DNA from: Acidicapsa acidisoli
Lineage (GTDB): Bacteria > Acidobacteriota > Terriglobia > Terriglobales > Acidobacteriaceae
NCBI RefSeq assembly: GCF_025685625.1
Contig: NZ_JAGSYI010000001.1
Span: forward strand, 806,001-870,000
Reading direction: 5' to 3'
Length of the DNA stretch: 64,000 nucleotides
The notes under the pieces are model-generated. The model had not been told where the DNA came from and searched no databases. It saw only the letters and a list, made by a program, of their open reading frames with translations. Both the position numbers and the translations under genes were made by a program. Positions 1-64,000 of this stretch are shown here, in pieces; positions within the stretch are counted from its first letter, which is position 1, and each line of letters begins with the position of its first letter.

Positions 1-69
1 TGGCAGCAGCGCCGATGCTATGCCTGCCTGGCTGCACGCGGCCAGAAAACCTCTGCGATTCAATGTCAT
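1..69 (-). CDS. N-terminus of a Tat-exported protein (partial)
   Basis: An ATG on the minus strand at 69-67 opens a frame that runs off the left edge of the window. The 23 visible residues carry a twin-arginine start (N-R-R-G-F-L) followed by a small hydrophobic stretch, the pattern of a Tat signal peptide with a possible Cys after the RR motif. A purine-rich AGAAGG lies about ten bases upstream of the ATG. The enzyme itself is outside the window. Tat leaders of this look are common on acidobacterial amidases and cofactor-containing oxidoreductases, but no family can be assigned from so little sequence. Confidence 0.55.
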   Translation of the reverse strand, partial: MTLNRRGFLAACSQAGIASALLP

Positions 70-247
70 GTTTGGATTGCCTTCTGGAGAGCGAAAAATA
101 TTCCTATTCGCAAACTAAAGGCCGGGATCGGGGCAATGCAAGGAGAATTCGGATGCGCATCTTCGTGCAATGATCAAACGGTCGATCTGGAGCAATACCC
201 GAAGCTTTCAGCCCGGGAGTAGCAAATTGCTTTGAGAGCGGATGGAG

Positions 248-1267
248 TTACGAAATTCGAGGTTCGTTCACAAGAGGAGAGAGGAAATCGATGAACAATC
301 CGCGCAGGTCGTCAACGGGCGCCTCGCCGCAGAGAATCTCCACCAATTGCCTTAAAATCTCCCCGCGCCGATAAGTTCGTAGGGCTGCGAGGTAGAGGGT
401 TTCACTGGGTAATTCGCTAATCGTCTGAGTCCCAACGAGATAGTCATCGAAGCCGCGTTGCGCCTGCATCTCGCTACAAATTTTGACCACCTCTTCTGCG
501 TTCTCGCTGTTAATTTCTCCACGAGAGATCAGCTCAGCCCAGCATCGGACGAAGAATTCATCAGTCTGATCTCGCTCAGGCCGGATGTCCCAAGAAGCCA
601 AAAAGTGTAAACCCTCAGGTTCTCGTGCTTCGATGATTTGAGCCGCGAGAGACAGTTTATACTCCGGCGTTAATGCCAGGGGGCGAAGCTCCGACAGGCC
701 AAGTGCCCAGCCCATGACCGCAAGAAATTCCCACATCTGCTCAACTAGCTGCTTCTCTTTCTCTGTCCAGTGCCCATCTGGTGCAAGCAGAAGATCTAGA
801 AATTGTCGCTCAAGACGTTCCATCATCCCACTGTCACGAAGACGATCAATTAGGACACGGCGAGTTATCACCTCGAACTTGGATGGGATTTCCTTTTCGA
901 GAGCCCGTTCGCTTCCAGCTCTTTCCAGAAGCGTTGCTAGTAGATAAGCTTCACGGTAGATCGCCAGCTTCAATGCTTTTGGGACGGCAGGTGACGTCTC
1001 CTCTGCCAAGCGGGCGTCGCGTCGTTCACTCCACCAGGCATATAGGCCGACCCCGCCGAAGAGCGCGACGTAAAACGCAGTCTGAACAAGGGCGACAGAG
1101 AAGGATTCCTTCGCCGCAGCATAGAAAGCGAAAATCACGACGCCTACGATATAGGCTATCCGGGCAATTAAGAGGATTAGGCTACGTAATTTTTGGCGAG
1201 CGCGCTGGTCTTTCGGCGACCTGAGCACAGCGACCCAAAGAGATTGCCATGCGGAACGCCTAAACAT
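248..1267 (-). CDS. membrane-anchored hypothetical protein (339 aa)
   Basis: The N-terminus has a basic cytoplasmic start and two hydrophobic segments (about residues 27-47 and 55-78), separated by a short loop. A soluble, charged, helix-rich domain of about 250 residues follows. In that domain the stretches around F-L-D-L-L-L-A-P and W-E-F-L-A-V-M-G-W-A-L-G-L faintly recall DUF4272 proteins, which have an acidic helical segment followed by an A-L-W-A-L-G-L-type motif. I regard that as a weak hint only. The gene stands alone, with no same-strand partner nearby. ATG 1267 is the only start placed before the first membrane segment. Function unknown. Confidence 0.6.
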   Translation of the reverse strand: MFRRSAWQSLWVAVLRSPKDQRARQKLRSLILLIARIAYIVGVVIFAFYAAAKESFSVALVQTAFYVALFGGVGLYAWWSERRDARLAEETSPAVPKALKLAIYREAYLLATLLERAGSERALEKEIPSKFEVITRRVLIDRLRDSGMMERLERQFLDLLLAPDGHWTEKEKQLVEQMWEFLAVMGWALGLSELRPLALTPEYKLSLAAQIIEAREPEGLHFLASWDIRPERDQTDEFFVRCWAELISRGEINSENAEEVVKICSEMQAQRGFDDYLVGTQTISELPSETLYLAALRTYRRGEILRQLVEILCGEAPVDDLRGLFIDFLSPLVNEPRIS

Positions 1268-1305
1268 AAGATTTGGCTGCGGCCCCGTCCCTTGAATCTA
1301 GTGGA

Positions 1306-1320
1306 AAGGTCGCGGGTTCA
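1306..1320 (+). other. short tRNA-like T-arm remnant (tentative)
   Basis: The 15 bases AAGGTCGCGGGTTCA match the T-stem/T-loop lead-in common to the 3' halves of many tRNA genes. The expected closing stem and acceptor arm are absent. It sits in the 82-base gap between the hypothetical gene and the fucosidase. It could be a relic of an integration site or a chance match. Confidence 0.2.
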
Positions 1321-1349
1321 GTACGATTTCTGGGTTGGACGAGCATGGC

Positions 1350-3023
1350 CTACTTCGTTCCGATCTTCAGCACATAGGCGTACCGGCAATTTGTTGAAGC
1401 AGGCAGCTTCACATTCAGCGCTTCGGGGGTCTGCATCCACATCGGTTTTTCTGTCGATCCGATCAGTTCGATCGATCCTATTGTCATGCCTTTGGCCTCC
1501 TTGTCGGAGCCGAAGGCGTGGATGGTTGCGAATGCTTCGGTTCCGGCGGCCGGGCAGCCCATGCCGATGGCGTAGATTGTGTCGCCCTTGGCTGTAAAGC
1601 GGAAATCCTCGGTCGTATAGGGCTTCGTGTCCTGATCGTGGAAGGCTCCGCCGATGACCTTGGTCGGACCCTCGCCGTAGACCTTCCACGGAGTGGTGCC
1701 GTAGATGGCTTCGCCATTGGCCTTGAGCCAGGTGCCCATCGCCAGCAGCGTGGTCTGGATCTGGTCGGGGATGGTGCCGTCTGGCTTGGGGCCGATGTTC
1801 AGCAGCAGGTTGCCGTTTTTGCTCACGATGTCGATGAGCTGATGCACCAGGAACTCCGGCGGCTGGTACTGGTCGTTCTCGATGTATCCCCAGGAGAGCT
1901 TGCTGATGGAGGTATCGGTCTGCCAGTGGTTCGGCTCAATGGACGCAAGCTGTCCGCGCTCGAAGTCGCGCACGGCGGAGGTCCAGTCCATCGAGTAGTC
2001 TTTGAAATTGACGACGCCGGTATAGCCGTGGGCGAAGGCGAAGTTGTAGTAGAAGGCGTCGAACTCCTGCACGCGCGAACGGAAGTTTGGCTGGCCGATC
2101 CACCAGTCGTAATAGACGATCTCGGGCTTGTATTTTTCGACTAACTCGGTGGCGCGAGCGAGCCAGTCGGCGGTCCAGGCGGGGCTTACGTAGGTCCAGT
2201 CATTGATGAGGGTGTGGTTGTCGCCGCTGGCCTCCTGCCACGCATGCGCGGGGCCATAGAGCGAGGCGTACTTGGGGTCGTTCACGTCGGAGCGGATGGT
2301 TCGTCCGCCGTCGAAGAAGAAATTGTGCTCGGCGCGATGCGAGGAAAGGCCGAAGTGCAGTCCCTCGGCGCGCACTGCTTTGGCGAGGTCGCCGACCACA
2401 TCGCGCTTGGGGCCCATCTTCGCGGCTGTCCAGTCGGACAGGCCGGAGTCGTACATCGAGAAGCCGTCATGATGCTCGGCTACCGGGACAACATACCTGG
2501 CTCCCGCTTCCTTGAAGAGATGTGCCCATGCAGCGGGGTCCCATTTTTCGGCGCGGAAGAGCGGGATAAGATCCTTGTAGCCGAGAGCATCTTTTTGCGC
2601 AGGGTCCTTTGAGGCGAAGTGCTCCTGAAAGTTCTTGTAGGCTCCCTCGCTGGGCCGGTACATGTTGCGCGGATACCACTCGTTCTCCGCACCCGGCACC
2701 GAGTACACGCCCCAGTGAATGAAGATGCCGAACTTCGCATCCTTGTACCACTGCGGAATCTCATAGTGCCGCAGGCTCTCCCAATCCGGACGGAACGGTC
2801 CGTCGTTCGCCTGACGTTCGGCTTCTTTTAGCAGGGTATTGCGCTGGGTATCGTATTTCGACACGGATTTCTGCCATTCCTGATCGATCTGCTCGGCACT
2901 TTTGGTGTCGTGCGAGGGCGCGAGCGGGTCGGAGGCACTTGTTGTTGCCTGGCAAAAACCTTGAAGGCTGGTTGCGGCGGAAAGCAAGGCAACTGCGAGG
3001 AGGGAAAATTGTAAGCGTTTCAT
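1350..3023 (-). CDS. alpha-L-fucosidase, GH29 family, secreted
   Basis: Hydrolyses terminal alpha-L-fucose, probably in the periplasm or outside the cell. ATG 3023 is preferred over an in-frame ATG 75 bases upstream, because it places a clean signal peptide (M-K-R-L-Q-F-S-L-L-A-V-A-L-L) at the N-terminus and gives 557 residues. Numbering from that start: the GH29 opening motif W-Y-K-D-A-K-F-G-I-F-I-H-W-G at 92-105; the substrate-pocket H-H-D-G at 184-187; the likely catalytic nucleophile D306 in Y-Y-D-W-W; and the G-N-L-L-L-N-I-G-P strand of the barrel further on. A C-terminal beta domain follows. It lies 85 bases downstream of the EAL-domain gene on the same strand, with heptamer repeats between, so co-transcription is possible but functionally unexplained. 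Confidence 0.93.
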   Translation of the reverse strand: MKRLQFSLLAVALLSAATSLQGFCQATTSASDPLAPSHDTKSAEQIDQEWQKSVSKYDTQRNTLLKEAERQANDGPFRPDWESLRHYEIPQWYKDAKFGIFIHWGVYSVPGAENEWYPRNMYRPSEGAYKNFQEHFASKDPAQKDALGYKDLIPLFRAEKWDPAAWAHLFKEAGARYVVPVAEHHDGFSMYDSGLSDWTAAKMGPKRDVVGDLAKAVRAEGLHFGLSSHRAEHNFFFDGGRTIRSDVNDPKYASLYGPAHAWQEASGDNHTLINDWTYVSPAWTADWLARATELVEKYKPEIVYYDWWIGQPNFRSRVQEFDAFYYNFAFAHGYTGVVNFKDYSMDWTSAVRDFERGQLASIEPNHWQTDTSISKLSWGYIENDQYQPPEFLVHQLIDIVSKNGNLLLNIGPKPDGTIPDQIQTTLLAMGTWLKANGEAIYGTTPWKVYGEGPTKVIGGAFHDQDTKPYTTEDFRFTAKGDTIYAIGMGCPAAGTEAFATIHAFGSDKEAKGMTIGSIELIGSTEKPMWMQTPEALNVKLPASTNCRYAYVLKIGTK

Positions 3024-3083
3024 CGCCAACGAGGATAAAGAGATTGGCCATCGCAGGCAAGGGCAATTCTCGCCGGACAACGT

Positions 3084-3111
3084 GTTCCCAGTTCTCAATT
3101 CTCAGTTCTCA
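3084..3111. repeat. heptanucleotide tandem repeat (4 units)
   Basis: Four 7-base units in a row (GTTCCCA, GTTCTCA, ATTCTCA, GTTCTCA). The last unit supplies the TGA stop (minus strand, 3111-3109) of the EAL-domain gene. Unit length is not a multiple of three, so copy-number change would alter that gene's C-terminus. Confidence 0.7.
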
Positions 3112-5565
3112 GAACCCCTGGCGTGCGGCGGTCGTGCTCATCTGCTGCATTGGGCTGTCGAGCACTCGCTGCAGCGCCATCTCTGCCGACTCGGGCCGGC
3201 CGAGCAGATAGCCCTGCGCCTCGTCGCAGCCGAGCGCGCGGAGAATTTCGAGCTGCTGCTCCGTCTCCACGCCTTCGGTCACCACGCGAAGATTCAGCGC
3301 CTCGGCCATGGCCAGCACGGAACGCACCATGCTAACCGTGGCGGTGTCCGTGGTGAGGTCGCTCACAAAGGAGCGGTCCAGTTTTACGGCGTCAATGGGC
3401 ATGCGCTGCAGGTAGCTGAGCGACGAGTATCCAGTCCCGAAGTCGTCGAGAGCGATGCTTAGTCCCACTCGCTGGAGTTCGCGAATGCGGGCTACGGCTA
3501 GATTCAGATCGCGGATGAAGATGCCCTCGGTGATCTCCAGTTCCAGCAATGCCGGAGGAAAATCCGACACGGCCAACGCTTCGGTGACGATATGCGGGAA
3601 GTCGGGACGCATGAACTGCATTGGCGAGATATTGACTGCAACCCCGATGCGTCTGCCCGTGTCTGTCCAGGTTTTTGCCTGCCGCAGCGCATCGAGCAGC
3701 ACTCGCCGACCTATCTCCATGATCAGGCCTGTTTGCTCGGCGATGGGAATGAACCGGTCCGGCGCAATCGGCCCCAATTCCGCGCTTGTCCATCGGCAGA
3801 GCGATTCAAAGCGTACGAGCTGGCCGGTTGCGATCTCAAACTGAGGTTGAAAGACCACGCGAAACTCATCTTCACGCAATCCGCGCAAGAGCGCCGACTC
3901 TATCTGGTGGCGTTGAGCCGCACGTTCCTGCAACGAGGGATCGGCCACATAAATCGAGTCGCCGCCGCGCGATCTGGCTTCCAGCATTGCGGCGCGGGCA
4001 AATTTGATCAGCGTATCGGCCCCCGCGTGTCCGCCATGACGCGAACTGCTGGATGTCGTCAGGCCATCGCTGGAGTAGGCGATCCCAATGCTCGCCGAGA
4101 GAGGAATCTTGTGCTTGCCAAACTCGCCGGCACGACGCAGGGACTCGCGCAACTCGCCTGCGCGGGCCATCGTCGCCTCGTCATACGGAGCAGCCATCAC
4201 GAGCATCCCAAAGCCATGGTCATCGACTCTTCCGACGATTTCGTCCTTTCGCCGAAAAGCCGCAAGGCTGGATCCCAGTTCGTTTAATACTTCGTCTGCC
4301 ACGCTGCGGCCGAATGTGCCCTTCAGGAAGTCGAAGCTGTCGATTTCCATGTACAGCAGCGCGACTCCGTGAGTTAGTCCGACTGAAGGTTTCAGAGCGG
4401 CGGTCAGTTGTTCTTCAAACGACCGCCGATTGGGCAGATTGGTTACGGGATCGAAGTTGGCCAGAAAAGCCAGCCTGTCGTAAGCTTGCTTCTGTTGCGT
4501 GATTTCCTCACTGGTAAAGAAGCATTGCCTCTCTTCGCCAGGGAGATTCATCAGATTGACGTTGTTACGCACCCAAACCAGCGTACCGTCCTTTGAGATG
4601 TACTGCCTTTCCCCCATATAGCTGGACCGCTCGCCGCTTACGAGACTGGCAAGCTGCTGGATGTGACTCTGGTGAAACTCCGGAGCAATGAACTCCCGGA
4701 TCTTTCTGCCAATGATCTCGCTCGGTTCGTAGCCCAGAATCTTCGCAGCGACCCGATTCGCGGACAGAATCGTTCCGTCCATTGCGACGATTCCCATGCC
4801 CACTTCCGCCGAATCGTAGGCGAGTTGCAGCTTGTCTTCGCTTGCTTGTAAATCCTGAGTCGCCTTTCTCAACTGACGCTCGGCCCGAAGACGTTTCCAA
4901 TCCGTCCACACGAGAAGCACCAGGACAACAATCTTGATGAAGACCGTGATGAGGTATTCTCGAAGCGTGCGCTTCAGGGTATCGGAGACTTCTGCAATTT
5001 GCCGTGCCGAGGAAGCCTCGAATGCCGCCCCACCGCTCCGAATCTCCTGATTCAATCGCAGAAAGGCCGAATTCACCTCGTCCTCATCGATCTTGTTTAC
5101 CCCGTCGTGCCTGCTTTTCAGAGACGCGAGCACAGCGTTGCGAAGCGTCACATAACGCAACCAGTCCTGATGAAACTGCCGCGGACTATCCCCTGGGTTA
5201 GGCTCCAGTTGCGCGATCCTGGATTCGGTGCGCGCGATCATGTCATCGTAATCCTGCAGTGACCGCGTCTCGTTTTCAATCTCTTCCGATCTCGACTGGG
5301 AAGAAAGGATGCTCAGGTACTGCCGGCGACTCTCCTGAATCTGAGTTTGTAGATCCCCTTCGAGGCCGATCCCTCGCTCATCGACCGCGTAAACCTCCCG
5401 CAATAGCTCCAGATCGCGATGAACCATTGGGATGATGCGAATCGAGGTATACCCCAGAGTCACGACAATCACGGCCACCACTCCGTACCGCAATGGAGAG
5501 GCGACTGCCAATTGCGCAAAAAATCCTAGGCCGGATGATCGGGTCTGGGGCCAGCGAGACGTCAT
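3109..5565 (-). CDS. PAS-GGDEF(degenerate)-EAL cyclic-di-GMP phosphodiesterase
   Basis: Membrane-bound c-di-GMP signalling protein of 818 residues. Order: a transmembrane helix at about 27-46; a periplasmic helical sensor of CHASE type to about 205; a second helix at 206-222; a PAS domain at about 243-358; a GGDEF domain at about 365-540; an EAL domain at about 550-800. The cyclase signature is lost: residues 448-452 read D-D-H-G-F where G-G-D-E-F is expected, so cyclase activity is unlikely. The phosphodiesterase side looks intact: E-S-L at 587-589, N645, E677, D-D-F-G-T-G at 707-712, K728 and E764. Net activity is therefore predicted to be c-di-GMP hydrolysis, possibly tuned by the dead GGDEF domain. 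No clear ribosome-binding site precedes ATG 5565. The stop codon lies in a heptamer repeat. Confidence 0.92.
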   Translation of the reverse strand: MTSRWPQTRSSGLGFFAQLAVASPLRYGVVAVIVVTLGYTSIRIIPMVHRDLELLREVYAVDERGIGLEGDLQTQIQESRRQYLSILSSQSRSEEIENETRSLQDYDDMIARTESRIAQLEPNPGDSPRQFHQDWLRYVTLRNAVLASLKSRHDGVNKIDEDEVNSAFLRLNQEIRSGGAAFEASSARQIAEVSDTLKRTLREYLITVFIKIVVLVLLVWTDWKRLRAERQLRKATQDLQASEDKLQLAYDSAEVGMGIVAMDGTILSANRVAAKILGYEPSEIIGRKIREFIAPEFHQSHIQQLASLVSGERSSYMGERQYISKDGTLVWVRNNVNLMNLPGEERQCFFTSEEITQQKQAYDRLAFLANFDPVTNLPNRRSFEEQLTAALKPSVGLTHGVALLYMEIDSFDFLKGTFGRSVADEVLNELGSSLAAFRRKDEIVGRVDDHGFGMLVMAAPYDEATMARAGELRESLRRAGEFGKHKIPLSASIGIAYSSDGLTTSSSSRHGGHAGADTLIKFARAAMLEARSRGGDSIYVADPSLQERAAQRHQIESALLRGLREDEFRVVFQPQFEIATGQLVRFESLCRWTSAELGPIAPDRFIPIAEQTGLIMEIGRRVLLDALRQAKTWTDTGRRIGVAVNISPMQFMRPDFPHIVTEALAVSDFPPALLELEITEGIFIRDLNLAVARIRELQRVGLSIALDDFGTGYSSLSYLQRMPIDAVKLDRSFVSDLTTDTATVSMVRSVLAMAEALNLRVVTEGVETEQQLEILRALGCDEAQGYLLGRPESAEMALQRVLDSPMQQMSTTAARQGF

Positions 5566-6634
5566 TGACTATAAGTTACTACGGTACTACTGATTTCCTG
5601 GCCCAAATTACACGGAAGTAACTCTGTCGAGATTCAAATGAGGACGGCAACGGATAGAATTCCAAGATTCCCGTCCTCTGATGTGATAGCCGGACGCAAA
5701 ATCCGTTCCCGCTCGGAACGACATGTGCGGCCAGAGAGGATAATACTTCTCGCCGGAGGGATCTTGCGACATTCATTAGTCTATTATAATCAATGATTTA
5801 CGCATAAAATACGCCGAAACGCTCCTTGGGACGCATCAAGAAATCCTAAAGCCACAGATGGAACGCATAAGCTGAGATCCCGATTCGACTCCCTCACAAG
5901 GGTGCTTACAGATGTCGTATTGCGCAGGGACTTGAAGCCGTCGAGTGCACCACAATGTGGCTGCTACCGCGTTCGGATATTCGTAGCGTATTCCGGCGGA
6001 GCGATTTCGCTGGAGACAGCGCAAGGGAAGCAACATCCCGGCGCAGCAGCGCGAGATCGCGATCCTAGAGGCACCGATCTCATGCTCACCACGCATGGCC
6101 GGGCGGCTGAATCATCGACGGCCTCTCGTCCCTGGCGCTCTCTCACACTTGAGATGATTGTCGGACCGTGTATGGTGCGCTTCAGCGCCGGTTCTGCCGG
6201 AATTCGGGACCGACAATCGGCGGCTTTCCACAGTAAAGGATGGTTCACTAATTCCGTTTTTCATTTGCTAATCGTGAAAGTAAAAGGATGAATGCAGGAA
6301 TGACTTCGTGATGGGTCCCAAAAAAGTTGCTTCCAAAATAAAGAGATTTAAGCCATTATGAATAAACGTAAAAATACTCGGTATCATTTTTCACGATCCG
6401 TTACACGTTCTATCGTTTGACGCATTGACTGCTACAAGGGGCAATAAATCCCCGAGGGAAGCCTGCGGCCCACAACGCTAAGGCTGACCTGTTCCATACC
6501 TACGATGAGTTAGACCTGCAATCTGCTAGACCTACGACCAGCTAGATCGAATCACGCCGAGCAGTTGAACGACTTCCACAATTTCAATTTAAACAGAGCC
6601 TGCAGATGCAGACACCACAGACCAGGAGTCCAGA
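5566..6634. other. long intergenic region between divergent genes
   Basis: About 1.07 kb between the EAL gene and the Oar-type receptor. The 5780-5825 stretch is AT-rich with a two-way TATAAT, a possible promoter for the EAL gene. The stretch from about 6290 to 6410 is AT-rich too, and a direct repeat lies at 6499-6546. Open frames here (5902-6291 plus, 5579-5776 minus) lack a convincing ribosome-binding site and protein-like composition. I see no RNA gene. Confidence 0.5.
6499..6546 (+). promoter_or_regulatory. direct repeat pair upstream of receptor gene
   Basis: Two 16-base copies of CCTACGA-NN-AG-Y-TAGA (6499-6514 and 6531-6546), 32 bases apart start to start, about three helical turns. 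They lie 90-135 bases before the receptor's ATG and could be binding sites for a transcription factor. This is inference from spacing and position only. Confidence 0.35.
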
Positions 6635-9600
6635 ATGCACCGAATGAAGTGGCATCTCTTCGCGTTCATCGCACTGTTAACCTGCGCCGTCTATCTACCC
6701 GCGCAAGATACTGCGTCGGTTGTTGGAACGGTTACGGATACGACCGGGGCGGTCGTACCGGGCGCGTCCGTTGAACTGGCGAATCCGGCCACAGGCAAGA
6801 CCTACAAGACCGTGACTGGCGGCAATGGTTCCTACACCTTCGCCGACATCACACCCGGCCCGGGATACAAGGAAACCGTATCGCGAAACGGATTTCAAAC
6901 CACGGTGCTGACTGACCTCTACATGAACGTCGCGTCGACCCGTACGCAGAACGTCAAGCTCGCAGTCGGTTCGGTTTCCGAAACCGTTGACGTATCGGCC
7001 TCGAACGAGGGAGTAACCCTGGATACGACCGATGCCACGGTGGGAAACAACTTTGAAGCGCAGTTTATAAATGAGCTCCCAGTCTCAATGCGCGATTCCC
7101 CCGTGGCGTTGCTGACACAACAGCCGGGCATGACCCAGGATGGCTCGGCAACCGGTGCGCGCACAGATCAGAACCGCCTGACGCTGGATGGCCTGGACGT
7201 GAGCGATATGACCACCGGCACAATTCTCAATGCTGCAAATAATGGCGCTGGTATTGTTCACACGATTATCGGAAACGCCCCGGTGGACTCGATCCAGGAG
7301 TTCCGCGGAACCACAGCCGGTATGCTCTCGAGTTCCGGCAACGGCGGCGGCGGCCAGTTCGAGATGGTTACCCGATCGGGAACCAACCACTTCCACGGCA
7401 ACATCAACGAATATCACCGGGACACGGATCTCGAGGCCAACGAGTGGTTTAACAACTTCGATGGCGTACCGCGTTCTCCGCTGATCCGTAATCAGTTTGG
7501 CGGCAACTTCGGCGGTCCGTTCTGGAAGGACAAAGCCTTCTTCTTCTTTGACTACAACGGCCGGCGCGATACGCTTGCCGCTCAGGCCGAGCGCACCGTT
7601 CCGACAGATAGTTTCCTCAAAGGCAACACTGTCACCTACTACACCAACATTGCCTCTGGGACCACCAACAGCATCAACGCAGCCCAGGTGGCCGCCTACG
7701 ACCCACAGGATGTCGGCTTCGACTCAAGCATGATGCAGGCCATTGGAGGCCGTTATCCTTCGCCAAACGATTTCACGGGCGATAAGGGCGATTTGCTGAA
7801 CACGGCCGGCTACCGCTTCAATGCTCCGACACCCTACGTGGAAAACAACTACGTTGGGAAGGTCGACATCAATCCCTGGCAAAACCACCACCTCTTTGGC
7901 CGTGTGACCTATAACCGCACCAACGCAGTTTATAAACCCGTTCAATTCCCCAATGATCCGGAGACGTCTCCTTACATTGACGACAGCCATGCCTGGGTTG
8001 TTGGCTGGGATTGGGCGATCAGTACGAGCAAGACAAACAGCCTTGTCTGGGGTAACACGATAGCCAACCTTGGCTTCCCGATCACCTACAACCCACAGGG
8101 CCCAAACCAGTACAGCTGGGATGGAGACCCGACCGGTGGCTCCTTCCTGGACCCCATTTATACAACTGCCGCCGGCGCTCAGGCGCGCTACTTTCCGATT
8201 CCCTTGGTACGTGATGACTTCCATTGGGAAAAAAGTCGTCACAGCTTCTCGTTTGGCGGCACGTTCAAGTACCCGAGCCCTCACTTCAGCAATTATTCGG
8301 ACTACAACAGTCCAAACCTCGGATTGGGCGGGGGCATTACCGGCCTGACCGACGGAGATACCTGGCAGTTTCGTCCCAATGACCTGGACCGCAATCAGAC
8401 CAGTTTGACGATTTACGACTCCGCCTATGTCTTTGGGCTGGGCCGTTTCGCGAGCGCTGGCGCCACCTTCAACTACACAGCCGCAGCCAGCGTCGTCCCC
8501 CAGGGTACCGGCTTGCAGACCAAGTTCCAGTACTACGAGACAGAGGTCTACTTCGGGGATACCTGGAGAGCGACGCCGTCTCTCACGGTCTCCTATGGAT
8601 TGCGCTACCAAACCTACACCGTGCCCTACGAAGTTCATGGCCTCGAGTCAGTTCAGAGCGAGAGCTTCAAAGACTTTATGAACGCTCGTATCGAGCAGAG
8701 CGCGGCGGGCGTAGGCGGCAATGCTTCCTTGCCGGGCGGGACGGCGGCAGTGCCGTACATCACCTACAGCCTGGGCGGCAAGGCAAACCACGGTCCTGCT
8801 TATTTCAGCCCAAGCAACGGAGATTTTGCTCCGCGCGTGGCCTTTGCGTGGACTCCCACCCAGAGCCGCAAGCTCGTCTTTAACGGCGGCGGCGGCATCG
8901 TGTATGACCAGACTGTCGTCAACGCCATTCTGCAAGAGCAGGCGGGGTATTCCTATCTCTTTGAGAGCGCTGGGACCAAAAACTATGGCGTTTCCGGCAA
9001 CACGGTCCATTCCGCGGCGTATTACTCTCTGCTGGGGAACCCGCGTTTCACAGCGCTCACTTCCCCTCCCGCTGGACCCGTTGCTCCAGCGATCACCAAG
9101 CCCGATTCGCCCTTCATCGGTCCTGGCGATCCAAATTGCGCTGGCGCGGCCGGCCCTTGCGGCCTCACCAACGGCAACGCGTTCAACGTATCGGTGGATC
9201 GTTCCCTGCCTACGCCATACAACATCGTGTACAACTTCGGCATGCAGCAGGAGGTCAAGGGAGGCTTCATCTTCAAGCTTGGATACGTGGGCCGTCTGGG
9301 ACGCCGTCTACTAGCCCAGGCCGATGCCGAGCAAATCATCGACTTCCCGGATAAAGCCTCGGGACAGAACTTCAGTCAGGCAGTCGCTAATCTGACCACC
9401 TGGCTGCGTCAGAATCCCAATGCCGATCCGTCAACGGCCCCGGCTCAGCCATGGTTTGAACATGTGCTGTACCAAAATCCGTCTGGCGGTAGCAACACAG
9501 GCTATGTGGCGAACCAATGCTCGCCTTACCCGGCACGCGGCGACGTCGCCGACACGACGCAATGCATGTCCTTCTACGGATTGCTGCCCGCCAATGTCGG

Positions 9601-10441
9601 CATGGGTGCGCAGTTCTCGGAGAACACCTTCTTCACGGACAAGGGTTTCTCCGCCTACAACGGCATGCTGGTTACGCTGCACAAGAACAACAGTCACGGC
9701 CTGCAGTTCGATCTGAACTACACATGGTCGCACTCTATCGACAATGTCTCACTGGTTGCCAACTCCTATGCCTACGGCGGATACGGCTTTATCTGCGATG
9801 TTCTGCGTCCGCGTCTGTGCCGCGGCAACTCGGACTTTGACGTGACCAACTATCTGAACGGCAACTTCCTGTATGAGTTACCGTTCGGCCATGGCCGCGA
9901 CTTTGCGGCGACGCTTCCGCGGTGGGCCGACGAGGCCGTGGGCGGATGGGAGCTGAGCGGTTTGCCGATTTGGCATACCGGCACTCCATACATGGCCAAC
10001 TCTGTCGCCTTCCTCATGAGCTATTCGAACGAAGACCCCGCGATTCTGACCGGCGGCCTGGCCCCGATGAAGTCCCATGTGACGGTGCAAAATGGCCAAG
10101 TCTACGCTTTCAAGAATTATCAGCAGGCCTACAGCCAGTACAGGGCTCCCGTGGGCTTTGAGATGGGTTCGCGCAACAATCTGCGCGGTCCCGGTTTCTT
10201 TGACCTCGATCTCGGACTCGGCAAGACCTTCCCGATCTATAGGGAGGGTGTCAATCTGAAGTTCCGCGTCGATGCCTTCAACGCTCTGAACCATCCAAAC
10301 TTTCAGGCTCCCAGCTTCGAGAACAACATGAGCCTGGTTGCGGCGCCGAACGAGTTCGGTGTAATTCCGGGCACGGTGATTCCCAACGGCAGCGATCAGG
10401 CTGCCCGTGTATTGCAGGGTTCGCTGCGGTTGGAGTTCTAG
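6635..10441 (+). CDS. Oar-type TonB-dependent receptor (1268 aa)
   Basis: Outer-membrane active transporter of the large acidobacterial Oar-like type. A signal peptide ends near A-Q-D (about residue 25). A carboxypeptidase-regulatory-like beta-sandwich follows (about 27-115; G-T-V-T-D-T-T-G-A-V-V-P-G-A), then a plug domain (about 125-250; T-L-D-G-L-D-V-S-D), then a long beta-barrel ending in L-R-L-E-F with the terminal aromatic residue typical of outer-membrane proteins. An AGGAG seven bases before ATG 6635 fixes the start. The gene is monocistronic and closed by the hairpin at 10540. Such receptors usually import polymers or glycans, but the sequence does not reveal the substrate. Confidence 0.9.
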   Translation: MHRMKWHLFAFIALLTCAVYLPAQDTASVVGTVTDTTGAVVPGASVELANPATGKTYKTVTGGNGSYTFADITPGPGYKETVSRNGFQTTVLTDLYMNVASTRTQNVKLAVGSVSETVDVSASNEGVTLDTTDATVGNNFEAQFINELPVSMRDSPVALLTQQPGMTQDGSATGARTDQNRLTLDGLDVSDMTTGTILNAANNGAGIVHTIIGNAPVDSIQEFRGTTAGMLSSSGNGGGGQFEMVTRSGTNHFHGNINEYHRDTDLEANEWFNNFDGVPRSPLIRNQFGGNFGGPFWKDKAFFFFDYNGRRDTLAAQAERTVPTDSFLKGNTVTYYTNIASGTTNSINAAQVAAYDPQDVGFDSSMMQAIGGRYPSPNDFTGDKGDLLNTAGYRFNAPTPYVENNYVGKVDINPWQNHHLFGRVTYNRTNAVYKPVQFPNDPETSPYIDDSHAWVVGWDWAISTSKTNSLVWGNTIANLGFPITYNPQGPNQYSWDGDPTGGSFLDPIYTTAAGAQARYFPIPLVRDDFHWEKSRHSFSFGGTFKYPSPHFSNYSDYNSPNLGLGGGITGLTDGDTWQFRPNDLDRNQTSLTIYDSAYVFGLGRFASAGATFNYTAAASVVPQGTGLQTKFQYYETEVYFGDTWRATPSLTVSYGLRYQTYTVPYEVHGLESVQSESFKDFMNARIEQSAAGVGGNASLPGGTAAVPYITYSLGGKANHGPAYFSPSNGDFAPRVAFAWTPTQSRKLVFNGGGGIVYDQTVVNAILQEQAGYSYLFESAGTKNYGVSGNTVHSAAYYSLLGNPRFTALTSPPAGPVAPAITKPDSPFIGPGDPNCAGAAGPCGLTNGNAFNVSVDRSLPTPYNIVYNFGMQQEVKGGFIFKLGYVGRLGRRLLAQADAEQIIDFPDKASGQNFSQAVANLTTWLRQNPNADPSTAPAQPWFEHVLYQNPSGGSNTGYVANQCSPYPARGDVADTTQCMSFYGLLPANVGMGAQFSENTFFTDKGFSAYNGMLVTLHKNNSHGLQFDLNYTWSHSIDNVSLVANSYAYGGYGFICDVLRPRLCRGNSDFDVTNYLNGNFLYELPFGHGRDFAATLPRWADEAVGGWELSGLPIWHTGTPYMANSVAFLMSYSNEDPAILTGGLAPMKSHVTVQNGQVYAFKNYQQAYSQYRAPVGFEMGSRNNLRGPGFFDLDLGLGKTFPIYREGVNLKFRVDAFNALNHPNFQAPSFENNMSLVAAPNEFGVIPGTVIPNGSDQAARVLQGSLRLEF

Positions 10442-10539
10442 CCAGCCGCGGCTTTGCATAGACGTGCAGTCGTGTGGATGCGGAGTTACAGGAAGAAATC
10501 GACGTCAGCGATGCGAGTATCGATCCTTGACTGGACTGA

Positions 10540-10568
10540 ACAGCCAGGAGCTTATCGCTCCTGGCTGT
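10540..10568. terminator. bidirectional intrinsic terminator
   Basis: Perfect 12-bp inverted repeat (ACAGCCAGGAGC / GCTCCTGGCTGT) with a 5-base loop, followed on the plus strand by ATTTT. It sits between the convergent receptor and piuC genes. Confidence 0.75.
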
Positions 10569-10623
10569 ATTTTCGTGAGGGCCGTAGCTTCTGGCATCCC
10601 CGAAGCATGCAAGGACGATGCAA

Positions 10624-11304
10624 CTACATTTCAGCCCAGCGGCGCAGCAGATTGTGGTACACGCCGGTCAGTTGGACGCCTGAGCTGTTGCCGGGATGCT
10701 CCTTTGCGAGGCGTTGAATGGACGTATCCAGATCGTAGAGGAGCGTGCGATCTCCATCGCTGCGAATCATGCTCTGAATCCAGAAGAAGGAGGCCACACG
10801 CGCACCGCGAGTCACGGCTTCCACGCGATGAAGACTGGTGGATGGATACAGCACCATGTGTCCGGCGGGGAGCTTGACGCTGTGTACGCCGTAAGTATCC
10901 TCGACCAACAATTCGCCTCCGTCGTAGTCCTCGGGCGCGCTCAGAAACAGTGTCGCCGAAACGTCGGTGCGAATGCGCTGTCCGGTGGAAGCCATGGCGC
11001 GAATCGCGGTGTCGACGTGCGTGCCGAAGCGGCCTCCGCCCGTATAGCGATTGAACATGGGCGGAAACACGCGCAGAGGCAGCGCTGCGGACATAAACAA
11101 GGGCGAGCGGGCCAACGCGGCCAAAACCATCTCGCCCAGCTTCACCGCAACCGGATGGCCTTCGGGCAACTGTAGATTCTCCTTGACGGTGTGCGCCTGG
11201 TATCCTGCGGTCACTTTGCCGTCAACCCATTCGGCTGCGTCCAGCGCGGCGCGAGCATGCGCGACTTCTCCGGCATTCAATACATCTGGAATTGTGATCA
11301 ACAT
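10624..11304 (-). CDS. piuC: PKHD-type Fe(II)/2-oxoglutarate hydroxylase PiuC/YbiX
   Basis: A 226-residue cytoplasmic dioxygenase of the PiuC/YbiX family. The iron triad is visible: H96 and D98 in G-T-H-V-D and H159 in S-L-H-R-V, with R169 placed to bind 2-oxoglutarate. Length and the opening M-L-I-T-I-P-D-V-L match the family throughout. PiuC genes usually accompany iron-siderophore receptors of the PiuA/Fiu type, and here the gene lies 113 bases downstream of such a receptor on the same strand. The exact substrate is unsettled in the family as far as I know, so the role in iron acquisition is inferred from context. A hairpin in the gap upstream may reduce its expression relative to the receptor. 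Confidence 0.93.
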
Positions 11305-11367
11305 TCGTTCTTCTCCTGCCTCTAATTCGTCATGAAATGTTCGTTGAAAAAGGTGATTCGTAAAGAT

Positions 11368-11392
11368 GGCACTCGCGTCTTCCGCGAGTGCC
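11368..11392. terminator. hairpin between siderophore receptor and piuC
   Basis: Perfect 10-bp inverted repeat (GGCACTCGCG / CGCGAGTGCC) with a TCTTC loop. On the minus strand it is followed by only a short T-rich run, so it may be a partial terminator or an mRNA-stabilising structure separating receptor and piuC expression. Confidence 0.55.
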
Positions 11393-11417
11393 GTCGTGGC
11401 TTGAGAAAAAGAGCGGC

Positions 11418-14048
11418 TCAGAACCTGAAATTCGCGCCAATCAACGCGCTGGCGCCCGCGCCCGGCACCAGATGACTGGGATGAGGAAGATCAATGTAAT
11501 AGCGGTTCAACAGGTTATTCACGTTTATCTGAAAGTCGATCTTTTCCGTCAAGGGGTGTTTCAACATGCCATTGAAGACCCAATACCCCGGCACCTGCTT
11601 CATCGCCACACTGGTGACCACATAGCCGGGCCCATCGGGATTTACCGCATAACCCGTTGGAACATAGGGAACGGTGGAGCTAGCGGTTCTGCTGCCGACA
11701 TAGTTACTTCCCAACCCGCCATTCAACCTCCAGGGAAGCCGGTGCGTCACAAACAAATTGAAGGTCTGCTTAGGGACGTTGGCCAGTGGATATCCAACCG
11801 CCGTGGGAAAGAACTGCGAGAAGATGACCGCGCTGTCGAGATATGCGTATCCCGCCACCAGGTCCATTCCTTCCGGCAGCCGTCCGATGAAGCTGAACTG
11901 AGCGCCCTTCACTAACTGGTTGCCGGCGGCAACAATGTTATTGGAGTTGGTGGGATCGGTCTCGTGCGCGTTATCCTTCTCGGTGCGGAAGACTGCGCCC
12001 TCCACCAGCAAGCGATCGTTGAGGAAGCTCCATTTGGCTCCGCCTTCATAGGTCTGGTTTTCTTCCGGCTTCACCGATCCGTTGACGAGACCCACGCTGA
12101 GGCTCAGCGATTCGGCATCGGGATCGAAGCTGGTGCCATAGTCAAAGTAGACGCTGCCGTGCGTCGATGGCTTGAAGACCAGCGCGGCGCGATAGGTCGG
12201 CTGCTCGTCCAAACGGCTAATGGGAGGCACCGCGGCGGTTACTGTTCCACCGGCGGGCGGAGTAGGAGAGGCCAGGTTGTAGTCCGTGTCGAAGCGATCC
12301 CAGCGCACGCCCCCGCTCAACTCAAACAGGCGGCCAAGCTTCATGGTGTCCACAAAGTAGAGGCCAACGCTTTTCGATTTCGTGTGCACAATGGAGGTGA
12401 TATAGCCGGTTCCGCTAAAGGGCTGGTCTTCGTTGGGATTAAGCAGCGTCGTCTCCGGAACAGTATTGATCTTGTTGATGGTGTAACTGGTCCGAATGGG
12501 ATTCGAAATCTCCTGCCCGCCCTCCACGCCTGCCACCAGGTCGTGACGCGCTCCCCAGGTTTTGAAGTGCGCGGTGACCTCGGTCTGATCCCAGAGATCG
12601 CCTTCGACACTCTTGACCTGAATCTGATTGCGATTCACCTGCGTGATCGCGCTGGCCAGTCTGGCAGACGTGTAAGGACAGGGGAGATTTGCGTTATAGG
12701 CGAGTGTGGGCAGTGCTGTCACCACCGTGCCCACGGGCACGCTGAGCGAGGCGTTCGAACAAATCTGCGGCTCGGTGATCTGCGCCTGCCGCGGGTAGTT
12801 GGCAGCGCGCGCAATGGTGTGCAGGTTGAGGCTCGGTGAGAACTCATGCTCGACCTTCAGCGTCATGATGTCGTCATTGGTCTTGAGATAGTTTTCATCC
12901 GGAAAGCCGAAGTAGCTGTGCCGGTTCGCGGGCGCGAGCTGATTGAAGAACCATGGCAGCCCATAGTCCGGCGTGTCGTCTTCAGAAAGGTGGATGTAGC
13001 TGAGCGTCGCGCGGGTTTTGGCGTCCATGCCGATGGAGACGGAGGGAGCAATGCCGAAGCGGCGCAGCTCGGCGGCATCGCGACCGGCCACGCCGCCTTC
13101 CTGGGCCATAATGTTGGCCCGGAACGCTGTGCCGCCCAACAGACCTGCCACCGGACTGTTGATGTCGGCGGTGATTCTGCGGGTGAGATCGGTGCCAAAC
13201 TGCGTGTCCACCTCGACGAGCTTTTCCACCTCGGGAATCTTGTTCTCCTGGTTAATGACGCCGCCAGTAGCGCCGCGCCCGAACTGGACTCCCGCCGGTC
13301 CTTCGAGAGCTTCGACCTGCTCGAAGTTGAACGAGTCGCGATAGTAGCTGCCGAAGTCGCGAATACCGTCCATGAAGATATCGTTGCGGGCGGTAAAGCC
13401 GCGGATGGTGAGGTTGTCGCCCTGCGCACCGGCCTCGCCAGCGGCAAGGCTGATGCCTGGAACGTTACGCAGCGTGTCGCGCAGAGTCGACAGCCCCTGG
13501 TCCTGCATGACGAACTGCGGCACCACGCTGATGCTTTGGGCGGTATCGATTTGCGGCTCGGTAAACCGGGTGATGGCGATTTCATTTGCCACCGGCGCGG
13601 TGACCGACACCGTATCCCGGGCCTGAACGCCAATCACCATCGTGGTGGCATCCTCCGCACGGTAATTCAGGCCGGTCCCTTCGAGAATCTGCCGCAGCGC
13701 ATCGTCCTCGCGATACAGCCCCGTAACACCGGGCGAGCGAAAGCCTGCGAGTGTTCCCTCCGGCAGCACAATCCTGACCTTCAACCCGGAGGCCTTTTCA
13801 TAAGCTTCGATTGCAGCGTCCAGAGGACCGGCGGGAATGTCGAAGCGCTTCAACGGAAGTGTTGCAGCGACCCCGCCATCGGCTGGTTCCTTGTTCCAGA
13901 CCGCGGCCAGCGCAGGCCGGCTGGAGCCCAGAGCCGTATAGGCAGCCAATGTCCCCATTGCTACCAAACCCCGGGCATTGCCCAGAAGCACACGCTGTGC
14001 ATTTTTCTTCCTCCCCACAGCGTTCCTGGTTTTCGCTTGCATCTTCAT
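11418..14048 (-). CDS. TonB-dependent ferric-siderophore receptor with STN domain (Fiu/FecA-like)
   Basis: Outer-membrane receptor of 876 residues. It has a basic signal peptide (to about residue 49, A-L-A), a secretin/TonB short N-terminal (STN) signalling domain at about 67-141, a plug at about 165-270 ([15 protein letters not shown], then [14 protein letters not shown]) and a 22-strand-type barrel ending in G-A-N-F-R-F. The plug wording is that of the catecholate-siderophore receptor group (Fiu). A strong GGAGGAG lies nine bases before ATG 14048. The STN domain normally signals to an anti-sigma factor, but no sigma/anti-sigma pair is present in this window. I did not find a convincing Fur box upstream. 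The paired piuC supports an iron role. Confidence 0.92.
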
Positions 14049-14825
14049 CCTCGGTTTCTCCTCCGGTTGGCAAAGGCCTTTTCAGTTGCAGCACAGCCCT
14101 TTGCGGTTCAGTTGTTTTGGGAGCGAGCGTGCAAACCTGGTCGCAGTGGGGCGCAGGCGTGACAGGGCACACCTTGACCGCTGAGTCCGGATCTGGCGCA
14201 ATCCCGCGCCTTTTCTGCCGATTTTTATGAACGGGGGTCCAGCCGAGGAGAGGCGAACATATAATGCAGTTAGCTCGCAGTCCAATCGGCTGTAGCTCCA
14301 GGGTCTTCGCGGTCTCCGCCAAGAGATTTTCCGCAGGGCCCTGGCCCATCAAGAATTGCCAGCCTGATGCCTTCCTTCAAAAATCACTCAAATTTGCTGC
14401 TGAATTGAATATACGACAAATTTGGTCCGATACCGAAGGAATCGAGGCAAAGCTCACAAAAATCCTGAAACATTTGTGCAAAATTCATTTGTACGTTGGC
14501 GTCTTCATCGCGTCGGCGCTGTGTTTTTCGCGTTTACAGGTGCGGTTCAAACGTTCAACCTGCATGAGACTACGCAGAGCAGCAGCTACGCTCCGCCCAA
14601 ATGGCTGACGATGCCCGGGTAGCTACACATCAAGTCGTCAAGCTGACCCTTGTAACGTTTGCTCACAACCTGAGCACGTATTTTCAGGAACCGAGCAGGG
14701 CATTGCGAAGAGCCGGCACTGCGGTTGTCAGGGCATCCTTTATTTCACGTTTCAGAGGTGCTGTGCGTGAATGTGATGCTGCCATCAGCTTCTTGTCGGT
14801 CGATATAACCAAATCGCCGGCTGTT
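14049..14825. other. intergenic region, no gene supported
   Basis: About 0.78 kb upstream of the siderophore receptor and downstream of permease 1. The part from 14370 to 14500 is AT-rich and has two nearby CAAATTT copies. Two plus-strand frames (14264-14608 and 14601-15011) have unnatural composition and no ribosome-binding site. I recognise no RNA gene or Fur box here. Confidence 0.5.
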
Positions 14826-16469
14826 TCAACGACTTCGAGATCCGTATGCGAAAAGCAACGCCGCGAAGCCGACGAGCGATACGAGAAGGATGCTGTGCTT
14901 CAAGGTAAACCGGAAAAGACGCGCCTGATCGGGCAGCGACATTCCGGTTGCCGCAGCTGCGACTGCGATTGTCTGGAGACTGATCATCTTGCCCATCACG
15001 CCGCCGACTGAGTTAGCTGCCGCCATGAGCACGCGGTCCAATCCAAGACGTCCGGCTGTGAGGACCTGGAGATTTCCGAAAAGTGCATTGGAAGCGGTAT
15101 CCGACCCGGTGAGAAACACTCCGAGCCAACCGAGGACGGCACTGAAGAAGGGAAATGCCGCGCCCGCCGCCGAGAAAGCCAACCCTAACGTTGCGGTAGC
15201 GCCACAATAGTTCATCAGGAAGGCCACGCCGAGCACGCTGGTGACGGTGATCGTGGGCAAAGCCAGTTGATGGACCACGGAAGCCAGCAGACGGAGAAAG
15301 CGGCCAGGGGTCATTCTCGCGCTGGCTGCGGTAAGCAAGGTGGCCGCGGCGCAGGCTGTGCCGGCGGCAGAGAGCCAATTCACGCGAAATATGGCAGGGT
15401 AAGGAGCGGGTGCGGCTGAGATAGGTGGCATGCGCCACACTACATCGTGCAGAAACGGCCAGGGAAAGGAGAAGCTCAACGCATCCAATCGGCGCTGAAC
15501 AGGCCCAAAGCCCCACAGCAGAACACACCCTACGAGAAAGATATAGGGCAGCCATGCGAACAGGATAGCGCCGACGGTATACGAGGACGCGGGATCACGC
15601 TCTGGAGACCGGATTACGACTACGTTTGGCGCAGACGCGGTTGCCTGGAAACCATTGGGATGCCAGAAGCGAAGCAGCGCGATCAGAGATGCCATCGTCA
15701 GCAGAGAGGCAAGGATATCCGTCAGTTGAGGCCCCATATAGCTGGAAACCAGCAACTGTGCAGCCGCAAATACAGTGCCCGTCAGCACCACCGGCAGCCA
15801 TATTCCGCGAAGGGCTCGAAATCCCCACGTGGCGGCGACCAGATACATCGGCATGATGAGGACGACCGGCGTACAGAGACGCCCTATGTCCGTGCTGAGT
15901 TGCCGCACGGGAAGGCCGGTCGTGCCAGCGAGAGTGATAACCGGAATTCCAATCGATCCGAACGCTACGGGAGCCGTATTCGCGACAAGACAGATGGCCG
16001 CAGCAGTAAACGCAGGGAATCCCAGCCCCGTCAACATGGTGGAAGCAATTGCGACCGGAGCGCCGAAGCCAGCCGCGCCTTCCAGAAATGCGCCAAAGGC
16101 GAACGCAATCAAGATGGCCTGAAGACGCGGATCGGGCGTCAGTCGTCCGATGGTGCTCTTGATGATTTCGAACTGACCTCCTTCCTGGGCCACTCGAAAG
16201 AGCAGAATGGCCCAGAAGATGATCCAGAAAATTGGGAAGAGGCCAAATGCGGCCCCGTTGCAAGCCGCGCTGAAGGCCGTAAGTGGCGGCATGTGGTAGC
16301 CGGCAATGGCAAGAAGGAAAGTAACTCCGAGGCCGACGAGTCCCGCGAGCCATGCCGGCTTTCGCATAACTCCGAGTAGAAACAGCAGCGTAAAGATCGG
16401 TGCCGCAGCGAGAGTTGCGGAAACGCCGAGTCCGCAACCGAATAAGAAATATGTCTGCGGCCAACTCAT
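14826..16469 (-). CDS. LctP-family hydroxyacid permease 1
   Basis: A 547-residue inner-membrane transporter of the L-lactate permease family (LctP/GlcA; lactate, glycolate and related 2-hydroxy acids with protons). About 13 hydrophobic segments cover nearly the whole chain. The family signature E-G-A-A-G-F-G-A-P-V-A-I-A near residue 110 and the repeat T-G-S-D-T-A-S-N-A-L-F-G-N-L-Q near residue 450 are both visible. It starts 25 bases after the stop of the glycerate kinase gene on the same strand, so the two form an operon driven from the promoter near 18145. The kinase neighbour suggests glycerate, glycolate or a similar acid as substrate, but the family alone cannot settle this. Confidence 0.88.
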   Translation of the reverse strand: MSWPQTYFLFGCGLGVSATLAAAPIFTLLFLLGVMRKPAWLAGLVGLGVTFLLAIAGYHMPPLTAFSAACNGAAFGLFPIFWIIFWAILLFRVAQEGGQFEIIKSTIGRLTPDPRLQAILIAFAFGAFLEGAAGFGAPVAIASTMLTGLGFPAFTAAAICLVANTAPVAFGSIGIPVITLAGTTGLPVRQLSTDIGRLCTPVVLIMPMYLVAATWGFRALRGIWLPVVLTGTVFAAAQLLVSSYMGPQLTDILASLLTMASLIALLRFWHPNGFQATASAPNVVVIRSPERDPASSYTVGAILFAWLPYIFLVGCVLLWGFGPVQRRLDALSFSFPWPFLHDVVWRMPPISAAPAPYPAIFRVNWLSAAGTACAAATLLTAASARMTPGRFLRLLASVVHQLALPTITVTSVLGVAFLMNYCGATATLGLAFSAAGAAFPFFSAVLGWLGVFLTGSDTASNALFGNLQVLTAGRLGLDRVLMAAANSVGGVMGKMISLQTIAVAAAATGMSLPDQARLFRFTLKHSILLVSLVGFAALLFAYGSRSR

Positions 16470-16494
16470 ACGTGTGTTGCTCTTTTGTGTGGAA

Positions 16495-17940
16495 TCAATG
16501 GGAGGCTGTTTCTCGGCTCATATGGCATGGCGATTCTGCCAGAAGAATCCGCAGGTCGCGAAGATTGTTCCCCGTGGGCCCTGTCATGATGGCCACTCCG
16601 GCGTCTTGAAAAAAAGAGTAAGAAGCGAAGTGCCGCAGCGCCACTTGTGCTTTCACATACAGAGATTCATCGGACGCCTCATCGGAGGATAGAACTCCCA
16701 CTCTAACTGCGCGAAGTGTCTGCCCGCTTACCACCGCGCCGGCCGCGACACTGTTTCCATCCACGCCGTCTGAGCCTACGGATAGCACTGCAATCGGCTC
16801 GTCGGAGGATTGAAGCAGAGTCGCCGTATACAGCGCGAGATGCTGGTTGCGGCCGCCCACCCTCGCATCCACAAGTTTGCTGCCGAGGCCGGAAACCGGA
16901 AGCGGCACTGCGACTTCTCCTACAGAGATCAGGCAGACACGCGCGTGCTCCCGCCTCAGATTGCGAATGCGGCCGAGCAGGTATTCCGATGCGGCGCGAT
17001 AATCCCAGTCGTCACAGGTATTGTCAATAACAGCATGAAAGCCGAGCTGCGTGGCATGCTGACGTGCCGCTTCCGCCAGATCGCTGGCATCGAGAAGTGT
17101 GACCGCGCGCGCGGTCAGGTCTTGCGGCTTCGGTGTCTCCGGGAGTTCAAGGGAGACAAAGAGCCGCCGGACGGAGTCAGGAAAGCGATCCAGAAGATTG
17201 TACTTACGAATGACTTCGCGGCATTCGTCGACCGTCGATGTGTCCGGAAGCGTGGGTCCGGACCCGATGGTGTCGAGGTGTCCTGACGGAACATCCGAAA
17301 TGAATATAGAGAGGCATTCGGCGCCTTTGGCAGCGATAGCTAGCCTTCCACCCTTGACTGCGGAAAAGTGCTTTCTAACGCAGTTGATCTCACGGATCGA
17401 CGCGCCGCTATACACAAGAGCGCTGTTGAAGAGAATCGTGTCCGCTAATGTGATCTCTTCATCCAGCGGCAGTTCCATCATTGCTGAAGCTCCACCACTC
17501 ACGAGGAACAAGCACAGCGTATCCTCACCGCGAGACGCCAGCTCAGATGCGGTCCGCAACATTCTGAGCACGGCGCGCGCGCCCGCGAATGACGCGTCGT
17601 TGGGCATGGGATGACCGCCGGCGAAGAACTCGAAATTTTCGCGCGGCAACTGTGGGGGCAACGTGGAGATAAGAACTCCCGCGAGATCACATGCCGGAAG
17701 CAAGGGCAGCCGTGACAAGAACGCTTCCAGCATTGCCGGTGCGGCCTTGCCGAGCGCAACAACGCGGACATGCCGGAACCGTGTCAGTTCCAACCTGCTT
17801 TTATCTTCGAAAAGCAGGCTCGAGCTGCCATCTTGTTCGATGACTCTGACCTTGAGCGCCACGGCTTGTTCGACGTTACAACTCGACAGCGCCCGTTCAA
17901 AGATAGTGCGCGCGAGATCGCTCAAGTCTACCCTCTCCAA
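16495..17940 (-). CDS. glycerate 2-kinase (DUF4147/MOFRL family)
   Basis: Cytoplasmic enzyme of 481 residues that phosphorylates D-glycerate to 2-phosphoglycerate, feeding lower glycolysis. The N-terminal DUF4147 domain shows G-K-A-A-P-A-M (about residue 63), S-G-G-A-S-A-M (about 149) and the S-D-V-P-S-G-H-L-D-T-I-G-S-G-P stretch (about 213-227). The C-terminal MOFRL domain shows G-L-G-S-K near 354, the region's G-G-R-N-Q-H, and S-V-G-S-D-G-V-D-G. Family genes often sit with hydroxypyruvate, tartronate-semialdehyde or sugar-acid catabolism. Here the gene precedes permease 1, with a leader of about 180 nt from an operator-bearing promoter. Confidence 0.92.
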   Translation of the reverse strand: MERVDLSDLARTIFERALSSCNVEQAVALKVRVIEQDGSSSLLFEDKSRLELTRFRHVRVVALGKAAPAMLEAFLSRLPLLPACDLAGVLISTLPPQLPRENFEFFAGGHPMPNDASFAGARAVLRMLRTASELASRGEDTLCLFLVSGGASAMMELPLDEEITLADTILFNSALVYSGASIREINCVRKHFSAVKGGRLAIAAKGAECLSIFISDVPSGHLDTIGSGPTLPDTSTVDECREVIRKYNLLDRFPDSVRRLFVSLELPETPKPQDLTARAVTLLDASDLAEAARQHATQLGFHAVIDNTCDDWDYRAASEYLLGRIRNLRREHARVCLISVGEVAVPLPVSGLGSKLVDARVGGRNQHLALYTATLLQSSDEPIAVLSVGSDGVDGNSVAAGAVVSGQTLRAVRVGVLSSDEASDESLYVKAQVALRHFASYSFFQDAGVAIMTGPTGNNLRDLRILLAESPCHMSRETASH

Positions 17941-18129
17941 ACTGTTTTCCTCCGGGCGCTTGGCCGGTAAGTTGTCGAGCCTGCGGAGAGACTACACTAC
18001 GCTCAGCTACTAAGTGCGAATCCTGCGATACATTGCCGCCGATTCATCGACACGATAACGTCATGCGCTGGCATCGACTGAACACGCCCTTAGAGTATGC
18101 GAGGCGATCATGAATCATGCTCGGGCCAA

Positions 18130-18159
18130 ATGCTAATCGTATGGTATGACCATTGTCAA
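18130..18159 (-). promoter_or_regulatory. promoter with FadR-type operator, kinase-permease operon
   Basis: Read on the minus strand: TTGACA (18159-18154), directly followed by the palindrome ATGGTCATACCAT (18153-18141), then TAGCAT (18135-18130) as -10, spacer 18. The TGGT-N3-ACCA core is the operator form of FadR/PdhR-type GntR regulators. Binding inside the spacer would repress transcription. Near-identical copies lie at 23136-23165 and 29577-29605. Confidence 0.7.
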
Positions 18160-18286
18160 CCAACGTATTCCAGGCCCGCAAATATCCGCTTTGTCCCGGC
18201 TCCGCCTGCATGAATCGCGAATTGTGCGGGCGAAGCAGTTCTCTGGGCGAGCCTGGAGAAGCGCGATGAAGTGCTCTTTCCTGTTC

Positions 18287-18315
18287 TTGCACCTTCCGTA
18301 CGTTGGTCGTATAGT
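18287..18315 (+). promoter_or_regulatory. sigma-70-like promoter of the GntR regulator
   Basis: TTGCAC (18287-18292), 17-base spacer, TATAGT (18310-18315), giving a predicted start near 18322 and a leader of about 100-150 nt. The spacer end contains TTGGTCGTA, which resembles one half of the operator found at the three target promoters, so autoregulation is conceivable. Confidence 0.5.
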
Positions 18316-18421
18316 CGTAAGATCATCCGGCAGTTGTTTCAGGACTGACGTTAGACAAGCGCATGGAACGAAGCGGTGAACTGGGATTTCGGGTCTGGAG
18401 CATCCTCCAAAAATAAGGCTG

Positions 18422-19282
18422 GTGGATAGGTCCTTCGCAACGCTCGACCATGGAAAGGGATTACAGGTACGAATGGGAGAACTCCATCAATCTCTCTCCA
18501 GGTCCGTCGAATCCAAGATTCGGAGAGTTACGAAAATCTCGATCAGTGAAGAGATCGCCAAGCAGATTATGGATCTGATTTCGAATGGCGATCTCACACC
18601 AGGACAGCGTCTGCCTTCCGAACGGGACCTGTGTGAAAACTTTGGAGCCAGCCGTTCCTCGCTGAGGGAGGCTCTGCGCTGTTTGTCCATCGTCGGTGTG
18701 TTGAATGCTCGCGTTGGAGAGGGCACTTCCGTTGCGCCCGACGGTGGAAAGTTCCTGCGCAAGATCCTCGAATGGAGAATGATTACCGAGAAGCACGATA
18801 TTGAGAACCTGCTGGAAATTCGCATCGCATTGGAAGGAGTGTCTGCGGCAAATTCCGCTCTCTACGCGTCTCCAGAAGATATCGAGAATGCGCGAACACT
18901 CCTGGCAAAGATGAAAGCAGCTGTGAAGGACGAAACACAGTTTGCGATTCTGGATCTCGACTTTCATCTCACCCTTGCCAATGCCTCCCGGAACACACTG
19001 CTTCTCGATCTGATCTCCGTAATTCGAAGTCAGTTGGCCAGAGCCTTGTCGACGGTTCTCCAGCTTCCCAACGCCAGACCGCTCTCGTTGAAGGAACATA
19101 TCGCCATCTTTGAAGCGATTGAGCGGCATGATGCCGAGGCTGCGCGCAAAGCCATGCACGACCATCTGGAAGCCGCACTCAAGCGGTACGCCGAGGCCAC
19201 CGCCGCGGGAAACGGTTCGCGCACGAAGACGACCGCGCCTGCCAATGCCAAGCGGACGCGGGCTCGCTCGGCGAAGAAATAA
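18422..19282 (+). CDS. GntR-family regulator, FadR subfamily with FCD domain
   Basis: A DNA-binding repressor/activator of 286 residues. A winged helix-turn-helix spans about 41-107 (L-P-S-E-R-D-L followed by S-R-S-S-L-R-E-A-L-R, the GntR recognition region). An all-helical FCD ligand-binding domain spans about 125-262, with the metal-binding pattern D-L-D-F-H and later histidines in the E-H-I-A-I-F and M-H-D-H-L helices. The C-terminus is basic and low in complexity. The start may be GTG 18422 or ATG 18473; ribosome-binding sites are weak for both. FCD regulators commonly sense carboxylates such as lactate, pyruvate, glycolate or sugar acids. Its position between genes sharing a FadR-form operator makes it the likely controller of this island. 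Confidence 0.9.
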   Translation: MDRSFATLDHGKGLQVRMGELHQSLSRSVESKIRRVTKISISEEIAKQIMDLISNGDLTPGQRLPSERDLCENFGASRSSLREALRCLSIVGVLNARVGEGTSVAPDGGKFLRKILEWRMITEKHDIENLLEIRIALEGVSAANSALYASPEDIENARTLLAKMKAAVKDETQFAILDLDFHLTLANASRNTLLLDLISVIRSQLARALSTVLQLPNARPLSLKEHIAIFEAIERHDAEAARKAMHDHLEAALKRYAEATAAGNGSRTKTTAPANAKRTRARSAKK

Positions 19283-19292
19283 AGCAACAATA

Positions 19293-19329
19293 CTACCTGG
19301 CACTCGTGAAGGCTCCGAGTGCCAGGTAG
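19293..19329. terminator. bidirectional intrinsic terminator
   Basis: Perfect 14-bp inverted repeat (CTACCTGGCACTCG / CGAGTGCCAGGTAG) around a 9-base loop, between the convergent regulator and receptor genes. On the minus strand it is followed by a T-rich stretch. Confidence 0.8.
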
Positions 19330-19351
19330 CCTTATCTGGTCCGAGCCGCCG

Positions 19352-22300
19352 TTAGAAGACGAATCGAATGGCAGGTTGAATCGTCCGCGGCACGTTGGTC
19401 TGCCCGTTGGCGCGAATGAGTTGCCCGAACTGAGGCGATGTGTAATTGATGTTAGGATCGCCGCCGAAAATCGGGTGATTGAATGCGTTCAGAAATTCGA
19501 CGCGAAGCTGCAGATTCATTGTCTCGTGAATGTAGTTGTTCTTAGAGAGGGTGAGATTTGTTTCAGTTCCCCAGCGATCTCGTATGTTTCCCATCTGCAG
19601 CGGGACGGTTCTCAGAGCGAACGCTGGGAGCACACGCCAGGCTGGCGCCAGTCCGGCCACCTGATTGGTCACGGTGCCGTTTAGCTGGGTCGTGCCGCTG
19701 TTGAACATCTGCAGCCATGATTTATTGGGAACGCCGGGGTTGCCGACCAGAGCGACTCCGGCTGGACCGGTCATGGGCGCGCCGGTCTGGAAGAGGATAT
19801 GTCCCGAGCCTTGCCAACCGCTGATGAAGACGTTGACGACCTTATTAGCTCCGCTAAACAACTCCCTCCCCTTACCGAAAGGCAGCTCGTACACCGGCGT
19901 GAAATCGATGCGGTGCTTGCGGTCATAGGGCGCATAGCTATGCGTGGGCGAGGTCAGAGAGTCATCCGTAAATGTGCTGGCATCGGGCGAGCCTGGCTGC
20001 AATGCCGGTGCGTGGACGAACGCATCCTGAGGGTTCAGGTAGGTAATCGCCTCAAGACTCTTGGAGAACGTGTACGACACCATCGTATCGAAGTGATGCC
20101 ATGAATGCTGTTGCATATTCAGTTGAAACGCGTTGTACCAGTAATGGCCGAGGGGAACGTCGTTCTCGGTAACGGAAGTGAACTCCGGGAACGGAAGCAG
20201 GGACTGCTGCCGGCTGATGGTTGGCCCATTGAGCGACGTGGTTGGCAGCAACCCCTGAAATGGATTTGGCACCTGTTTAGTGAGATAGCTGGAGGATCCC
20301 CCAAGATCGCTGTTACCCAAAGCAAGATTCGCCGCAGTCAGCGCATCGATATTCAGACCTTGAACAGGAATCTGGTTGGCCCTGGAGCCTGCGTACGCCA
20401 GGTCCAAAGTGATGCGCGCTGGAAATTCCTTCTGGAGTCCGAACGAGAAAACCTGCACGTGGCCGATCCTGCCGCTGGGGTCGGAGAAAGAGGGATTCTT
20501 GCCATTCAACGTGGCAAGACCGGCGGAGGATCCGGTAGGTGCGAGGATGCCTGAGGGGAAGGGATTAGATAGCGGATTCGCGATGGTCTCGCCATTGTTG
20601 AGCGTACCCACATACGGTGTGGTTTGACTGAAGCCGCTGCTGCTCGCCTGAGAATACTGCGGAACATAGAAGATGCCCCAACCGCCTCGGAGAGCGATAT
20701 CAGTGCGCAAGCGGTAAGCCGCGCCAAAGCGGGGCTGGAAGCTGGTCAAATCGACATTAAACGGCGAACGCGAGTTGCCGCCGACACCCACAAAGCCGAG
20801 ACCGCCGTAGACGTTTTGGCCAATTGCTGCACTGATCGGGTTCACTCCCGCGAAATCGAATCCGTGTGTGAGCTGGTTGTGCCTGTCTGTGATCGGCGTC
20901 TGGATGTCATAGCGGAGGCCTGCGTTGACAGTCAGCCTGGGAGTCAGCTTGATATCGTCCTGCACCCAGAGGCCGTAGTACACAAGGCTGTAATAGGGCT
21001 TGGGAAGAACATCCGCTTCCCCTGTCGCAGCTCCGCCGACGAGCATGGAAGCAATACTATTGCCGCTCAGTGGATCAGAGACAAGATAGTTCTGCTGCGT
21101 AAAGCCCGGCGTGATGCCGAACGTTCCGCCGCCATAGGCTCCAGTGAAATCGTCGAAGCGCGTCCATCGCCAATCAAGCCCGAACTTGATGGATTCGCGT
21201 CCCTTCGTCAGGATCAGAGTAGGTTCAGCGGTAAGAGCTGTCGTAGGTTCAAACACGATGTTGCCGGACGAAGAGCCAAGGTATTGATAATTCGTCACGG
21301 TGGTATACGGGAACCAATGCGGCGATTGGAACTGAGCGACCGTAGCGGCCGGCAACCCGATATCTGTACCGTTGAAGGAGGTCCAATTGTTGGGAAGGAA
21401 GTTCTGCGTCCAGCGGGTGAGCGACGCGCGCAGATCGAGAACGACGTTTGGCGTAAGCACTGACACGGAGTCCGCAACCACGTCGTTATTTACTTTTGTT
21501 CCATCGCGCAGGTCGGCTCCGATACCGGGAAGATTGTTCGAATTACCGGTGATATATGCCTTGTTCCACGCGTAACGAACATACATCTTTTCGCGATCCG
21601 AGAAGGTGTGGTCGATGCGTGCAAGCACGTTGTGGAAAGGTCCGTCGTCGGTGACATTGTTGCCTAGGTAATTGTTCTGCCAATTCACTGTCGCGTTCTG
21701 GTTTGTATTGGGCAAAGGATAGGCATTCGCCAGCGCCTGGCCTACAGGATCGATTTCGTTCGCAGGGATCTTGTTGCCCGGAAACGGGTCGCGCGTCCAG
21801 ACGCCATTGACGAGATGACCTGAATTCGGGTCGTAGATGGTGATGAGTTGACCGCTGCTGTTGAAGGTCTGCGAGAAGTCGCCCTGGCGCTGCAAAGCCG
21901 TTGGAACCGACGTGCCTGTTACGAGATTGATTAGTTCGTTGTAGCCTTCCCAGCTGTTGAAGAAGAAGGTCTTGTCTGTGCCGTTGTAGATGTGCGGAAT
22001 CCGCACAGGGCCGCCCAGGGTATAGCCGTATTCGTTGAGAGACTGATTGCTCTTCTTTACATGGGCAGCGTCGTTGGCATAGGTATTGGCGAACAGCCAG
22101 GGGCGATTGATGAAATCGTATGCTGTTCCGTGAAACGCGTTGGTGCCGCTCTTCGTGGCAACGGAGATGACGCCGCCGCCATTGCGGCCATACTGCGCGT
22201 CGAAGGGCGCAGTGATCGCCTTGAACTCGGCCACGGCGTCGACAGCCGGGATGTAGGCGAGTGCGTTCGTCGTGTACAGCATGTCGTTTGGCGCGCCGTC

Positions 22301-22984
22301 CAGAAGATTCTCAGTTGCGTCGCCGTTCATGCCGTTGAACGAGTAGGCGGAGTTACCGCTGTTGGTAAACGGAAGCAGGTCATATCGTTGCGTGACCTGA
22401 GTTACACCGGGAACAGCTTCCACCAGTTCGATCGGGTTGCGCACCGCGAGTGGGACTTCTTCCACCTGACTGGTGGAGAGAACGACACCCCGGTCGGACT
22501 TCTCGGTTTCAAGCAGGGGCTGATCGCTGGTCACGGTCACGGTGGACGACTGTGATCCAAGCGCCATGCGAACATCGATCGTGGATGCCTGACTGACGTT
22601 GAGAACGATTCCATTCTCTACAAAGGTTTGAAAGCCTTGCGCCTCGGTCGAGAGTGTGTAGGTTCCCGGATCGACAAAGAGAAACCGATATTGGCCGTCC
22701 GTGTTCGACGTTGCGGTAGCGCTTACGCCCGTGGCTATATTGGTCAGCTTGAGCGTTGCGCCTACGATCGTCGCAGAGCTGGGGTCGAACACGGTGCCGC
22801 TCAGCGTGGCGCGCGTCTCCTGCGCACTCATCGTACTGGCAGCCAAGGACGCCAGAACCAAGAGAACGATTGTGTGAGCAAAGATCATTGCGCGTCCGGA
22901 GTGCACCTTTGGCTGCACCCCCGTTCTCGCTTTTTGGCCTGCCTCATTTTTTACGACACATAGCTTCGTTTCTGCTTGAAGCAT
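19352..22984 (-). CDS. Oar-type TonB-dependent receptor in the FadR-operator regulon (1210 aa)
   Basis: Outer-membrane receptor with an unusually long n-region before its hydrophobic signal core (H-T-I-V-L-L-V-L-A-S-L-A-A, residues 37-49), a carboxypeptidase-regulatory-like domain (about 58-145; S-G-T-V-F-D-P-S-S-A-T-I-V-G-A), a plug (about 150-280; L-L-D-G-A-P-N-D) and a barrel ending in I-R-F-V-F. The start is fixed by AAGGAGG nine bases before ATG 22984. It is transcribed alone from the operator-bearing promoter at 23136-23165, the same type that drives the kinase-permease and glycosidase units, so it probably imports the compound these genes process. It is only a distant relative of the receptor at 6.6 kb. 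Confidence 0.9.
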   Translation of the reverse strand: MLQAETKLCVVKNEAGQKARTGVQPKVHSGRAMIFAHTIVLLVLASLAASTMSAQETRATLSGTVFDPSSATIVGATLKLTNIATGVSATATSNTDGQYRFLFVDPGTYTLSTEAQGFQTFVENGIVLNVSQASTIDVRMALGSQSSTVTVTSDQPLLETEKSDRGVVLSTSQVEEVPLAVRNPIELVEAVPGVTQVTQRYDLLPFTNSGNSAYSFNGMNGDATENLLDGAPNDMLYTTNALAYIPAVDAVAEFKAITAPFDAQYGRNGGGVISVATKSGTNAFHGTAYDFINRPWLFANTYANDAAHVKKSNQSLNEYGYTLGGPVRIPHIYNGTDKTFFFNSWEGYNELINLVTGTSVPTALQRQGDFSQTFNSSGQLITIYDPNSGHLVNGVWTRDPFPGNKIPANEIDPVGQALANAYPLPNTNQNATVNWQNNYLGNNVTDDGPFHNVLARIDHTFSDREKMYVRYAWNKAYITGNSNNLPGIGADLRDGTKVNNDVVADSVSVLTPNVVLDLRASLTRWTQNFLPNNWTSFNGTDIGLPAATVAQFQSPHWFPYTTVTNYQYLGSSSGNIVFEPTTALTAEPTLILTKGRESIKFGLDWRWTRFDDFTGAYGGGTFGITPGFTQQNYLVSDPLSGNSIASMLVGGAATGEADVLPKPYYSLVYYGLWVQDDIKLTPRLTVNAGLRYDIQTPITDRHNQLTHGFDFAGVNPISAAIGQNVYGGLGFVGVGGNSRSPFNVDLTSFQPRFGAAYRLRTDIALRGGWGIFYVPQYSQASSSGFSQTTPYVGTLNNGETIANPLSNPFPSGILAPTGSSAGLATLNGKNPSFSDPSGRIGHVQVFSFGLQKEFPARITLDLAYAGSRANQIPVQGLNIDALTAANLALGNSDLGGSSSYLTKQVPNPFQGLLPTTSLNGPTISRQQSLLPFPEFTSVTENDVPLGHYWYNAFQLNMQQHSWHHFDTMVSYTFSKSLEAITYLNPQDAFVHAPALQPGSPDASTFTDDSLTSPTHSYAPYDRKHRIDFTPVYELPFGKGRELFSGANKVVNVFISGWQGSGHILFQTGAPMTGPAGVALVGNPGVPNKSWLQMFNSGTTQLNGTVTNQVAGLAPAWRVLPAFALRTVPLQMGNIRDRWGTETNLTLSKNNYIHETMNLQLRVEFLNAFNHPIFGGDPNINYTSPQFGQLIRANGQTNVPRTIQPAIRFVF

Positions 22985-23471
22985 TCTCTTTGACCTCCTT
23001 CAGGATTCACTATTCCGGGATGGAAGTACTCGCGCCCTGCTCGTCCTGCGCCGCGAACATTCGCCAGATCCTGACATGTGCGGGAACAAAATTTCCGTTC
23101 GTGCGCCTGTCTGTCCATCAGTATTTAGCAACGGGATGTTAAGCATATGGTCATACCATTGTCAACTCCGAATTCCTAAAAAGAAGGGAGGACTCGCAAA
23201 CGCCTCAGAGAATGGGCCTTTGCGGCGGAGGGTATGCGCCGATGACACGTGGATTCGGTTTAGTTTAGTGCGGTCCATAAAGAAATCACGCGAGCGGAGT
23301 GTTCATCGCGGTCCGTCCGCCCCGTCCCGCGCGTGTCGCGCACAGCCTCACACGACCGCGCTACGGCGGATTGCGTGCACGAAGCAAGACCGCACTCCGG
23401 CTGCATTCTCTTCGGATTCGCAGTATTACTTAGGCGCCTGTGTACCTAGCCAAAACCTATCTGAAGAAGCA
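22985..23471. other. intergenic region upstream of receptor
   Basis: It holds the receptor promoter/operator at 23136-23165 and the trailing region of malate synthase. A distant 8-base inverted pair (GTGCGGTC near 23268, GACCGCAC near 23389) is present. Plus-strand frames across it run against malate synthase and look spurious. Confidence 0.45.
23136..23165 (-). promoter_or_regulatory. promoter with FadR-type operator, receptor gene
   Basis: Read on the minus strand: TTGACA (23165-23160), palindrome ATGGTATGACCAT (23159-23147) immediately after it, then TAACAT (23141-23136) as -10, spacer 18. Identical in design to the kinase-operon promoter. The predicted start is about 145 nt before the receptor ATG. 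Confidence 0.7.
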
Positions 23472-25082
23472 TCACTCCACATCGCTGTTCTCCGCAGCGA
23501 TGACCCGGGCATAAGCTGGAACTGTCAGGAACTCTGTAAACCGCTGCGAATGAATCAATTCGCGCATGAGCTCAGCCGCCTGAAGATAGGACTGATGGCG
23601 AGATCGATCACAAGCCTTCTCGACCCGCGTGAGTTCCGCGACGATGAAACTCTCGCAAAGCTCTTCAGTTACCTTTCGGCCATCTTCCATGACCGCTCCA
23701 TGATGGACCCACTGCCATAGCTGCGCTCTGCTGATCTCTGCCGTTGCCGCATCCTCCATCAAGTGGAACAATGGGACACAACCGATACCGCGAAGCCACG
23801 ACTCGACATAGCCAAGCCCGACCGCGATATTCCGCTCCAGGCCTGCCTCGGTGATTGCTCCTTCCGGCGCCCGCAGCAGGTCTTCGCTGGTGACTTGAAA
23901 ATCGGGAAGCTGCTTGTCGATCTGATTGGGCTGCGGCATCACCCGATCAAAAACATCCATGGCGATGGGAACAAGTCCAGGATGAGCGACCCACGTGCCA
24001 TCATGGCCGTCGGTTGCTTCGCGCTCCTTGTCCGCGCGGACACCTGCCAGCGCGTGCTCGTTGGCTTCCGGATCGTTCTTGATTGGGATCAGCGCGCTCA
24101 TGCCTCCCATCGCGCTCACGCGCCTGTGGTGACACGTCTTGATGGCGAGTTTGGAATAGCAGCGCATGAAATGCGTCGTCATTGTGATCTGCGCTCGGTC
24201 GGGAAGGATGAGCGACTCGTCGCCGGAAAATTTCTTGATATAGGAGAAGATGTAGTCCCAACGGCCGCAGTTCAAGCCTGCCGAGTGATCCTTCAGCTCC
24301 CAGAGAATCTCGTCCATCTCAAAGGTCGCCAGGATCGTCTCGATCAGCACTGTGGCCTTGATCGACCCGTTGGGGATACCCAGCTCGCGCTCTGCCACGA
24401 CAAAGATGTCATTCCAAAGCCGCGCCTCAAGATGGCTTTCTATCTTCGGCAAATAAAAGTATGGACCCGAGCCGCGCGCCAGCAATTCCTTCGCATTGTG
24501 AAACGCGTACAAAGCAAAGTCGAAGATGGAGCCGCTCATCGGCTCTGCATCCACCAAGACGTGCTGTTCTTCCAGATGCCAGCCGCGCGCGCGGACAAAC
24601 AACACCGCCGGGTTGCTGCCAAGCTGATAATGCTTGCCCGTAGCGGGATCATCGAAGGTTATGGCCCGGCGCACGGCATCTCTCAGGTTGATCTGCCCCT
24701 CAATCACATTGCTCCAGGTCGGAGTGGTCGAGTCCTCAAAGTCGGCCATGAATACTTTAGCGCCGGAGTTCAGCGCATTGATCACCATCTTGCGATCCAC
24801 CGGACCGGTGATCTCGACGCGACGATTCAACAGATCTGCCGGCAGAGGAGCAACTATCCACTCGCTGTCGCGGATATACTTTGTTTCTGCCAGGAAATCA
24901 GGACGCTCGCCGGCATCGAGGCTCCGCTGGCGCGCAACCCGTGCGTTCAACAAGGCTTTCCGCCGCTCGTTGAAGGTACGCTGGAGTGCCGTCGTGAAAG
25001 CAAGCGCATCTGGCGTGAGGATTTGCCTGTACGAATCGGGAACGGAAGCACTAATTTCAATATCAGCACCAAAATTACTCAT
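23472..25082 (-). CDS. aceB: malate synthase A
   Basis: Condenses glyoxylate with acetyl-CoA to malate and CoA, in the cytoplasm. Its 536 residues are typical of the AceB (isoform A) class. Visible active-site elements: R166 in V-R-A-R-G-W, E248 in L-I-E-T-I and D276 in G-R-W-D-Y as magnesium/glyoxylate contacts, and the catalytic base D444 in [17 protein letters not shown] lies five bases before ATG 25082. No isocitrate lyase is nearby; instead the gene follows an LctP-type permease by 90 bases. That arrangement suggests glyoxylate arising from glycolate or another C2 source, rather than the acetate-driven glyoxylate shunt. It is the last gene of the unit beginning at about 29570. Confidence 0.95.
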
Positions 25083-25172
25083 CGCATCTCCTTGTAACTA
25101 CCGTCGGGTCCTCTCGGTACACGCAGCTTATTTTCGCGCAGCCGGAATCTTTGCATTCGTTTCTGTGATAGA

Positions 25173-26858
25173 TCAGCCGGTTCCGGCTGCAACTGGCGCC
25201 AGAACATCGCGGGGCACAATGCCAGGAAGAATATAGGCCTCTACAACGACCAGTGCGATGATGATTCCGAGAAGTATCAGGGAATATCTCCAGGTCTTCC
25301 GAAATATATCCGTTTCCCTGCCGGCCATCCCTGTGGCCGCACAGGAAATAGCCAGGGATTGGGGAGAAATCAGCTTACCCGTAACACCTCCAGCCAGGTT
25401 CGCCGACGTTGTCAGAACCGGATTGATGCCGATCTGCAACGCCGTTACCTGCTGTAGCTTGCCAAACAGAACAGCTGAGGAAGTTACGGAACCAGTAAGA
25501 AATACCCCCATCCACCCGATGACCGGCGATACCACCGGGAACAGTTTGCCGGTATAAAACGCGAGAGCCAGAGCAAGCGTGTAGGACATGCCTGAGTAGT
25601 TCGCGACATAGGCGATACCCACGACGGAAGCTAATGTTATAAGAGCGATTTTCATCTGATTGAGCGACTTTACGAAGACCCGGACGGCTCTTGCAGGGCT
25701 GACTCTCAGCAACACGATCGAGATCAGTGATGCAAAAAATATGGCCGTGCCCGGAGCCGTGCTGACCTCCCACCGGTAGCTTGCCGCGTACAGGGTCGGT
25801 TTGGCAACAATCGGGACGTTCCTGTATACGATGCCATCCAGGAAGGGCCATGCAGGTATGTTGACTACCAGGTGGCTGGCATTGAGCATCCAAAGCTTGA
25901 ACTCCGGCACGCTCCAGATGCACATGACGATCATAAGAACAAGAAATGGGGTCCACGCGTAGATGACTTGCCAAACGCTGTGCTTCTTCGAGGCTTCGCC
26001 CGCCGCATCCGGATCATTCGGAAATCGCCAGATTTGCCTGGGCTTCCAGAGCTTCAGAAATACAACAAGAGATACGATGGAGACAACCGAAGATAGTAGC
26101 GCAGGTAGCTCAGGCCCTAGATAGCGAGTTACAAGGAGGCAGGTGATGGCGTAGCTTCCACCGGCCACAAGCGCCGCCGGAAGTACGTCAATGGCACTCT
26201 TCCACCCTGCCATGACCACCAGCATGAAAATGGGGATGATCAGGGCAAGTACGACCATGTCCATTCCTACAGCTCTAGCCAGAACATGATCGTCGATCCT
26301 GGTTACGCTGGCCATCATGATGGTCGGAACTCCGAGGGGACCAAATGGAACCGGCTGCGTATTGCCGACGAGACAGACTAGGGCCGCCTGCAGCGGTGCA
26401 AACCCAATACCGATCAGCATCGCCGCACACACTGCAACCGGCGCGCCCATGCCCGCTGTGCCTTCCATGAATGCGGAAAAACAAAACGCAATCAACAAAG
26501 CCTGCAATCTACGATCGGTGGAAAGCGATGCTATCGAACTCTTGATGATCTCCAGCTGTCCCGATTCCACAGTGAGATTGTAGAGGTAGACTGCGGCCAG
26601 AATGATCCATCCAATCTGGAAGAGCCCGTTGACCATCCCCAGCACTGCGGCCGAAAGCGCGACTGGCACTGGCATTCCGTATCCCAGCGTGGTGATGATA
26701 GTAATAAGCAACAACGTAAGCAGCCCTGCGACATGGCCCTTCATTCTCTTTACGGAGAGCGCCCAAAAGAGAAAGACGACAGGAATGCACATGACCAGCG
26801 CAGTCAGTCCGAGGCTGTTGCCGACCGCGGAGTAGTTATGGAACCATCGCAAAGGCAC
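25173..26858 (-). CDS. LctP-family hydroxyacid permease 2
   Basis: A 561-residue proton-coupled inner-membrane permease of the lactate/glycolate family. Hydrophobic segments cover the chain. The signature E-G-T-A-G-M-G-A-P-V-A-V-C is near residue 130, and the second-half repeat T-G-S-V-T-S-S-A-V-L-F-G-K-L-Q is near 453. It shares the family fold with permease 1 at 14.8 kb but is clearly divergent, so this is not a recent duplication. The start is GTG 26858 with a GGGGG run about ten bases upstream. It lies between the glycosidase-like gene and malate synthase on the same strand. The malate synthase neighbour points to glycolate or glyoxylate-yielding acids as substrate. Confidence 0.88.
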   Translation of the reverse strand: MPLRWFHNYSAVGNSLGLTALVMCIPVVFLFWALSVKRMKGHVAGLLTLLLITIITTLGYGMPVPVALSAAVLGMVNGLFQIGWIILAAVYLYNLTVESGQLEIIKSSIASLSTDRRLQALLIAFCFSAFMEGTAGMGAPVAVCAAMLIGIGFAPLQAALVCLVGNTQPVPFGPLGVPTIMMASVTRIDDHVLARAVGMDMVVLALIIPIFMLVVMAGWKSAIDVLPAALVAGGSYAITCLLVTRYLGPELPALLSSVVSIVSLVVFLKLWKPRQIWRFPNDPDAAGEASKKHSVWQVIYAWTPFLVLMIVMCIWSVPEFKLWMLNASHLVVNIPAWPFLDGIVYRNVPIVAKPTLYAASYRWEVSTAPGTAIFFASLISIVLLRVSPARAVRVFVKSLNQMKIALITLASVVGIAYVANYSGMSYTLALALAFYTGKLFPVVSPVIGWMGVFLTGSVTSSAVLFGKLQQVTALQIGINPVLTTSANLAGGVTGKLISPQSLAISCAATGMAGRETDIFRKTWRYSLILLGIIIALVVVEAYILPGIVPRDVLAPVAAGTG

Positions 26859-26961
26859 TCAAGAATCCCCCATATCGCCGGTGCTCAACTCACTCGTCGC
26901 AGGAACCTGCTCCATATGTAGTTGCGTTGCCCGAGACCTTCTGCGAACGCTGGAGATCCTT

Positions 26962-26991
26962 GCGCCGCTACCTATCGAGCGATAGCGGCGC
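26962..26991. terminator. hairpin between glycosidase-like gene and permease 2
   Basis: Perfect 9-bp inverted repeat (GCGCCGCTA / TAGCGGCGC) with a 12-base loop and an alternative inner stem CTATCG/CGATAG. No T-run follows on the minus strand, so it is more likely an mRNA-processing or stability element than a full stop. Confidence 0.45.
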
Positions 26992-27046
26992 TTAGCGTCC
27001 ATCCCGGTCGATTGGAATCACAACTGAGACCGTGCGCTCAGGCGAA

Positions 27047-29407
27047 CTATTCGAGTACCGCGACCTCGTGGTCGAGAATGGATCTGACTTCGAATTGTGC
27101 CCATCCACCCTCACGTCGTACATGCGTGGCGTTTTCTTTCGAGGCTGTCAGAGTTAGCTTGTTTCCGGCCACGCCTTCCGGCAATTTCAGCCGCACGGTC
27201 AATGGGCCAACCGGAATGAGTTCATCTACCGGTGCCCGCCATGTGCCAGCACTGGTTAAGTTCACTAGGTGAAGAATGAGACGATTCTGCTGGCGATAGA
27301 GATGGCAGTCGATCAAGCCCGGTCCTTTGACTTCAAGGGAGACATCGTCTTTCGCTGCCCAGCGGACAAGGTTTGCCAATAGATCACCGTGGTCAGGGAT
27401 GTTGCCTTGTTCATATCGCCGGTCGATGTCGGCCGGCAGGAACGCAATGCGGGCCCCGTTCTGTTCGCGAACCAGAAGCCCCGGTATCCCCGAACGCGGA
27501 TGCCGCAACCACGAGTTCTCCGGAGGCATAATGGGGAACTCCGGAACCAATGTCAGGAGCACGGTTGTTCCAGGCGCAGGCTTTACCTCTGGGAGCACGC
27601 CGCCAAAAGTCAGGATGTTGGTTTCTTCGAAGCCTCGCAGCGCCGGATGACGGACTGCTGACTTAGCCGGCTCGTCGCCGTGGCGCGGCCCATCGACATC
27701 CTGCCCTACATCTGGGGTGAGCCGAAGATACGTATGCTGAAGAGTCGCGGGGTTATGCGGACCATAGCGCTTGCCCGTGTAGTTCGCGCCAAAGACATCG
27801 GCCAGGGCAAAGTCTTGTTTCGCATCGCCGTACTCGTCATAGAGGCTGGTTTCATCAGTCGCGATCAGCGAACCACCCTTGCTGACGAAACGCCGCACGG
27901 CTTCGACCTGAGAGTTGGTCATCGCCGCCAGATTGGGCAGCACCAGCACGGAAAATTTGGCTGCGTCGCGATCGATGTGATCGGCGTGGACGGGAAGATA
28001 CGGTATGCGGGCCCGAAGGAGCGCCTCGGTTACGCCGTTATACGGAGCCAACGCCAGCAGGTTGCCGTCGTCCCGGCCATACCACTCAAAGTTGCGCTGA
28101 GAATAAACCACACCGACGGTAGCGACCGGCTCACGGTGAATCATGTACTGCTGATTCGCAGCATACCAGCGGAAGAAGGGCTCGACGACGTGGAATTGAC
28201 GCCGGTCCTCCTGGTAGGCTCCCACGTGATGCCACCACGGTTGAATAGTCCCCGCAGCGGCTTCAACCATCCACATCTGCACTTCCGCAGCCGGGCGTGC
28301 AGCCTTGCGCGGCCCGTAGGTTGCCATGCTCTCGGGCGCGAGCTTATCCCAGCCGCCAAGCCCATGAACGCGCTTGCCCGTGTCGCCGTTCTCCTGAAAG
28401 CCTCCGTTGGCGGCTCTTGCCTGATGGTCCAGCATGATGATGTCGGCGCGCTCGCAGAGTTCTTTCATGTCCCGGAAAGTTGCCGCGTCCTGCACGAAAT
28501 TTCCGCTGAGCATGCCGCTCCAGATGCACTCCGGGCCGCCCGCTTCCCGGGTCGTGCGATTAAAGAGATCCCATATCTCCAGTCGCCGCTTATGACTCCA
28601 TTCAATCCACTGCCGGTAGGTCGGATCGTCCCAGTCTTTCTTGGTGGGCAGATCCTTTCCACCGGATTGCTTGAACTTTTTCTTGCAGTTCACGCAGTAG
28701 CACATGCTGTCGCGGCCCTGGCCGGCCCAGTGGTTATCGGTGAATCCCTCGGGCCTCTCATGGGCGGCTATTTCGCGTAAAATCCTGGGAATATATTCTT
28801 CGTAATACGGGCCGTTGATGCACGTGGTGTAGAGGACGATATCATCGCGCTCCGGCCCGGGTGCATCGCCTCCACCACGCCTGACGCGGCCGTCGGCTTC
28901 TGCAACACCGGTTCGATAAGGTTCGCCGTCGGCATTCACGGCGAACCAATCCGGATGCGCCTTATAGAACGGCTCGAAGGCGCTGCCGCAATCCATGCGT
29001 GCGAAGACTTTGAGCCCGTCCGCATGAGCTGCGCGGGTGAGGTCGCCGTAGAGATCCTGACCGTTCAGGAACTGAGCCTGATGGTGAAGCGGTTCTTTCG
29101 TCGGATAAAAGGCGATAATGCCACCGGCATTGATGACCAATCCCTGCGTCTGCGCGCGCCTCCAATAACTGCGCCACCAATCCATATCGAAATGCTGCGG
29201 ATCCAGTTCGTTCAGGTTGATCTGTCCCCATCGGCAAGTTGTGCGATACCAGGGAGCCGCACTCTTTTCTGCGCCGACCGGAGCGGCTTGCGCGCTCGCT
29301 TCGCTACGGGTAAAACCGCCGAGACTCATCGCCACGGGAAGCACTGCCGCCGCCTTCAGAAAGTCGCGGCGGGACTCTATCTCGCCATTCTTCTGCATCG
29401 GTTCCAA
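27047..29407 (-). CDS. Tat-exported glycoside-hydrolase-like protein (GHL6 / beta-galactosidase trimerisation type)
   Basis: A 786-residue protein with a twin-arginine signal (S-R-R-D-F-L-K-A-A-A, residues 12-21). An (alpha/beta)8-barrel-like domain follows, resembling the hypothetical glycosyl hydrolase 6 group, with T-D-N-H-W-A-G-Q-G and an unusual C-Y-C-V-N-C cluster (three cysteines) near residue 240. A central flavodoxin-like domain resembles the beta-galactosidase trimerisation fold (V-L-V-L-P-N-L-A-A-M, G-G-S-L-I-A-T-D-E-T), then a C-terminal beta domain. Catalytic residues cannot be assigned with confidence. The TTG start at 29407 is preferred, because AAGGAG lies seven bases before it and 16 before the next ATG. 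It heads the unit with permease 2 and malate synthase, under a FadR-form operator. Confidence 0.78.
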   Translation of the reverse strand: MEPMQKNGEIESRRDFLKAAAVLPVAMSLGGFTRSEASAQAAPVGAEKSAAPWYRTTCRWGQINLNELDPQHFDMDWWRSYWRRAQTQGLVINAGGIIAFYPTKEPLHHQAQFLNGQDLYGDLTRAAHADGLKVFARMDCGSAFEPFYKAHPDWFAVNADGEPYRTGVAEADGRVRRGGGDAPGPERDDIVLYTTCINGPYYEEYIPRILREIAAHERPEGFTDNHWAGQGRDSMCYCVNCKKKFKQSGGKDLPTKKDWDDPTYRQWIEWSHKRRLEIWDLFNRTTREAGGPECIWSGMLSGNFVQDAATFRDMKELCERADIIMLDHQARAANGGFQENGDTGKRVHGLGGWDKLAPESMATYGPRKAARPAAEVQMWMVEAAAGTIQPWWHHVGAYQEDRRQFHVVEPFFRWYAANQQYMIHREPVATVGVVYSQRNFEWYGRDDGNLLALAPYNGVTEALLRARIPYLPVHADHIDRDAAKFSVLVLPNLAAMTNSQVEAVRRFVSKGGSLIATDETSLYDEYGDAKQDFALADVFGANYTGKRYGPHNPATLQHTYLRLTPDVGQDVDGPRHGDEPAKSAVRHPALRGFEETNILTFGGVLPEVKPAPGTTVLLTLVPEFPIMPPENSWLRHPRSGIPGLLVREQNGARIAFLPADIDRRYEQGNIPDHGDLLANLVRWAAKDDVSLEVKGPGLIDCHLYRQQNRLILHLVNLTSAGTWRAPVDELIPVGPLTVRLKLPEGVAGNKLTLTASKENATHVRREGGWAQFEVRSILDHEVAVLE

Positions 29408-30107
29408 GATTCACTCCTTTGTTCTCGCTGATTGATCTCTTCAGAAATGGGAATGCGCGTGAATCAGAACCGATGGTGCCCTCATGACGTCTCCGCATAG
29501 CTGCAGCCACAGGGCTGGAACGGATGCAGAGGTCATTTTTCAGGTGGTTCGATACCCGGTCCGAATCTTCGTGCAAATGGTAGATTGGTCATACCATCCT
29601 GTCAAGTCAGGCTTTGAAATAAAGTTGGGCGCGGCTGACATTCCTGCCATTTTTCGTTCCCGCTGAGGCGCGGTAAATCCGGATGGATGCACTTGATCTA
29701 GCAATCTGGCGGTTTGCACTTAGCCCATGTTGATCGAACCGAGAGCATGAATCCGCGTTATGCAAGGCACATATTGCATCGACCGATGTAATGAGCTGAA
29801 GAACGCGGGTAGGTTTCTTTGCCACGCCTGGGATCGACCTGATTGAGGTAAGGCTACGCCCGCTGGCTTGGCCCGAGACGAAGGAGATAGTGCATAGCGG
29901 CTTAGTGTAAGGCGCAACGACAGGATCGGCTTTACTTGTAACGCAAAGCTGCTGTGTGGTTAAAGCGGCTTCTCAGTCACTGACGACAACGATAGCGTTA
30001 TGAGTAGGAGATGACGGCCTGACATTGCCATCCAGCTTCCCCTGCCTGCACCAAACTCTTCGTTCCTCGATGCACACGAAGAGAACTCAATAATAGGAGG
30101 TTCAACT
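29408..30107. other. intergenic region with operator-bearing promoter
   Basis: A 700-base gap between the minus-strand glycosidase unit and the plus-strand DoxX gene. The left third holds the promoter/operator at 29577-29605 and its leader. The right part (about 29630-30090) shows no convincing gene or RNA, and frames in it have atypical composition. Confidence 0.5.
29577..29605 (-). promoter_or_regulatory. promoter with FadR-type operator, glycosidase-permease-aceB unit
   Basis: Read on the minus strand: TTGACA (29605-29600), two extra bases GG, ATGGTATGACCA (29597-29586), then TACCAT (29582-29577) as -10, spacer 17. The palindrome is TGGT-ATG-ACCA as at the other two sites, shifted by 2 bp from the -35. 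The leader to the TTG start is about 160 nt. Confidence 0.7.
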
Positions 30108-30509
30108 ATGGAACGATATGCCCTTATCGCAGCTCGCGTGCTCATGTCGATCATTTTTCTTTTGAATGGACTGAACGTCGTCAGCCAGAGCCTTGCCGCA
30201 CACGAAATGGCCGCTCACGGCGTTCCCGTCAGCCTTGTGCCCATGATGCTTCTGGGCGCGCAAGCTTTGCAACTCGTCGCAAGTATTGGCTTGATATTCG
30301 GACTTTATCCCCGTCTCTCTGCGTTAGCCCTGCTTTTATTTCTGATCCCAGCTACCCTCATGGCCCATGCCTTCTGGCAGGCGGTGGGCACACCGCTGTA
30401 CACGATTCAGCTCATCAACTTTCTCAAGAATGTGTGTATGGCTGGCGGCCTCATTTTCGTCGCGGCTACAAACATTCAGCCCATTCGGTTTCCACATCCA
30501 ACGCGCTAA
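30108..30509 (+). CDS. DoxX-family membrane protein
   Basis: A 133-residue integral membrane protein with four predicted helices (about 5-22, 43-63, 68-90 and 100-120). The DoxX pattern is an N-terminal R-V-L-M-S-I-I-F-L-L-N-G-L helix followed by G-x-x-P-R-L-S-A-L-A-L-L. AGGAGG seven bases before ATG 30108 gives a firm start. Family members are linked to redox or thiol stress in some bacteria, but no activity can be deduced here. It is followed on the same strand by a quinone-oxidoreductase-like gene 98 bases on, which fits a redox theme. Confidence 0.88.
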   Translation: MERYALIAARVLMSIIFLLNGLNVVSQSLAAHEMAAHGVPVSLVPMMLLGAQALQLVASIGLIFGLYPRLSALALLLFLIPATLMAHAFWQAVGTPLYTIQLINFLKNVCMAGGLIFVAATNIQPIRFPHPTR

Positions 30510-30607
30510 TTGGATACATGGCTCTTGGAACTGACCGCAATGGCTGATGCTTTCGCCAGTGTGCGTTCTACATGCGCCATTAGCACTTCACCCCATGGAG
30601 GAAAATC

Positions 30608-31576
30608 ATGCAAGTCATTGAGTTCAAGGAGTTCGGTAGCCCGTCCCAGTTAAAGCTCGCCGAGAGAGCGCTGCCGCAGGCGGATGCAAACACGGCGGTT
30701 GTACGCGTTGAGGCAGCTTCGGTGAATCCAAGCGATGTGAAGAACGTTGCCGGTCGGATGTCACAGACCACCCTTCCCCGCGTCCCCGGACGCGACTACT
30801 CGGGCGTGGTTGTGGACGGTCCGCAGGAGTGGATCGACAAGGAAGTATGGGGCACGGGCGGCGACGTTGGATTCACCAGAGACGGCTCCCATGCGGAGTA
30901 CATCCAAGCCCCCCTTGCGAGCCTGGTTCGCAAGCCCGAAGCGCTGTCGCATGAACAAGCTGCGTGCGTGGGAGTGACGTTTGTGACCGCATGGTGCGCT
31001 CTCGAATACTCAAAGCTGTCGAAAGGCGAGACGTTTGTTGTCTTCGGAGCTAACGGCGGTGTCGGCGGCGCAGCGATCCAGATCGCGAAACATCTAGGCG
31101 CACGCGTGATCGGAATTCATCGGGGAGATCCCGTAGGCCCTACACCTGCTGCGCAACTTGCGGACATTCTGATCAACTCGCATGATCCGGACCTGGGATA
31201 TGTGTTGCGCACACATAACGCCGGCCGCGGCGCCGATGTAGTCCTCAATGCAGCCGGAGGCCCGGTATTCAGGATCGGACTCAGCTTGCTCGCGCCCCGC
31301 GGTCGGCAGGTTGAAATTACCTCCCCTACAGAGCGCCGCGTGACGTTCGATCTAGTGGACTTCTACCACAACGAGTCGCAGCTCTTTGGCGTGGACACAC
31401 TTAAGCGAGATCTGACCGCCTCGGGACGCATCTTGAAAGAGCTGCGATCAGGCTTCGATTCCGGCGTATATCAGCCGCCGATTGTCTCAAAGACCATTCC
31501 CCTCGCACACGCCCAGCAGGCCTACGAGCTGGTCGCGAAAGGCGAGCGCGGACGCGTGGTTCTAAAGCCACGCTGA
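30608..31576 (+). CDS. MDR-family NADPH:quinone-oxidoreductase-like enzyme
   Basis: A 322-residue medium-chain dehydrogenase/reductase of the zinc-free quinone oxidoreductase branch. The N-terminal GroES-like part has V-N-P-S-D-V-K and P-R-V-P-G-R-D-Y-S-G-V-V. The nucleotide fold shows G-A-N-G-G-V-G-G-A-A near residue 140. The Cys and His ligands of a structural zinc lobe are missing, as in QOR enzymes. It probably reduces quinones or enones with NADPH. A GGAGG just upstream supports ATG 30608. It lies between DoxX and the porin on the same strand. Confidence 0.88.
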   Translation: MQVIEFKEFGSPSQLKLAERALPQADANTAVVRVEAASVNPSDVKNVAGRMSQTTLPRVPGRDYSGVVVDGPQEWIDKEVWGTGGDVGFTRDGSHAEYIQAPLASLVRKPEALSHEQAACVGVTFVTAWCALEYSKLSKGETFVVFGANGGVGGAAIQIAKHLGARVIGIHRGDPVGPTPAAQLADILINSHDPDLGYVLRTHNAGRGADVVLNAAGGPVFRIGLSLLAPRGRQVEITSPTERRVTFDLVDFYHNESQLFGVDTLKRDLTASGRILKELRSGFDSGVYQPPIVSKTIPLAHAQQAYELVAKGERGRVVLKPR

Positions 31577-31650
31577 GGTGATAGGGATGTTATTCGCTGC
31601 CACTCACCAATGCGTTAGCCCCTGCGGGACCGATTGATCAAGGACTGGAC

Positions 31651-33144
31651 ATGAAGATCTCTACCAATTCCTCGCTGAACGTACTACGATCATCGTTCAT
31701 CCGTTGTGCGCCGGCGATGACGGTTGCCATCGTGATCCTGCTGAGCTTCGGACATGTGTTTGCGCAGACTCCCGATCCGCAACCACCGGGCAAGGTGAGC
31801 GATCCTGCTCGACCTCCGTTGAACCCGTTTCCTGCCGAGCAGGACTGGAGCTTTCTCTCTCGTCCAGTGCTGCATCCGGACTTCTTCGATCCGGCGAAAT
31901 ACATTCGCCTGGGCGACGGTCCACAGAGGTATATCTCTTTTGGGCTGGAGTATCGCACGGAGTATGAATACTACGACAACTGGATGCTGGGCGCAGGCCC
32001 TCAAGACCACAACGGCTACGTAATGAGCCGCGTAATGCCGCATTTCGATCTACATGCCGGAAGTAATTTCCGGCTGTTTTCAGAATTGCAGTTCGACTAT
32101 GTCATGGGCAGAGTGGGAGGTCCAAGACCTGGAGTGGATGAGGACCCCGGGGACTTCCACCAGGGATTTATCGAGATCGGTCCGCACGTCAGCCGGGAAC
32201 TCGGAAGCAGTCTGCGACTCGGCCGCCAGGAGGTCGTACTTGGATCGGGCCGCCTCTTCGACAACAACGAAGGCCCGAATGTAAAGCTCAGCTTCGACGG
32301 AATACGCTGGATTACGCAAACCTCGCATCTCCACTGGGACGTGTTTGCCTTAAAGCCTGTAGAGGATAACCATGGATTCTTCGACGACGCTCCCAATCCC
32401 CAACAAACGACGTGGGGTAGCTATCTCACTGCGCCGGCGCCGATCCTGTCACGAGGAATGGTGGATCTCTACTACATCGGGCTCGCGACGAAAGACGCGT
32501 CGTACAATCGCGGCTCTGCGACAGAGCTTCGCCATACAGTGGGTGTAAGGGCCTTCCGGCCACCCTCTAAGGGTCTGGATTACAACTGGGAGGCCAACTA
32601 CCAGTGGGGCGCCTTCGGTAACGATTCGATTCGTGCCTGGAGTCTCTCTACGGAGACGGGATACACGCTCGATCAAGTGAGATTTCATCCGCGTCCGATG
32701 CTGCGAGCCGACATCTACAGCGGCGACAGAAATCCAGCGGGGAACACCCTTGGCACGTTCAATTCGCTGTTTCCTCGCGGCGCGTATTTCACTCCCAAAG
32801 CCATTCCGTTCCTGGGCCCCCAGAACCTGATGGATCTTCATCCGATGATGCAGTTTCAGCTACGCCGGAATATCACCGGAGAGGTTTCATGGGATTGGTA
32901 TTGGCGCGAATCAGTCCATGACGGCGTATATGCATTTGGCAGCGGCATACTGATGGACTCTGCGAGCAGCTCCAGCGCAAGGCATCTGGGAGGCCAGGGC
33001 GACATGGAGATTCGCTGGTCGCCCGCGCAGCATTTCATTGCCGCGTTCAACCTGGCGGGGTTTCGGCCTGGTGGTTACTTTGATCATGGGGTGGATAACC
33101 GCCCTCCGATCGTCGCCAATGCGGGTCTGACCTATCGCTTTTAG
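31651..33144 (+). CDS. alginate-export-type outer-membrane porin
   Basis: A 497-residue secreted beta-barrel protein of the alginate_exp family (AlgE-like fold). A long basic n-region precedes a hydrophobic core at about 24-36 and cleavage near V-F-A-Q. The mature part begins with the family's W-S-F-L region, then Y-I-R-L-G-D and L-E-Y-R-T-E-Y-E-Y. The chain alternates aromatic and charged strands and ends L-T-Y-R-F with a terminal Phe. Non-alginate-producing bacteria often carry this family as a general outer-membrane porin, and no alginate genes are here, so alginate export is unlikely to be its real job. Confidence 0.85.
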   Translation: MKISTNSSLNVLRSSFIRCAPAMTVAIVILLSFGHVFAQTPDPQPPGKVSDPARPPLNPFPAEQDWSFLSRPVLHPDFFDPAKYIRLGDGPQRYISFGLEYRTEYEYYDNWMLGAGPQDHNGYVMSRVMPHFDLHAGSNFRLFSELQFDYVMGRVGGPRPGVDEDPGDFHQGFIEIGPHVSRELGSSLRLGRQEVVLGSGRLFDNNEGPNVKLSFDGIRWITQTSHLHWDVFALKPVEDNHGFFDDAPNPQQTTWGSYLTAPAPILSRGMVDLYYIGLATKDASYNRGSATELRHTVGVRAFRPPSKGLDYNWEANYQWGAFGNDSIRAWSLSTETGYTLDQVRFHPRPMLRADIYSGDRNPAGNTLGTFNSLFPRGAYFTPKAIPFLGPQNLMDLHPMMQFQLRRNITGEVSWDWYWRESVHDGVYAFGSGILMDSASSSSARHLGGQGDMEIRWSPAQHFIAAFNLAGFRPGGYFDHGVDNRPPIVANAGLTYRF

Positions 33145-33199
33145 AGCGCGCTGTACCGGCTGACCTCGAAGACTCTGATCCGTTAAGCGAACTCCGGAA

Positions 33200-34150
33200 G
33201 TGGCTAGAATGATGGGGAAGACATTGCCGCTCGAAAAGGCAGGGATCGTGGCTGACGAGGTCGCTGAACTCCAGTTATTCGTACAGATCGTAAAGGCAGG
33301 GAACCTGTCCGCCGCCGCTCGAGCCCTCAACTCCTCTCCCGCAGCGATGAGCCGAGGACTCAGCGCCCTTGAATCCCGCCTCGGCGTGCGCCTGGTCACG
33401 CGCACCTCTCGATCCTTCGAACTGACGGAAGAGGGACAGTTGTTTTATGAACGGTGTGTACGCATCGTTACCGATATCGCCGAAGCGGAAGCAGAGGCAT
33501 CCTCAAAGGGAGCCGCAGTAAAAGGCATGCTTCGGATCGGCGCTCCGATGGAGTTGGGCAGACGGCTCATCGCTCCGCTCATCACTGATTTCAGAGATGA
33601 ATTCCCGGATGTTCAAGTGCATCTCATGCTGTCCGATATCGGCCTGGATGTCATCGACGATGGCCTTGATGTAGCTCTCCGTGTCGGCCTCCCCACCGAT
33701 TCCAGTGTGATCGCCAAGAAGGTTCTTTCCGCCAAGCGCATCGTTTGCGCGTCGCCAGCCTACTTCAAGAAACACGGGGTTCCAGCGAAGCCGAGCGATC
33801 TACTCCAACACGACTGCATCCGCCTGGTCCGCGGCAGGCGCGTGATAGACACATGGCTCTTCCAGGACCAGGGAAAACGCTTCGAAGTGATCGTCAACGG
33901 AACCCTGAGCACGACCAGCGGCGAGGTAGTGCATGACTGGGTGCGTGCGGGTGAGGGTATCGCCCTGAAGGCCGCCTGGGATCTGCAACACGAACTGGCT
34001 GCGGGCACAATTGTTCAATGCCTGAGCGACTTCTGGTGCGACGAGATCGACCTCTTCGCCATCTGTGCAAACCGCCAGCATCTATCGCCTCGGATCCGGG
34101 CTTTTCTCAATTTTGTCGCGAAGAAGATAACCACCTTTGAGCCCCAATGA
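33200..34150 (+). CDS. LysR-family transcriptional regulator
   Basis: A 316-residue regulator. An N-terminal winged helix-turn-helix (about 20-80) has V-K-A-G-N-L-S-A-A-A-R-A-L-N and S-R-G-L-S-A-L-E-S-R-L-G-V-R-L. A periplasmic-binding-like effector domain spans about 107-310. It is of the CrgA/DmlR-like sublineage by the V-A-L-R-V-G-L-P stretch. The start could be GTG 33200, ATG 33209 or ATG 33212; no strong ribosome-binding site separates them. It lies downstream of and in line with DoxX, the oxidoreductase and the porin, not divergent from them, so which promoter it controls is unclear. The quinone-oxidoreductase neighbour is a plausible target. Confidence 0.9.
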   Translation: MARMMGKTLPLEKAGIVADEVAELQLFVQIVKAGNLSAAARALNSSPAAMSRGLSALESRLGVRLVTRTSRSFELTEEGQLFYERCVRIVTDIAEAEAEASSKGAAVKGMLRIGAPMELGRRLIAPLITDFRDEFPDVQVHLMLSDIGLDVIDDGLDVALRVGLPTDSSVIAKKVLSAKRIVCASPAYFKKHGVPAKPSDLLQHDCIRLVRGRRVIDTWLFQDQGKRFEVIVNGTLSTTSGEVVHDWVRAGEGIALKAAWDLQHELAAGTIVQCLSDFWCDEIDLFAICANRQHLSPRIRAFLNFVAKKITTFEPQ

Positions 34151-34348
34151 GCCGGAAGATTGAGACTGTGGCTCCTCACGCGGAATGCCCAGGACCAGGC
34201 ACTTCAAGGGGCGGTATTGCTCGCTGCGCAAACCAGGTAACGAAGAGGCTCATTTACACGCGGCCGAGGCGTTCCACCTGGAATGACCTCAGCCCACGCA
34301 CACCGATATGCGCCTCTTCACAATTTTGGCCGCTAAATATCCGAGTAG

Positions 34349-37403
<3,055 letters not shown>

Positions 37404-37580
37404 ATGAAGCTGATTATTCGCATGTTTGCCCTGACTCTGATTCTCGCCGCAGCTTTTGCCGGAAACTCTTCACCCAGGAATTCCACTGTTGCTTCCATCA
37501 CCCCGAGCAGCGTTCCAGGGGGCGGTGGACCGATGCCAACCTGCAATCCGTTTACAGACAAATGCCCCCCTATACGATAA
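37404..37580 (+). CDS. small secreted peptide with two cysteines (58 aa)
   Basis: An ATG at 37404 preceded by a strong GGAGGAG eight bases upstream opens a 58-codon frame ending TAA at 37578-37580. Residues 1-19 form a textbook signal peptide (M-K-L-I-I-R-M-F-A-L-T-L-I-L-A-A-A-F-A). The remaining 39 residues are Ser/Pro/Gly-rich and end in a run of four glycines, then P-M-P-T-C-N-P-F-T-D-K-C-P-P-I-R, with cysteines at 47 and 54 that could form a disulfide. A GAAA-loop hairpin follows 34 bases on, so the gene looks monocistronic. A polytopic membrane protein starts 140 bases downstream. I recognise no family; a secreted signal, a processed peptide or a small envelope protein are all possible. 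Confidence 0.7.
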   Translation: MKLIIRMFALTLILAAAFAGNSSPRNSTVASITPSSVPGGGGPMPTCNPFTDKCPPIR

Positions 37581-37613
37581 AATCCCCAAAAAAATCAGGT
37601 CCGCATACGCTAC

Positions 37614-37639
37614 CCCGGTAGCACGAAAGTGCTACCGGG
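37614..37639 (+). terminator. hairpin after small peptide gene
   Basis: Perfect 11-bp inverted repeat (CCCGGTAGCAC / GTGCTACCGGG) closed by a GAAA tetraloop. No long T-run follows, so termination may be partial, allowing read-through into the membrane protein gene. Confidence 0.6.
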
Positions 37640-37719
37640 CGATTACCTTATTGGTTAGGCGGCATCAGGGAAACGCGCTATTCTAGGGGTACTTTAAGGA
37701 TGGCTCGGAGCCGCGCCGC

Positions 37720-38592
37720 ATGAATTGGTCCCTCGCTCATACGATCACCGTAAACCTGGACGTACTGCTGTCAATTGCAGTCTGTGCAACATTTTCGCGG
37801 CCGAGTCTTCGTAAGCACTATCCCTGGATGTTCTCATATCTGTCAGTCAGAGCAGTTACCGCGGTAATCGTGGAATTTCTGCTCTACGGTCCGTTGCTTG
37901 CCAGTGAGATGACCTACACGAAGATCTACTTCGTCGTCTATTGGACCAGTTGCCTTATTTCCGCTGCTCTCATCTTCCTGAGCTGCCTTGACGTATACCG
38001 CGAAGCGATGTCCCCGCTGCCGGGCCTGGCGCGAATGGGCACCACCGTTTTTGCCTGGGCTGCGATTGCATCCGTGGTCGTCACGGCAACAACCCTGACA
38101 TCTCTCACACCGGGGTCGGAAACGGTAGCCAAAATTGGTCTGCAGCTTCTACGATGCGCCGGCGCAACTGAACTCTGCCTGCTGGCATTGCTTCTCTTGA
38201 GCATGAGGGCGATCGGACTATCACTGCGAAGCCGCCCGATGGGGATGGCACTGGGGCTGGGATTGATGGCTGCAATCGACTGCGCCGAATCCATCGTTTC
38301 CATGTTGGGCGTCAATGCTACTCCGGCCATTCAGTTAGCCTTTGAGGTCTCCTCGGTCATCACCCTCGGTGTCTGGTCCGTCTACTCGGCGATGCCGGAG
38401 CCGGCACGCAGAGCCGTGACCGTTCCTGTAAACTCAGCCATCTACAAATGGGATCAGATCGCCTCGGCCCTTGGACACAAGGGCACACAAGTTGCCGTGC
38501 AACCTGCGCCCAGCTTCTTCCTTGTGGACGTTGAGAAGGTTGTAGAACGCGCCTTCGTTCGCACTCTGAAGGGCAAAGAATCGGAATCCTGA
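37720..38592 (+). CDS. polytopic membrane protein of unknown function (290 aa)
   Basis: A 290-residue protein with about seven hydrophobic segments (roughly 10-26, 38-58, 68-90, 108-130, 142-164, 175-192 and 200-222) and a soluble C-terminal tail of some 65 residues. There are no catalytic motifs I can name. The seven-helix topology and tail are reminiscent of hypothetical proteins that recur in acidobacterial genomes, but this is from general impression. It is the only gene between the secreted peptide gene and the bidirectional terminator, so a functional link (receptor, exporter or immunity protein) is a hypothesis only. ATG 37720 precedes the first helix directly. Confidence 0.72.
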   Translation: MNWSLAHTITVNLDVLLSIAVCATFSRPSLRKHYPWMFSYLSVRAVTAVIVEFLLYGPLLASEMTYTKIYFVVYWTSCLISAALIFLSCLDVYREAMSPLPGLARMGTTVFAWAAIASVVVTATTLTSLTPGSETVAKIGLQLLRCAGATELCLLALLLLSMRAIGLSLRSRPMGMALGLGLMAAIDCAESIVSMLGVNATPAIQLAFEVSSVITLGVWSVYSAMPEPARRAVTVPVNSAIYKWDQIASALGHKGTQVAVQPAPSFFLVDVEKVVERAFVRTLKGKESES

Positions 38593-38625
38593 GAATCCCG
38601 CTTTGTTTGGATTTGATCGAAAACA

Positions 38626-38660
38626 GAAAAGGCCGGACCCCATCAGGTTCCGGCCTTTTC
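38626..38660. terminator. bidirectional intrinsic terminator
   Basis: 12-bp perfect inverted repeat (GAAAAGGCCGGA / TCCGGCCTTTTC) with an 11-base loop. T-runs lie at both ends, between the convergent membrane-protein and rpmA genes. Confidence 0.88.
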
Positions 38661-38689
38661 TTAAGCCATTGCGAGAGCGCCGACCGCGC

Positions 38690-38953
38690 TTACTCAGCAG
38701 CCAGGGGTTCCACGTACGCGAATCGTCCCTTGTTTCCGCGATCCCGGAATTGCACTGTTCCGCTGATCTTGGCGAAGAGCGTATCGTCCTTGCCGATGCC
38801 AACATTCACGCCCGGCTTGATCGGTGTTCCACGCTGCCGAACGATGATCGTGCCGCCGGTCACAACCTGGCCGCCGAAGGCCTTCACGCCCAGCCGCTGG
38901 GCATTTGAGTCGCGTCCGTTTGTTGAACTACCGCCGCCTTTTTTGTGTGCCAT
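38690..38953 (-). CDS. rpmA: 50S ribosomal protein bL27
   Basis: Ribosomal protein near the peptidyl-transferase centre; 87 residues, the usual length. The start [15 protein letters not shown] and the later T-I-I-V-R-Q-R-G-T motif are diagnostic. It begins with the short M-A-H-K-K form, without the cleavable Firmicutes-type extension. AAAGGAT precedes the ATG. It is encoded 52 bases downstream of rplU, the usual pair; the obg gene that often follows is absent, replaced by a terminator. Confidence 0.98.
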
Positions 38954-39005
38954 TCGAGTAAATCCTTTCTAAAGTCCAGAACTTCTGTTCTACCGGTTCG
39001 GCCGC

Positions 39006-39341
39006 TTAGACGGCTGCTCCGTAGGGAACGCCATCCACCTCAATGGTCTTGATACGCACCTCGGTGAATGCCTGTCGATGTCCCTGCAGCTTCTTGTACT
39101 GCTTCTTCCGCTTCAGGTGGAAGACCAGGATCTTTGCATGGCGACCGTCGCCAATCACCTCGGCCGTAACCTTCGCGCTCGCCGGCCTGGCAATCGTACC
39201 CGGCTCGCCGGAAACTGCCAGCACATCGGAAAACTCGACCGTCTGGACGTCCGAATCCGCGGTCTCTACCTTTTCAATCTTGACGACATCGCCTGGGGCG
39301 ACCCGGTACTGCTTACCACCGGTACGAATCACAGCGTACAT
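39006..39341 (-). CDS. rplU: 50S ribosomal protein bL21
   Basis: A 23S rRNA-binding protein of the large subunit. The true start is taken as ATG 39341 (M-Y-A-V-I-R-T-G-G-K-Q-Y), which has GGAGG just upstream and gives 111 residues, in the usual range. An upstream in-frame ATG at 39389 would add 16 residues not seen in the family. K-R-K-K-Q-Y-K-K and G-H-R-Q near the C-terminus match the RNA-binding end of L21. First gene of the rplU-rpmA operon. Confidence 0.97.
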   Translation of the reverse strand: MYAVIRTGGKQYRVAPGDVVKIEKVETADSDVQTVEFSDVLAVSGEPGTIARPASAKVTAEVIGDGRHAKILVFHLKRKKQYKKLQGHRQAFTEVRIKTIEVDGVPYGAAV

Positions 39342-39637
39342 AGAACCTCCGGCGCCGCCGCTCAACCCAATATCGATTGGGGCGCGCATCCTTCAAACCT
39401 GATTGAATGGGCAAACACATGCTCACCCTGACAACACTCAAGTCCATATCAAACTACTCACCGGACGAGTGCTGAAACAGGGCTACAGGCAGAATCGCCA
39501 AACTAAGGTAGTGTACCGTCTTTGTTTCCCTCGCGTCAATCACGCCGCTCCCCCACGGCAAAGCCGCCGAATCAAAGCTAAAATAAAGACTGGCGATCCA
39601 GTCTGGCAAACCCAGCAAAGCACCCCGGCAATCAAGA

Positions 39638-40885
39638 ATGACCACTTCTCCTGTTGCAACCATTGAAGTTCAGGCTCCAAAACCCCTATCCGGCGCCTCG
39701 CCGGAGGGGACATTGCTACGCGTCCTCGCGGCAGTCAGCTTCTGCCATCTGCTCAACGACATGATCCAGTCGTTGTTGCCTTCTATTTACCCGATCCTGA
39801 AATCCTCATTTCATTTGAATTTCAGCCAGATCGGGCTGATTACCCTGACCTTCCAGATCACCGCATCGCTGTTGCAGCCCTTCATCGGCCACTTCACCGA
39901 TCGCCGCCCTCTGCCCTGGTCGCTGCCCATCGGCATGTCCTGCACCCTGGTTGGACTGGTTTTGCTGGCCTTTGCGCCCACCTTCACGCTGCTGCTGATC
40001 GCCGCTTCGCTCTTCGGTGTTGGTTCCGCCATCTTCCATCCCGAGTCGTCGCGAGTGGCCCGCATGGCCTCGGGCGGCAAACACGGATTCGCACAGTCGT
40101 TCTTCCAGGTCGGCGGTAATGCCGGCTCGGCCATCGGCCCGCTGCTCGCTGCCTTCATCATCCTGCCCCAGGGACAAATCGGCGTCCTCTGGTTCTCGCT
40201 TGCCGCCATCACCGCAATCGCCGTCCTTAGCTGGGTAGGCCGCTGGTACAAGGAGCGCCTCGAACACCTGCAACGCCGCGCCGCTCATCCCGACCACCAC
40301 CACAACCTCTCCAGAAATCAGGTGGGCTTCGCGCTTTTCATCCTGATGATGCTGGTCTTTTCCAAGTACTTCTATATCGCCAGCCTCACCAGCTATTACA
40401 CCTTCTATCTCATCAGCCGCTTCCACGTCTCCGTTGCCAGCTCGCAACTGCATCTCTTCCTGCTGTTCGGAGCCATCGCCGCCGGCACGCTCATCGGCGG
40501 CCCGATCGGCGACAAGATCGGCCGCAAATACGTCATCTGGTGCTCGATCCTCGGCGTCCTGCCCTTCACCCTGCTGCTGCCCTACGCCAACCTCTTCTGG
40601 ACCGGCGTTCTGAGCGTGATCATCGGCGTCGTCATCGCCTCAGCCTTCTCGGCGATCCTGGTCTACGCGCAGGAACTCGTTCCCGGCCGCGTCGGCATGA
40701 TCTCCGGCCTGTTCTTCGGCTTCGCCTTCGGCATGGGCGGCATCGGCGCGGCAGTCCTCGGCAAAATCGCCGACATGACCAGCATCGTCTACGTCTACCA
40801 ACTGTGCGCTTACCTGCCGGCCATCGGCCTGCTGACTGGCTTTCTGCCAAACATTGAGCCGGCCCGCGACGGGAAACGAAGCTGA
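39638..40885 (+). CDS. fsr: Fsr-type major facilitator efflux transporter
   Basis: A 415-residue inner-membrane antiporter of the fosmidomycin-resistance branch of the MFS. About twelve helices span the chain. The region L-N-D-M-I-Q-S-L-L-P-S-I-Y-P after the first helix, G-S-A-I-F-H-P-E-S-S-R-V near residue 130 and the loop G-G-P-I-G-D-K-I-G-R-K between helices in the second half are Fsr hallmarks. The expected role is drug or metabolite export. A polar His-rich stretch (H-P-D-H-H-H-N) lies in the central loop. It stands alone. No strong ribosome-binding site is seen at ATG 39638. Confidence 0.9.
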   Translation: MTTSPVATIEVQAPKPLSGASPEGTLLRVLAAVSFCHLLNDMIQSLLPSIYPILKSSFHLNFSQIGLITLTFQITASLLQPFIGHFTDRRPLPWSLPIGMSCTLVGLVLLAFAPTFTLLLIAASLFGVGSAIFHPESSRVARMASGGKHGFAQSFFQVGGNAGSAIGPLLAAFIILPQGQIGVLWFSLAAITAIAVLSWVGRWYKERLEHLQRRAAHPDHHHNLSRNQVGFALFILMMLVFSKYFYIASLTSYYTFYLISRFHVSVASSQLHLFLLFGAIAAGTLIGGPIGDKIGRKYVIWCSILGVLPFTLLLPYANLFWTGVLSVIIGVVIASAFSAILVYAQELVPGRVGMISGLFFGFAFGMGGIGAAVLGKIADMTSIVYVYQLCAYLPAIGLLTGFLPNIEPARDGKRS

Positions 40886-40992
40886 CTCTAAATCGATTTC
40901 GGCGAGTGGCGCAAGTCTTATTGCGAGAGCCCGGTCTCTAAAAAAGGGATCGCAAAGAAACAAAGTGTCATCGGGTCACATTTTCTAAAATT

Positions 40993-41001
40993 TGCTATAC
41001 T
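40993..41001 (+). promoter_or_regulatory. extended -10 promoter
   Basis: TGCTATACT is an extended -10 (TG-n-TATACT), with no good -35 upstream. The predicted start is near 41008, just before the tandem hairpins. Confidence 0.5.
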
Positions 41002-41007
41002 GTTTTT

Positions 41008-41086
41008 ACTATTCGGTGTCCCAAAGACATCAATTACTTGGCGTCCCAAAGACGTCACTAGAAAGGGGCGCATATGCGCCCCTTTT
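41008..41086 (+). ncRNA. candidate small RNA or attenuated leader with tandem hairpins
   Basis: The predicted transcript of about 79 nt holds two tandem stem-loops at 41015-41032 and 41040-41057, GGTGTC-CCAAA-GACATC and GGCGTC-CCAAA-GACGTC. The loops are identical and one stem pair has changed U-A to C-G, a compensatory change. A 24-base perfect palindrome (41062-41085, core GGGGCGCATATGCGCCCC) ending in TTTT follows as an intrinsic terminator. An extended -10 lies just upstream. Either this is a free small RNA, or it is a 5' leader whose terminator attenuates the NYN gene starting at 41109. I do not recognise a named RNA family. Confidence 0.55.
41062..41086 (+). terminator. intrinsic terminator before NYN gene
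   Basis: Palindrome AAAGGGGCGCAT / ATGCGCCCCTTT followed by a further T. It lies 23 bases before the NYN-domain ATG, so it either ends a small RNA or acts as an attenuator. Confidence 0.75.
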
Positions 41087-41108
41087 CAAATTTATTGTGG
41101 GTGAACTA

Positions 41109-41957
41109 ATGGGTAGAGTTGCGGTATTCATAGACGCGGGATATTTCTGGGTGCAATCATGCCACGCAGTCTTGGGCAGGCCGGGCAAAAGAAGTGAAGT
41201 CATCGTCGATTACAAAAGCCTCCGCAACAGCCTGCTGGGTGCGGTAGGCAGCCAGACAAATGGAGTCGAATTGCTCCGCGTCTACTGGTACGACGGTCCC
41301 TCCCAGCTCGGTAAGGGTCCGGATCACCAATCGATCGATGAGCTTGACGATTTTAAGCTCAGGCTTGGAACACGAAACATGACCGGGCAACAGAAGGCTG
41401 TGGATGGATTGATTATTGCCGACATGTTGAACCTTACCCAATCAAAGGCCATCGATCACGCGGTTCTGATAAGTGGGGATGCGGATCTGACACCGGGGGT
41501 GACGGCTGCACAAGCGATGGGCCTTCGCGTCCACCTCATTATTCTTGAGCCGAAGGTTGCGACCTCGCCCTATCTCGCTGCGGAAGCAGATGGAAAACTC
41601 TATCTCACAACAGATTGGATCAAGAGCTTTGCTGCTCAAGCAACGGTTCAGGCACCGATCCCCGGTCCTGTTAGTCCTCAACCATCTGTGGTGACCCACA
41701 GCCTGCCATCGGTAGTACCAACTACAGGGTCCGTGACCAAATCCCGCCTATCATGCGAGGAAATCGCCCGACAGACTCATGCAAGCATCCTCCAAGGTCC
41801 GTTAGCGTCTCTACTGGCCCCTTCATTAAAGGGCCGGGTTCCGCTGCCTCCGGAAATTGACCGTCCGCTTTTGTACGCAGGCAAGCTAAGGCTAGGCAAG
41901 GCCCTCACAGAGGACGAAAAGAGAGATTTGCGATCTGCCTTCAAAGATTTGCTCTGA
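41109..41957 (+). CDS. NYN-domain (LabA/DUF88-like) putative ribonuclease
   Basis: A PIN-like fold protein of 282 residues. The NYN core runs from M-G-R-V-A-V-F-I-D-A-G-Y-F to about residue 185. Acidic residues expected for metal-dependent RNA cleavage are at D9 (I-D-A-G), V-D-G-L-I-I-A-D-M near 110 and I-S-G-D-A-D near 130. A proline-rich linker leads to a C-terminal region of about 70 residues (about 212-282) that I do not recognise; it could be a small helical RNA- or protein-binding module. ATG 41109 is chosen because the NYN strand begins there; an upstream extension would run through the terminator palindrome. LabA-like proteins act in RNA processing or decay in some bacteria. Confidence 0.82.
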   Translation: MGRVAVFIDAGYFWVQSCHAVLGRPGKRSEVIVDYKSLRNSLLGAVGSQTNGVELLRVYWYDGPSQLGKGPDHQSIDELDDFKLRLGTRNMTGQQKAVDGLIIADMLNLTQSKAIDHAVLISGDADLTPGVTAAQAMGLRVHLIILEPKVATSPYLAAEADGKLYLTTDWIKSFAAQATVQAPIPGPVSPQPSVVTHSLPSVVPTTGSVTKSRLSCEEIARQTHASILQGPLASLLAPSLKGRVPLPPEIDRPLLYAGKLRLGKALTEDEKRDLRSAFKDLL

Positions 41958-42007
41958 GAATTGGGTGGCTGTGTGTGTCCCGCAATCGGCCCATTGCCGG
42001 AATCGCA

Positions 42008-42062
42008 CTTCAATGCTTGCCCAGAGTGAAATACGTCTGCCCCGAAAGCAGACAGCGTCTTC
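42008..42062 (+). repeat. diverged direct repeat, copy 1 (55 bp)
   Basis: Aligns without gaps to 42904-42958 with 41 of 55 positions identical. The two ends are best conserved, with 26 of the first 28 or so bases close to identical and the last 13 identical (GACAGCGTCTTC region). It lies between the NYN gene and the convergent acetyltransferase. Confidence 0.55.
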
Positions 42063-42095
42063 GCGCGACTAAAGAATTAATAGAGGGTTTTCGCC

Positions 42096-42123
42096 GCAGT
42101 GAGAAGCGTCAGCGTCTCACTGC
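42096..42123 (-). terminator. hairpin overlapping the acetyltransferase stop codon
   Basis: 9-bp perfect inverted repeat (GCAGTGAGA / TCTCACTGC) with a 10-base loop, spanning the acetyltransferase stop codon. On the minus strand it is followed by GGCGAAAACCC, without a T-run. Confidence 0.5.
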
Positions 42124-42770
42124 AAGGGACGCTGCATGATCAACAGGCGAAGCCATTCCCCGAATTTGTACCCTGCTTCCGGCAGTAAACCAACCTGCTG
42201 AAATCCCAACGATTCATGCAGCGCCACCGAAGGCACATTCACCCCACAGATACAGGCCACCATTGAGTGGCAACCTTTCGCCTGGCATTCCGAGATCAGC
42301 GTGCCCAGAAGAGCCTTGCCGACCCCATGGCCGATACAGTCGGGGCGCACGTAAATGGAGTCTTCGACCGTAAAGCGATAACCCTGGCGAGGCCGGAACT
42401 GCGAGGCGTAACAAAAGCCCACAATATAACCCTCGAGCTCCGCCACCAGGTACGGCAAATCGCGATCCAGAACGGCCTGCCGCCTCCGCCGCATCTCCCA
42501 CTCATCCGGAACTTCAGTCTCGAATGTCGCCGTACTCATTGCGACGAACTGGGCATAGATAGCTGTGACATCCGGCATGTCGGCTGCCGTTGCGGAACGG
42601 ACCAGGCATTTCGATTCGAGGGGAGTTTCGTCGATCCAGCTGCCGGCGCTGCGTTCAGCTCTCATGTGGCTTGGATTCGAAATAGACGTCAGGTGGATTG
42701 AATCGTGTGTTTCCACTTCGTTTCGGTTTGACCAAACCCCCACTTCTCCTACCAGTACACTCTCAATCAT
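42117..42770 (-). CDS. GNAT N-acetyltransferase, phosphinothricin-acetyltransferase-like
   Basis: An acetyl-CoA-dependent N-acetyltransferase. The conserved domain starts at about residue 56 (L-V-R-S-A-T-A-A-D-M-P-D-V-T-A-I-Y) and carries the PAT/MnaT-type pattern: S-T-A-T-F-E-T-E, V-E-D-S-I-Y-V-R-P and the acetyl-CoA loop G-H-G-V-G-K-A-L-L, then N-x-P-S-V-A-L-H-E-S-L-G-F. Likely substrates are small amino-acid-like amines such as methionine sulfone/sulfoximine or phosphinothricin. The first 55 residues are not part of the family, and there is no ribosome-binding site at ATG 42770, so translation may start further in, for example at the Met at residue 36. Confidence 0.88.
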   Translation of the reverse strand: MIESVLVGEVGVWSNRNEVETHDSIHLTSISNPSHMRAERSAGSWIDETPLESKCLVRSATAADMPDVTAIYAQFVAMSTATFETEVPDEWEMRRRRQAVLDRDLPYLVAELEGYIVGFCYASQFRPRQGYRFTVEDSIYVRPDCIGHGVGKALLGTLISECQAKGCHSMVACICGVNVPSVALHESLGFQQVGLLPEAGYKFGEWLRLLIMQRPLQ

Positions 42771-42790
42771 ATAAAGGAGGGATAAGACTT

Positions 42791-42877
42791 ATGGCCTGTG
42801 TCAACGCGCTGCCAAACCGAGCCCTTTGCCGAAAGCCGATTTCCGGGTATACTAAGGGTTCGGCAGCAGGTCTGTGA
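42791..42877 (+). CDS. possible 28-residue leader peptide upstream of rpmB
   Basis: A perfect AAGGAGGG (about 42774-42781) precedes ATG 42791 by nine bases, opening a 28-codon frame ending TGA at 42875-42877. The product is basic with two cysteines (positions 3 and 13) and matches nothing I know. It lies about 135 bases before rpmB. The strength of the ribosome-binding site is the only strong argument for it. Confidence 0.3.
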   Translation: MACVNALPNRALCRKPISGYTKGSAAGL

Positions 42878-42903
42878 GCCGCGTCTTTCTGCGTTGTGGC
42901 AGC

Positions 42904-42958
42904 CTTCAACGTTTGCCCAGAGCGAAAAACGCTCCGACGCAATGTAGACAGCGTCTTC
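42904..42958 (+). repeat. diverged direct repeat, copy 2 (55 bp), in rpmB leader
   Basis: Second copy of the element at 42008-42062, here about 55 bases before the rpmB ATG. It contains a local stem GAGCG-AAAAA-CGCTC not preserved in copy 1, so a shared RNA fold is not proven. Confidence 0.5.
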
Positions 42959-43012
42959 ACGACCGCCCCGATCCCAATGCGGGAATACCCTTAAGGATTT
43001 TGGAGTCGAGCA

Positions 43013-43201
43013 ATGGCACAGGTATGCGACGTTTGCGGCAAAGGCCCGCAGTTTGGCAATAACATCTCTCACGCCCACAACGTAACCCGGCGCCGCTGGA
43101 GCCCGAATCTCCAGGCCGTTCACGCTCTGGTCAACGGAGCAGCCAAGCGCATCCGCGTCTGCACCAACTGCATCAAGAGCGGCAAAGTCGCCAAGGCGTA
43201 G
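43013..43201 (+). CDS. rpmB: 50S ribosomal protein bL28
   Basis: A 62-residue large-subunit protein. It keeps two C-x-x-C pairs (C-D-V-C at 5-8 and C-T-N-C at about 51-54), so it is the zinc-binding form. The [13 protein letters not shown] stretch is diagnostic. GGAG about eight bases upstream supports ATG 43013. Monocistronic, closed by a strong terminator. Confidence 0.97.
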
Positions 43202-43235
43202 CGCCCAGGCTTTCGCCGGATACACCTCAAGCACC

Positions 43236-43285
43236 AAAAAGCAGCCCCCACTCGCCGAACCTTATGCGGGCGGGGGCTGCTTTTT
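43236..43285. terminator. strong bidirectional intrinsic terminator
   Basis: 14-bp perfect inverted repeat (AAAAAGCAGCCCCC / GGGGGCTGCTTTTT) with T-runs on both strands, between the convergent rpmB and msrB. Confidence 0.92.
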
Positions 43286-43294
43286 GAGTTGTCC

Positions 43295-43747
43295 TTACTT
43301 CTTTTCGAAGCTCAGCGATGCGGAATTGATGCAATAACGCAGTCCGGTCGGCTTCGGGCCATCCGGAAAGACATGGCCCAGATGACCGCCACAGCGCGCA
43401 CAGGTCACTTCGACGCGCCGCATCCCGTAGCTCAGATCCTCGTGCTCCTTGATCGCTTTCGAGTCCGCCGGGATGTAAAAGCTAGGCCATCCGCAGCCTG
43501 AGTCAAATTTGGCGTCGCTGCCGAAGAGCACCGCTCCGCAGCCTGCGCACATATACTCGCCCGTCTCGTGATTTTGCGTCAGGATCCCGGTAAAGGGTCG
43601 TTCTGTCCCCTTCTGGCGAAGGACATGGTATTGCTCGGGGGTCAACAGTTCGCGCCACTCGGCGTCGCTCCGTTCAATTCTTGGTTCGATCTTTGCAGGG
43701 ACAGTGGAGGAAACTGCGGAATCAGGAGTCTGGCTCATGGACATCAC
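43295..43747 (-). CDS. msrB: peptide-methionine (R)-S-oxide reductase
   Basis: Reduces the R-epimer of methionine sulfoxide in proteins, using thioredoxin. It has 150 residues. Two zinc-binding C-x-x-C pairs (C-A-G-C and C-A-R-C) are visible, and the catalytic cysteine is in the L-R-Y-C-I-N-S motif near the C-terminus, as in standard MsrB. W-P-S-F and G-H-V-F-P-D-G-P are also conserved. The N-terminal 20 residues are low in complexity and not a signal peptide, so the protein is cytoplasmic. msrA is not adjacent. Confidence 0.96.
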
Positions 43748-43813
43748 TCAACTTTCTGTCGATTCGATCCACTTCGGCCCCACCCGGTTACAAATCCTTC
43801 TGACCCGAAAAGT

Positions 43814-44446
43814 CTAACTGAGCGGCGCCATATGCTTGGTGTTCGTGTACGTATAGGTGATGCGGTTGATCACCGTGATCGTCGACAGAATCGCCAGCAC
43901 CCACAGCACCGGAGCCATCACGCCCCAGTGGTTGAAGAGCGCCCCAAGGATGATCAGCACAATCCGCTCCGGCCGCTCCATGAAGCCCACCTTGCACGAC
44001 CCGATCAGCGCCTCTGCCCGAGCCCGTGTATAGCTCACCATCAGCGAAGTGACCATGACAAACGCGACCAGAACCACGTAGCGAAAATGATTGACCCGCG
44101 CGTAGTAGACGATCAACCCGAAAAATAGCACTACATCCGAATAGCGGTCGATTACGGAATCGAAAAACGCACCAAAAACTGTCACCTTGTTCGTTCGCCG
44201 CGCGACCCGGCCATCAACCATGTCAAAGATGCCGGCTCCGATGATCACCAGCCCCGCGTAGAGGAACATCCGTCCGGCGTTGGTGGCGTTGGCATGACCG
44301 AAGAAAAACGCTGCTCCGATATTGATGATCAGACCGATAAAGGTAAGCACATTGGGGGAAATACGCGTGAGCGAAAGTCCGTGAACAATGCGGTCGAGCA
44401 GCCAGCCGCAGGCGCGGCCAAAGGCGCTGGTCCAGGTAGATGCCAC
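43814..44446 (-). CDS. CDP-alcohol phosphatidyltransferase
   Basis: A 210-residue membrane enzyme of phospholipid synthesis that transfers a phosphatidyl group from CDP-diacylglycerol to an alcohol. The signature D-x-x-D-G-x-x-A-R...G-x-x-x-D-x-x-x-D is complete (D75, D78, A82, R83, G92, D96, D100), with six hydrophobic segments around it. The alcohol (glycerol phosphate, inositol phosphate or other) cannot be read from the motif. It starts with GTG two bases after the greA stop, so the two genes are translationally adjacent in one operon. Confidence 0.9.
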   Translation of the reverse strand: MASTWTSAFGRACGWLLDRIVHGLSLTRISPNVLTFIGLIINIGAAFFFGHANATNAGRMFLYAGLVIIGAGIFDMVDGRVARRTNKVTVFGAFFDSVIDRYSDVVLFFGLIVYYARVNHFRYVVLVAFVMVTSLMVSYTRARAEALIGSCKVGFMERPERIVLIILGALFNHWGVMAPVLWVLAILSTITVINRITYTYTNTKHMAPLS

Positions 44447-44447
44447 G

Positions 44448-44924
44448 CTATTCCCCTACTTCGTCGTGAATGGTGATCAATTTCAGGATCTCCAGCTCGC
44501 GCTTGCCATTGGGCGTAACCACCACGGCGGTATCGCCCACCTTTTTCCCGATCAACCCCCGCCCAATCGGCGAAGTCGTCGAGATCAGCCCCTTCGACAC
44601 ATCGGACTCCTCGCTGGTCACCAGCTTGTAGATAATCTCTTCGTCCTTGGTCGTGTCATACACGGTGATCGTCGAGCCGAAGGCGACTTTGTCTTTGGGA
44701 ATATTGGCCAGATTTACCAGCGAAAGCTCAGCCATGCGCTTCTTCACCTGGCCTAGGCGCGCGTTGACGAAGACCTGGCGCTGCTTCGCCATGTGGTACT
44801 CAGCGTTTTCGGAGAGGTCGCCGAGCGAGGCAGCCTTCTTGATCTCGACGGGTAGCTCGTGGGCTAGTTCATGCTCCAGCTTGGCGATCTCTTCCAGGAG
44901 CTGCTTCTTGATGTGATCAGTCAT
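44448..44924 (-). CDS. greA: transcription elongation factor GreA
   Basis: Rescues backtracked RNA polymerase by stimulating transcript cleavage. It has 158 residues, the usual length. The N-terminal coiled coil (1-75) carries the acidic tip D-L-S-E-N-A-E-Y-H (D41 and E44 region). The C-terminal domain has the S-P-I-G-R-G-L-I-G-K-K-V-G-D motif. It is followed directly by the CDP-alcohol phosphatidyltransferase gene. A TATAAT on the minus strand near 45114-45119 may be its -10 box. Confidence 0.97.
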   Translation of the reverse strand: MTDHIKKQLLEEIAKLEHELAHELPVEIKKAASLGDLSENAEYHMAKQRQVFVNARLGQVKKRMAELSLVNLANIPKDKVAFGSTITVYDTTKDEEIIYKLVTSEESDVSKGLISTTSPIGRGLIGKKVGDTAVVVTPNGKRELEILKLITIHDEVGE

Positions 44925-45131
44925 TCGTTTCCCATTGCGGACGGCGTCCTCTTAGGCTGCAAGAGCTGAAATTCCCCGCGGCGCCAATTGCCTGAGCGCC
45001 CCGCCGAAACATACATCGTGTCTTGTCCGTGAATTCCGCCGCGTCTATGAGGTTCGCCCTCTCTTGAAATCCGTCCCGGAATCCAGCTGGGCGGGTAAAA
45101 CCCTGAAACCATAATTATATGACGACTGCTG

Positions 45132-45653
45132 TCAATCTGAAGCTTCTCCGGGCGCGATGCCACCCTCAGGGGCTTCGTTTTCGAGGTCGCGCCTTCGATT
45201 CGAACGGGCGTCGAGAAACGACTGAAGGATCAGCACCGCCGCCACCTGATCCACCAGCGGCTTGTGCTCCTGACGGCTTTTGCCCGCGGCATAAAGAATT
45301 GCGTGCGCCTCGCGGCTGGTGAGCCGTTCGTCCCAAAAGTGCACCGGCAAAGCCGCCATCTGTCCTAACTCTTCGGCGAATTCCCGCGTCTTTTCGCCCT
45401 GCGTACTAGCCTCGCCCGAGAGATGCAGCGGATTGCCCACCACGATCCCCACGCAGCCAAACCGCCGGCAAAGCCTCGCCAGCGAGCGCATATCCTCCCG
45501 CGGATTGCGCTTACGCGTCAGTGTCAGCACCGGCTGCGCCGTCAACCCGAGCTCATCCGAAACGGCGACGCCAATCCTCTTCGAACCGACGTCCAGCCCC
45601 AGGTAACGTGGTACAAGTGCAGTTTCCAGATGAGAACTCCTTGGACAACGCAA
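45132..45653 (-). CDS. ruvX: YqgF/RuvX-type RNase H-fold nuclease
   Basis: The family is annotated as a putative pre-16S rRNA processing or Holliday-junction nuclease. The RNase H-like core begins at about residue 15 (Y-L-G-L-D-V-G-S-K-R-I-G-V-A-V-S-D, with the first catalytic Asp), followed by V-V-G-N-P-L-H-L-S-G, F-W-D-E-R-L-T-S and the last Asp in L-V-D-Q-V-A-A-V-L-I-L. The first 14 residues are outside the family consensus, so a start at a nearer codon is possible. It is divergent from mltG, a common neighbour pairing. Confidence 0.94.
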   Translation of the reverse strand: MRCPRSSHLETALVPRYLGLDVGSKRIGVAVSDELGLTAQPVLTLTRKRNPREDMRSLARLCRRFGCVGIVVGNPLHLSGEASTQGEKTREFAEELGQMAALPVHFWDERLTSREAHAILYAAGKSRQEHKPLVDQVAAVLILQSFLDARSNRRRDLENEAPEGGIAPGEASD

Positions 45654-45831
45654 ACCAGTCGCCAGCTTTAGCTTACCGCCATGCCGGTGTTACCGGTTAC
45701 GGCCAGGAGTACACCGCGAGCAGGGCCGGCCTACCCCAGCTCACCGGAAAGGTCAAATTACAATCGAAGGATTGGAATCTGCACAGAGGGAAAGGCATCC
45801 AATCCTTGAATGACATCGGGAGTTGCGCGAA

Positions 45832-46911
45832 TTGAGGTCACGTCGGCGAGGTTCGCGGAAAAAGAAGGGTTCCGGCGCGGGTTTTCTGGTTTTCCTGTTT
45901 TTCTTTCTGCTGTTGCTGGCGGGCGCAGCGGCAGCCTGGTTTGTCTTCTTGCCTGCCGGTCCGCAGGGCGAGACTTTTGTCGAGATCGCCCCGGGCAGCA
46001 GCAGTAATCAGATTGCAACTCAATTGGAGCAGACGGGCGTCGTTCGCAGCCGTTATGCCTTCGACCTTGTCCGGCTGTGGAAACGGGGCCGTCTCAAGGC
46101 CGGGGAGTATCGTTTCGACCACGCTGCTCCGGTGACTGAGGTGTACGCACGAATCGCTCGCGGCGACGTCTACACCTTACCGGTCACCATACCTGAGGGC
46201 GCGAACCGCTTCGACATTGCGGCGCGGATAGTACAGGCAGGCTTTCTCAACGTGAACAAGGAGGATTTTCTGGCAGCTACGGTATCCGAAACTCCCCTCA
46301 TCGCCGACCTCGATCCCCAGGCGCGCAACCTGGAGGGGTATCTGTTTCCGGACACCTATCGTTTTCCGCGCAAAGTGACCTCAGCCCAGATCATCAGCAC
46401 GATGGTGCGCCGCTTCCGAACCGTAACCTCCGAACTCGATCTGGCTCGGCCCCCTCAAACCTCAGTCTCGCGCAACGTGCATGACATCGTCACCCTCGCC
46501 TCTCTGGTAGAGCGCGAAACCGCCGTGGCTTCGGAGCGTCCGCTCGTCGCCAGCGTACTTGCGAACCGCCTGGCGAAGAAGATGCCGCTGATGACCGACC
46601 CAGCGGTCATTTACGGGCTCGAAGTCAAAGACCTGTGGCGCGGCGCGATCTACCAGTCCGACCTCTCCGATCCAAAGCACGACACGCCCTACAACACCTA
46701 TCGCCATATCGGCCTGCCTCCCGGCCCTATCGCCAACCCCGGCATGGCGTCGTTGCGTGCAGCCATGAATCCCGCCGCCACGGACTACCTGTATTTCGTC
46801 GCTGCCGGAGCCGATCCGCAAGGCAAGTCGCGATTCGCCTCAACCCTTGATGAGCACAACAAAAACGTCGCCAGCTACCGCAAGGCTGTAAGACAAGCAG
46901 GTGGCCGTTGA
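45832..46911 (+). CDS. mltG: endolytic murein transglycosylase MltG (YceG)
   Basis: An inner-membrane enzyme that cuts nascent glycan strands and so sets peptidoglycan strand length. A basic N-terminus precedes one transmembrane helix (about 18-38), then a LysM-like region and the YceG catalytic domain. The catalytic glutamate is the first E of A-S-L-V-E-R-E-T. Y-N-T-Y-R-H-I-G-L-P-P-G-P-I-A-N-P-G is the family hallmark. Start choice: the GGGAG at 45818-45822 is nine bases from TTG 45832 but abuts an earlier TTG at 45823, so 45832 is preferred; there is no in-frame ATG. Its stop overlaps the next start by four bases. Confidence 0.95.
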   Translation: MRSRRRGSRKKKGSGAGFLVFLFFFLLLLAGAAAAWFVFLPAGPQGETFVEIAPGSSSNQIATQLEQTGVVRSRYAFDLVRLWKRGRLKAGEYRFDHAAPVTEVYARIARGDVYTLPVTIPEGANRFDIAARIVQAGFLNVNKEDFLAATVSETPLIADLDPQARNLEGYLFPDTYRFPRKVTSAQIISTMVRRFRTVTSELDLARPPQTSVSRNVHDIVTLASLVERETAVASERPLVASVLANRLAKKMPLMTDPAVIYGLEVKDLWRGAIYQSDLSDPKHDTPYNTYRHIGLPPGPIANPGMASLRAAMNPAATDYLYFVAAGADPQGKSRFASTLDEHNKNVASYRKAVRQAGGR

Positions 46912-47840
46912 ACGCAGTACGTCCAATTCGGAATCACGCGTGTCGACCGGCAGCCGCCGCCGTCGCGCTTGCGCTTTGCCTGCCCGTTATCGTCTCGCTC
47001 ACGGGCTGCGCGAGCATGCTTGTCTCCAAGCGCAAGCTGCCGGTGCCGGTTGCGCCGCCTAGTGTGCAAACGGCCTCGGCGTCCGAGCTGGTAGCGCGCC
47101 TGAACGATCAATGGGACAAATTCCAGAGCCTGACCGCATCGGTCGACATCCAGGCAAGCCACCTGAAAGCCCAGGAAGGCGTCGCGACAGACTACCCAAG
47201 CTTCCGCGCCAACCTGCTGCTGCGCAAGCCGGAGATGCTGCGCGTTCTCGGCAGGCTTCCGGTCCTGCAGACCAAGATGTTCGATCTGGCCAGTGACGGA
47301 ACCCGGTTCACGCTCGTCATTCCGCCCAAGGACGAGTACTACTCCGACCTCAACTCCCGCAAGGGAACCTCGCTCAAATGGTATGAGAATCTTCGCCCCG
47401 GTCCGCTCTTTGACTCCATGGTTGTGCGCGGCCTCGAAAAGGACGACTTTTATTCCGTCATCTCCGAAACCACGACGATGGAAGACACCGTCAATAAGCG
47501 GTTGATGGTGGAGCCTGAGTACATCCTCAACATCGTGCGCCGCAAGGCGGACAGCCAGGAGCTTTACCCGGTGCGAGTGGTCCACTTCCACCGCGAAGAC
47601 CTGCTGCCCTATCAGGAGGATCTCTATAACGACAAGGGCGACCTCGAGACCCAGGTCTTCTACGGTGTGTACAAAAATTTCGACGGAACCAACTATCCCG
47701 GCACGATCACTCTCAAGCGCCCGCAGGATGAGTACCAGCTCGTGATGACTGTCGAGCGAGTAACCGCGAACCCCGCGCTTACCGATGACATGTTTCAAGT
47801 AGAAATCCCCGAAGACTACAAAAAGCAGGAATTGAAGTAG
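46908..47840 (+). CDS. outer-membrane lipoprotein, LolA/LolB-like (DUF4292-type)
   Basis: A 310-residue lipoprotein. The signal peptide ends in a lipobox L-T-G-C (Cys at about residue 34). The mature part has the curved beta-sheet pattern of LolA/LolB-like proteins (for example S-L-T-A-S-V-D-I and then L-L-L-R-K-P-E-M-L-R-V-L-G-R near 90-105), consistent with the DUF4292 group. The likely site is the periplasmic face of the outer membrane, possibly handling lipoproteins or lipids. The TTG start overlaps the mltG stop by four bases (TTGA), so translational coupling with mltG is very likely and a cell-envelope role fits. Confidence 0.85.
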   Translation: MNAVRPIRNHACRPAAAAVALALCLPVIVSLTGCASMLVSKRKLPVPVAPPSVQTASASELVARLNDQWDKFQSLTASVDIQASHLKAQEGVATDYPSFRANLLLRKPEMLRVLGRLPVLQTKMFDLASDGTRFTLVIPPKDEYYSDLNSRKGTSLKWYENLRPGPLFDSMVVRGLEKDDFYSVISETTTMEDTVNKRLMVEPEYILNIVRRKADSQELYPVRVVHFHREDLLPYQEDLYNDKGDLETQVFYGVYKNFDGTNYPGTITLKRPQDEYQLVMTVERVTANPALTDDMFQVEIPEDYKKQELK

Positions 47841-48175
47841 GCGATCCGGCAGGTTGCGCCCGGGTTGGATCGATTCCGCCCCCAGGCAGGCCACTCCAGC
47901 GTCTTAAGACGGGATTCTTTGAGACGCCGTCTAACTTATCGCAAATTACAAAATCGCTTCCGGCAGAAGTGAGCTATAATCCGCACTCAGTCCGCACATT
48001 GTTCCGCAAAGCTGATTGCATCGGGCTCGGGCAGTAGAGCATAGCTCGCCATCCTTCGGCTTCCCGGATCCGCTCCGCGATTCTCGTGGTGAGCCCTGCT
48101 GTGACCCTCAACCAAAAATCAACAGCTTGATACCGAATCGAACCGGGCAATTCCCGTTCAACAGGAGGGGATGCA
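47841..48175. other. intergenic region with promoter for repeat protein
   Basis: A 335-base gap. Inverted segments around 47898-47930 (GCGTCT...AGACGC) may end the lipoprotein mRNA. A TATAAT at 47975-47980 without a clear -35 gives a predicted leader of about 190 nt before ATG 48176. No other gene is seen. Confidence 0.45.
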
Positions 48176-50320
48176 ATGACCAGAATCGACAGGTGGAGTG
48201 CGCTCAGGTGCGCCTCAGGCTTCGCCCCAGGACTGCTGTTAGCCTTGGCAGTGCAACACTGGGCAGTTGCCCAGGATCTCAGGACCGCGCCCCCCAGCAA
48301 TACAGCCATGACAACGGCCCTGCCGGACGCCGTGAACAGCAATGTCCCACGTCTAATGAAGTTCAGCGGCGTGGTGGCAGACCCAGACGGCAAACCCGCG
48401 ACCGGCATCGTGGCCGTGACCTTCAACTTCTATAAAGAACAGGAAGGTGCAGCCCTCTGGACGGAAACTCAGAACCTGCAGTTGGACGCGCAAGGCCGCT
48501 ATACCGTGCTGTTGGGTGCAGGATCGGCGGCTGGCTTGCCGATCGATCTCTTTGCCTCCGGCAACGCGCTCTGGCTTGGCGTGCAGCCGGAACTAGCCGG
48601 ACAAAGCGAGCTGCCACGTGTGCTGCTGGTGGCAGTGCCCTACGCCTTGAAGGCCGCAGACGCCGACACGCTGGGCGGAAAACCGGCCTCAGCCTATGCG
48701 TTGTCACAAGGCCAGGCAACACCCTCGTCTGGCCTGGCAAACGGCAATCTCTCCGTTGCGCAACGAAACGCTCTGCAAACCGAAAATTTCAGAGGCGATC
48801 ATGACGACCATGGCCGGTCAGTGCGAGGCCACGGCATGAACGACTTCATTCCAATCTGGACCGGCGACGATAGTCTGGGAGACTCGATCCTCTTTCAGAC
48901 GCTGGACAACGTCGGAGCAGGCACCAGGACACCGGGCGCGAAACTCGATGCCGTCAGCTCCGGCATCGCTGTTCGCGGGACATCCTCCGGCGCAGGCCAA
49001 AGCGGCGTCGTTGGCGTTTCCAATGCGACGACAGGCTACGGGAGCGGAGTATCCGGAACCAGCGCCAGCGTAAACGGAGCTGGTGTCGCCGGTTACGCCA
49101 CCGCGACTTCCAATAATGGGAGCGGCGTCTACGGCCAGAATTCTAGCGGAAGCGGCGCTGGCGTGGTTGGAGTGAACAGCGCCACAACAGGTTATGCCAA
49201 CGGCGTCTATGGTCAGACCGTCAGCACCAGCGGAAACGGCTTGAGCGGCTTTGCTAATGCGGCCTCCGGCTACACCGCCGGTGTATACGGCTACAGTGCC
49301 AGCACCAACGGTTCCGGCGTGTACGGCGACAGCCCGAACAATGTTGGAGTAGGCGGCATGGGCGGCACGCTGGGCGTCTGGGGAGACACCGTCAGCACCA
49401 GCGGCTCCGGCGTGGCTGGTTACGCCGACGCAACTTCCGGCTACACCAACGGCGTCTTCGGCCAGAGCGCCAGCACCAACGGAAACGGAGTGAGCGGCAA
49501 TGCTATTGCAACTACAGGCAATGCCTACGGCGTGAATGGATCGACTTTTACCACGGGTTTCGGAGCAGGTGTTGCTGGAGCGGCATGGGCTACGACGGGG
49601 ACAGCCTTCGGCGTATTTGGCCAAACTGCGAGCAACAACGCGCCGGGAATCTTCGGTTATGCAAGCTCAACTTCCGGCACGCCAGTTGGAGTCGTCGGGT
49701 TTGTCGAGAGCCCGAACGCTGTAGCCGGCCAGTTCGTAGCTCACAGCGGGTCAGGATTGATCCTGCAAGGTCTGTCCGGAAGCGCCACTACGCAGGTCTT
49801 CACAGTAGATGCGAACGGCAACCTGGACATCAGCGGCAACCTGACCGTCTCCGGAAGCAAATCCGCGAGGGTGAAACTACAGGATGGCCGGGATGTGGCG
49901 CTTTACGCCGTCGAAAGCCCGGAGAACTGGTTTGAAGACTTCGGCACGGCGCAGTTGCAAGCAGGCGCAGTGCAAGTCTCGCTCGATCCCGGATTTCTCC
50001 AGACGATCGACTCGACAGCCAACTACCATGTCTTTCTCACTCCAAAGGGCGACTGTCACGGCCTCTACGTAGCGAGCACAACATCGGCGGGCTTTGTGGT
50101 GCGTGAGCTGGGCAGCGGAAGTTCGAGCGTCGCCTTCGATTACCGGATTGTGGCCCATCGGCGCGGCTTCGAAACCATCCGGCTCCAGGAAGTAAAAGTG
50201 CCAAAAGGCCCAACCGACATGCAGGCAAAAATCGCCGGCATAAAATCGGCTGCACATTCCATCGCACCACCCCGAATCACTGCTCCTGCCATGTCGCATC
50301 CAGCTCCACCAGTGCATTAG
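48176..50320 (+). CDS. secreted Gly/Ser/Ala-rich repeat protein (714 aa)
   Basis: A large secreted protein. The order is a signal peptide (about 1-35), an N-terminal beta domain (about 60-175; P-Y-A-L-K-A-A-D-A-D-T-L-G-G-K-P-A-S-A near its end), a long repeat region (about 258-540) and a C-terminal domain (about 560-690). The repeats are 22-27 residues long, built on G-V-x-G-x-S/A-x-S-T-x-G-x-G-V-x-G and varied by residue shuffling; they look like a beta-solenoid. The C-terminal part (V-A-L-Y-A-V-E-S-P-E-N-W-F-E-D-F-G) is a compact domain seen in similar acidobacterial proteins by my recollection. GGAGGGG just upstream supports ATG 48176. Function unknown; a surface structure or adhesin is possible. 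Confidence 0.78.
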   Translation: MTRIDRWSALRCASGFAPGLLLALAVQHWAVAQDLRTAPPSNTAMTTALPDAVNSNVPRLMKFSGVVADPDGKPATGIVAVTFNFYKEQEGAALWTETQNLQLDAQGRYTVLLGAGSAAGLPIDLFASGNALWLGVQPELAGQSELPRVLLVAVPYALKAADADTLGGKPASAYALSQGQATPSSGLANGNLSVAQRNALQTENFRGDHDDHGRSVRGHGMNDFIPIWTGDDSLGDSILFQTLDNVGAGTRTPGAKLDAVSSGIAVRGTSSGAGQSGVVGVSNATTGYGSGVSGTSASVNGAGVAGYATATSNNGSGVYGQNSSGSGAGVVGVNSATTGYANGVYGQTVSTSGNGLSGFANAASGYTAGVYGYSASTNGSGVYGDSPNNVGVGGMGGTLGVWGDTVSTSGSGVAGYADATSGYTNGVFGQSASTNGNGVSGNAIATTGNAYGVNGSTFTTGFGAGVAGAAWATTGTAFGVFGQTASNNAPGIFGYASSTSGTPVGVVGFVESPNAVAGQFVAHSGSGLILQGLSGSATTQVFTVDANGNLDISGNLTVSGSKSARVKLQDGRDVALYAVESPENWFEDFGTAQLQAGAVQVSLDPGFLQTIDSTANYHVFLTPKGDCHGLYVASTTSAGFVVRELGSGSSSVAFDYRIVAHRRGFETIRLQEVKVPKGPTDMQAKIAGIKSAAHSIAPPRITAPAMSHPAPPVH

Positions 50321-50346
50321 CAGCCGCCTTGCGCGCAAATGAGGAT

Positions 50347-50380
50347 GCCCCACATCTCGAACTTGAACAAGATGTGGGGC
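50347..50380. terminator. bidirectional hairpin terminator
   Basis: 11-bp perfect inverted repeat (GCCCCACATCT / AGATGTGGGGC) with a 12-base loop, between the convergent repeat-protein and amidase genes. It shares the TGGGGCACCCG tail with the hairpin at 62118. Confidence 0.7.
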
Positions 50381-50428
50381 ACCCGATCTTCTTAAGCATT
50401 CTGATGTGGGCCATCCACTGATCAGCCA

Positions 50429-52696
50429 TTACTGTCCCGCCGGCTCGCCGCTTTCAATTGAACTCTTGGTCGAACTCCTCGCCTTCTCAACCGGGTTGGT
50501 CCCGCTCAGCCCGCGCAGATAACGCTCCACGCCGGCATCCAGCGATTCGGCAATCCGCTGCCGGTAGCTGCCTTCCCGTAATTGCTCGGCGTCATCGGGA
50601 TTGGTAAGAAAGCTGATCTCCGCCAAGATTGACGGCATCTGCGCGCCTATCAGCACCACAAACGGAGCCTTCTTCACGCCGCGATCTCGCAACCCAGGAT
50701 TGCCCGACTTCAATCCGTCATAAAGACCCGCATCTACATCGGCGGCAAACTCGCGCGACTCGTCGATCTTGTCCCTTAGAGTAATCTTGCGCACCAGATC
50801 GGAAAGCTGATGCACAGAGCTGTTGGAAATCGCATTCTCGCGCGCCGCAACATCCAACGCATTCGGGTCGGAAGTAAAATTCAGGTAGTAAGTCTCCACG
50901 CCGCGCGCCGAGGGCTCAGGGCTCGAGTTCGCGTGAATCGACAAAAATAGGTCCGCCTGTGCCTTGTTGGCAATCGCGGTGCGCGTCTCCAGCGGAATGA
51001 ACGTATCGTCATCGCGGGTGTAAACAATCTCCGCACCCAGACGCTTATGCAGCAGCTTGCCCACGCGCAGCGCAACATCCAGCACCACGTCCTTCTCCTG
51101 AATACCACCAGGGCCAAGCGTTCCGGAATCATGCCCGCCGTGCCCCGGATCGATGACGATGCGCCCAACCTTCAACCCCAGCGCCCGTACCAGCGAACGC
51201 TCTCCGTCGGCGGTTGGCTCTGCGGCATGAGGAACCGCGTCCGCCTCTGTCGAATTGCCCGCCGACGTCGACCCGCTTTTGCCCTTCCTGCGGCTCTTCC
51301 CGACGTTGCTGCCAGTCGCACCCGCTGCGGAAGCATCCGCCGAAGCCGTACTGCTGCCCGAATCCAGGGCAGGCGCGGGAGTCGTCACGCGCGCCGAGAC
51401 TGGCCCACTCGTCGGCCCAGCCGTCGCCGGAACCTTCGCCGGCTCACTGCTCAATTTCGCCACATCCGCAATCGTGCTCTCCGCACTGGTGGCCGGTCGA
51501 GTAGCGGGCGCAATCGGCTGCGAAGGCCCGACGGTTGCCGAGGTGCCATTGGCCTGAGCCAGCTTTCCAGCAGATTTGTCGCTGTGAACGTCAATAATCA
51601 GCCGCCACGGATTGGGCAGCAAGAACGCCGAATACTCGCTAACATCCGTAACATCCAGCACCACTCGGGTCACGTCCGGATGGAACTGCGCCGCGCGAAT
51701 GCGCTTGAGATAGCCATCATCCACCACCTCAACCTGGTGCCCATTGAGGCTCGAAGCGAGCCGCGCCCCATGCAGATCAAAAAAAATCCGATCGGGATTG
51801 GGAACCCGCGCCGCCTCGTATTCCACCTTGCCGCCAAGATCGATGGCAATGCGCGTCGAGGTCGGGTTGGACCAGTGGCGCATACCGGTAATCATCACCA
51901 CCCGGCCAGAGCCAGAGGATGTCTGCCCATTGCCTGAATTCGTCGGAACCTGCACCGGCGCGTCATCGAGGATTACCTGGGCGTTCGATGGCGCCGCATC
52001 AGTCTGGGCAACCTGGCTGCTCAAACGGCTGGCGCGAGTTTTGGTACCACTGCTGGGAGGCGTCGTCGAATCCGCGGCAACTTCGGGCGCTGGAATCACT
52101 GGAGCCATTGATCGCCGGGCTTTGGCCGTCTTTCCGGCTGGCGGCGGAGGAGCTTCGATCTCCCGCAATTCGATCCCCGCCTGCTCGCTGAATGAGCTGT
52201 CCGGGCGCTCGGCAATGACCTGCCGAAGTTTCTCTTCGGCGCAGGCCTTGTCTTTCAGGTCCTGGCGGCAGATCTCCGCCTCCAGCAACAAGGCATCGTC
52301 AACCTGAGAGCTATGCGGGTATTGATCCCGCAAAAATTCATACTGCCCGATGGCCGCCCGCAGCGCGTGCTGATCGGAGAGAACGCGACCCTTTTCAGCG
52401 AGCAGGTCGGCTACGGCAGCGACCGCAGGCGGAGCTTTGGCAGACCCGGGCTTCTGATGGTAGATCCCCCGGAACGCATCCAGCACTTCCTCGTAGCTTT
52501 CCCGGGTGCGCTTCTCCTTCGGCGTGGCTTCCAACTGATCGCGCAGCCGCACAGCTCGATCCCACGCTGATTCCACGGGAGTTGAATGCCGGGTCGAGGA
52601 ACGGGAGAATCCTACGGCGAACGCCGGAGCACAGAACGACCACGCCGCTGCCAGCAGGCAGCAAGCCAGTCCCATCGGCCTCAGCGATTTATGCAT
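50429..52696 (-). CDS. N-acetylmuramoyl-L-alanine amidase with AMIN domain (AmiC-like)
   Basis: Cleaves the amide bond between MurNAc and L-Ala in peptidoglycan, in the periplasm, usually during cell separation. It has 755 residues: signal peptide (about 1-27), a TPR-like helical region (about 45-190), an AMIN domain (about 270-375; peptidoglycan/septum targeting), a long Ala/Ser/Thr/Pro-rich linker (about 375-505) and an amidase_3 domain (about 515-740). The zinc site is complete: H in D-P-G-H-G-G, E in I-Q-E-K-D and H in S-I-H-A-N-S, with the catalytic E in L-A-E-I-S-F-L-T-N. The TPR-like N-terminal extension is not part of the standard AmiC layout. Confidence 0.94.
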   Translation of the reverse strand: MHKSLRPMGLACCLLAAAWSFCAPAFAVGFSRSSTRHSTPVESAWDRAVRLRDQLEATPKEKRTRESYEEVLDAFRGIYHQKPGSAKAPPAVAAVADLLAEKGRVLSDQHALRAAIGQYEFLRDQYPHSSQVDDALLLEAEICRQDLKDKACAEEKLRQVIAERPDSSFSEQAGIELREIEAPPPPAGKTAKARRSMAPVIPAPEVAADSTTPPSSGTKTRASRLSSQVAQTDAAPSNAQVILDDAPVQVPTNSGNGQTSSGSGRVVMITGMRHWSNPTSTRIAIDLGGKVEYEAARVPNPDRIFFDLHGARLASSLNGHQVEVVDDGYLKRIRAAQFHPDVTRVVLDVTDVSEYSAFLLPNPWRLIIDVHSDKSAGKLAQANGTSATVGPSQPIAPATRPATSAESTIADVAKLSSEPAKVPATAGPTSGPVSARVTTPAPALDSGSSTASADASAAGATGSNVGKSRRKGKSGSTSAGNSTEADAVPHAAEPTADGERSLVRALGLKVGRIVIDPGHGGHDSGTLGPGGIQEKDVVLDVALRVGKLLHKRLGAEIVYTRDDDTFIPLETRTAIANKAQADLFLSIHANSSPEPSARGVETYYLNFTSDPNALDVAARENAISNSSVHQLSDLVRKITLRDKIDESREFAADVDAGLYDGLKSGNPGLRDRGVKKAPFVVLIGAQMPSILAEISFLTNPDDAEQLREGSYRQRIAESLDAGVERYLRGLSGTNPVEKARSSTKSSIESGEPAGQ

Positions 52697-52870
52697 CCGC
52701 GTAGCTGTCTCCAGTCTGGGCTCGCTGCGGGGTACCGCCGCGAGCGAAACAGACCCTGCTGGTTTGACTCTACCGCGACGGCCGCGACCAATGCGATACC
52801 AGAGGAGACACTTGCCGCGAAAGGTTCCCCGCGGGTAAACGGTACTTCGGAACCGGGAATTCCCCGCCTT

Positions 52871-55696
52871 TTAACCGAGAAATTCCTTCACAATCCCCGG
52901 AACAGCCTCCAGCGCCGCGCCCAACTGGCTCTGGTCTTTGCCGCCTGCCTCGGCGATCTCGGGCTTACCGCCGCCTGAGCCGCCGACCAGTTTCGCCACA
53001 GCGCCAACCAGCTTCCCGGCCTGAATGCGCTTCGTCAGCCCCGGTGTAACTCCAGCAATAATGGCGACTTTACCCTCCGGCTGTACGGAGCCGAGGACGA
53101 CGACGCCCTCGCCCAGACGCTGCTTCAGATTGTCCACCAGCGTGCGAAGCTGGCCGCGTTCGAGACCATCAGCGCGGAGTGTCGCGACCTTGACGCCACT
53201 GACTTCAACGGCTGAGGCAAGAGCTGCGTCGAGGTTGCCCGAAGCTGACTTCATGCGCAGCTCATCCAGTTCGCGGCGCAGCTTTTTCAGCTCTTCTTCA
53301 TGGTCGGCGAGCTTGCCGCGCAGCGATCCCGAAAGGTCAGAGCCATTCGAAGGCGGAGCAACCTGCGCGGCCAGTTGTGCGACGGAGAAGTCGCGACGGA
53401 ACTCGTCGAGAGCGCCAGTGCCGCTGATGGCTTCAAGGCGGCGAACGCCGGAGGAGACGGAGCCTTCGCCGACGATCTTGATGAGGCCGATTTCGCCGGT
53501 TGCGCCGGTGTGCGTGCCGCCGCACAGCTCTGTCGAAAAGTCGCCGATCTTTACCACGCGGACCTTGTCGCCGTACTTTTCGCCGAAGAGCGCCATGGCG
53601 TGGTACTCATTCACGGCTACGTCGATCGGAACGTCGACCATGGTTTGAACGGCGGTGTTACCAAGCACTTCGCGATTGACGATGGATTCGATCTCTTCGA
53701 GTTCTTCGTCGGCGACCTGAGCGAAATGGGAGAAGTCAAAGCGCAACCGCGTCGGATCGACGAGCGAGCCGGCCTGCTTGACGTGCGTCCCGAGAACCTG
53801 CCGAAGCGCTGCGTGGAGGAGGTGCGTACCGGTGTGGTTGCGCTTGATCGCGTTGCGGCGCACTCCATCGACGACAGTGTTCACATGATCTCCGACAGCC
53901 AGATCCTGCTTGAGCACGGCCTTGTGTGCGCGGACTCCCTGCACGGGCAGAACGCAGCCAGTGATTTCAGCAACGGTGAGGTTGCCATCGGGAGAAGTAA
54001 ACCGCCCCGTATCGCCAATCTGGCCACCGGAATCGCCGTAGAAGCTGGTGCGGTCGAGCACGACATCGACGGAGTCACCTGCCTTGGCTGCGGGAACGCC
54101 TACGCCGTCTTTCACGATGGCGAGGACTTCGGCGCTGTTGGCCACGAATTGCGAATAGCCAAGGAAGTCGGTCTTGGGCAGGTCGCGGAATGCCGGGCTG
54201 GCGGTCTTCGCTGCGCCGCCTTTCCAGCTTGCGCGGGCGCGGGCTTGCTCTTCGGCGCGGGCGGCTTCGAAGCCTGCTTCGTCGAAGGCTACGCCCGCAT
54301 CGCGGGCGGCATCGACCATAAAGTCTACGGGAAGGCCAAAGGTCTCGTAGAGATGAAACGCTCTAGCCCCACTTAGGATTTTACCGCCATCGACGAGCGC
54401 TTGAGCTTCGTCGAATTGAGCCTCAGTGTAGCCCTCATCGTATTTTGATTCACGGTCACTGATAATTTCACATGCACGTTCCCACGCAGTCGCTACCGCC
54501 TCAAGTTCGTCCTCAAGCTCAGCTAGGCCCATGGACAGTGTTCGGGCAAATTGGACCTCTTCTCCATGAATCACCTTTGCCACCCTGTCTGCGTCTGCAG
54601 CCAGCGCGGGGTAGGCTTTGAGCATTTCGTCCCGAACTGCGGACACCATTTGGTATAGGAAGGGGCTCTCCGTTCCGAGTTCTCTTCCATGTCGAATTGC
54701 TCGCCGCATTATCTTGCGCAAAACATAGCCGCGGCCCTCATTCGTAGGCAGAACCCCATCGCTGATCAGGAATGTTGCCGCACGTGCATGGTCGGCAATG
54801 ATGCGTAAACTGGCATTCGATACTTTGTCCTCAGTTCCCGTCAACTCGGCGGCTCGGGTGATGAGGGGTGTGAAAAGATCCGTCTCAAAATTGGAGATCT
54901 TACCTTGTAGAACCGCTGCGACTCGCTCCAGACCCATCCCTGTATCAATGCTGGGCTTGGGCAGAGGTGTGAGGGAGTAGCCGGTGGTCTTGCCGCCCTC
55001 GACAATCGCCGCGCGGTCGAACTGCATAAAAACTAGGTTCCAAATCTCTACGTAGCGGGCATCGTCCTCTCCAAATGGCCGATCTCTGTCCCGCACACCG
55101 GGGCCATATGACGACGCCTCAATGCCCATGTCATAGAAGATTTCGGAGCAGGGGCCGCAAGGGCCGGTTTCGCCCATCTGCCAGAAATTATCCTTGAGGC
55201 CGAACTCGAAGATGCGCTCGCGCGGCACGCCGGTTTCGATCCAGAACTGTTCGGCCTCGTCGTCGCGCGGAACGCCATAGTCTGGCGCACCCTCAAAGAT
55301 CGTGACGTAGAGCTTGTCCTTGGGGATGCCGAACCACTCAGGGCTGGTAACGAGTTCCCAGGCGTACTGGATGGCTTCGCGCTTGAAGTAGTCGCCGAAG
55401 CTGAAGTTGCCCAGCATCTCGAAAAAGGTGTGGTGGCGGCGCGTGAAGCCCACGTTTTCCAGATCGTTGTGCTTGCCGCCCGCGCGGACGCACTTCTGCG
55501 AGGTGGTAGCGCGGGTGTATTCGCGCTTCTCGGCGCCGGTGAAGAGGTCCTTGAACTGGTTCATGCCCGCGTTGGTGAAGAGCAGCGTCGGATCATTGGC
55601 AGGCACCAGCGAGGACGAAGCCACCCGGCGGTGTTGCTTCGACTCAAAAAAGCGCAGAAATTGTTCGCGAATCTCGTTCCCGGATCGATATTGCAT
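52871..55696 (-). CDS. alaS: alanyl-tRNA synthetase
   Basis: Charges tRNA-Ala and edits mischarged Ser/Gly. It has 941 residues. The class II catalytic part (1-260) has [17 protein letters not shown] and [14 protein letters not shown]. The editing domain carries zinc ligands in H-T-G-T-H-L-L-H and C-G-G-T-H-T. A C-terminal C-Ala region ends G-G-S-G-G-G-K. Codons in about 54380-55060 (residues about 210-440) look more AT-rich than the flanks, and the same region includes an extra 30-40 residue stretch around [14 protein letters not shown] relative to the family as I remember it. It may be a mosaic from recombination. Confidence 0.98.
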
Positions 55697-55744
55697 GGCT
55701 AATTCAGTGTAATTGGCGAAATGACCGCACTGCTTGCAGCCGGG

Positions 55745-56299
55745 CTATTCTTCGCCCGGTTGTTCTTCCAGATTTTCGAGGGCCATCAACGTCTCGTCGG
55801 GAACGTCCCACTGGCGGAGGATTTTGTAGATGACGCCTACGGAGAAGCCTGCTGTGACGAGGCGGCGCATGACGCGGGCGGTCTCTTTTTCGTTTTCGGG
55901 CTTGCGGATGCGCTTGCGTTCGAGGTGCTGGCGGGCCAAGGCTTCTTCGCTAACCTCGGCGTACTTGGTTTCGATGGTCTCTGCGATCGTCTGCTGGGCA
56001 ATGCCTTTGCGGTTCAGCTCCTGGCTGACGCGACGAGCACCGAATTTCTCGTTCTGCTGGCGGAGCTGGGTGTAGTTTTCGGCGAAAGCAGTGTCGTCGA
56101 GGTAGCCGTATTCCTTGAGGCGGGCGATGACTTGGTTGACTTTGGCCGCACCGGTCTCTTCGCGCTCAACTTTGGCCTGCATGAGGTGGCGAAGTTCCGA
56201 TTCGCTTCTCATGCGGCGGCCGAGGGACTTCACGGCGTACTCGTGCAGGGCGTTTTCGTCGAGGGGATCGGATTGTTTCTTGGCGCGACCAAATGGCAT
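55745..56299 (-). CDS. recX: RecX regulatory protein
   Basis: Modulates RecA filament growth. ATG 56299 (M-P-F-G-R-A-K-K) is the best start, giving 184 residues and a normal RecX N-terminus; a longer frame only adds residues translated from the heptamer repeats. The three RecX helical repeats are visible: A-V-K-S-L-G-R-R-M-R-S-E-S-E-L (first), Y-G-Y-L-D-D-T-A-F-A (second) and the K-Y-A-E-V-S-E-E-A-L-A-R region (third). It starts two bases after the stop of the S9 peptidase gene. recA is not in the window. Confidence 0.95.
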   Translation of the reverse strand: MPFGRAKKQSDPLDENALHEYAVKSLGRRMRSESELRHLMQAKVEREETGAAKVNQVIARLKEYGYLDDTAFAENYTQLRQQNEKFGARRVSQELNRKGIAQQTIAETIETKYAEVSEEALARQHLERKRIRKPENEKETARVMRRLVTAGFSVGVIYKILRQWDVPDETLMALENLEEQPGEE

Positions 56300-56301
56300 T
56301 T

Positions 56302-58674
56302 CTATTCCCTGTTCCCTGTTCCCTGTTCCCTGCTCCCTGCGCTTCCGATCCCTGCACTTCCAATCCACTGATCGACCCAGGCGTTGACGGTCTTGTACCA
56401 GAGCTCAGAGTTTTGCGGCTTCTGCACCCAGTGGCCTTCGTCGGGGAAATAGAGCATCTTGGACGGAACTTTGAGGCGCTGGAGCGTGGTGAAGAGCTGA
56501 TAGCCCTCCGAGACATCGAGGCGGTAGTCGAGCTGGCTGTGGATGACGAGCGTGGGGGTTTTGAAGTTTTTGGCCGAGAGCGCCGGGGACCATCGGCGGA
56601 ATGGATTTTCGGAGTCGGGATGGCCGTAGTAGTCCCAGGGCTTGCCTTTGAACTCCCACTCGTTGAACCACAGCTCTTCCGTCGATCCGTACGCGGATTC
56701 GGGGTCGAACATGCCGTCATGGGTGACGATGCACTTGAAGCGATTGGTATGACCGAGAATCCAGTTGGCCATGTAGCCGCCGTAGCTTGCGCCGAGGGCG
56801 CATTCGCGGTTCTTGTCTATAAACGGGTAGGTTTTCTCGGCGTAGTCGAGGCCGAGCATCAGGTCGGTGAATGGTTTGCCGCCCCAGTCGCCGTTCACAC
56901 CATCGACAAAAGTCTGGCCGTAGCCGGTGCTGCCGCGCGGGTTGATCATGACGACGACGTAACCGTTGGCGGCAAGGAGTTCAGCGTTCCAGCGGTAGCT
57001 CCAGGAGTCGCCCCATGCGCCTTGCGGGCCGCCGTGGATCAGGAATTTGACGGGGTATTTCTTGGCAGGGTCGAAGGCTGGGGGTTTGATGAGGAAGCCC
57101 TCAACCTCTGTCTTATCAGCGGCTTTGAACCAGAAGGATTCTAGCTGTGATAAGTCCAGTTTTGCCAGCAGATCATCGTTTAGATGAGTGATTTTTGTAA
57201 TTTCCTTTTTCTCGGGGTCTCCAAGCGCGACCAGCTTTTCTAACTCTTGCTTGCTTCCAACAAAGTCTGTTCCGATGACAACGTCGCCCTTCTCTCGCTG
57301 CGGTTCTACGAATTGTCTAATTTGAACAACCTCTCCGGGTTGTCCTACTTTCATTCGAGTCGCCAACAGCGTTTTTCCGTCCCCGGCTATATGCAAATCA
57401 TTGAATTCCCCCTCGTTCGAATCAGCGCCAACAAACCTATTCAACCCCGTTCCTGTTTTGTCGATTCCATTGCGACTAGCATCGAAAATTTGCGCCATTC
57501 CGTCGTTACCAGCTACGAAGTAGATCTTGTTCGAATCTGGCGACCAGACAAACTCGTCCACCCATCGATCAAAATTTGGGAGCGAGTCTTTTATTTGCTT
57601 GGTGGTGCGGTCGTAGATCACTAGGCGAAATTTGTCGCTTTCGTAGCCGGGGCGGGCCTGGCTGCGCCAGGCGAGGTATTTGCCGTCAGGTGAGTAAGCA
57701 GGGTTGAAGTCGCCGCCCGGGCTGGTGGAGATTTTTACTGGCTTGGCTGTGGAATTGGTCAGATTGAGGGTGAAGATGTCGGCGTTGGTGCTGATGGCTG
57801 GTTCTTCGTCGAGGTTTTCGGTGAAAGCAAGTTCTTTGGAATCAGGAGAAAACGCGCAGCCACAGCCGCCTTCGAGCGAAAATGGCGGGACGTCGCGCGG
57901 GTCGTTCGGTGTCAGGTCACGGATGGCTCCGGTTTCTACAGTCAGCAGGAAGAGATGGCTGCGCTTGTCGCCGGTGAAGGCGTTCCAGTGCTTGTAGAGC
58001 AGGTGGTCGAAGATGCGGGCTTTGACTTTGCTGGCTGCCTGGGCTGCGTCGCGGTCGATGGTGCACTTCGCGCCATCGGGGTTTTCGGGCGTGATGGCTC
58101 GGCAGTCGGGGTAGACGGAGGCAGTGAAGACGATACTTTTGCCGTCGGGAGACCACAACGCATTGTCGGCTTCCGGTATGTTGATTGCCGGATTTTCAGC
58201 ATTGCTTGTCGGACTTCCAACGTTAGTTGCCGGATTTCTCACGTTCTTTGTGGCATTTCTAATGTTGGTTGTCGTTCCGGTGGCCAGGTCGAAGTCGGCG
58301 AGCCAGATTTGCTGGCTGCCGGAGCGGCTGGAGAGAAAAAGTAGCTGCTTGCCGTCATGCGAAAACCGTGCGCCGCCGTCGGCGGGCTGGGTGCCTTCGA
58401 CCTGTTTGGGCTCTCCACCGGTAACGGGCTGAATCCATAGTTTTGGGGTGCGGGTGTTCTGGGCCAGATCGACGTCGGTTACGGAATAGAGGAGCCACTT
58501 GCCGTCGGGCGAGACGTCGGTGTCGCCGAGGCGGCGCATCTGCATCATGTCGGCGAAAGTCATGGGTCTTTTAGCCGGGGCCTGGGCTGGGAGTTCCTTT
58601 GGCGGGCAGATGGAGAAGAGCAAGACCGGAAAGAAGACTGAGGCCGCAAACCAACGAAGACGATTCCGCATCAC
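56302..58674 (-). CDS. S9-family serine peptidase (dipeptidyl/acylaminoacyl peptidase type)
   Basis: A secreted or periplasmic prolyl-oligopeptidase-type enzyme of 790 residues with a signal peptide (about 1-31), a seven-bladed beta-propeller domain (about 40-500) and an alpha/beta-hydrolase domain. The catalytic triad is S in G-A-S-Y-G-G-Y, D in S-Q-L-D-Y-R and H in D-E-G-H-W. Two oddities: the propeller contains four copies of a seven-residue repeat (about 138-165), and the C-terminal tail G-S-R-E-Q-G-T-G-N-R-E is encoded by heptamer repeats that also shape its stop codon. Codons in about 57120-57620 look more AT-rich than the rest. recX starts two bases after the stop. Confidence 0.93.
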   Translation of the reverse strand: MMRNRLRWFAASVFFPVLLFSICPPKELPAQAPAKRPMTFADMMQMRRLGDTDVSPDGKWLLYSVTDVDLAQNTRTPKLWIQPVTGGEPKQVEGTQPADGGARFSHDGKQLLFLSSRSGSQQIWLADFDLATGTTTNIRNATKNVRNPATNVGSPTSNAENPAINIPEADNALWSPDGKSIVFTASVYPDCRAITPENPDGAKCTIDRDAAQAASKVKARIFDHLLYKHWNAFTGDKRSHLFLLTVETGAIRDLTPNDPRDVPPFSLEGGCGCAFSPDSKELAFTENLDEEPAISTNADIFTLNLTNSTAKPVKISTSPGGDFNPAYSPDGKYLAWRSQARPGYESDKFRLVIYDRTTKQIKDSLPNFDRWVDEFVWSPDSNKIYFVAGNDGMAQIFDASRNGIDKTGTGLNRFVGADSNEGEFNDLHIAGDGKTLLATRMKVGQPGEVVQIRQFVEPQREKGDVVIGTDFVGSKQELEKLVALGDPEKKEITKITHLNDDLLAKLDLSQLESFWFKAADKTEVEGFLIKPPAFDPAKKYPVKFLIHGGPQGAWGDSWSYRWNAELLAANGYVVVMINPRGSTGYGQTFVDGVNGDWGGKPFTDLMLGLDYAEKTYPFIDKNRECALGASYGGYMANWILGHTNRFKCIVTHDGMFDPESAYGSTEELWFNEWEFKGKPWDYYGHPDSENPFRRWSPALSAKNFKTPTLVIHSQLDYRLDVSEGYQLFTTLQRLKVPSKMLYFPDEGHWVQKPQNSELWYKTVNAWVDQWIGSAGIGSAGSREQGTGNRE
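56305..56339. repeat. heptanucleotide tandem repeat (4 perfect + 1 imperfect units)
   Basis: Four copies of TTCCCTG (56305-56332) and one CTCCCTG. They code for the tail of the S9 peptidase just before its TAG. Changes in copy number shift the reading frame and thus the tail and stop, which is only two bases from recX. Confidence 0.8.
58181..58264. repeat. 21-bp imperfect tandem repeat inside the S9 peptidase gene
   Basis: Four 21-base units, each coding (minus strand) for a heptapeptide variant of N-x-R/G/E-N/S-P/A-x-x (N-I-R-N-A-T-K, N-V-R-N-P-A-T, N-V-G-S-P-T-S, N-A-E-N-P-A-I). In-frame expansion would lengthen a propeller loop without shifting the frame. Confidence 0.65.
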
Positions 58675-58809
58675 AGCATCCCTTTTCTGGATCGATGTAT
58701 TCCCATGCGCGCCGGTTGAAAGCTGCGCGGGAAACTGAAGTTTACATCTCTCTGGAAGATGGTGCTTTGGAGCTGCGTCAGCTTATGGGCAGATCAGCCT
58801 ACAGGAAGG

Positions 58810-60840
58810 TCAACTTATGGGAAGGTCTAGAATGATGGCGGCTCCGGTCGGATCGAGATTCGTAGCAGTGATGTTGCCGCGGTGTTCGCGGACGATGGCG
58901 GCGCAGAGGCTGAGGCCGATGGAGGTGGATTCGCTGCCGGCGAAACCTGAGGAAAGCGAATCGAAGGCTCGCTCCGGATGGGCGAATCCCGGACCGGAAT
59001 GGGAGATGACGACCTGAACGCGGCCGTCTTCTGATGTGGGCGCGGTCGCTTCGATATGAACCGATTTTTCAAGGTTTGTACCAACTCGAAGGACGCTGTC
59101 GATGGCGTATTGCGTTGCGTGCAACAGAGCCTGGCGAATCTGGTGCGCGTTGCCGAAGATTGCGGGCAGATCGGGCGCAACAGTGAGGCGGAATTCGATG
59201 GAATGGCGCAGGAAATCGGGTCGGTGCATCTGTTCGATGTCCGTGATGAGATCGACGACCGAAAACGAGTTGAAGCGCTCGGTGGAGAGGCGAGAGAAAC
59301 GCGAGAGCCTCTCGAGGATTCCCTTCATTCGTCGTGCCTCGACCGTGATGGCCTCAGCTCCTCGGCTTTCGACGCCTCCCGGCACGGTTTCCTCAATCAG
59401 GGCGGAGTAACCGAGGATGACGGTGAGGGGATTGTTGAGCTGCTGGGCGACGTTGTTGGCCAGTTGTCCGACTCCCGCGAAGCGCTCAGAGTCGATGAGC
59501 TTGCCGAGCATGAGTGCCTGGGCGCGGGCTGCCTGCAGGCGGCCGGAGAGTATCTCCATGGGCAGCATGTCGTCGGCGCGGAGGTGCGGCAAGGGTGTCC
59601 GGGGCGCAGTGATCAGGATCGCGCCCTCTGGAGAGTTGTCGGGGCCGAGCATGGGAACCGCGCCGACGCGGGTCAGGCGCAGTCGTTCCAGATCGTCGCC
59701 GGGAGTCAGCCACGGAGTCAGGTCAAGACTCAGGGACTTGCTGTCGGGAACGAGCGCCTCTCCGTTGTTGGAGAAGCAGTCCGAGGGCAGGCGCTGAGCC
59801 AGCGAATCCAGAGCGCCGGCTGTAGCGCCGTCCATGCCAGCGTAACCGACCAGCTTGTATGCGCCGCTGGCGTTGCGCACGACCATGGCCGCAGAGGCGA
59901 AGCAGCTGTGCTCAACAATCATGCCGCAGAGGTGGCTGGTCTCGCGGTCGAACTCTTCCAGGTTGCGCGCGGTCAGCGACTGACGGGCATAGGCCTCCAG
60001 CTCCAGACGAACGCGGCGCTCCCTCTGCTGAGCGGTCTCATTCTTGTCGACTTCGTCTTCCAAAACCAACAGGATGAGTCCCATGGCAATAATGACCTTG
60101 CCCAGAATGGCAATACGGGCAAGGAGCAGTCCGAGCAGAATTGCCCGCATTTCGGGCCGGATGAGGAAGAATGGCGGCAGAGCGGAGGCAATGAAGCCCG
60201 AGGTGGTGAGAAAGACGCCTGGAGACAGCCGGCGAAAGTTGTAAACGACCAGGAGCGCCGCCATGAGCATGTTGCCCGACTCGACCACGAGCAGCGGGAA
60301 GTACACATTGCCATGAATGTAGTACGGGATACAGATCGCTCCGGCGACTGCGACTATCAGAACGGAAAGCCAGACGGGAACCGGGCCCTTCTGTAAACTC
60401 CAGGGGATGGCTACGGCAGCCGCCCAATAAGCCAGAAGTAGATAAACCCACAGAAACGGCCGGGTGGAGTACTGCGTATAGCCGTAATAGAGAAAGGTAT
60501 ACAGCAACAGAGGAACCGTGTAGGGAACGACAAACAGGATGCGTCGCCGGCCCATCTGAAAGCCGAAAGGTGACAGCGAGGCCAGAAAGAGCGCGGAAGA
60601 GAGCATCAACAACGACTCCCCCGCAACCTTGAGCCATACAACTGCGTGAGGTATCCCGGCGCCGGGCGGAATGACCCACTGGTTGACCATCCACAGGAGG
60701 ATCTCCTGAAGCCCGGTGCAACTCAGAGCGAGCATCCACAGGAGTGTTCGAACACTGCGGAAGCGCGCGTGCAGGTAGGCAAACGCCAGCATGAGCGCTG
60801 CGATCAGGGTTATAGACGGAATCTGATAGTCATCGGGCAT
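58810..60840 (-). CDS. histidine-kinase-like membrane protein lacking key catalytic residues
   Basis: A 676-residue protein: seven to eight hydrophobic segments (about 8-260), a GAF-like domain (about 285-420), a dimerisation/phosphotransfer region (about 450-525) and a GHKL ATPase-like domain (about 530-675). The layout and the N-N-P-L-T-V-I-L-G-Y motif are those of a sensor kinase. However, the phospho-acceptor position reads V-A-Q-Q-L-N-N-P (Q466 where the family has His), the N-box conserved Asn is Y578, and the G1-box Asp is H614 in S-H-S-G-P-G. Only the G2-like box (around 640-650) is recognisable. It may therefore be a pseudokinase scaffold or ligand sensor. No response regulator is adjacent. 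Confidence 0.88.
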   Translation of the reverse strand: MPDDYQIPSITLIAALMLAFAYLHARFRSVRTLLWMLALSCTGLQEILLWMVNQWVIPPGAGIPHAVVWLKVAGESLLMLSSALFLASLSPFGFQMGRRRILFVVPYTVPLLLYTFLYYGYTQYSTRPFLWVYLLLAYWAAAVAIPWSLQKGPVPVWLSVLIVAVAGAICIPYYIHGNVYFPLLVVESGNMLMAALLVVYNFRRLSPGVFLTTSGFIASALPPFFLIRPEMRAILLGLLLARIAILGKVIIAMGLILLVLEDEVDKNETAQQRERRVRLELEAYARQSLTARNLEEFDRETSHLCGMIVEHSCFASAAMVVRNASGAYKLVGYAGMDGATAGALDSLAQRLPSDCFSNNGEALVPDSKSLSLDLTPWLTPGDDLERLRLTRVGAVPMLGPDNSPEGAILITAPRTPLPHLRADDMLPMEILSGRLQAARAQALMLGKLIDSERFAGVGQLANNVAQQLNNPLTVILGYSALIEETVPGGVESRGAEAITVEARRMKGILERLSRFSRLSTERFNSFSVVDLITDIEQMHRPDFLRHSIEFRLTVAPDLPAIFGNAHQIRQALLHATQYAIDSVLRVGTNLEKSVHIEATAPTSEDGRVQVVISHSGPGFAHPERAFDSLSSGFAGSESTSIGLSLCAAIVREHRGNITATNLDPTGAAIILDLPIS

Positions 60841-61161
60841 TGAAACTGACAGCAGACTCCTTCTCGGTTCGGTTCGGACTCAAAAAATTGCCTATGGACG
60901 GACCCGAGCCCGCGTATTGATCGCAGACGCCAGCCTGAATTTTCATATTGTGAACGCCCGCAGTGTGCACAAAGCTGTGCGGAAAGGAAACCACGAGGAG
61001 TTCATCAACGTCCACACTGATTAGAGAGAATCATGGGCTTCGATGGACTGTCACGAAAATTCAGCGGCATTTAGACCCGTATGTATCATCCTTCTTAACC
61101 CGGTCAAGCTATATGCGTCTAAAGTTGTAGTTGTTGTCGAAAATGATCGGAGCAAAAGCAC
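60841..61161. other. intergenic region between divergent genes
   Basis: A 321-base region with one short inverted repeat (GCACAAAGCTGTGC, about 60968-60981) and no gene. A TATATG near 61110 could be a weak -10 for the downstream plus-strand gene. Confidence 0.45.
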
Positions 61162-62094
61162 GTGTCCACGGTAACTGGGAAATGCAAAATGGTGCGCCGA
61201 AGTGGTTTAGTTCTCCTTTTCGGCATGGTTTTGTGTGCCGGGGTGGTTTGGGGCAGCGACAAGAAGAAGCATGACGCCAATGCCACGGTTTCCTATACGC
61301 CTATGCCGCTCGATTCGGGTTACGGGCCGATGGATATTACCGAACCACCGATCTCTCCGGACGAAATCATTCACAAATTCACGGCCAAGGAGTCCGAATT
61401 TCGCCAGGCGCTGAATCACTACACCTACCGGCGTACGGTCAGGGTGCAGACGGTCAACGACGACGGCAAGGTGGACGGCGAGTACTACCAGGTGGACGAT
61501 GTCATCTTCACTCCGGATGGCAAACGAACGGAGAAGGTGGTGTTTGCTCCGGCGAGCAGCCTGGAGCGGATCAGCATGTCCCCGGCCGATTTCCAGGACA
61601 TTCAGCAGCGGTTGCCGTTTGTCCTGACGACGGAGGACGCGGGGCAATACGACATCAAGTATGTTGGCCGCCAGACGGTCGACCAGGTGCCCTGCTATGT
61701 CTTCGAGGTCGCCCCCAAGGTGATCGAGAAGAACAAACGGTATTTTCAGGGGAAGATCTGGGTGGATGCGGACGCGCTGCAGATTGTGATCACGAATGGC
61801 AAGAATGTGCCGGACGATCTGCGCAAAGGGCACGAAGATCTATCGACGCCGTTTACCACCTACCGCGAGCAGGTGGATGGAGAGAACTGGTTTCCGACGT
61901 ACACCAAGGGCGATGGGGTGCTGCACTTCACGGGGGGGAACGGCTACCTGGGCGAGGATGTGCATGTGCGCCAGACGGTGAAATATACCGACTACAAGCA
62001 GTTCGGATCGTCCTCGACGATTATCTACGAGGGAACGAACATTTCGAATTCGCCGGATACCAATAAACCACCGGATGCTCAGAAGCCGAAGTAG
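61162..62094 (+). CDS. secreted hypothetical protein, LolA-like beta fold (310 aa)
   Basis: A 310-residue exported protein with a GTG start at 61162 (GGAG about nine bases upstream) and a signal peptide to about residue 31 (V-V-W-G-S). The middle has alternating beta strands of the outer-membrane lipoprotein-sorting type (Y-T-Y-R-R-T-V-R-V-Q-T-V, then P-C-Y-V-F-E-V-A-P, then G-K-I-W-V-D-A-D-A-L-Q-I). There is no lipobox. The C-terminus is Asn/Pro/Lys-rich. Proteins of this type recur in acidobacteria with unknown roles. Ends at the terminator shared with lpdA. Confidence 0.75.
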   Translation: MSTVTGKCKMVRRSGLVLLFGMVLCAGVVWGSDKKKHDANATVSYTPMPLDSGYGPMDITEPPISPDEIIHKFTAKESEFRQALNHYTYRRTVRVQTVNDDGKVDGEYYQVDDVIFTPDGKRTEKVVFAPASSLERISMSPADFQDIQQRLPFVLTTEDAGQYDIKYVGRQTVDQVPCYVFEVAPKVIEKNKRYFQGKIWVDADALQIVITNGKNVPDDLRKGHEDLSTPFTTYREQVDGENWFPTYTKGDGVLHFTGGNGYLGEDVHVRQTVKYTDYKQFGSSSTIIYEGTNISNSPDTNKPPDAQKPK

Positions 62095-62117
62095 ATCCCT
62101 GAATCCAGATCAGTGAT

Positions 62118-62143
62118 CCCAGGTCTCAAAATCGAGACCTGGG
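62118..62143. terminator. bidirectional hairpin terminator
   Basis: 10-bp perfect inverted repeat (CCCAGGTCTC / GAGACCTGGG) with a 6-base loop, between the convergent hypothetical gene and lpdA. Confidence 0.7.
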
Positions 62144-62182
62144 GCACCCGCACCCGCACCGCACGCGTCAGCAAATGACAGT

Positions 62183-63619
62183 TTATGCGTTGATGGCGAG
62201 GCCTTCGACTGCGCCGTAGGCGTCGAGCATGGATTCGCTCAACGTGGGATGCGCGTGGATGGTGTACATCAGCTCGTCTACCGTTCCTTCGAGGTCCATG
62301 GCGACAACGGCTTCGGCGATGATTTCCGTCGCCGAGGGACCAATGATGTGGACGCCGAGGATTTCGCCGTATTTTGCGTCGGAGACGATCTTCACGAAGC
62401 CGTCGTGGGAATCGACAATGGTGGCTTTGGAGTTTCCGGCGAAGGGGAACTTGCCGATTTTCACTTCGTGGCCCTTTTCCTTGGCTGCCGTTTCGGTCAA
62501 TCCGACGGAGCCGATCTGCGGCTCGGTGTAGGTGCAGCCGGGGATGCGCAGGCGATTGATGGGGCGGAAGTGCTTGCCCGCGATCTTGGCGACGGCGACC
62601 ATGCCGGCCATAGAGCCGGAGTGGGCGAGCTGTGGCATGCCGGCGACGATATCGCCGATGGCGTAGATGCCGGGCTCGGCGGTTTCCATCCACTCGTTGG
62701 TCTTGATGAAGCCGCGGTCTAGTTCGATCTTTGTCTTGTCGATGTCGATGTTATCGGTGCGCGGGGAACGGCCGACGGCGATGAGCACCTTATCGGCTTC
62801 CTTGACCTGCGATTTGCCGTTCTGGTCGGTGAAGGTTACTCTGACGCCGTCGGTTGTCTTCTCAACCTTTTCGACCCTGGCCCCGGTGTTGATATCGATG
62901 GCGCGCTTTTTGAACTGGCGGGTCAATTCCTTGGAGATTTCTTCGTCTTCGACTGGGACGAGCCGGGGCAGGAACTCGATAATGGAGACTTCCGTACCGA
63001 AGCTCCGGAAGATGGAGGCGAACTCGACGCCGACGGCACCTGCTCCAATGACCACGAGCGACTTGGGAAGAGCGGGGATGGAGAGGATTTCGATGTTGGT
63101 GAGGATGCGCGTATCGGCTTCGAGGCCGGGAAGCATTTTGGCCTGGGAGCCGGTGGCGACGATGACGTTTTTCGCCTTGATAAAGCTCTGCTCGCCGGCT
63201 GCTCCGCCGCCGCCCTCGGTGTAGATGCTGACGGTGTGGATGCCATCTTTGGCGGGGCCGGTGAGGCGTCCGTAGCCCTCGATGGTGTTGACCTTGTTTT
63301 TGCGCATCAGGAATTCGAGTCCCTTGACGTGCTTGGCGATGATGGCGTTTTTGCGCTTAAGGCCCTGCTGCCAGTTGAGGACTGGCTGAGTAACGCCGTC
63401 AATGCCGTAATCGGCTCCGTGTTTGAGGTGATCCCAGACTTCGGCATGGAAGAGCAGCGCCTTGGTGGGGATGCAGCCGACGTGGAGGCAGGTGCCGCCG
63501 AGCGCGCCGGAGCTTTCGATGAGAGCCGTCTTGAGGCCGAATTCGCCGGCGCGGATGGCGGCGGTATATCCAGCCGGGCCGCTGCCGATGATTGCTACGT
63601 CGTAAATTGTCTCTGCCAA
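62183..63619 (-). CDS. lpdA: dihydrolipoyl dehydrogenase
   Basis: The E3 flavoenzyme of 2-oxoacid dehydrogenase and glycine-cleavage complexes; reoxidises dihydrolipoamide with NAD+. FAD fold V-A-I-I-G-S-G-P-A-G-Y; redox disulfide in G-G-T-C-L-H-V-G-C-I-P-T; NAD fold V-V-I-G-A-G-A-V-G-V-E-F; second FAD motif A-I-G-D-I-V-A; catalytic His-Glu pair in H-A-H-P-T-L-S-E. The start is taken as TTG 63619 (then A-E-T-I-Y-D-V), because GGAAGG lies about seven bases upstream and the family begins there; the longer frame adds 17 unrelated residues. No E1/E2 genes are adjacent in the window. Confidence 0.96.
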   Translation of the reverse strand: MAETIYDVAIIGSGPAGYTAAIRAGEFGLKTALIESSGALGGTCLHVGCIPTKALLFHAEVWDHLKHGADYGIDGVTQPVLNWQQGLKRKNAIIAKHVKGLEFLMRKNKVNTIEGYGRLTGPAKDGIHTVSIYTEGGGGAAGEQSFIKAKNVIVATGSQAKMLPGLEADTRILTNIEILSIPALPKSLVVIGAGAVGVEFASIFRSFGTEVSIIEFLPRLVPVEDEEISKELTRQFKKRAIDINTGARVEKVEKTTDGVRVTFTDQNGKSQVKEADKVLIAVGRSPRTDNIDIDKTKIELDRGFIKTNEWMETAEPGIYAIGDIVAGMPQLAHSGSMAGMVAVAKIAGKHFRPINRLRIPGCTYTEPQIGSVGLTETAAKEKGHEVKIGKFPFAGNSKATIVDSHDGFVKIVSDAKYGEILGVHIIGPSATEIIAEAVVAMDLEGTVDELMYTIHAHPTLSESMLDAYGAVEGLAINA

Positions 63620-63706
63620 GGGTCTTCCTTCCGGGCGCGCAGCGTCATCCTGCGGTCGCTCTTGCCACACATCAGTCTAATGGATGCGGTCTGGCGGGTT
63701 TCAGGA

Positions 63707-64000
63707 TCATGCTTCGCAATCTGGGAGCGGAAGCAGGTCTGGCGGACGCCACTCCCTGCGAGCCGCCGAGTCTTTGACGACGTCGCCGGAGTAGTACAGG
63801 GTATGGAGGGTGCGGGCCTCGCCGAAAACCTCCACAGCCTGACGGGCGGCTTCAAGGCGGGATTGCGGCTGGCGCTGGCGGAGGAATTCGGCGACGATGA
63901 CGAGCCAGAAGCGGGTGAGGGTTTCGTGATAGCCGGAGGTGGTTGTGTTTGCTCCGCCAACAGCACGGTTATAGGCACTGATGCGGGCGCGCATCTGCGG
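63707..64000 (-). CDS. conserved hypothetical protein, C-terminal part (partial)
   Basis: The last 97 or so residues of a protein entering from the right edge. The stretch Y-N-R-A-V-G-G-A-N-T-T-T-S-G-Y-H-E-T-L-T-R-F-W-L and the ending W-R-P-P-D-L-L-P-L-P match a small conserved family I know only as hypothetical (Y-H-E-T-[LI]-T-x-[FL] signature). It ends 87 bases before the lpdA start on the same strand. A start inside the window is not assumed, because the frame stays open to the edge. Confidence 0.7.
   Translation of the reverse strand, partial: PQMRARISAYNRAVGGANTTTSGYHETLTRFWLVIVAEFLRQRQPQSRLEAARQAVEVFGEARTLHTLYYSGDVVKDSAARREWRPPDLLPLPDCEA

Follow-up and report, generated by a model that had tools for sequence, protein, structure and literature searches.

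Three promoters sharing a FadR-type operator and a predicted local regulon in Acidicapsa acidisoli

To our knowledge, the regulation of genes in Acidobacteriota is poorly understood. These organisms are abundant soil bacteria (PMC5900883), and a locus of Acidicapsa acidisoli raises the question of whether one transcription factor may control several promoters in its own neighbourhood. The window, meaning here the whole stretch of 64,000 nucleotides that was analysed, corresponds to positions 806,001 to 870,000 of contig NZ_JAGSYI010000001.1. The original prediction had described three minus-strand promoters in this stretch, each with a TTGACA hexamer, a palindrome within the spacer and a -10 box of the form TAnCAT, and all of them were found at the following positions:

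18130..18159, minus strand: site 1, TTGACA, operator ATGGTCATACCAT (core 18142-18152) and -10 box TAGCAT with a spacer of 18 bp, before the glycerate kinase and permease 1 genes
23136..23165, minus strand: site 2, TTGACA, operator ATGGTATGACCAT (core 23148-23158) and -10 box TAACAT with a spacer of 18 bp, before the Oar-type receptor gene
29577..29605, minus strand: site 3, TTGACA, GG, operator ATGGTATGACCA (core 29586-29596) and -10 box TACCAT with a spacer of 17 bp, before the GHL6 gene

The core TGGTATGACCA is present at the three sites, in either orientation. The description of site 3 was refined, its operator lying 3 bp, not 1 bp, past TTGACA and its -10 box at 17, not 18, bp; site 3 is thereby offset by 2 bp, and it is absent from the hits of the matrix described below. 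A sigma-70 consensus scan of the interval 14500-30200 placed sites 1-3 among four matches of 10/12, and the total of promoter-like matches in that interval (8, against 7.4 in shuffles) was not above that of shuffled sequence.

The frequency of the motif was assessed both in the window and in the whole genome of 7.11 Mb. Three copies of the bare palindrome TGGTNNNACCA are found in the window, against a mean of 0.48 in dinucleotide shuffles, and 0 of 100 shuffles reached three. The original description of three promoters is thus right, and the motif exceeds chance by far. Genome-wide, the bare palindrome does not exceed background, with 62 copies against 76 for the reversed control, but the core TGGTATGACCA occurs in 3 copies, all of them inside the window (control 0), and TTGACA-N0-4-TGGTNNNACMA matches exactly 3 times, again always inside the window (control 0). 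The expectation that the palindrome would not be scattered over the genome was thus borne out for the form linked to TTGACA, not for the bare palindrome. The three TTGACA-linked operators are confined to 11.5 kb around the regulator gene, and the earlier remark that the window holds no fourth site can be extended, for exact matches to this linked pattern, to the whole genome.

The protein that would recognize these operators is encoded among them, between site 1 and the receptor gene, and site 1 is located between this gene and the divergent glycerate kinase/permease 1 target operon:

18473..19282, plus strand: GntR/FCD regulator of the FadR subfamily (PF00392 and PF07729 over cut-off; ortholog alignments)

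An FCD-type regulator had been proposed at 18422-19282. Its domain class stood, with an N-terminal GntR winged helix-turn-helix (PF00392, 64.8 bits, cut-off 27) and a C-terminal all-helical FCD domain (PF07729, 92.7 bits, cut-off 24.3), but its start was revised, the ATG at 18473, chosen by eye from an alignment of 16 orthologs, being more likely than the GTG at 18422 that opens the longest ORF. Four residues, D161, H165, H209 and H231, are invariant in 12 aligned regulator orthologs and align with the D/H/H/H residues of the structure 2di3, which we take to be the metal site of many FCD proteins. By sequence, 2di3 is the closest relative of solved structure (E 3.6e-20), and it is named in PMC4494728 as the LldR of C. 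glutamicum. Regarding NCBIfam, the regulator was below the cut-off of each of the best 25 of the 26 models matched, including the equivalogs and named subfamilies NanR (140.2 of 260 bits), LldR (126.6 of 311), PdhR (105.8 of 330), GlcC (89 of 301) and FadR (55.1 of 189).

The operator consensus TKGT-N3-ACMA is described for the FadR subfamily in PMC4494728; the TGGT-N3-ACCA form that had originally been given as the operator of FadR/PdhR-type proteins is equal to it, and the three window sites agree with it in their site sequence. According to the same source, the G/C of this box goes with Arg and Ser at particular positions of the helix, and the regulator carries SERD and SRSSLRE, which offer Arg and Ser of that kind at positions mapped by eye. 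Small ligands such as carboxylic acids are bound by FadR-subfamily proteins (PMC4494728).

The genes that stand behind the three sites, and that would form the regulon, are the following:

16495..17940, minus strand: DUF4147/MOFRL glycerate 2-kinase-type enzyme (Pfam over cut-off; NCBIfam glycerate 2-kinase models below cut-off)
14826..16469, minus strand: LctP-family permease 1 (PF02652; TIGR00795 over cut-off), 25 bp after the kinase gene
19352..22984, minus strand: Oar-type outer-membrane receptor (carboxypeptidase-regulatory domain, plug and OMP_b-brl_4 in Pfam)
27047..29407, minus strand: TAT-signal GHL6 protein, a putative glycosidase of the periplasm (partial GHL6 match; GH42M below cut-off)
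25173..26858, minus strand: LctP-family permease 2 (TIGR00795 over cut-off)
23472..25082, minus strand: malate synthase A (TIGR01344 over cut-off)

The gene names given originally hold up in Pfam and NCBIfam, except that the glycosidase corresponds to a partial GHL6 match only, which makes this label a family guess, and that the glycerate kinase falls below the NCBIfam equivalog cut-offs. Malate synthase A scored 798.6 bits with TIGR01344 (cut-off 594.5), and the two LctP permeases scored 456.9 and 525.7 bits with TIGR00795 (cut-off 341.15), both being below the cut-offs of the equivalog models for L-lactate permease and for glycolate permease (GlcA). The AlphaFold2 model of the GHL6 enzyme presented a mean pLDDT of 45.2. 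Between the GHL6 gene and permease 2 there is a gap of 188 bp with a weak terminator-like hairpin, and for this reason it is uncertain whether permease 2 and malate synthase are transcribed together with the GHL6 gene from site 3.

Two further functions were considered. Genes for the glycolate oxidase glcDEF were absent among the 30 window ORFs scanned; the best GlcD-like gene lies elsewhere and, at 314.5 bits, does not reach the cut-off of 567.9, and there was no operator within ~1.5 kb on either side of the GlcD-like loci L112, L113, L114 and L117, on which ground glycolate oxidase was rejected as a member of the regulon. The isocitrate-lyase family gave one match in the whole genome, a partial one of 53.6 bits (Pfam cut-off 26) that covers model positions 151-265 of 526 in a frame of 314 aa. 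Since this sole match is partial, the glyoxylate shunt is not favoured as the role of malate synthase, and a supply of glyoxylate from other sources is tentatively preferred.

Whether the motif accompanies the regulator was examined across genomes. In 14 other genomes of the same genus, the best full-length match to the regulator had at most 34% identity, and among 61 relatives scanned the pattern TTGACAWTGGTNNNACMA was found in the window's own genome only, the best regulator match in the other 60 being of 40% (G057). Another genus of the same family (g40) offered a wider comparison, in which 14 of 62 genomes hold 15 regulator orthologs of 52-67% identity. There, 10 of the 14 ortholog-holding genomes carried this pattern, as did 1 of the 48 without an ortholog (G468), with a Fisher p of ~1e-7, and in 8 of the 10 positive genomes the pattern match adjoins the regulator. 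In the remaining two, G458 and G476, the exact pattern is placed away from the regulator, one of the two matches in G476 lying inside an ORF. The motif of G458 stands before a dehydrogenase and receptor pair that is 70-82% identical to pairs adjoining the regulator elsewhere, which is what regulation in trans predicts. Moreover, G304 and G474 both have TTGACAATGGTATGACCATAT, identical to that of site 2, next to their regulator cluster, and TTGACAWTGGTMTGACAATATGACA lies directly upstream of the regulator in G094, G119, G352 and G453.

The same association was seen in a sample of 396 genomes of the phylum. TTGACRWTGGTNNGACMA was found in 6/6 genomes with an ortholog (E below 1e-70), in 0/17 genomes whose matches were all weaker (E 1e-30 to 1e-36, identity of 32-37%) and in 1/373 of the remaining genomes (G189), which amounts to 1/390 genomes without an ortholog; the ortholog search scored no more than 6 candidates in any one genome, so that an ortholog could in principle be missed. 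The pattern was partly shaped by the sites of the six ortholog-holding genomes, whose matches are thus partly by construction, which is not the case for its near-absence elsewhere. Its reversed control gave one match in the 396 genomes.

A matrix of 25 positions was also built, its first seed being the motif seen in the window. It was made from 23 sites picked by hand from a scan of 16 neighbourhoods, those being the window and the surroundings of the 15 orthologs of the other genus (10-64 kb, some of them ended by contig ends), and the weaker second sites and site 3 of the window were left out. TGGT is present in 23/23 of these sites and AC in 19/23, TGAC mostly follows TGGT, and TTGAC and ATGAC are seen on the flanks. 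In a leave-one-genome-out scan, the best score was at least 18 in 14/16 neighbourhoods, with no such site in those of G458 (14.6) and G467 (15.8); leaving one out removes the same genome only, so that information is still shared between close relatives such as G094 and G352. Thirteen of the 16 best neighbourhood hits were intergenic and three lay where the longest ORF of the regulator extends too far at its 5′ end. As for controls, the best score was 17.4 in 156 kb from 45 loci that encode other GntR-type proteins and 16.1 in 10 shuffled windows.

Ortholog loci held out from the matrix gave a further view. They were found by scanning genome contigs with an ortholog alignment, a scan with a single sequence having given none, and the set was kept without L127, whose genes are 100% identical to those of G474, and without L123, L124, L126, L128-L132 and L135, which lie on contigs already used. 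A site scoring at least 18 was present at 8/14 of these loci, of 48-73% identity (L118, L119, L120, L122 twice, L133, L134, L137 and L140), and at none of L121, L125 (14.4), L136, L138, L139 and L141. Against 0/50 loci of other GntR-type proteins, this gives a Fisher p of ~7e-7, in a comparison in which the controls are shorter loci, and in which L118 shares its genome with L120 and L125 with L134. At five distant loci (30-39% identity), the best score was 15.2. Because L140 comes from a Vicinamibacteraceae bin, the pairing of regulator and operator may extend past the family. Cores of the form TGGTMTGACCA are also found near other FCD proteins of the phylum (L022, L024, L028 and L050), and hence the core by itself does not single out this regulator. 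These comparisons altogether indicate that the footprint is conserved in relatives and follows the regulator gene, and this co-occurrence with its orthologs gives good support to the assignment of the three sites to the FCD protein encoded among them. The regulon of this FadR-subfamily protein is taken to be real, conserved and confined to the locus.

The arrangement of the boxes was conserved together with the operator. A -10 box of at least 4/6 at 16-18 bp accompanies 14 of the 20 TTGAC-type sites of the window and the 15 other neighbourhoods, and in 11 of those 14 it has the form TAnnAT at exactly 18 bp. As background, 70 of the 888 TTGAC words in the same DNA, the sites included, have a -10 box of 4/6 (binomial p ~9e-12), and among the strong held-out sites 5/9 have such a box. 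The layout of -35 box, operator and -10 box is thus itself conserved, and the excess of -10 boxes makes TTGACA very probably the true -35 box of these promoters. The other 6/20 sites, all from the other genus, present no -10 box of 4/6 at 16-18 bp. In that genus, TTGACA and a third box, TATGAC, each lie ~8-12 bp from the centre of the core, and extra half-sites at 7-12 nt are described for GntR proteins in PMC4494728. TTGACA may therefore be read as a -35 box or as an extra half-site, and both readings may hold.

The genes found beside the regulator vary between genomes, and those that are shared are mostly distant homologs of the window genes, with identities of 31-34% for GHL6, ~24-31% for Oar, 36-42% for LctP and 39-52% for the kinase. 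Oar receptors and, repeatedly, GHL6 homologs are found around the regulator of other genomes, where its neighbours also include LarA, an enzyme of the 3-hydroxyisobutyrate-dehydrogenase family, an SSF carrier and an arabinofuranosidase. Conserved equivalents of site 1 adjoin the orthologous regulators in other genomes. In G473, a malate synthase of 76% identity and the regulator ortholog are divergent genes, and the site between the two is a weaker one (18.4, no perfect TTGACA).

An operator placed between the -35 and -10 boxes normally means steric repression. The reading that we hold to be very likely is that of a local regulon, in which the protein encoded at 18473-19282 would act as a local repressor of the three promoters. 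Its dimer would sit on the near-palindrome WTGGT-NNN-ACMAW between TTGACA and TAnCAT and, when bound, would exclude RNA polymerase, a mode of action suggested by the position of the operator inside the spacer. A small 2-hydroxy-carboxylate, most likely of the glycerate, glycolate or lactate type, would be held by the metal site of the FCD domain and would free the operator. Induction would then provide the outer-membrane receptor, the exported GHL6 enzyme, the two LctP hydroxy-acid permeases, the glycerate 2-kinase and malate synthase, as a module for uptake and catabolism of a substrate yielding C2/C3 hydroxy acids, to which the two permeases, the kinase and malate synthase point. Direct binding, repression, the inducer and the substrate are what we infer from the arrangement of genes and sites.

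Other explanations account for part of these observations. The regulator could bind the sites as an activator or a dual regulator rather than a simple repressor, which we regard as unlikely. The flanking boxes at ~8-12 bp from the core centre, TTGACA and in the other genus TATGAC, resemble the extra half-sites reported for GntR proteins (PMC4494728), so that TTGACA could belong to a larger protein-binding array besides, or instead of, its role as a -35 box, and the six TTGAC-type sites without a -10 box at 16-18 bp would suit such an array; against this, the operator lies between a consensus -35 and a -10 box in the three window promoters and at 14/20 sites overall. It is distinctly improbable that a different GntR/FCD protein, encoded elsewhere in the genome, controls one or more of the sites. 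Six more GntR matches, all weak, are present in the genome (G000), the core TGGTMTGACCA may be common to related FCD proteins, and the motif is carried without an ortholog by G468, where it stands before an Oar-type gene, and by G189, but the sites are limited to the surroundings of this regulator, and the motif follows its ortholog group and not FCD proteins in general.

The last possibility, that the three motifs have no regulatory meaning and were brought together by chance or left over from one duplicated promoter, deserves almost no credence. A chance palindrome was rejected by the shuffles, by the uniqueness of the core and by that of the TTGACA-linked form, though the bare palindrome is at background, which is the one count in favour of chance. 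As to duplication, the upstream regions of the sites align over short stretches only, of at most ~43 columns around the promoter core: sites 1 and 2 share these ~43 columns, sites 2 and 3 align in the core alone, and the best local alignment of sites 1 and 3 falls outside it. Because these alignments are short, the sites are not copies of one duplicated segment, and the footprint conserved in other genera already refutes both versions of this explanation. A local repressor of the three promoters thus remains the preferred reading.

The kind of control system is already known, and the regulon is a fresh instance of it in Acidobacteriota. In the FadR subfamily of GntR regulators, with its GlcC, LldR, PdhR and FadR groups, the same winged helix and FCD domain, the same TKGT-N3-ACMA box with a 3-nt centre and pathways of carboxylic acids are described (PMC4494728). 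Compared with the groups treated there, the present one has a motif of its own embedded in the promoter, TTGACAWTGGTMTGACMATATGAC, and is found in Acidobacteriota, a name that is absent from the main text of that source. The literature searches listed neither a description of this regulon nor a regulon study of such a kind for Acidobacteriota.

The closest parallel in gene content is the glc system of E. coli, which comprises GlcC, the glycolate permease GlcA and the malate synthase GlcB, and in whose operon the glycolate oxidase genes glcDEF stand with the permease and malate synthase under one regulator. Here, likewise, an FCD regulator is found beside permeases of the LctP/GlcA family and a malate synthase. 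In contrast, the malate synthase is of type A and not G, glcDEF is missing from the scanned ORFs, a glycerate kinase, an Oar receptor and a GHL6 protein are also present, and there are three separate promoters instead of one operon. The LldR/lldPRD lactate system shares with this locus the best solved relative, 2di3, with its aligned D/H/H/H residues, and the LctP permease family, but the score for the LldR equivalog model was insufficient and the scanned window ORFs included no lactate dehydrogenase gene. NanR was the top-scoring NCBIfam model, still below its cut-off, and the other genus has repeats of TGAC type on the flanks of the core. The direct repeats TGGTATAW are given for NanR in PMC4494728, whereas the core is palindromic here, and no sialic-acid genes were seen among the scanned window ORFs.

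A broader interpretation is possible, although we consider it rather doubtful. An Acidobacteriota regulator family might carry a fixed cassette, consisting of TTGACA, the operator one base further on and TAnnAT at 18 bp, that is re-used before changing gene sets as an organic-acid switch for loci resembling those of polysaccharide utilisation. The gene sets would include Oar-type receptors, exported GHL6 and arabinofuranosidase enzymes, LctP and SSF carriers, glycerate kinase, LarA and malate synthase. If this were true, the released hydroxy acid, and not a sugar, would be the signal.

The interest of the regulon is moderate, and it lies mainly in the fact that a regulator, its operator, the promoter boxes and the likely targets can be connected from sequence alone in a phylum with little regulatory knowledge. 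The promoter layout gives a usable picture of -35 and -10 boxes in Acidobacteriota. In addition, the predicted regulon would connect hydroxy-acid metabolism with unassigned enzymes, namely the GHL6 family and a family of ~905 aa for which Pfam gave nothing over cut-off, and in this way their substrate becomes testable.

Few genes recur beside the GntR/FCD regulator as steadily as those of the GHL6 family. Such a gene occurs in eight of the 16 regulator neighbourhoods, the window being counted among them, in which it occupies the following position:

27047-29407, minus strand, GHL6 gene

Further GHL6 genes were found near the regulator ortholog in four held-out loci (L118, L122, L133 and L134), and in L118 and L122 the GHL6 gene lies immediately 5′ of the regulator, with a putative operator at the GHL6 promoter.

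A second family, of about 905 aa, was repeatedly found close to the regulator and to Oar receptors, with members at these positions:

L065, 8319-11066
L118, 10721-13486
L122, 8842-10533

Two further genes of the window lie side by side:

10624-14048, TonB-dependent receptor and PKHD-type 2OG-Fe(II) hydroxylase

The best model for this receptor was the catecholate siderophore receptor Fiu, with a score below the model's cut-off, and the hydroxylase gene adjoins that of the receptor. This segment is likely an iron-uptake unit distinct from the neighbouring regulon. Elsewhere in the same genome, the isocitrate lyase family is represented by a partial match only, despite the presence of malate synthase A:

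Contig C2, 1638789-1639124 (L111), partial isocitrate lyase family match

The promoter-operator motif was also present in two genomes in which no regulator ortholog was detected, G468 (L098), where it lies 5′ of an Oar-type gene, and G189 (L147). The regulator has possibly been lost from these genomes, or a paralog possibly uses the same site. TGGTCTGACCA or TGGTATGACCA cores also occur at four loci of other GntR/FCD proteins (L022, L024, L028 and L050), suggesting that several FCD groups in the phylum would have the core in common and differ in its flanks.

One public record, JANXWZ010000081.1 (L126), is labelled as a Rhodanobacteraceae MAG, and an equally long contig (40835) is found in G473, a genome placed in another genus of the family (g40); the label may be wrong.

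No Pfam match over the cut-off was obtained for two tested members of the ~905-aa family, which could possibly represent a new enzyme family in the regulon of the GntR/FCD regulator.
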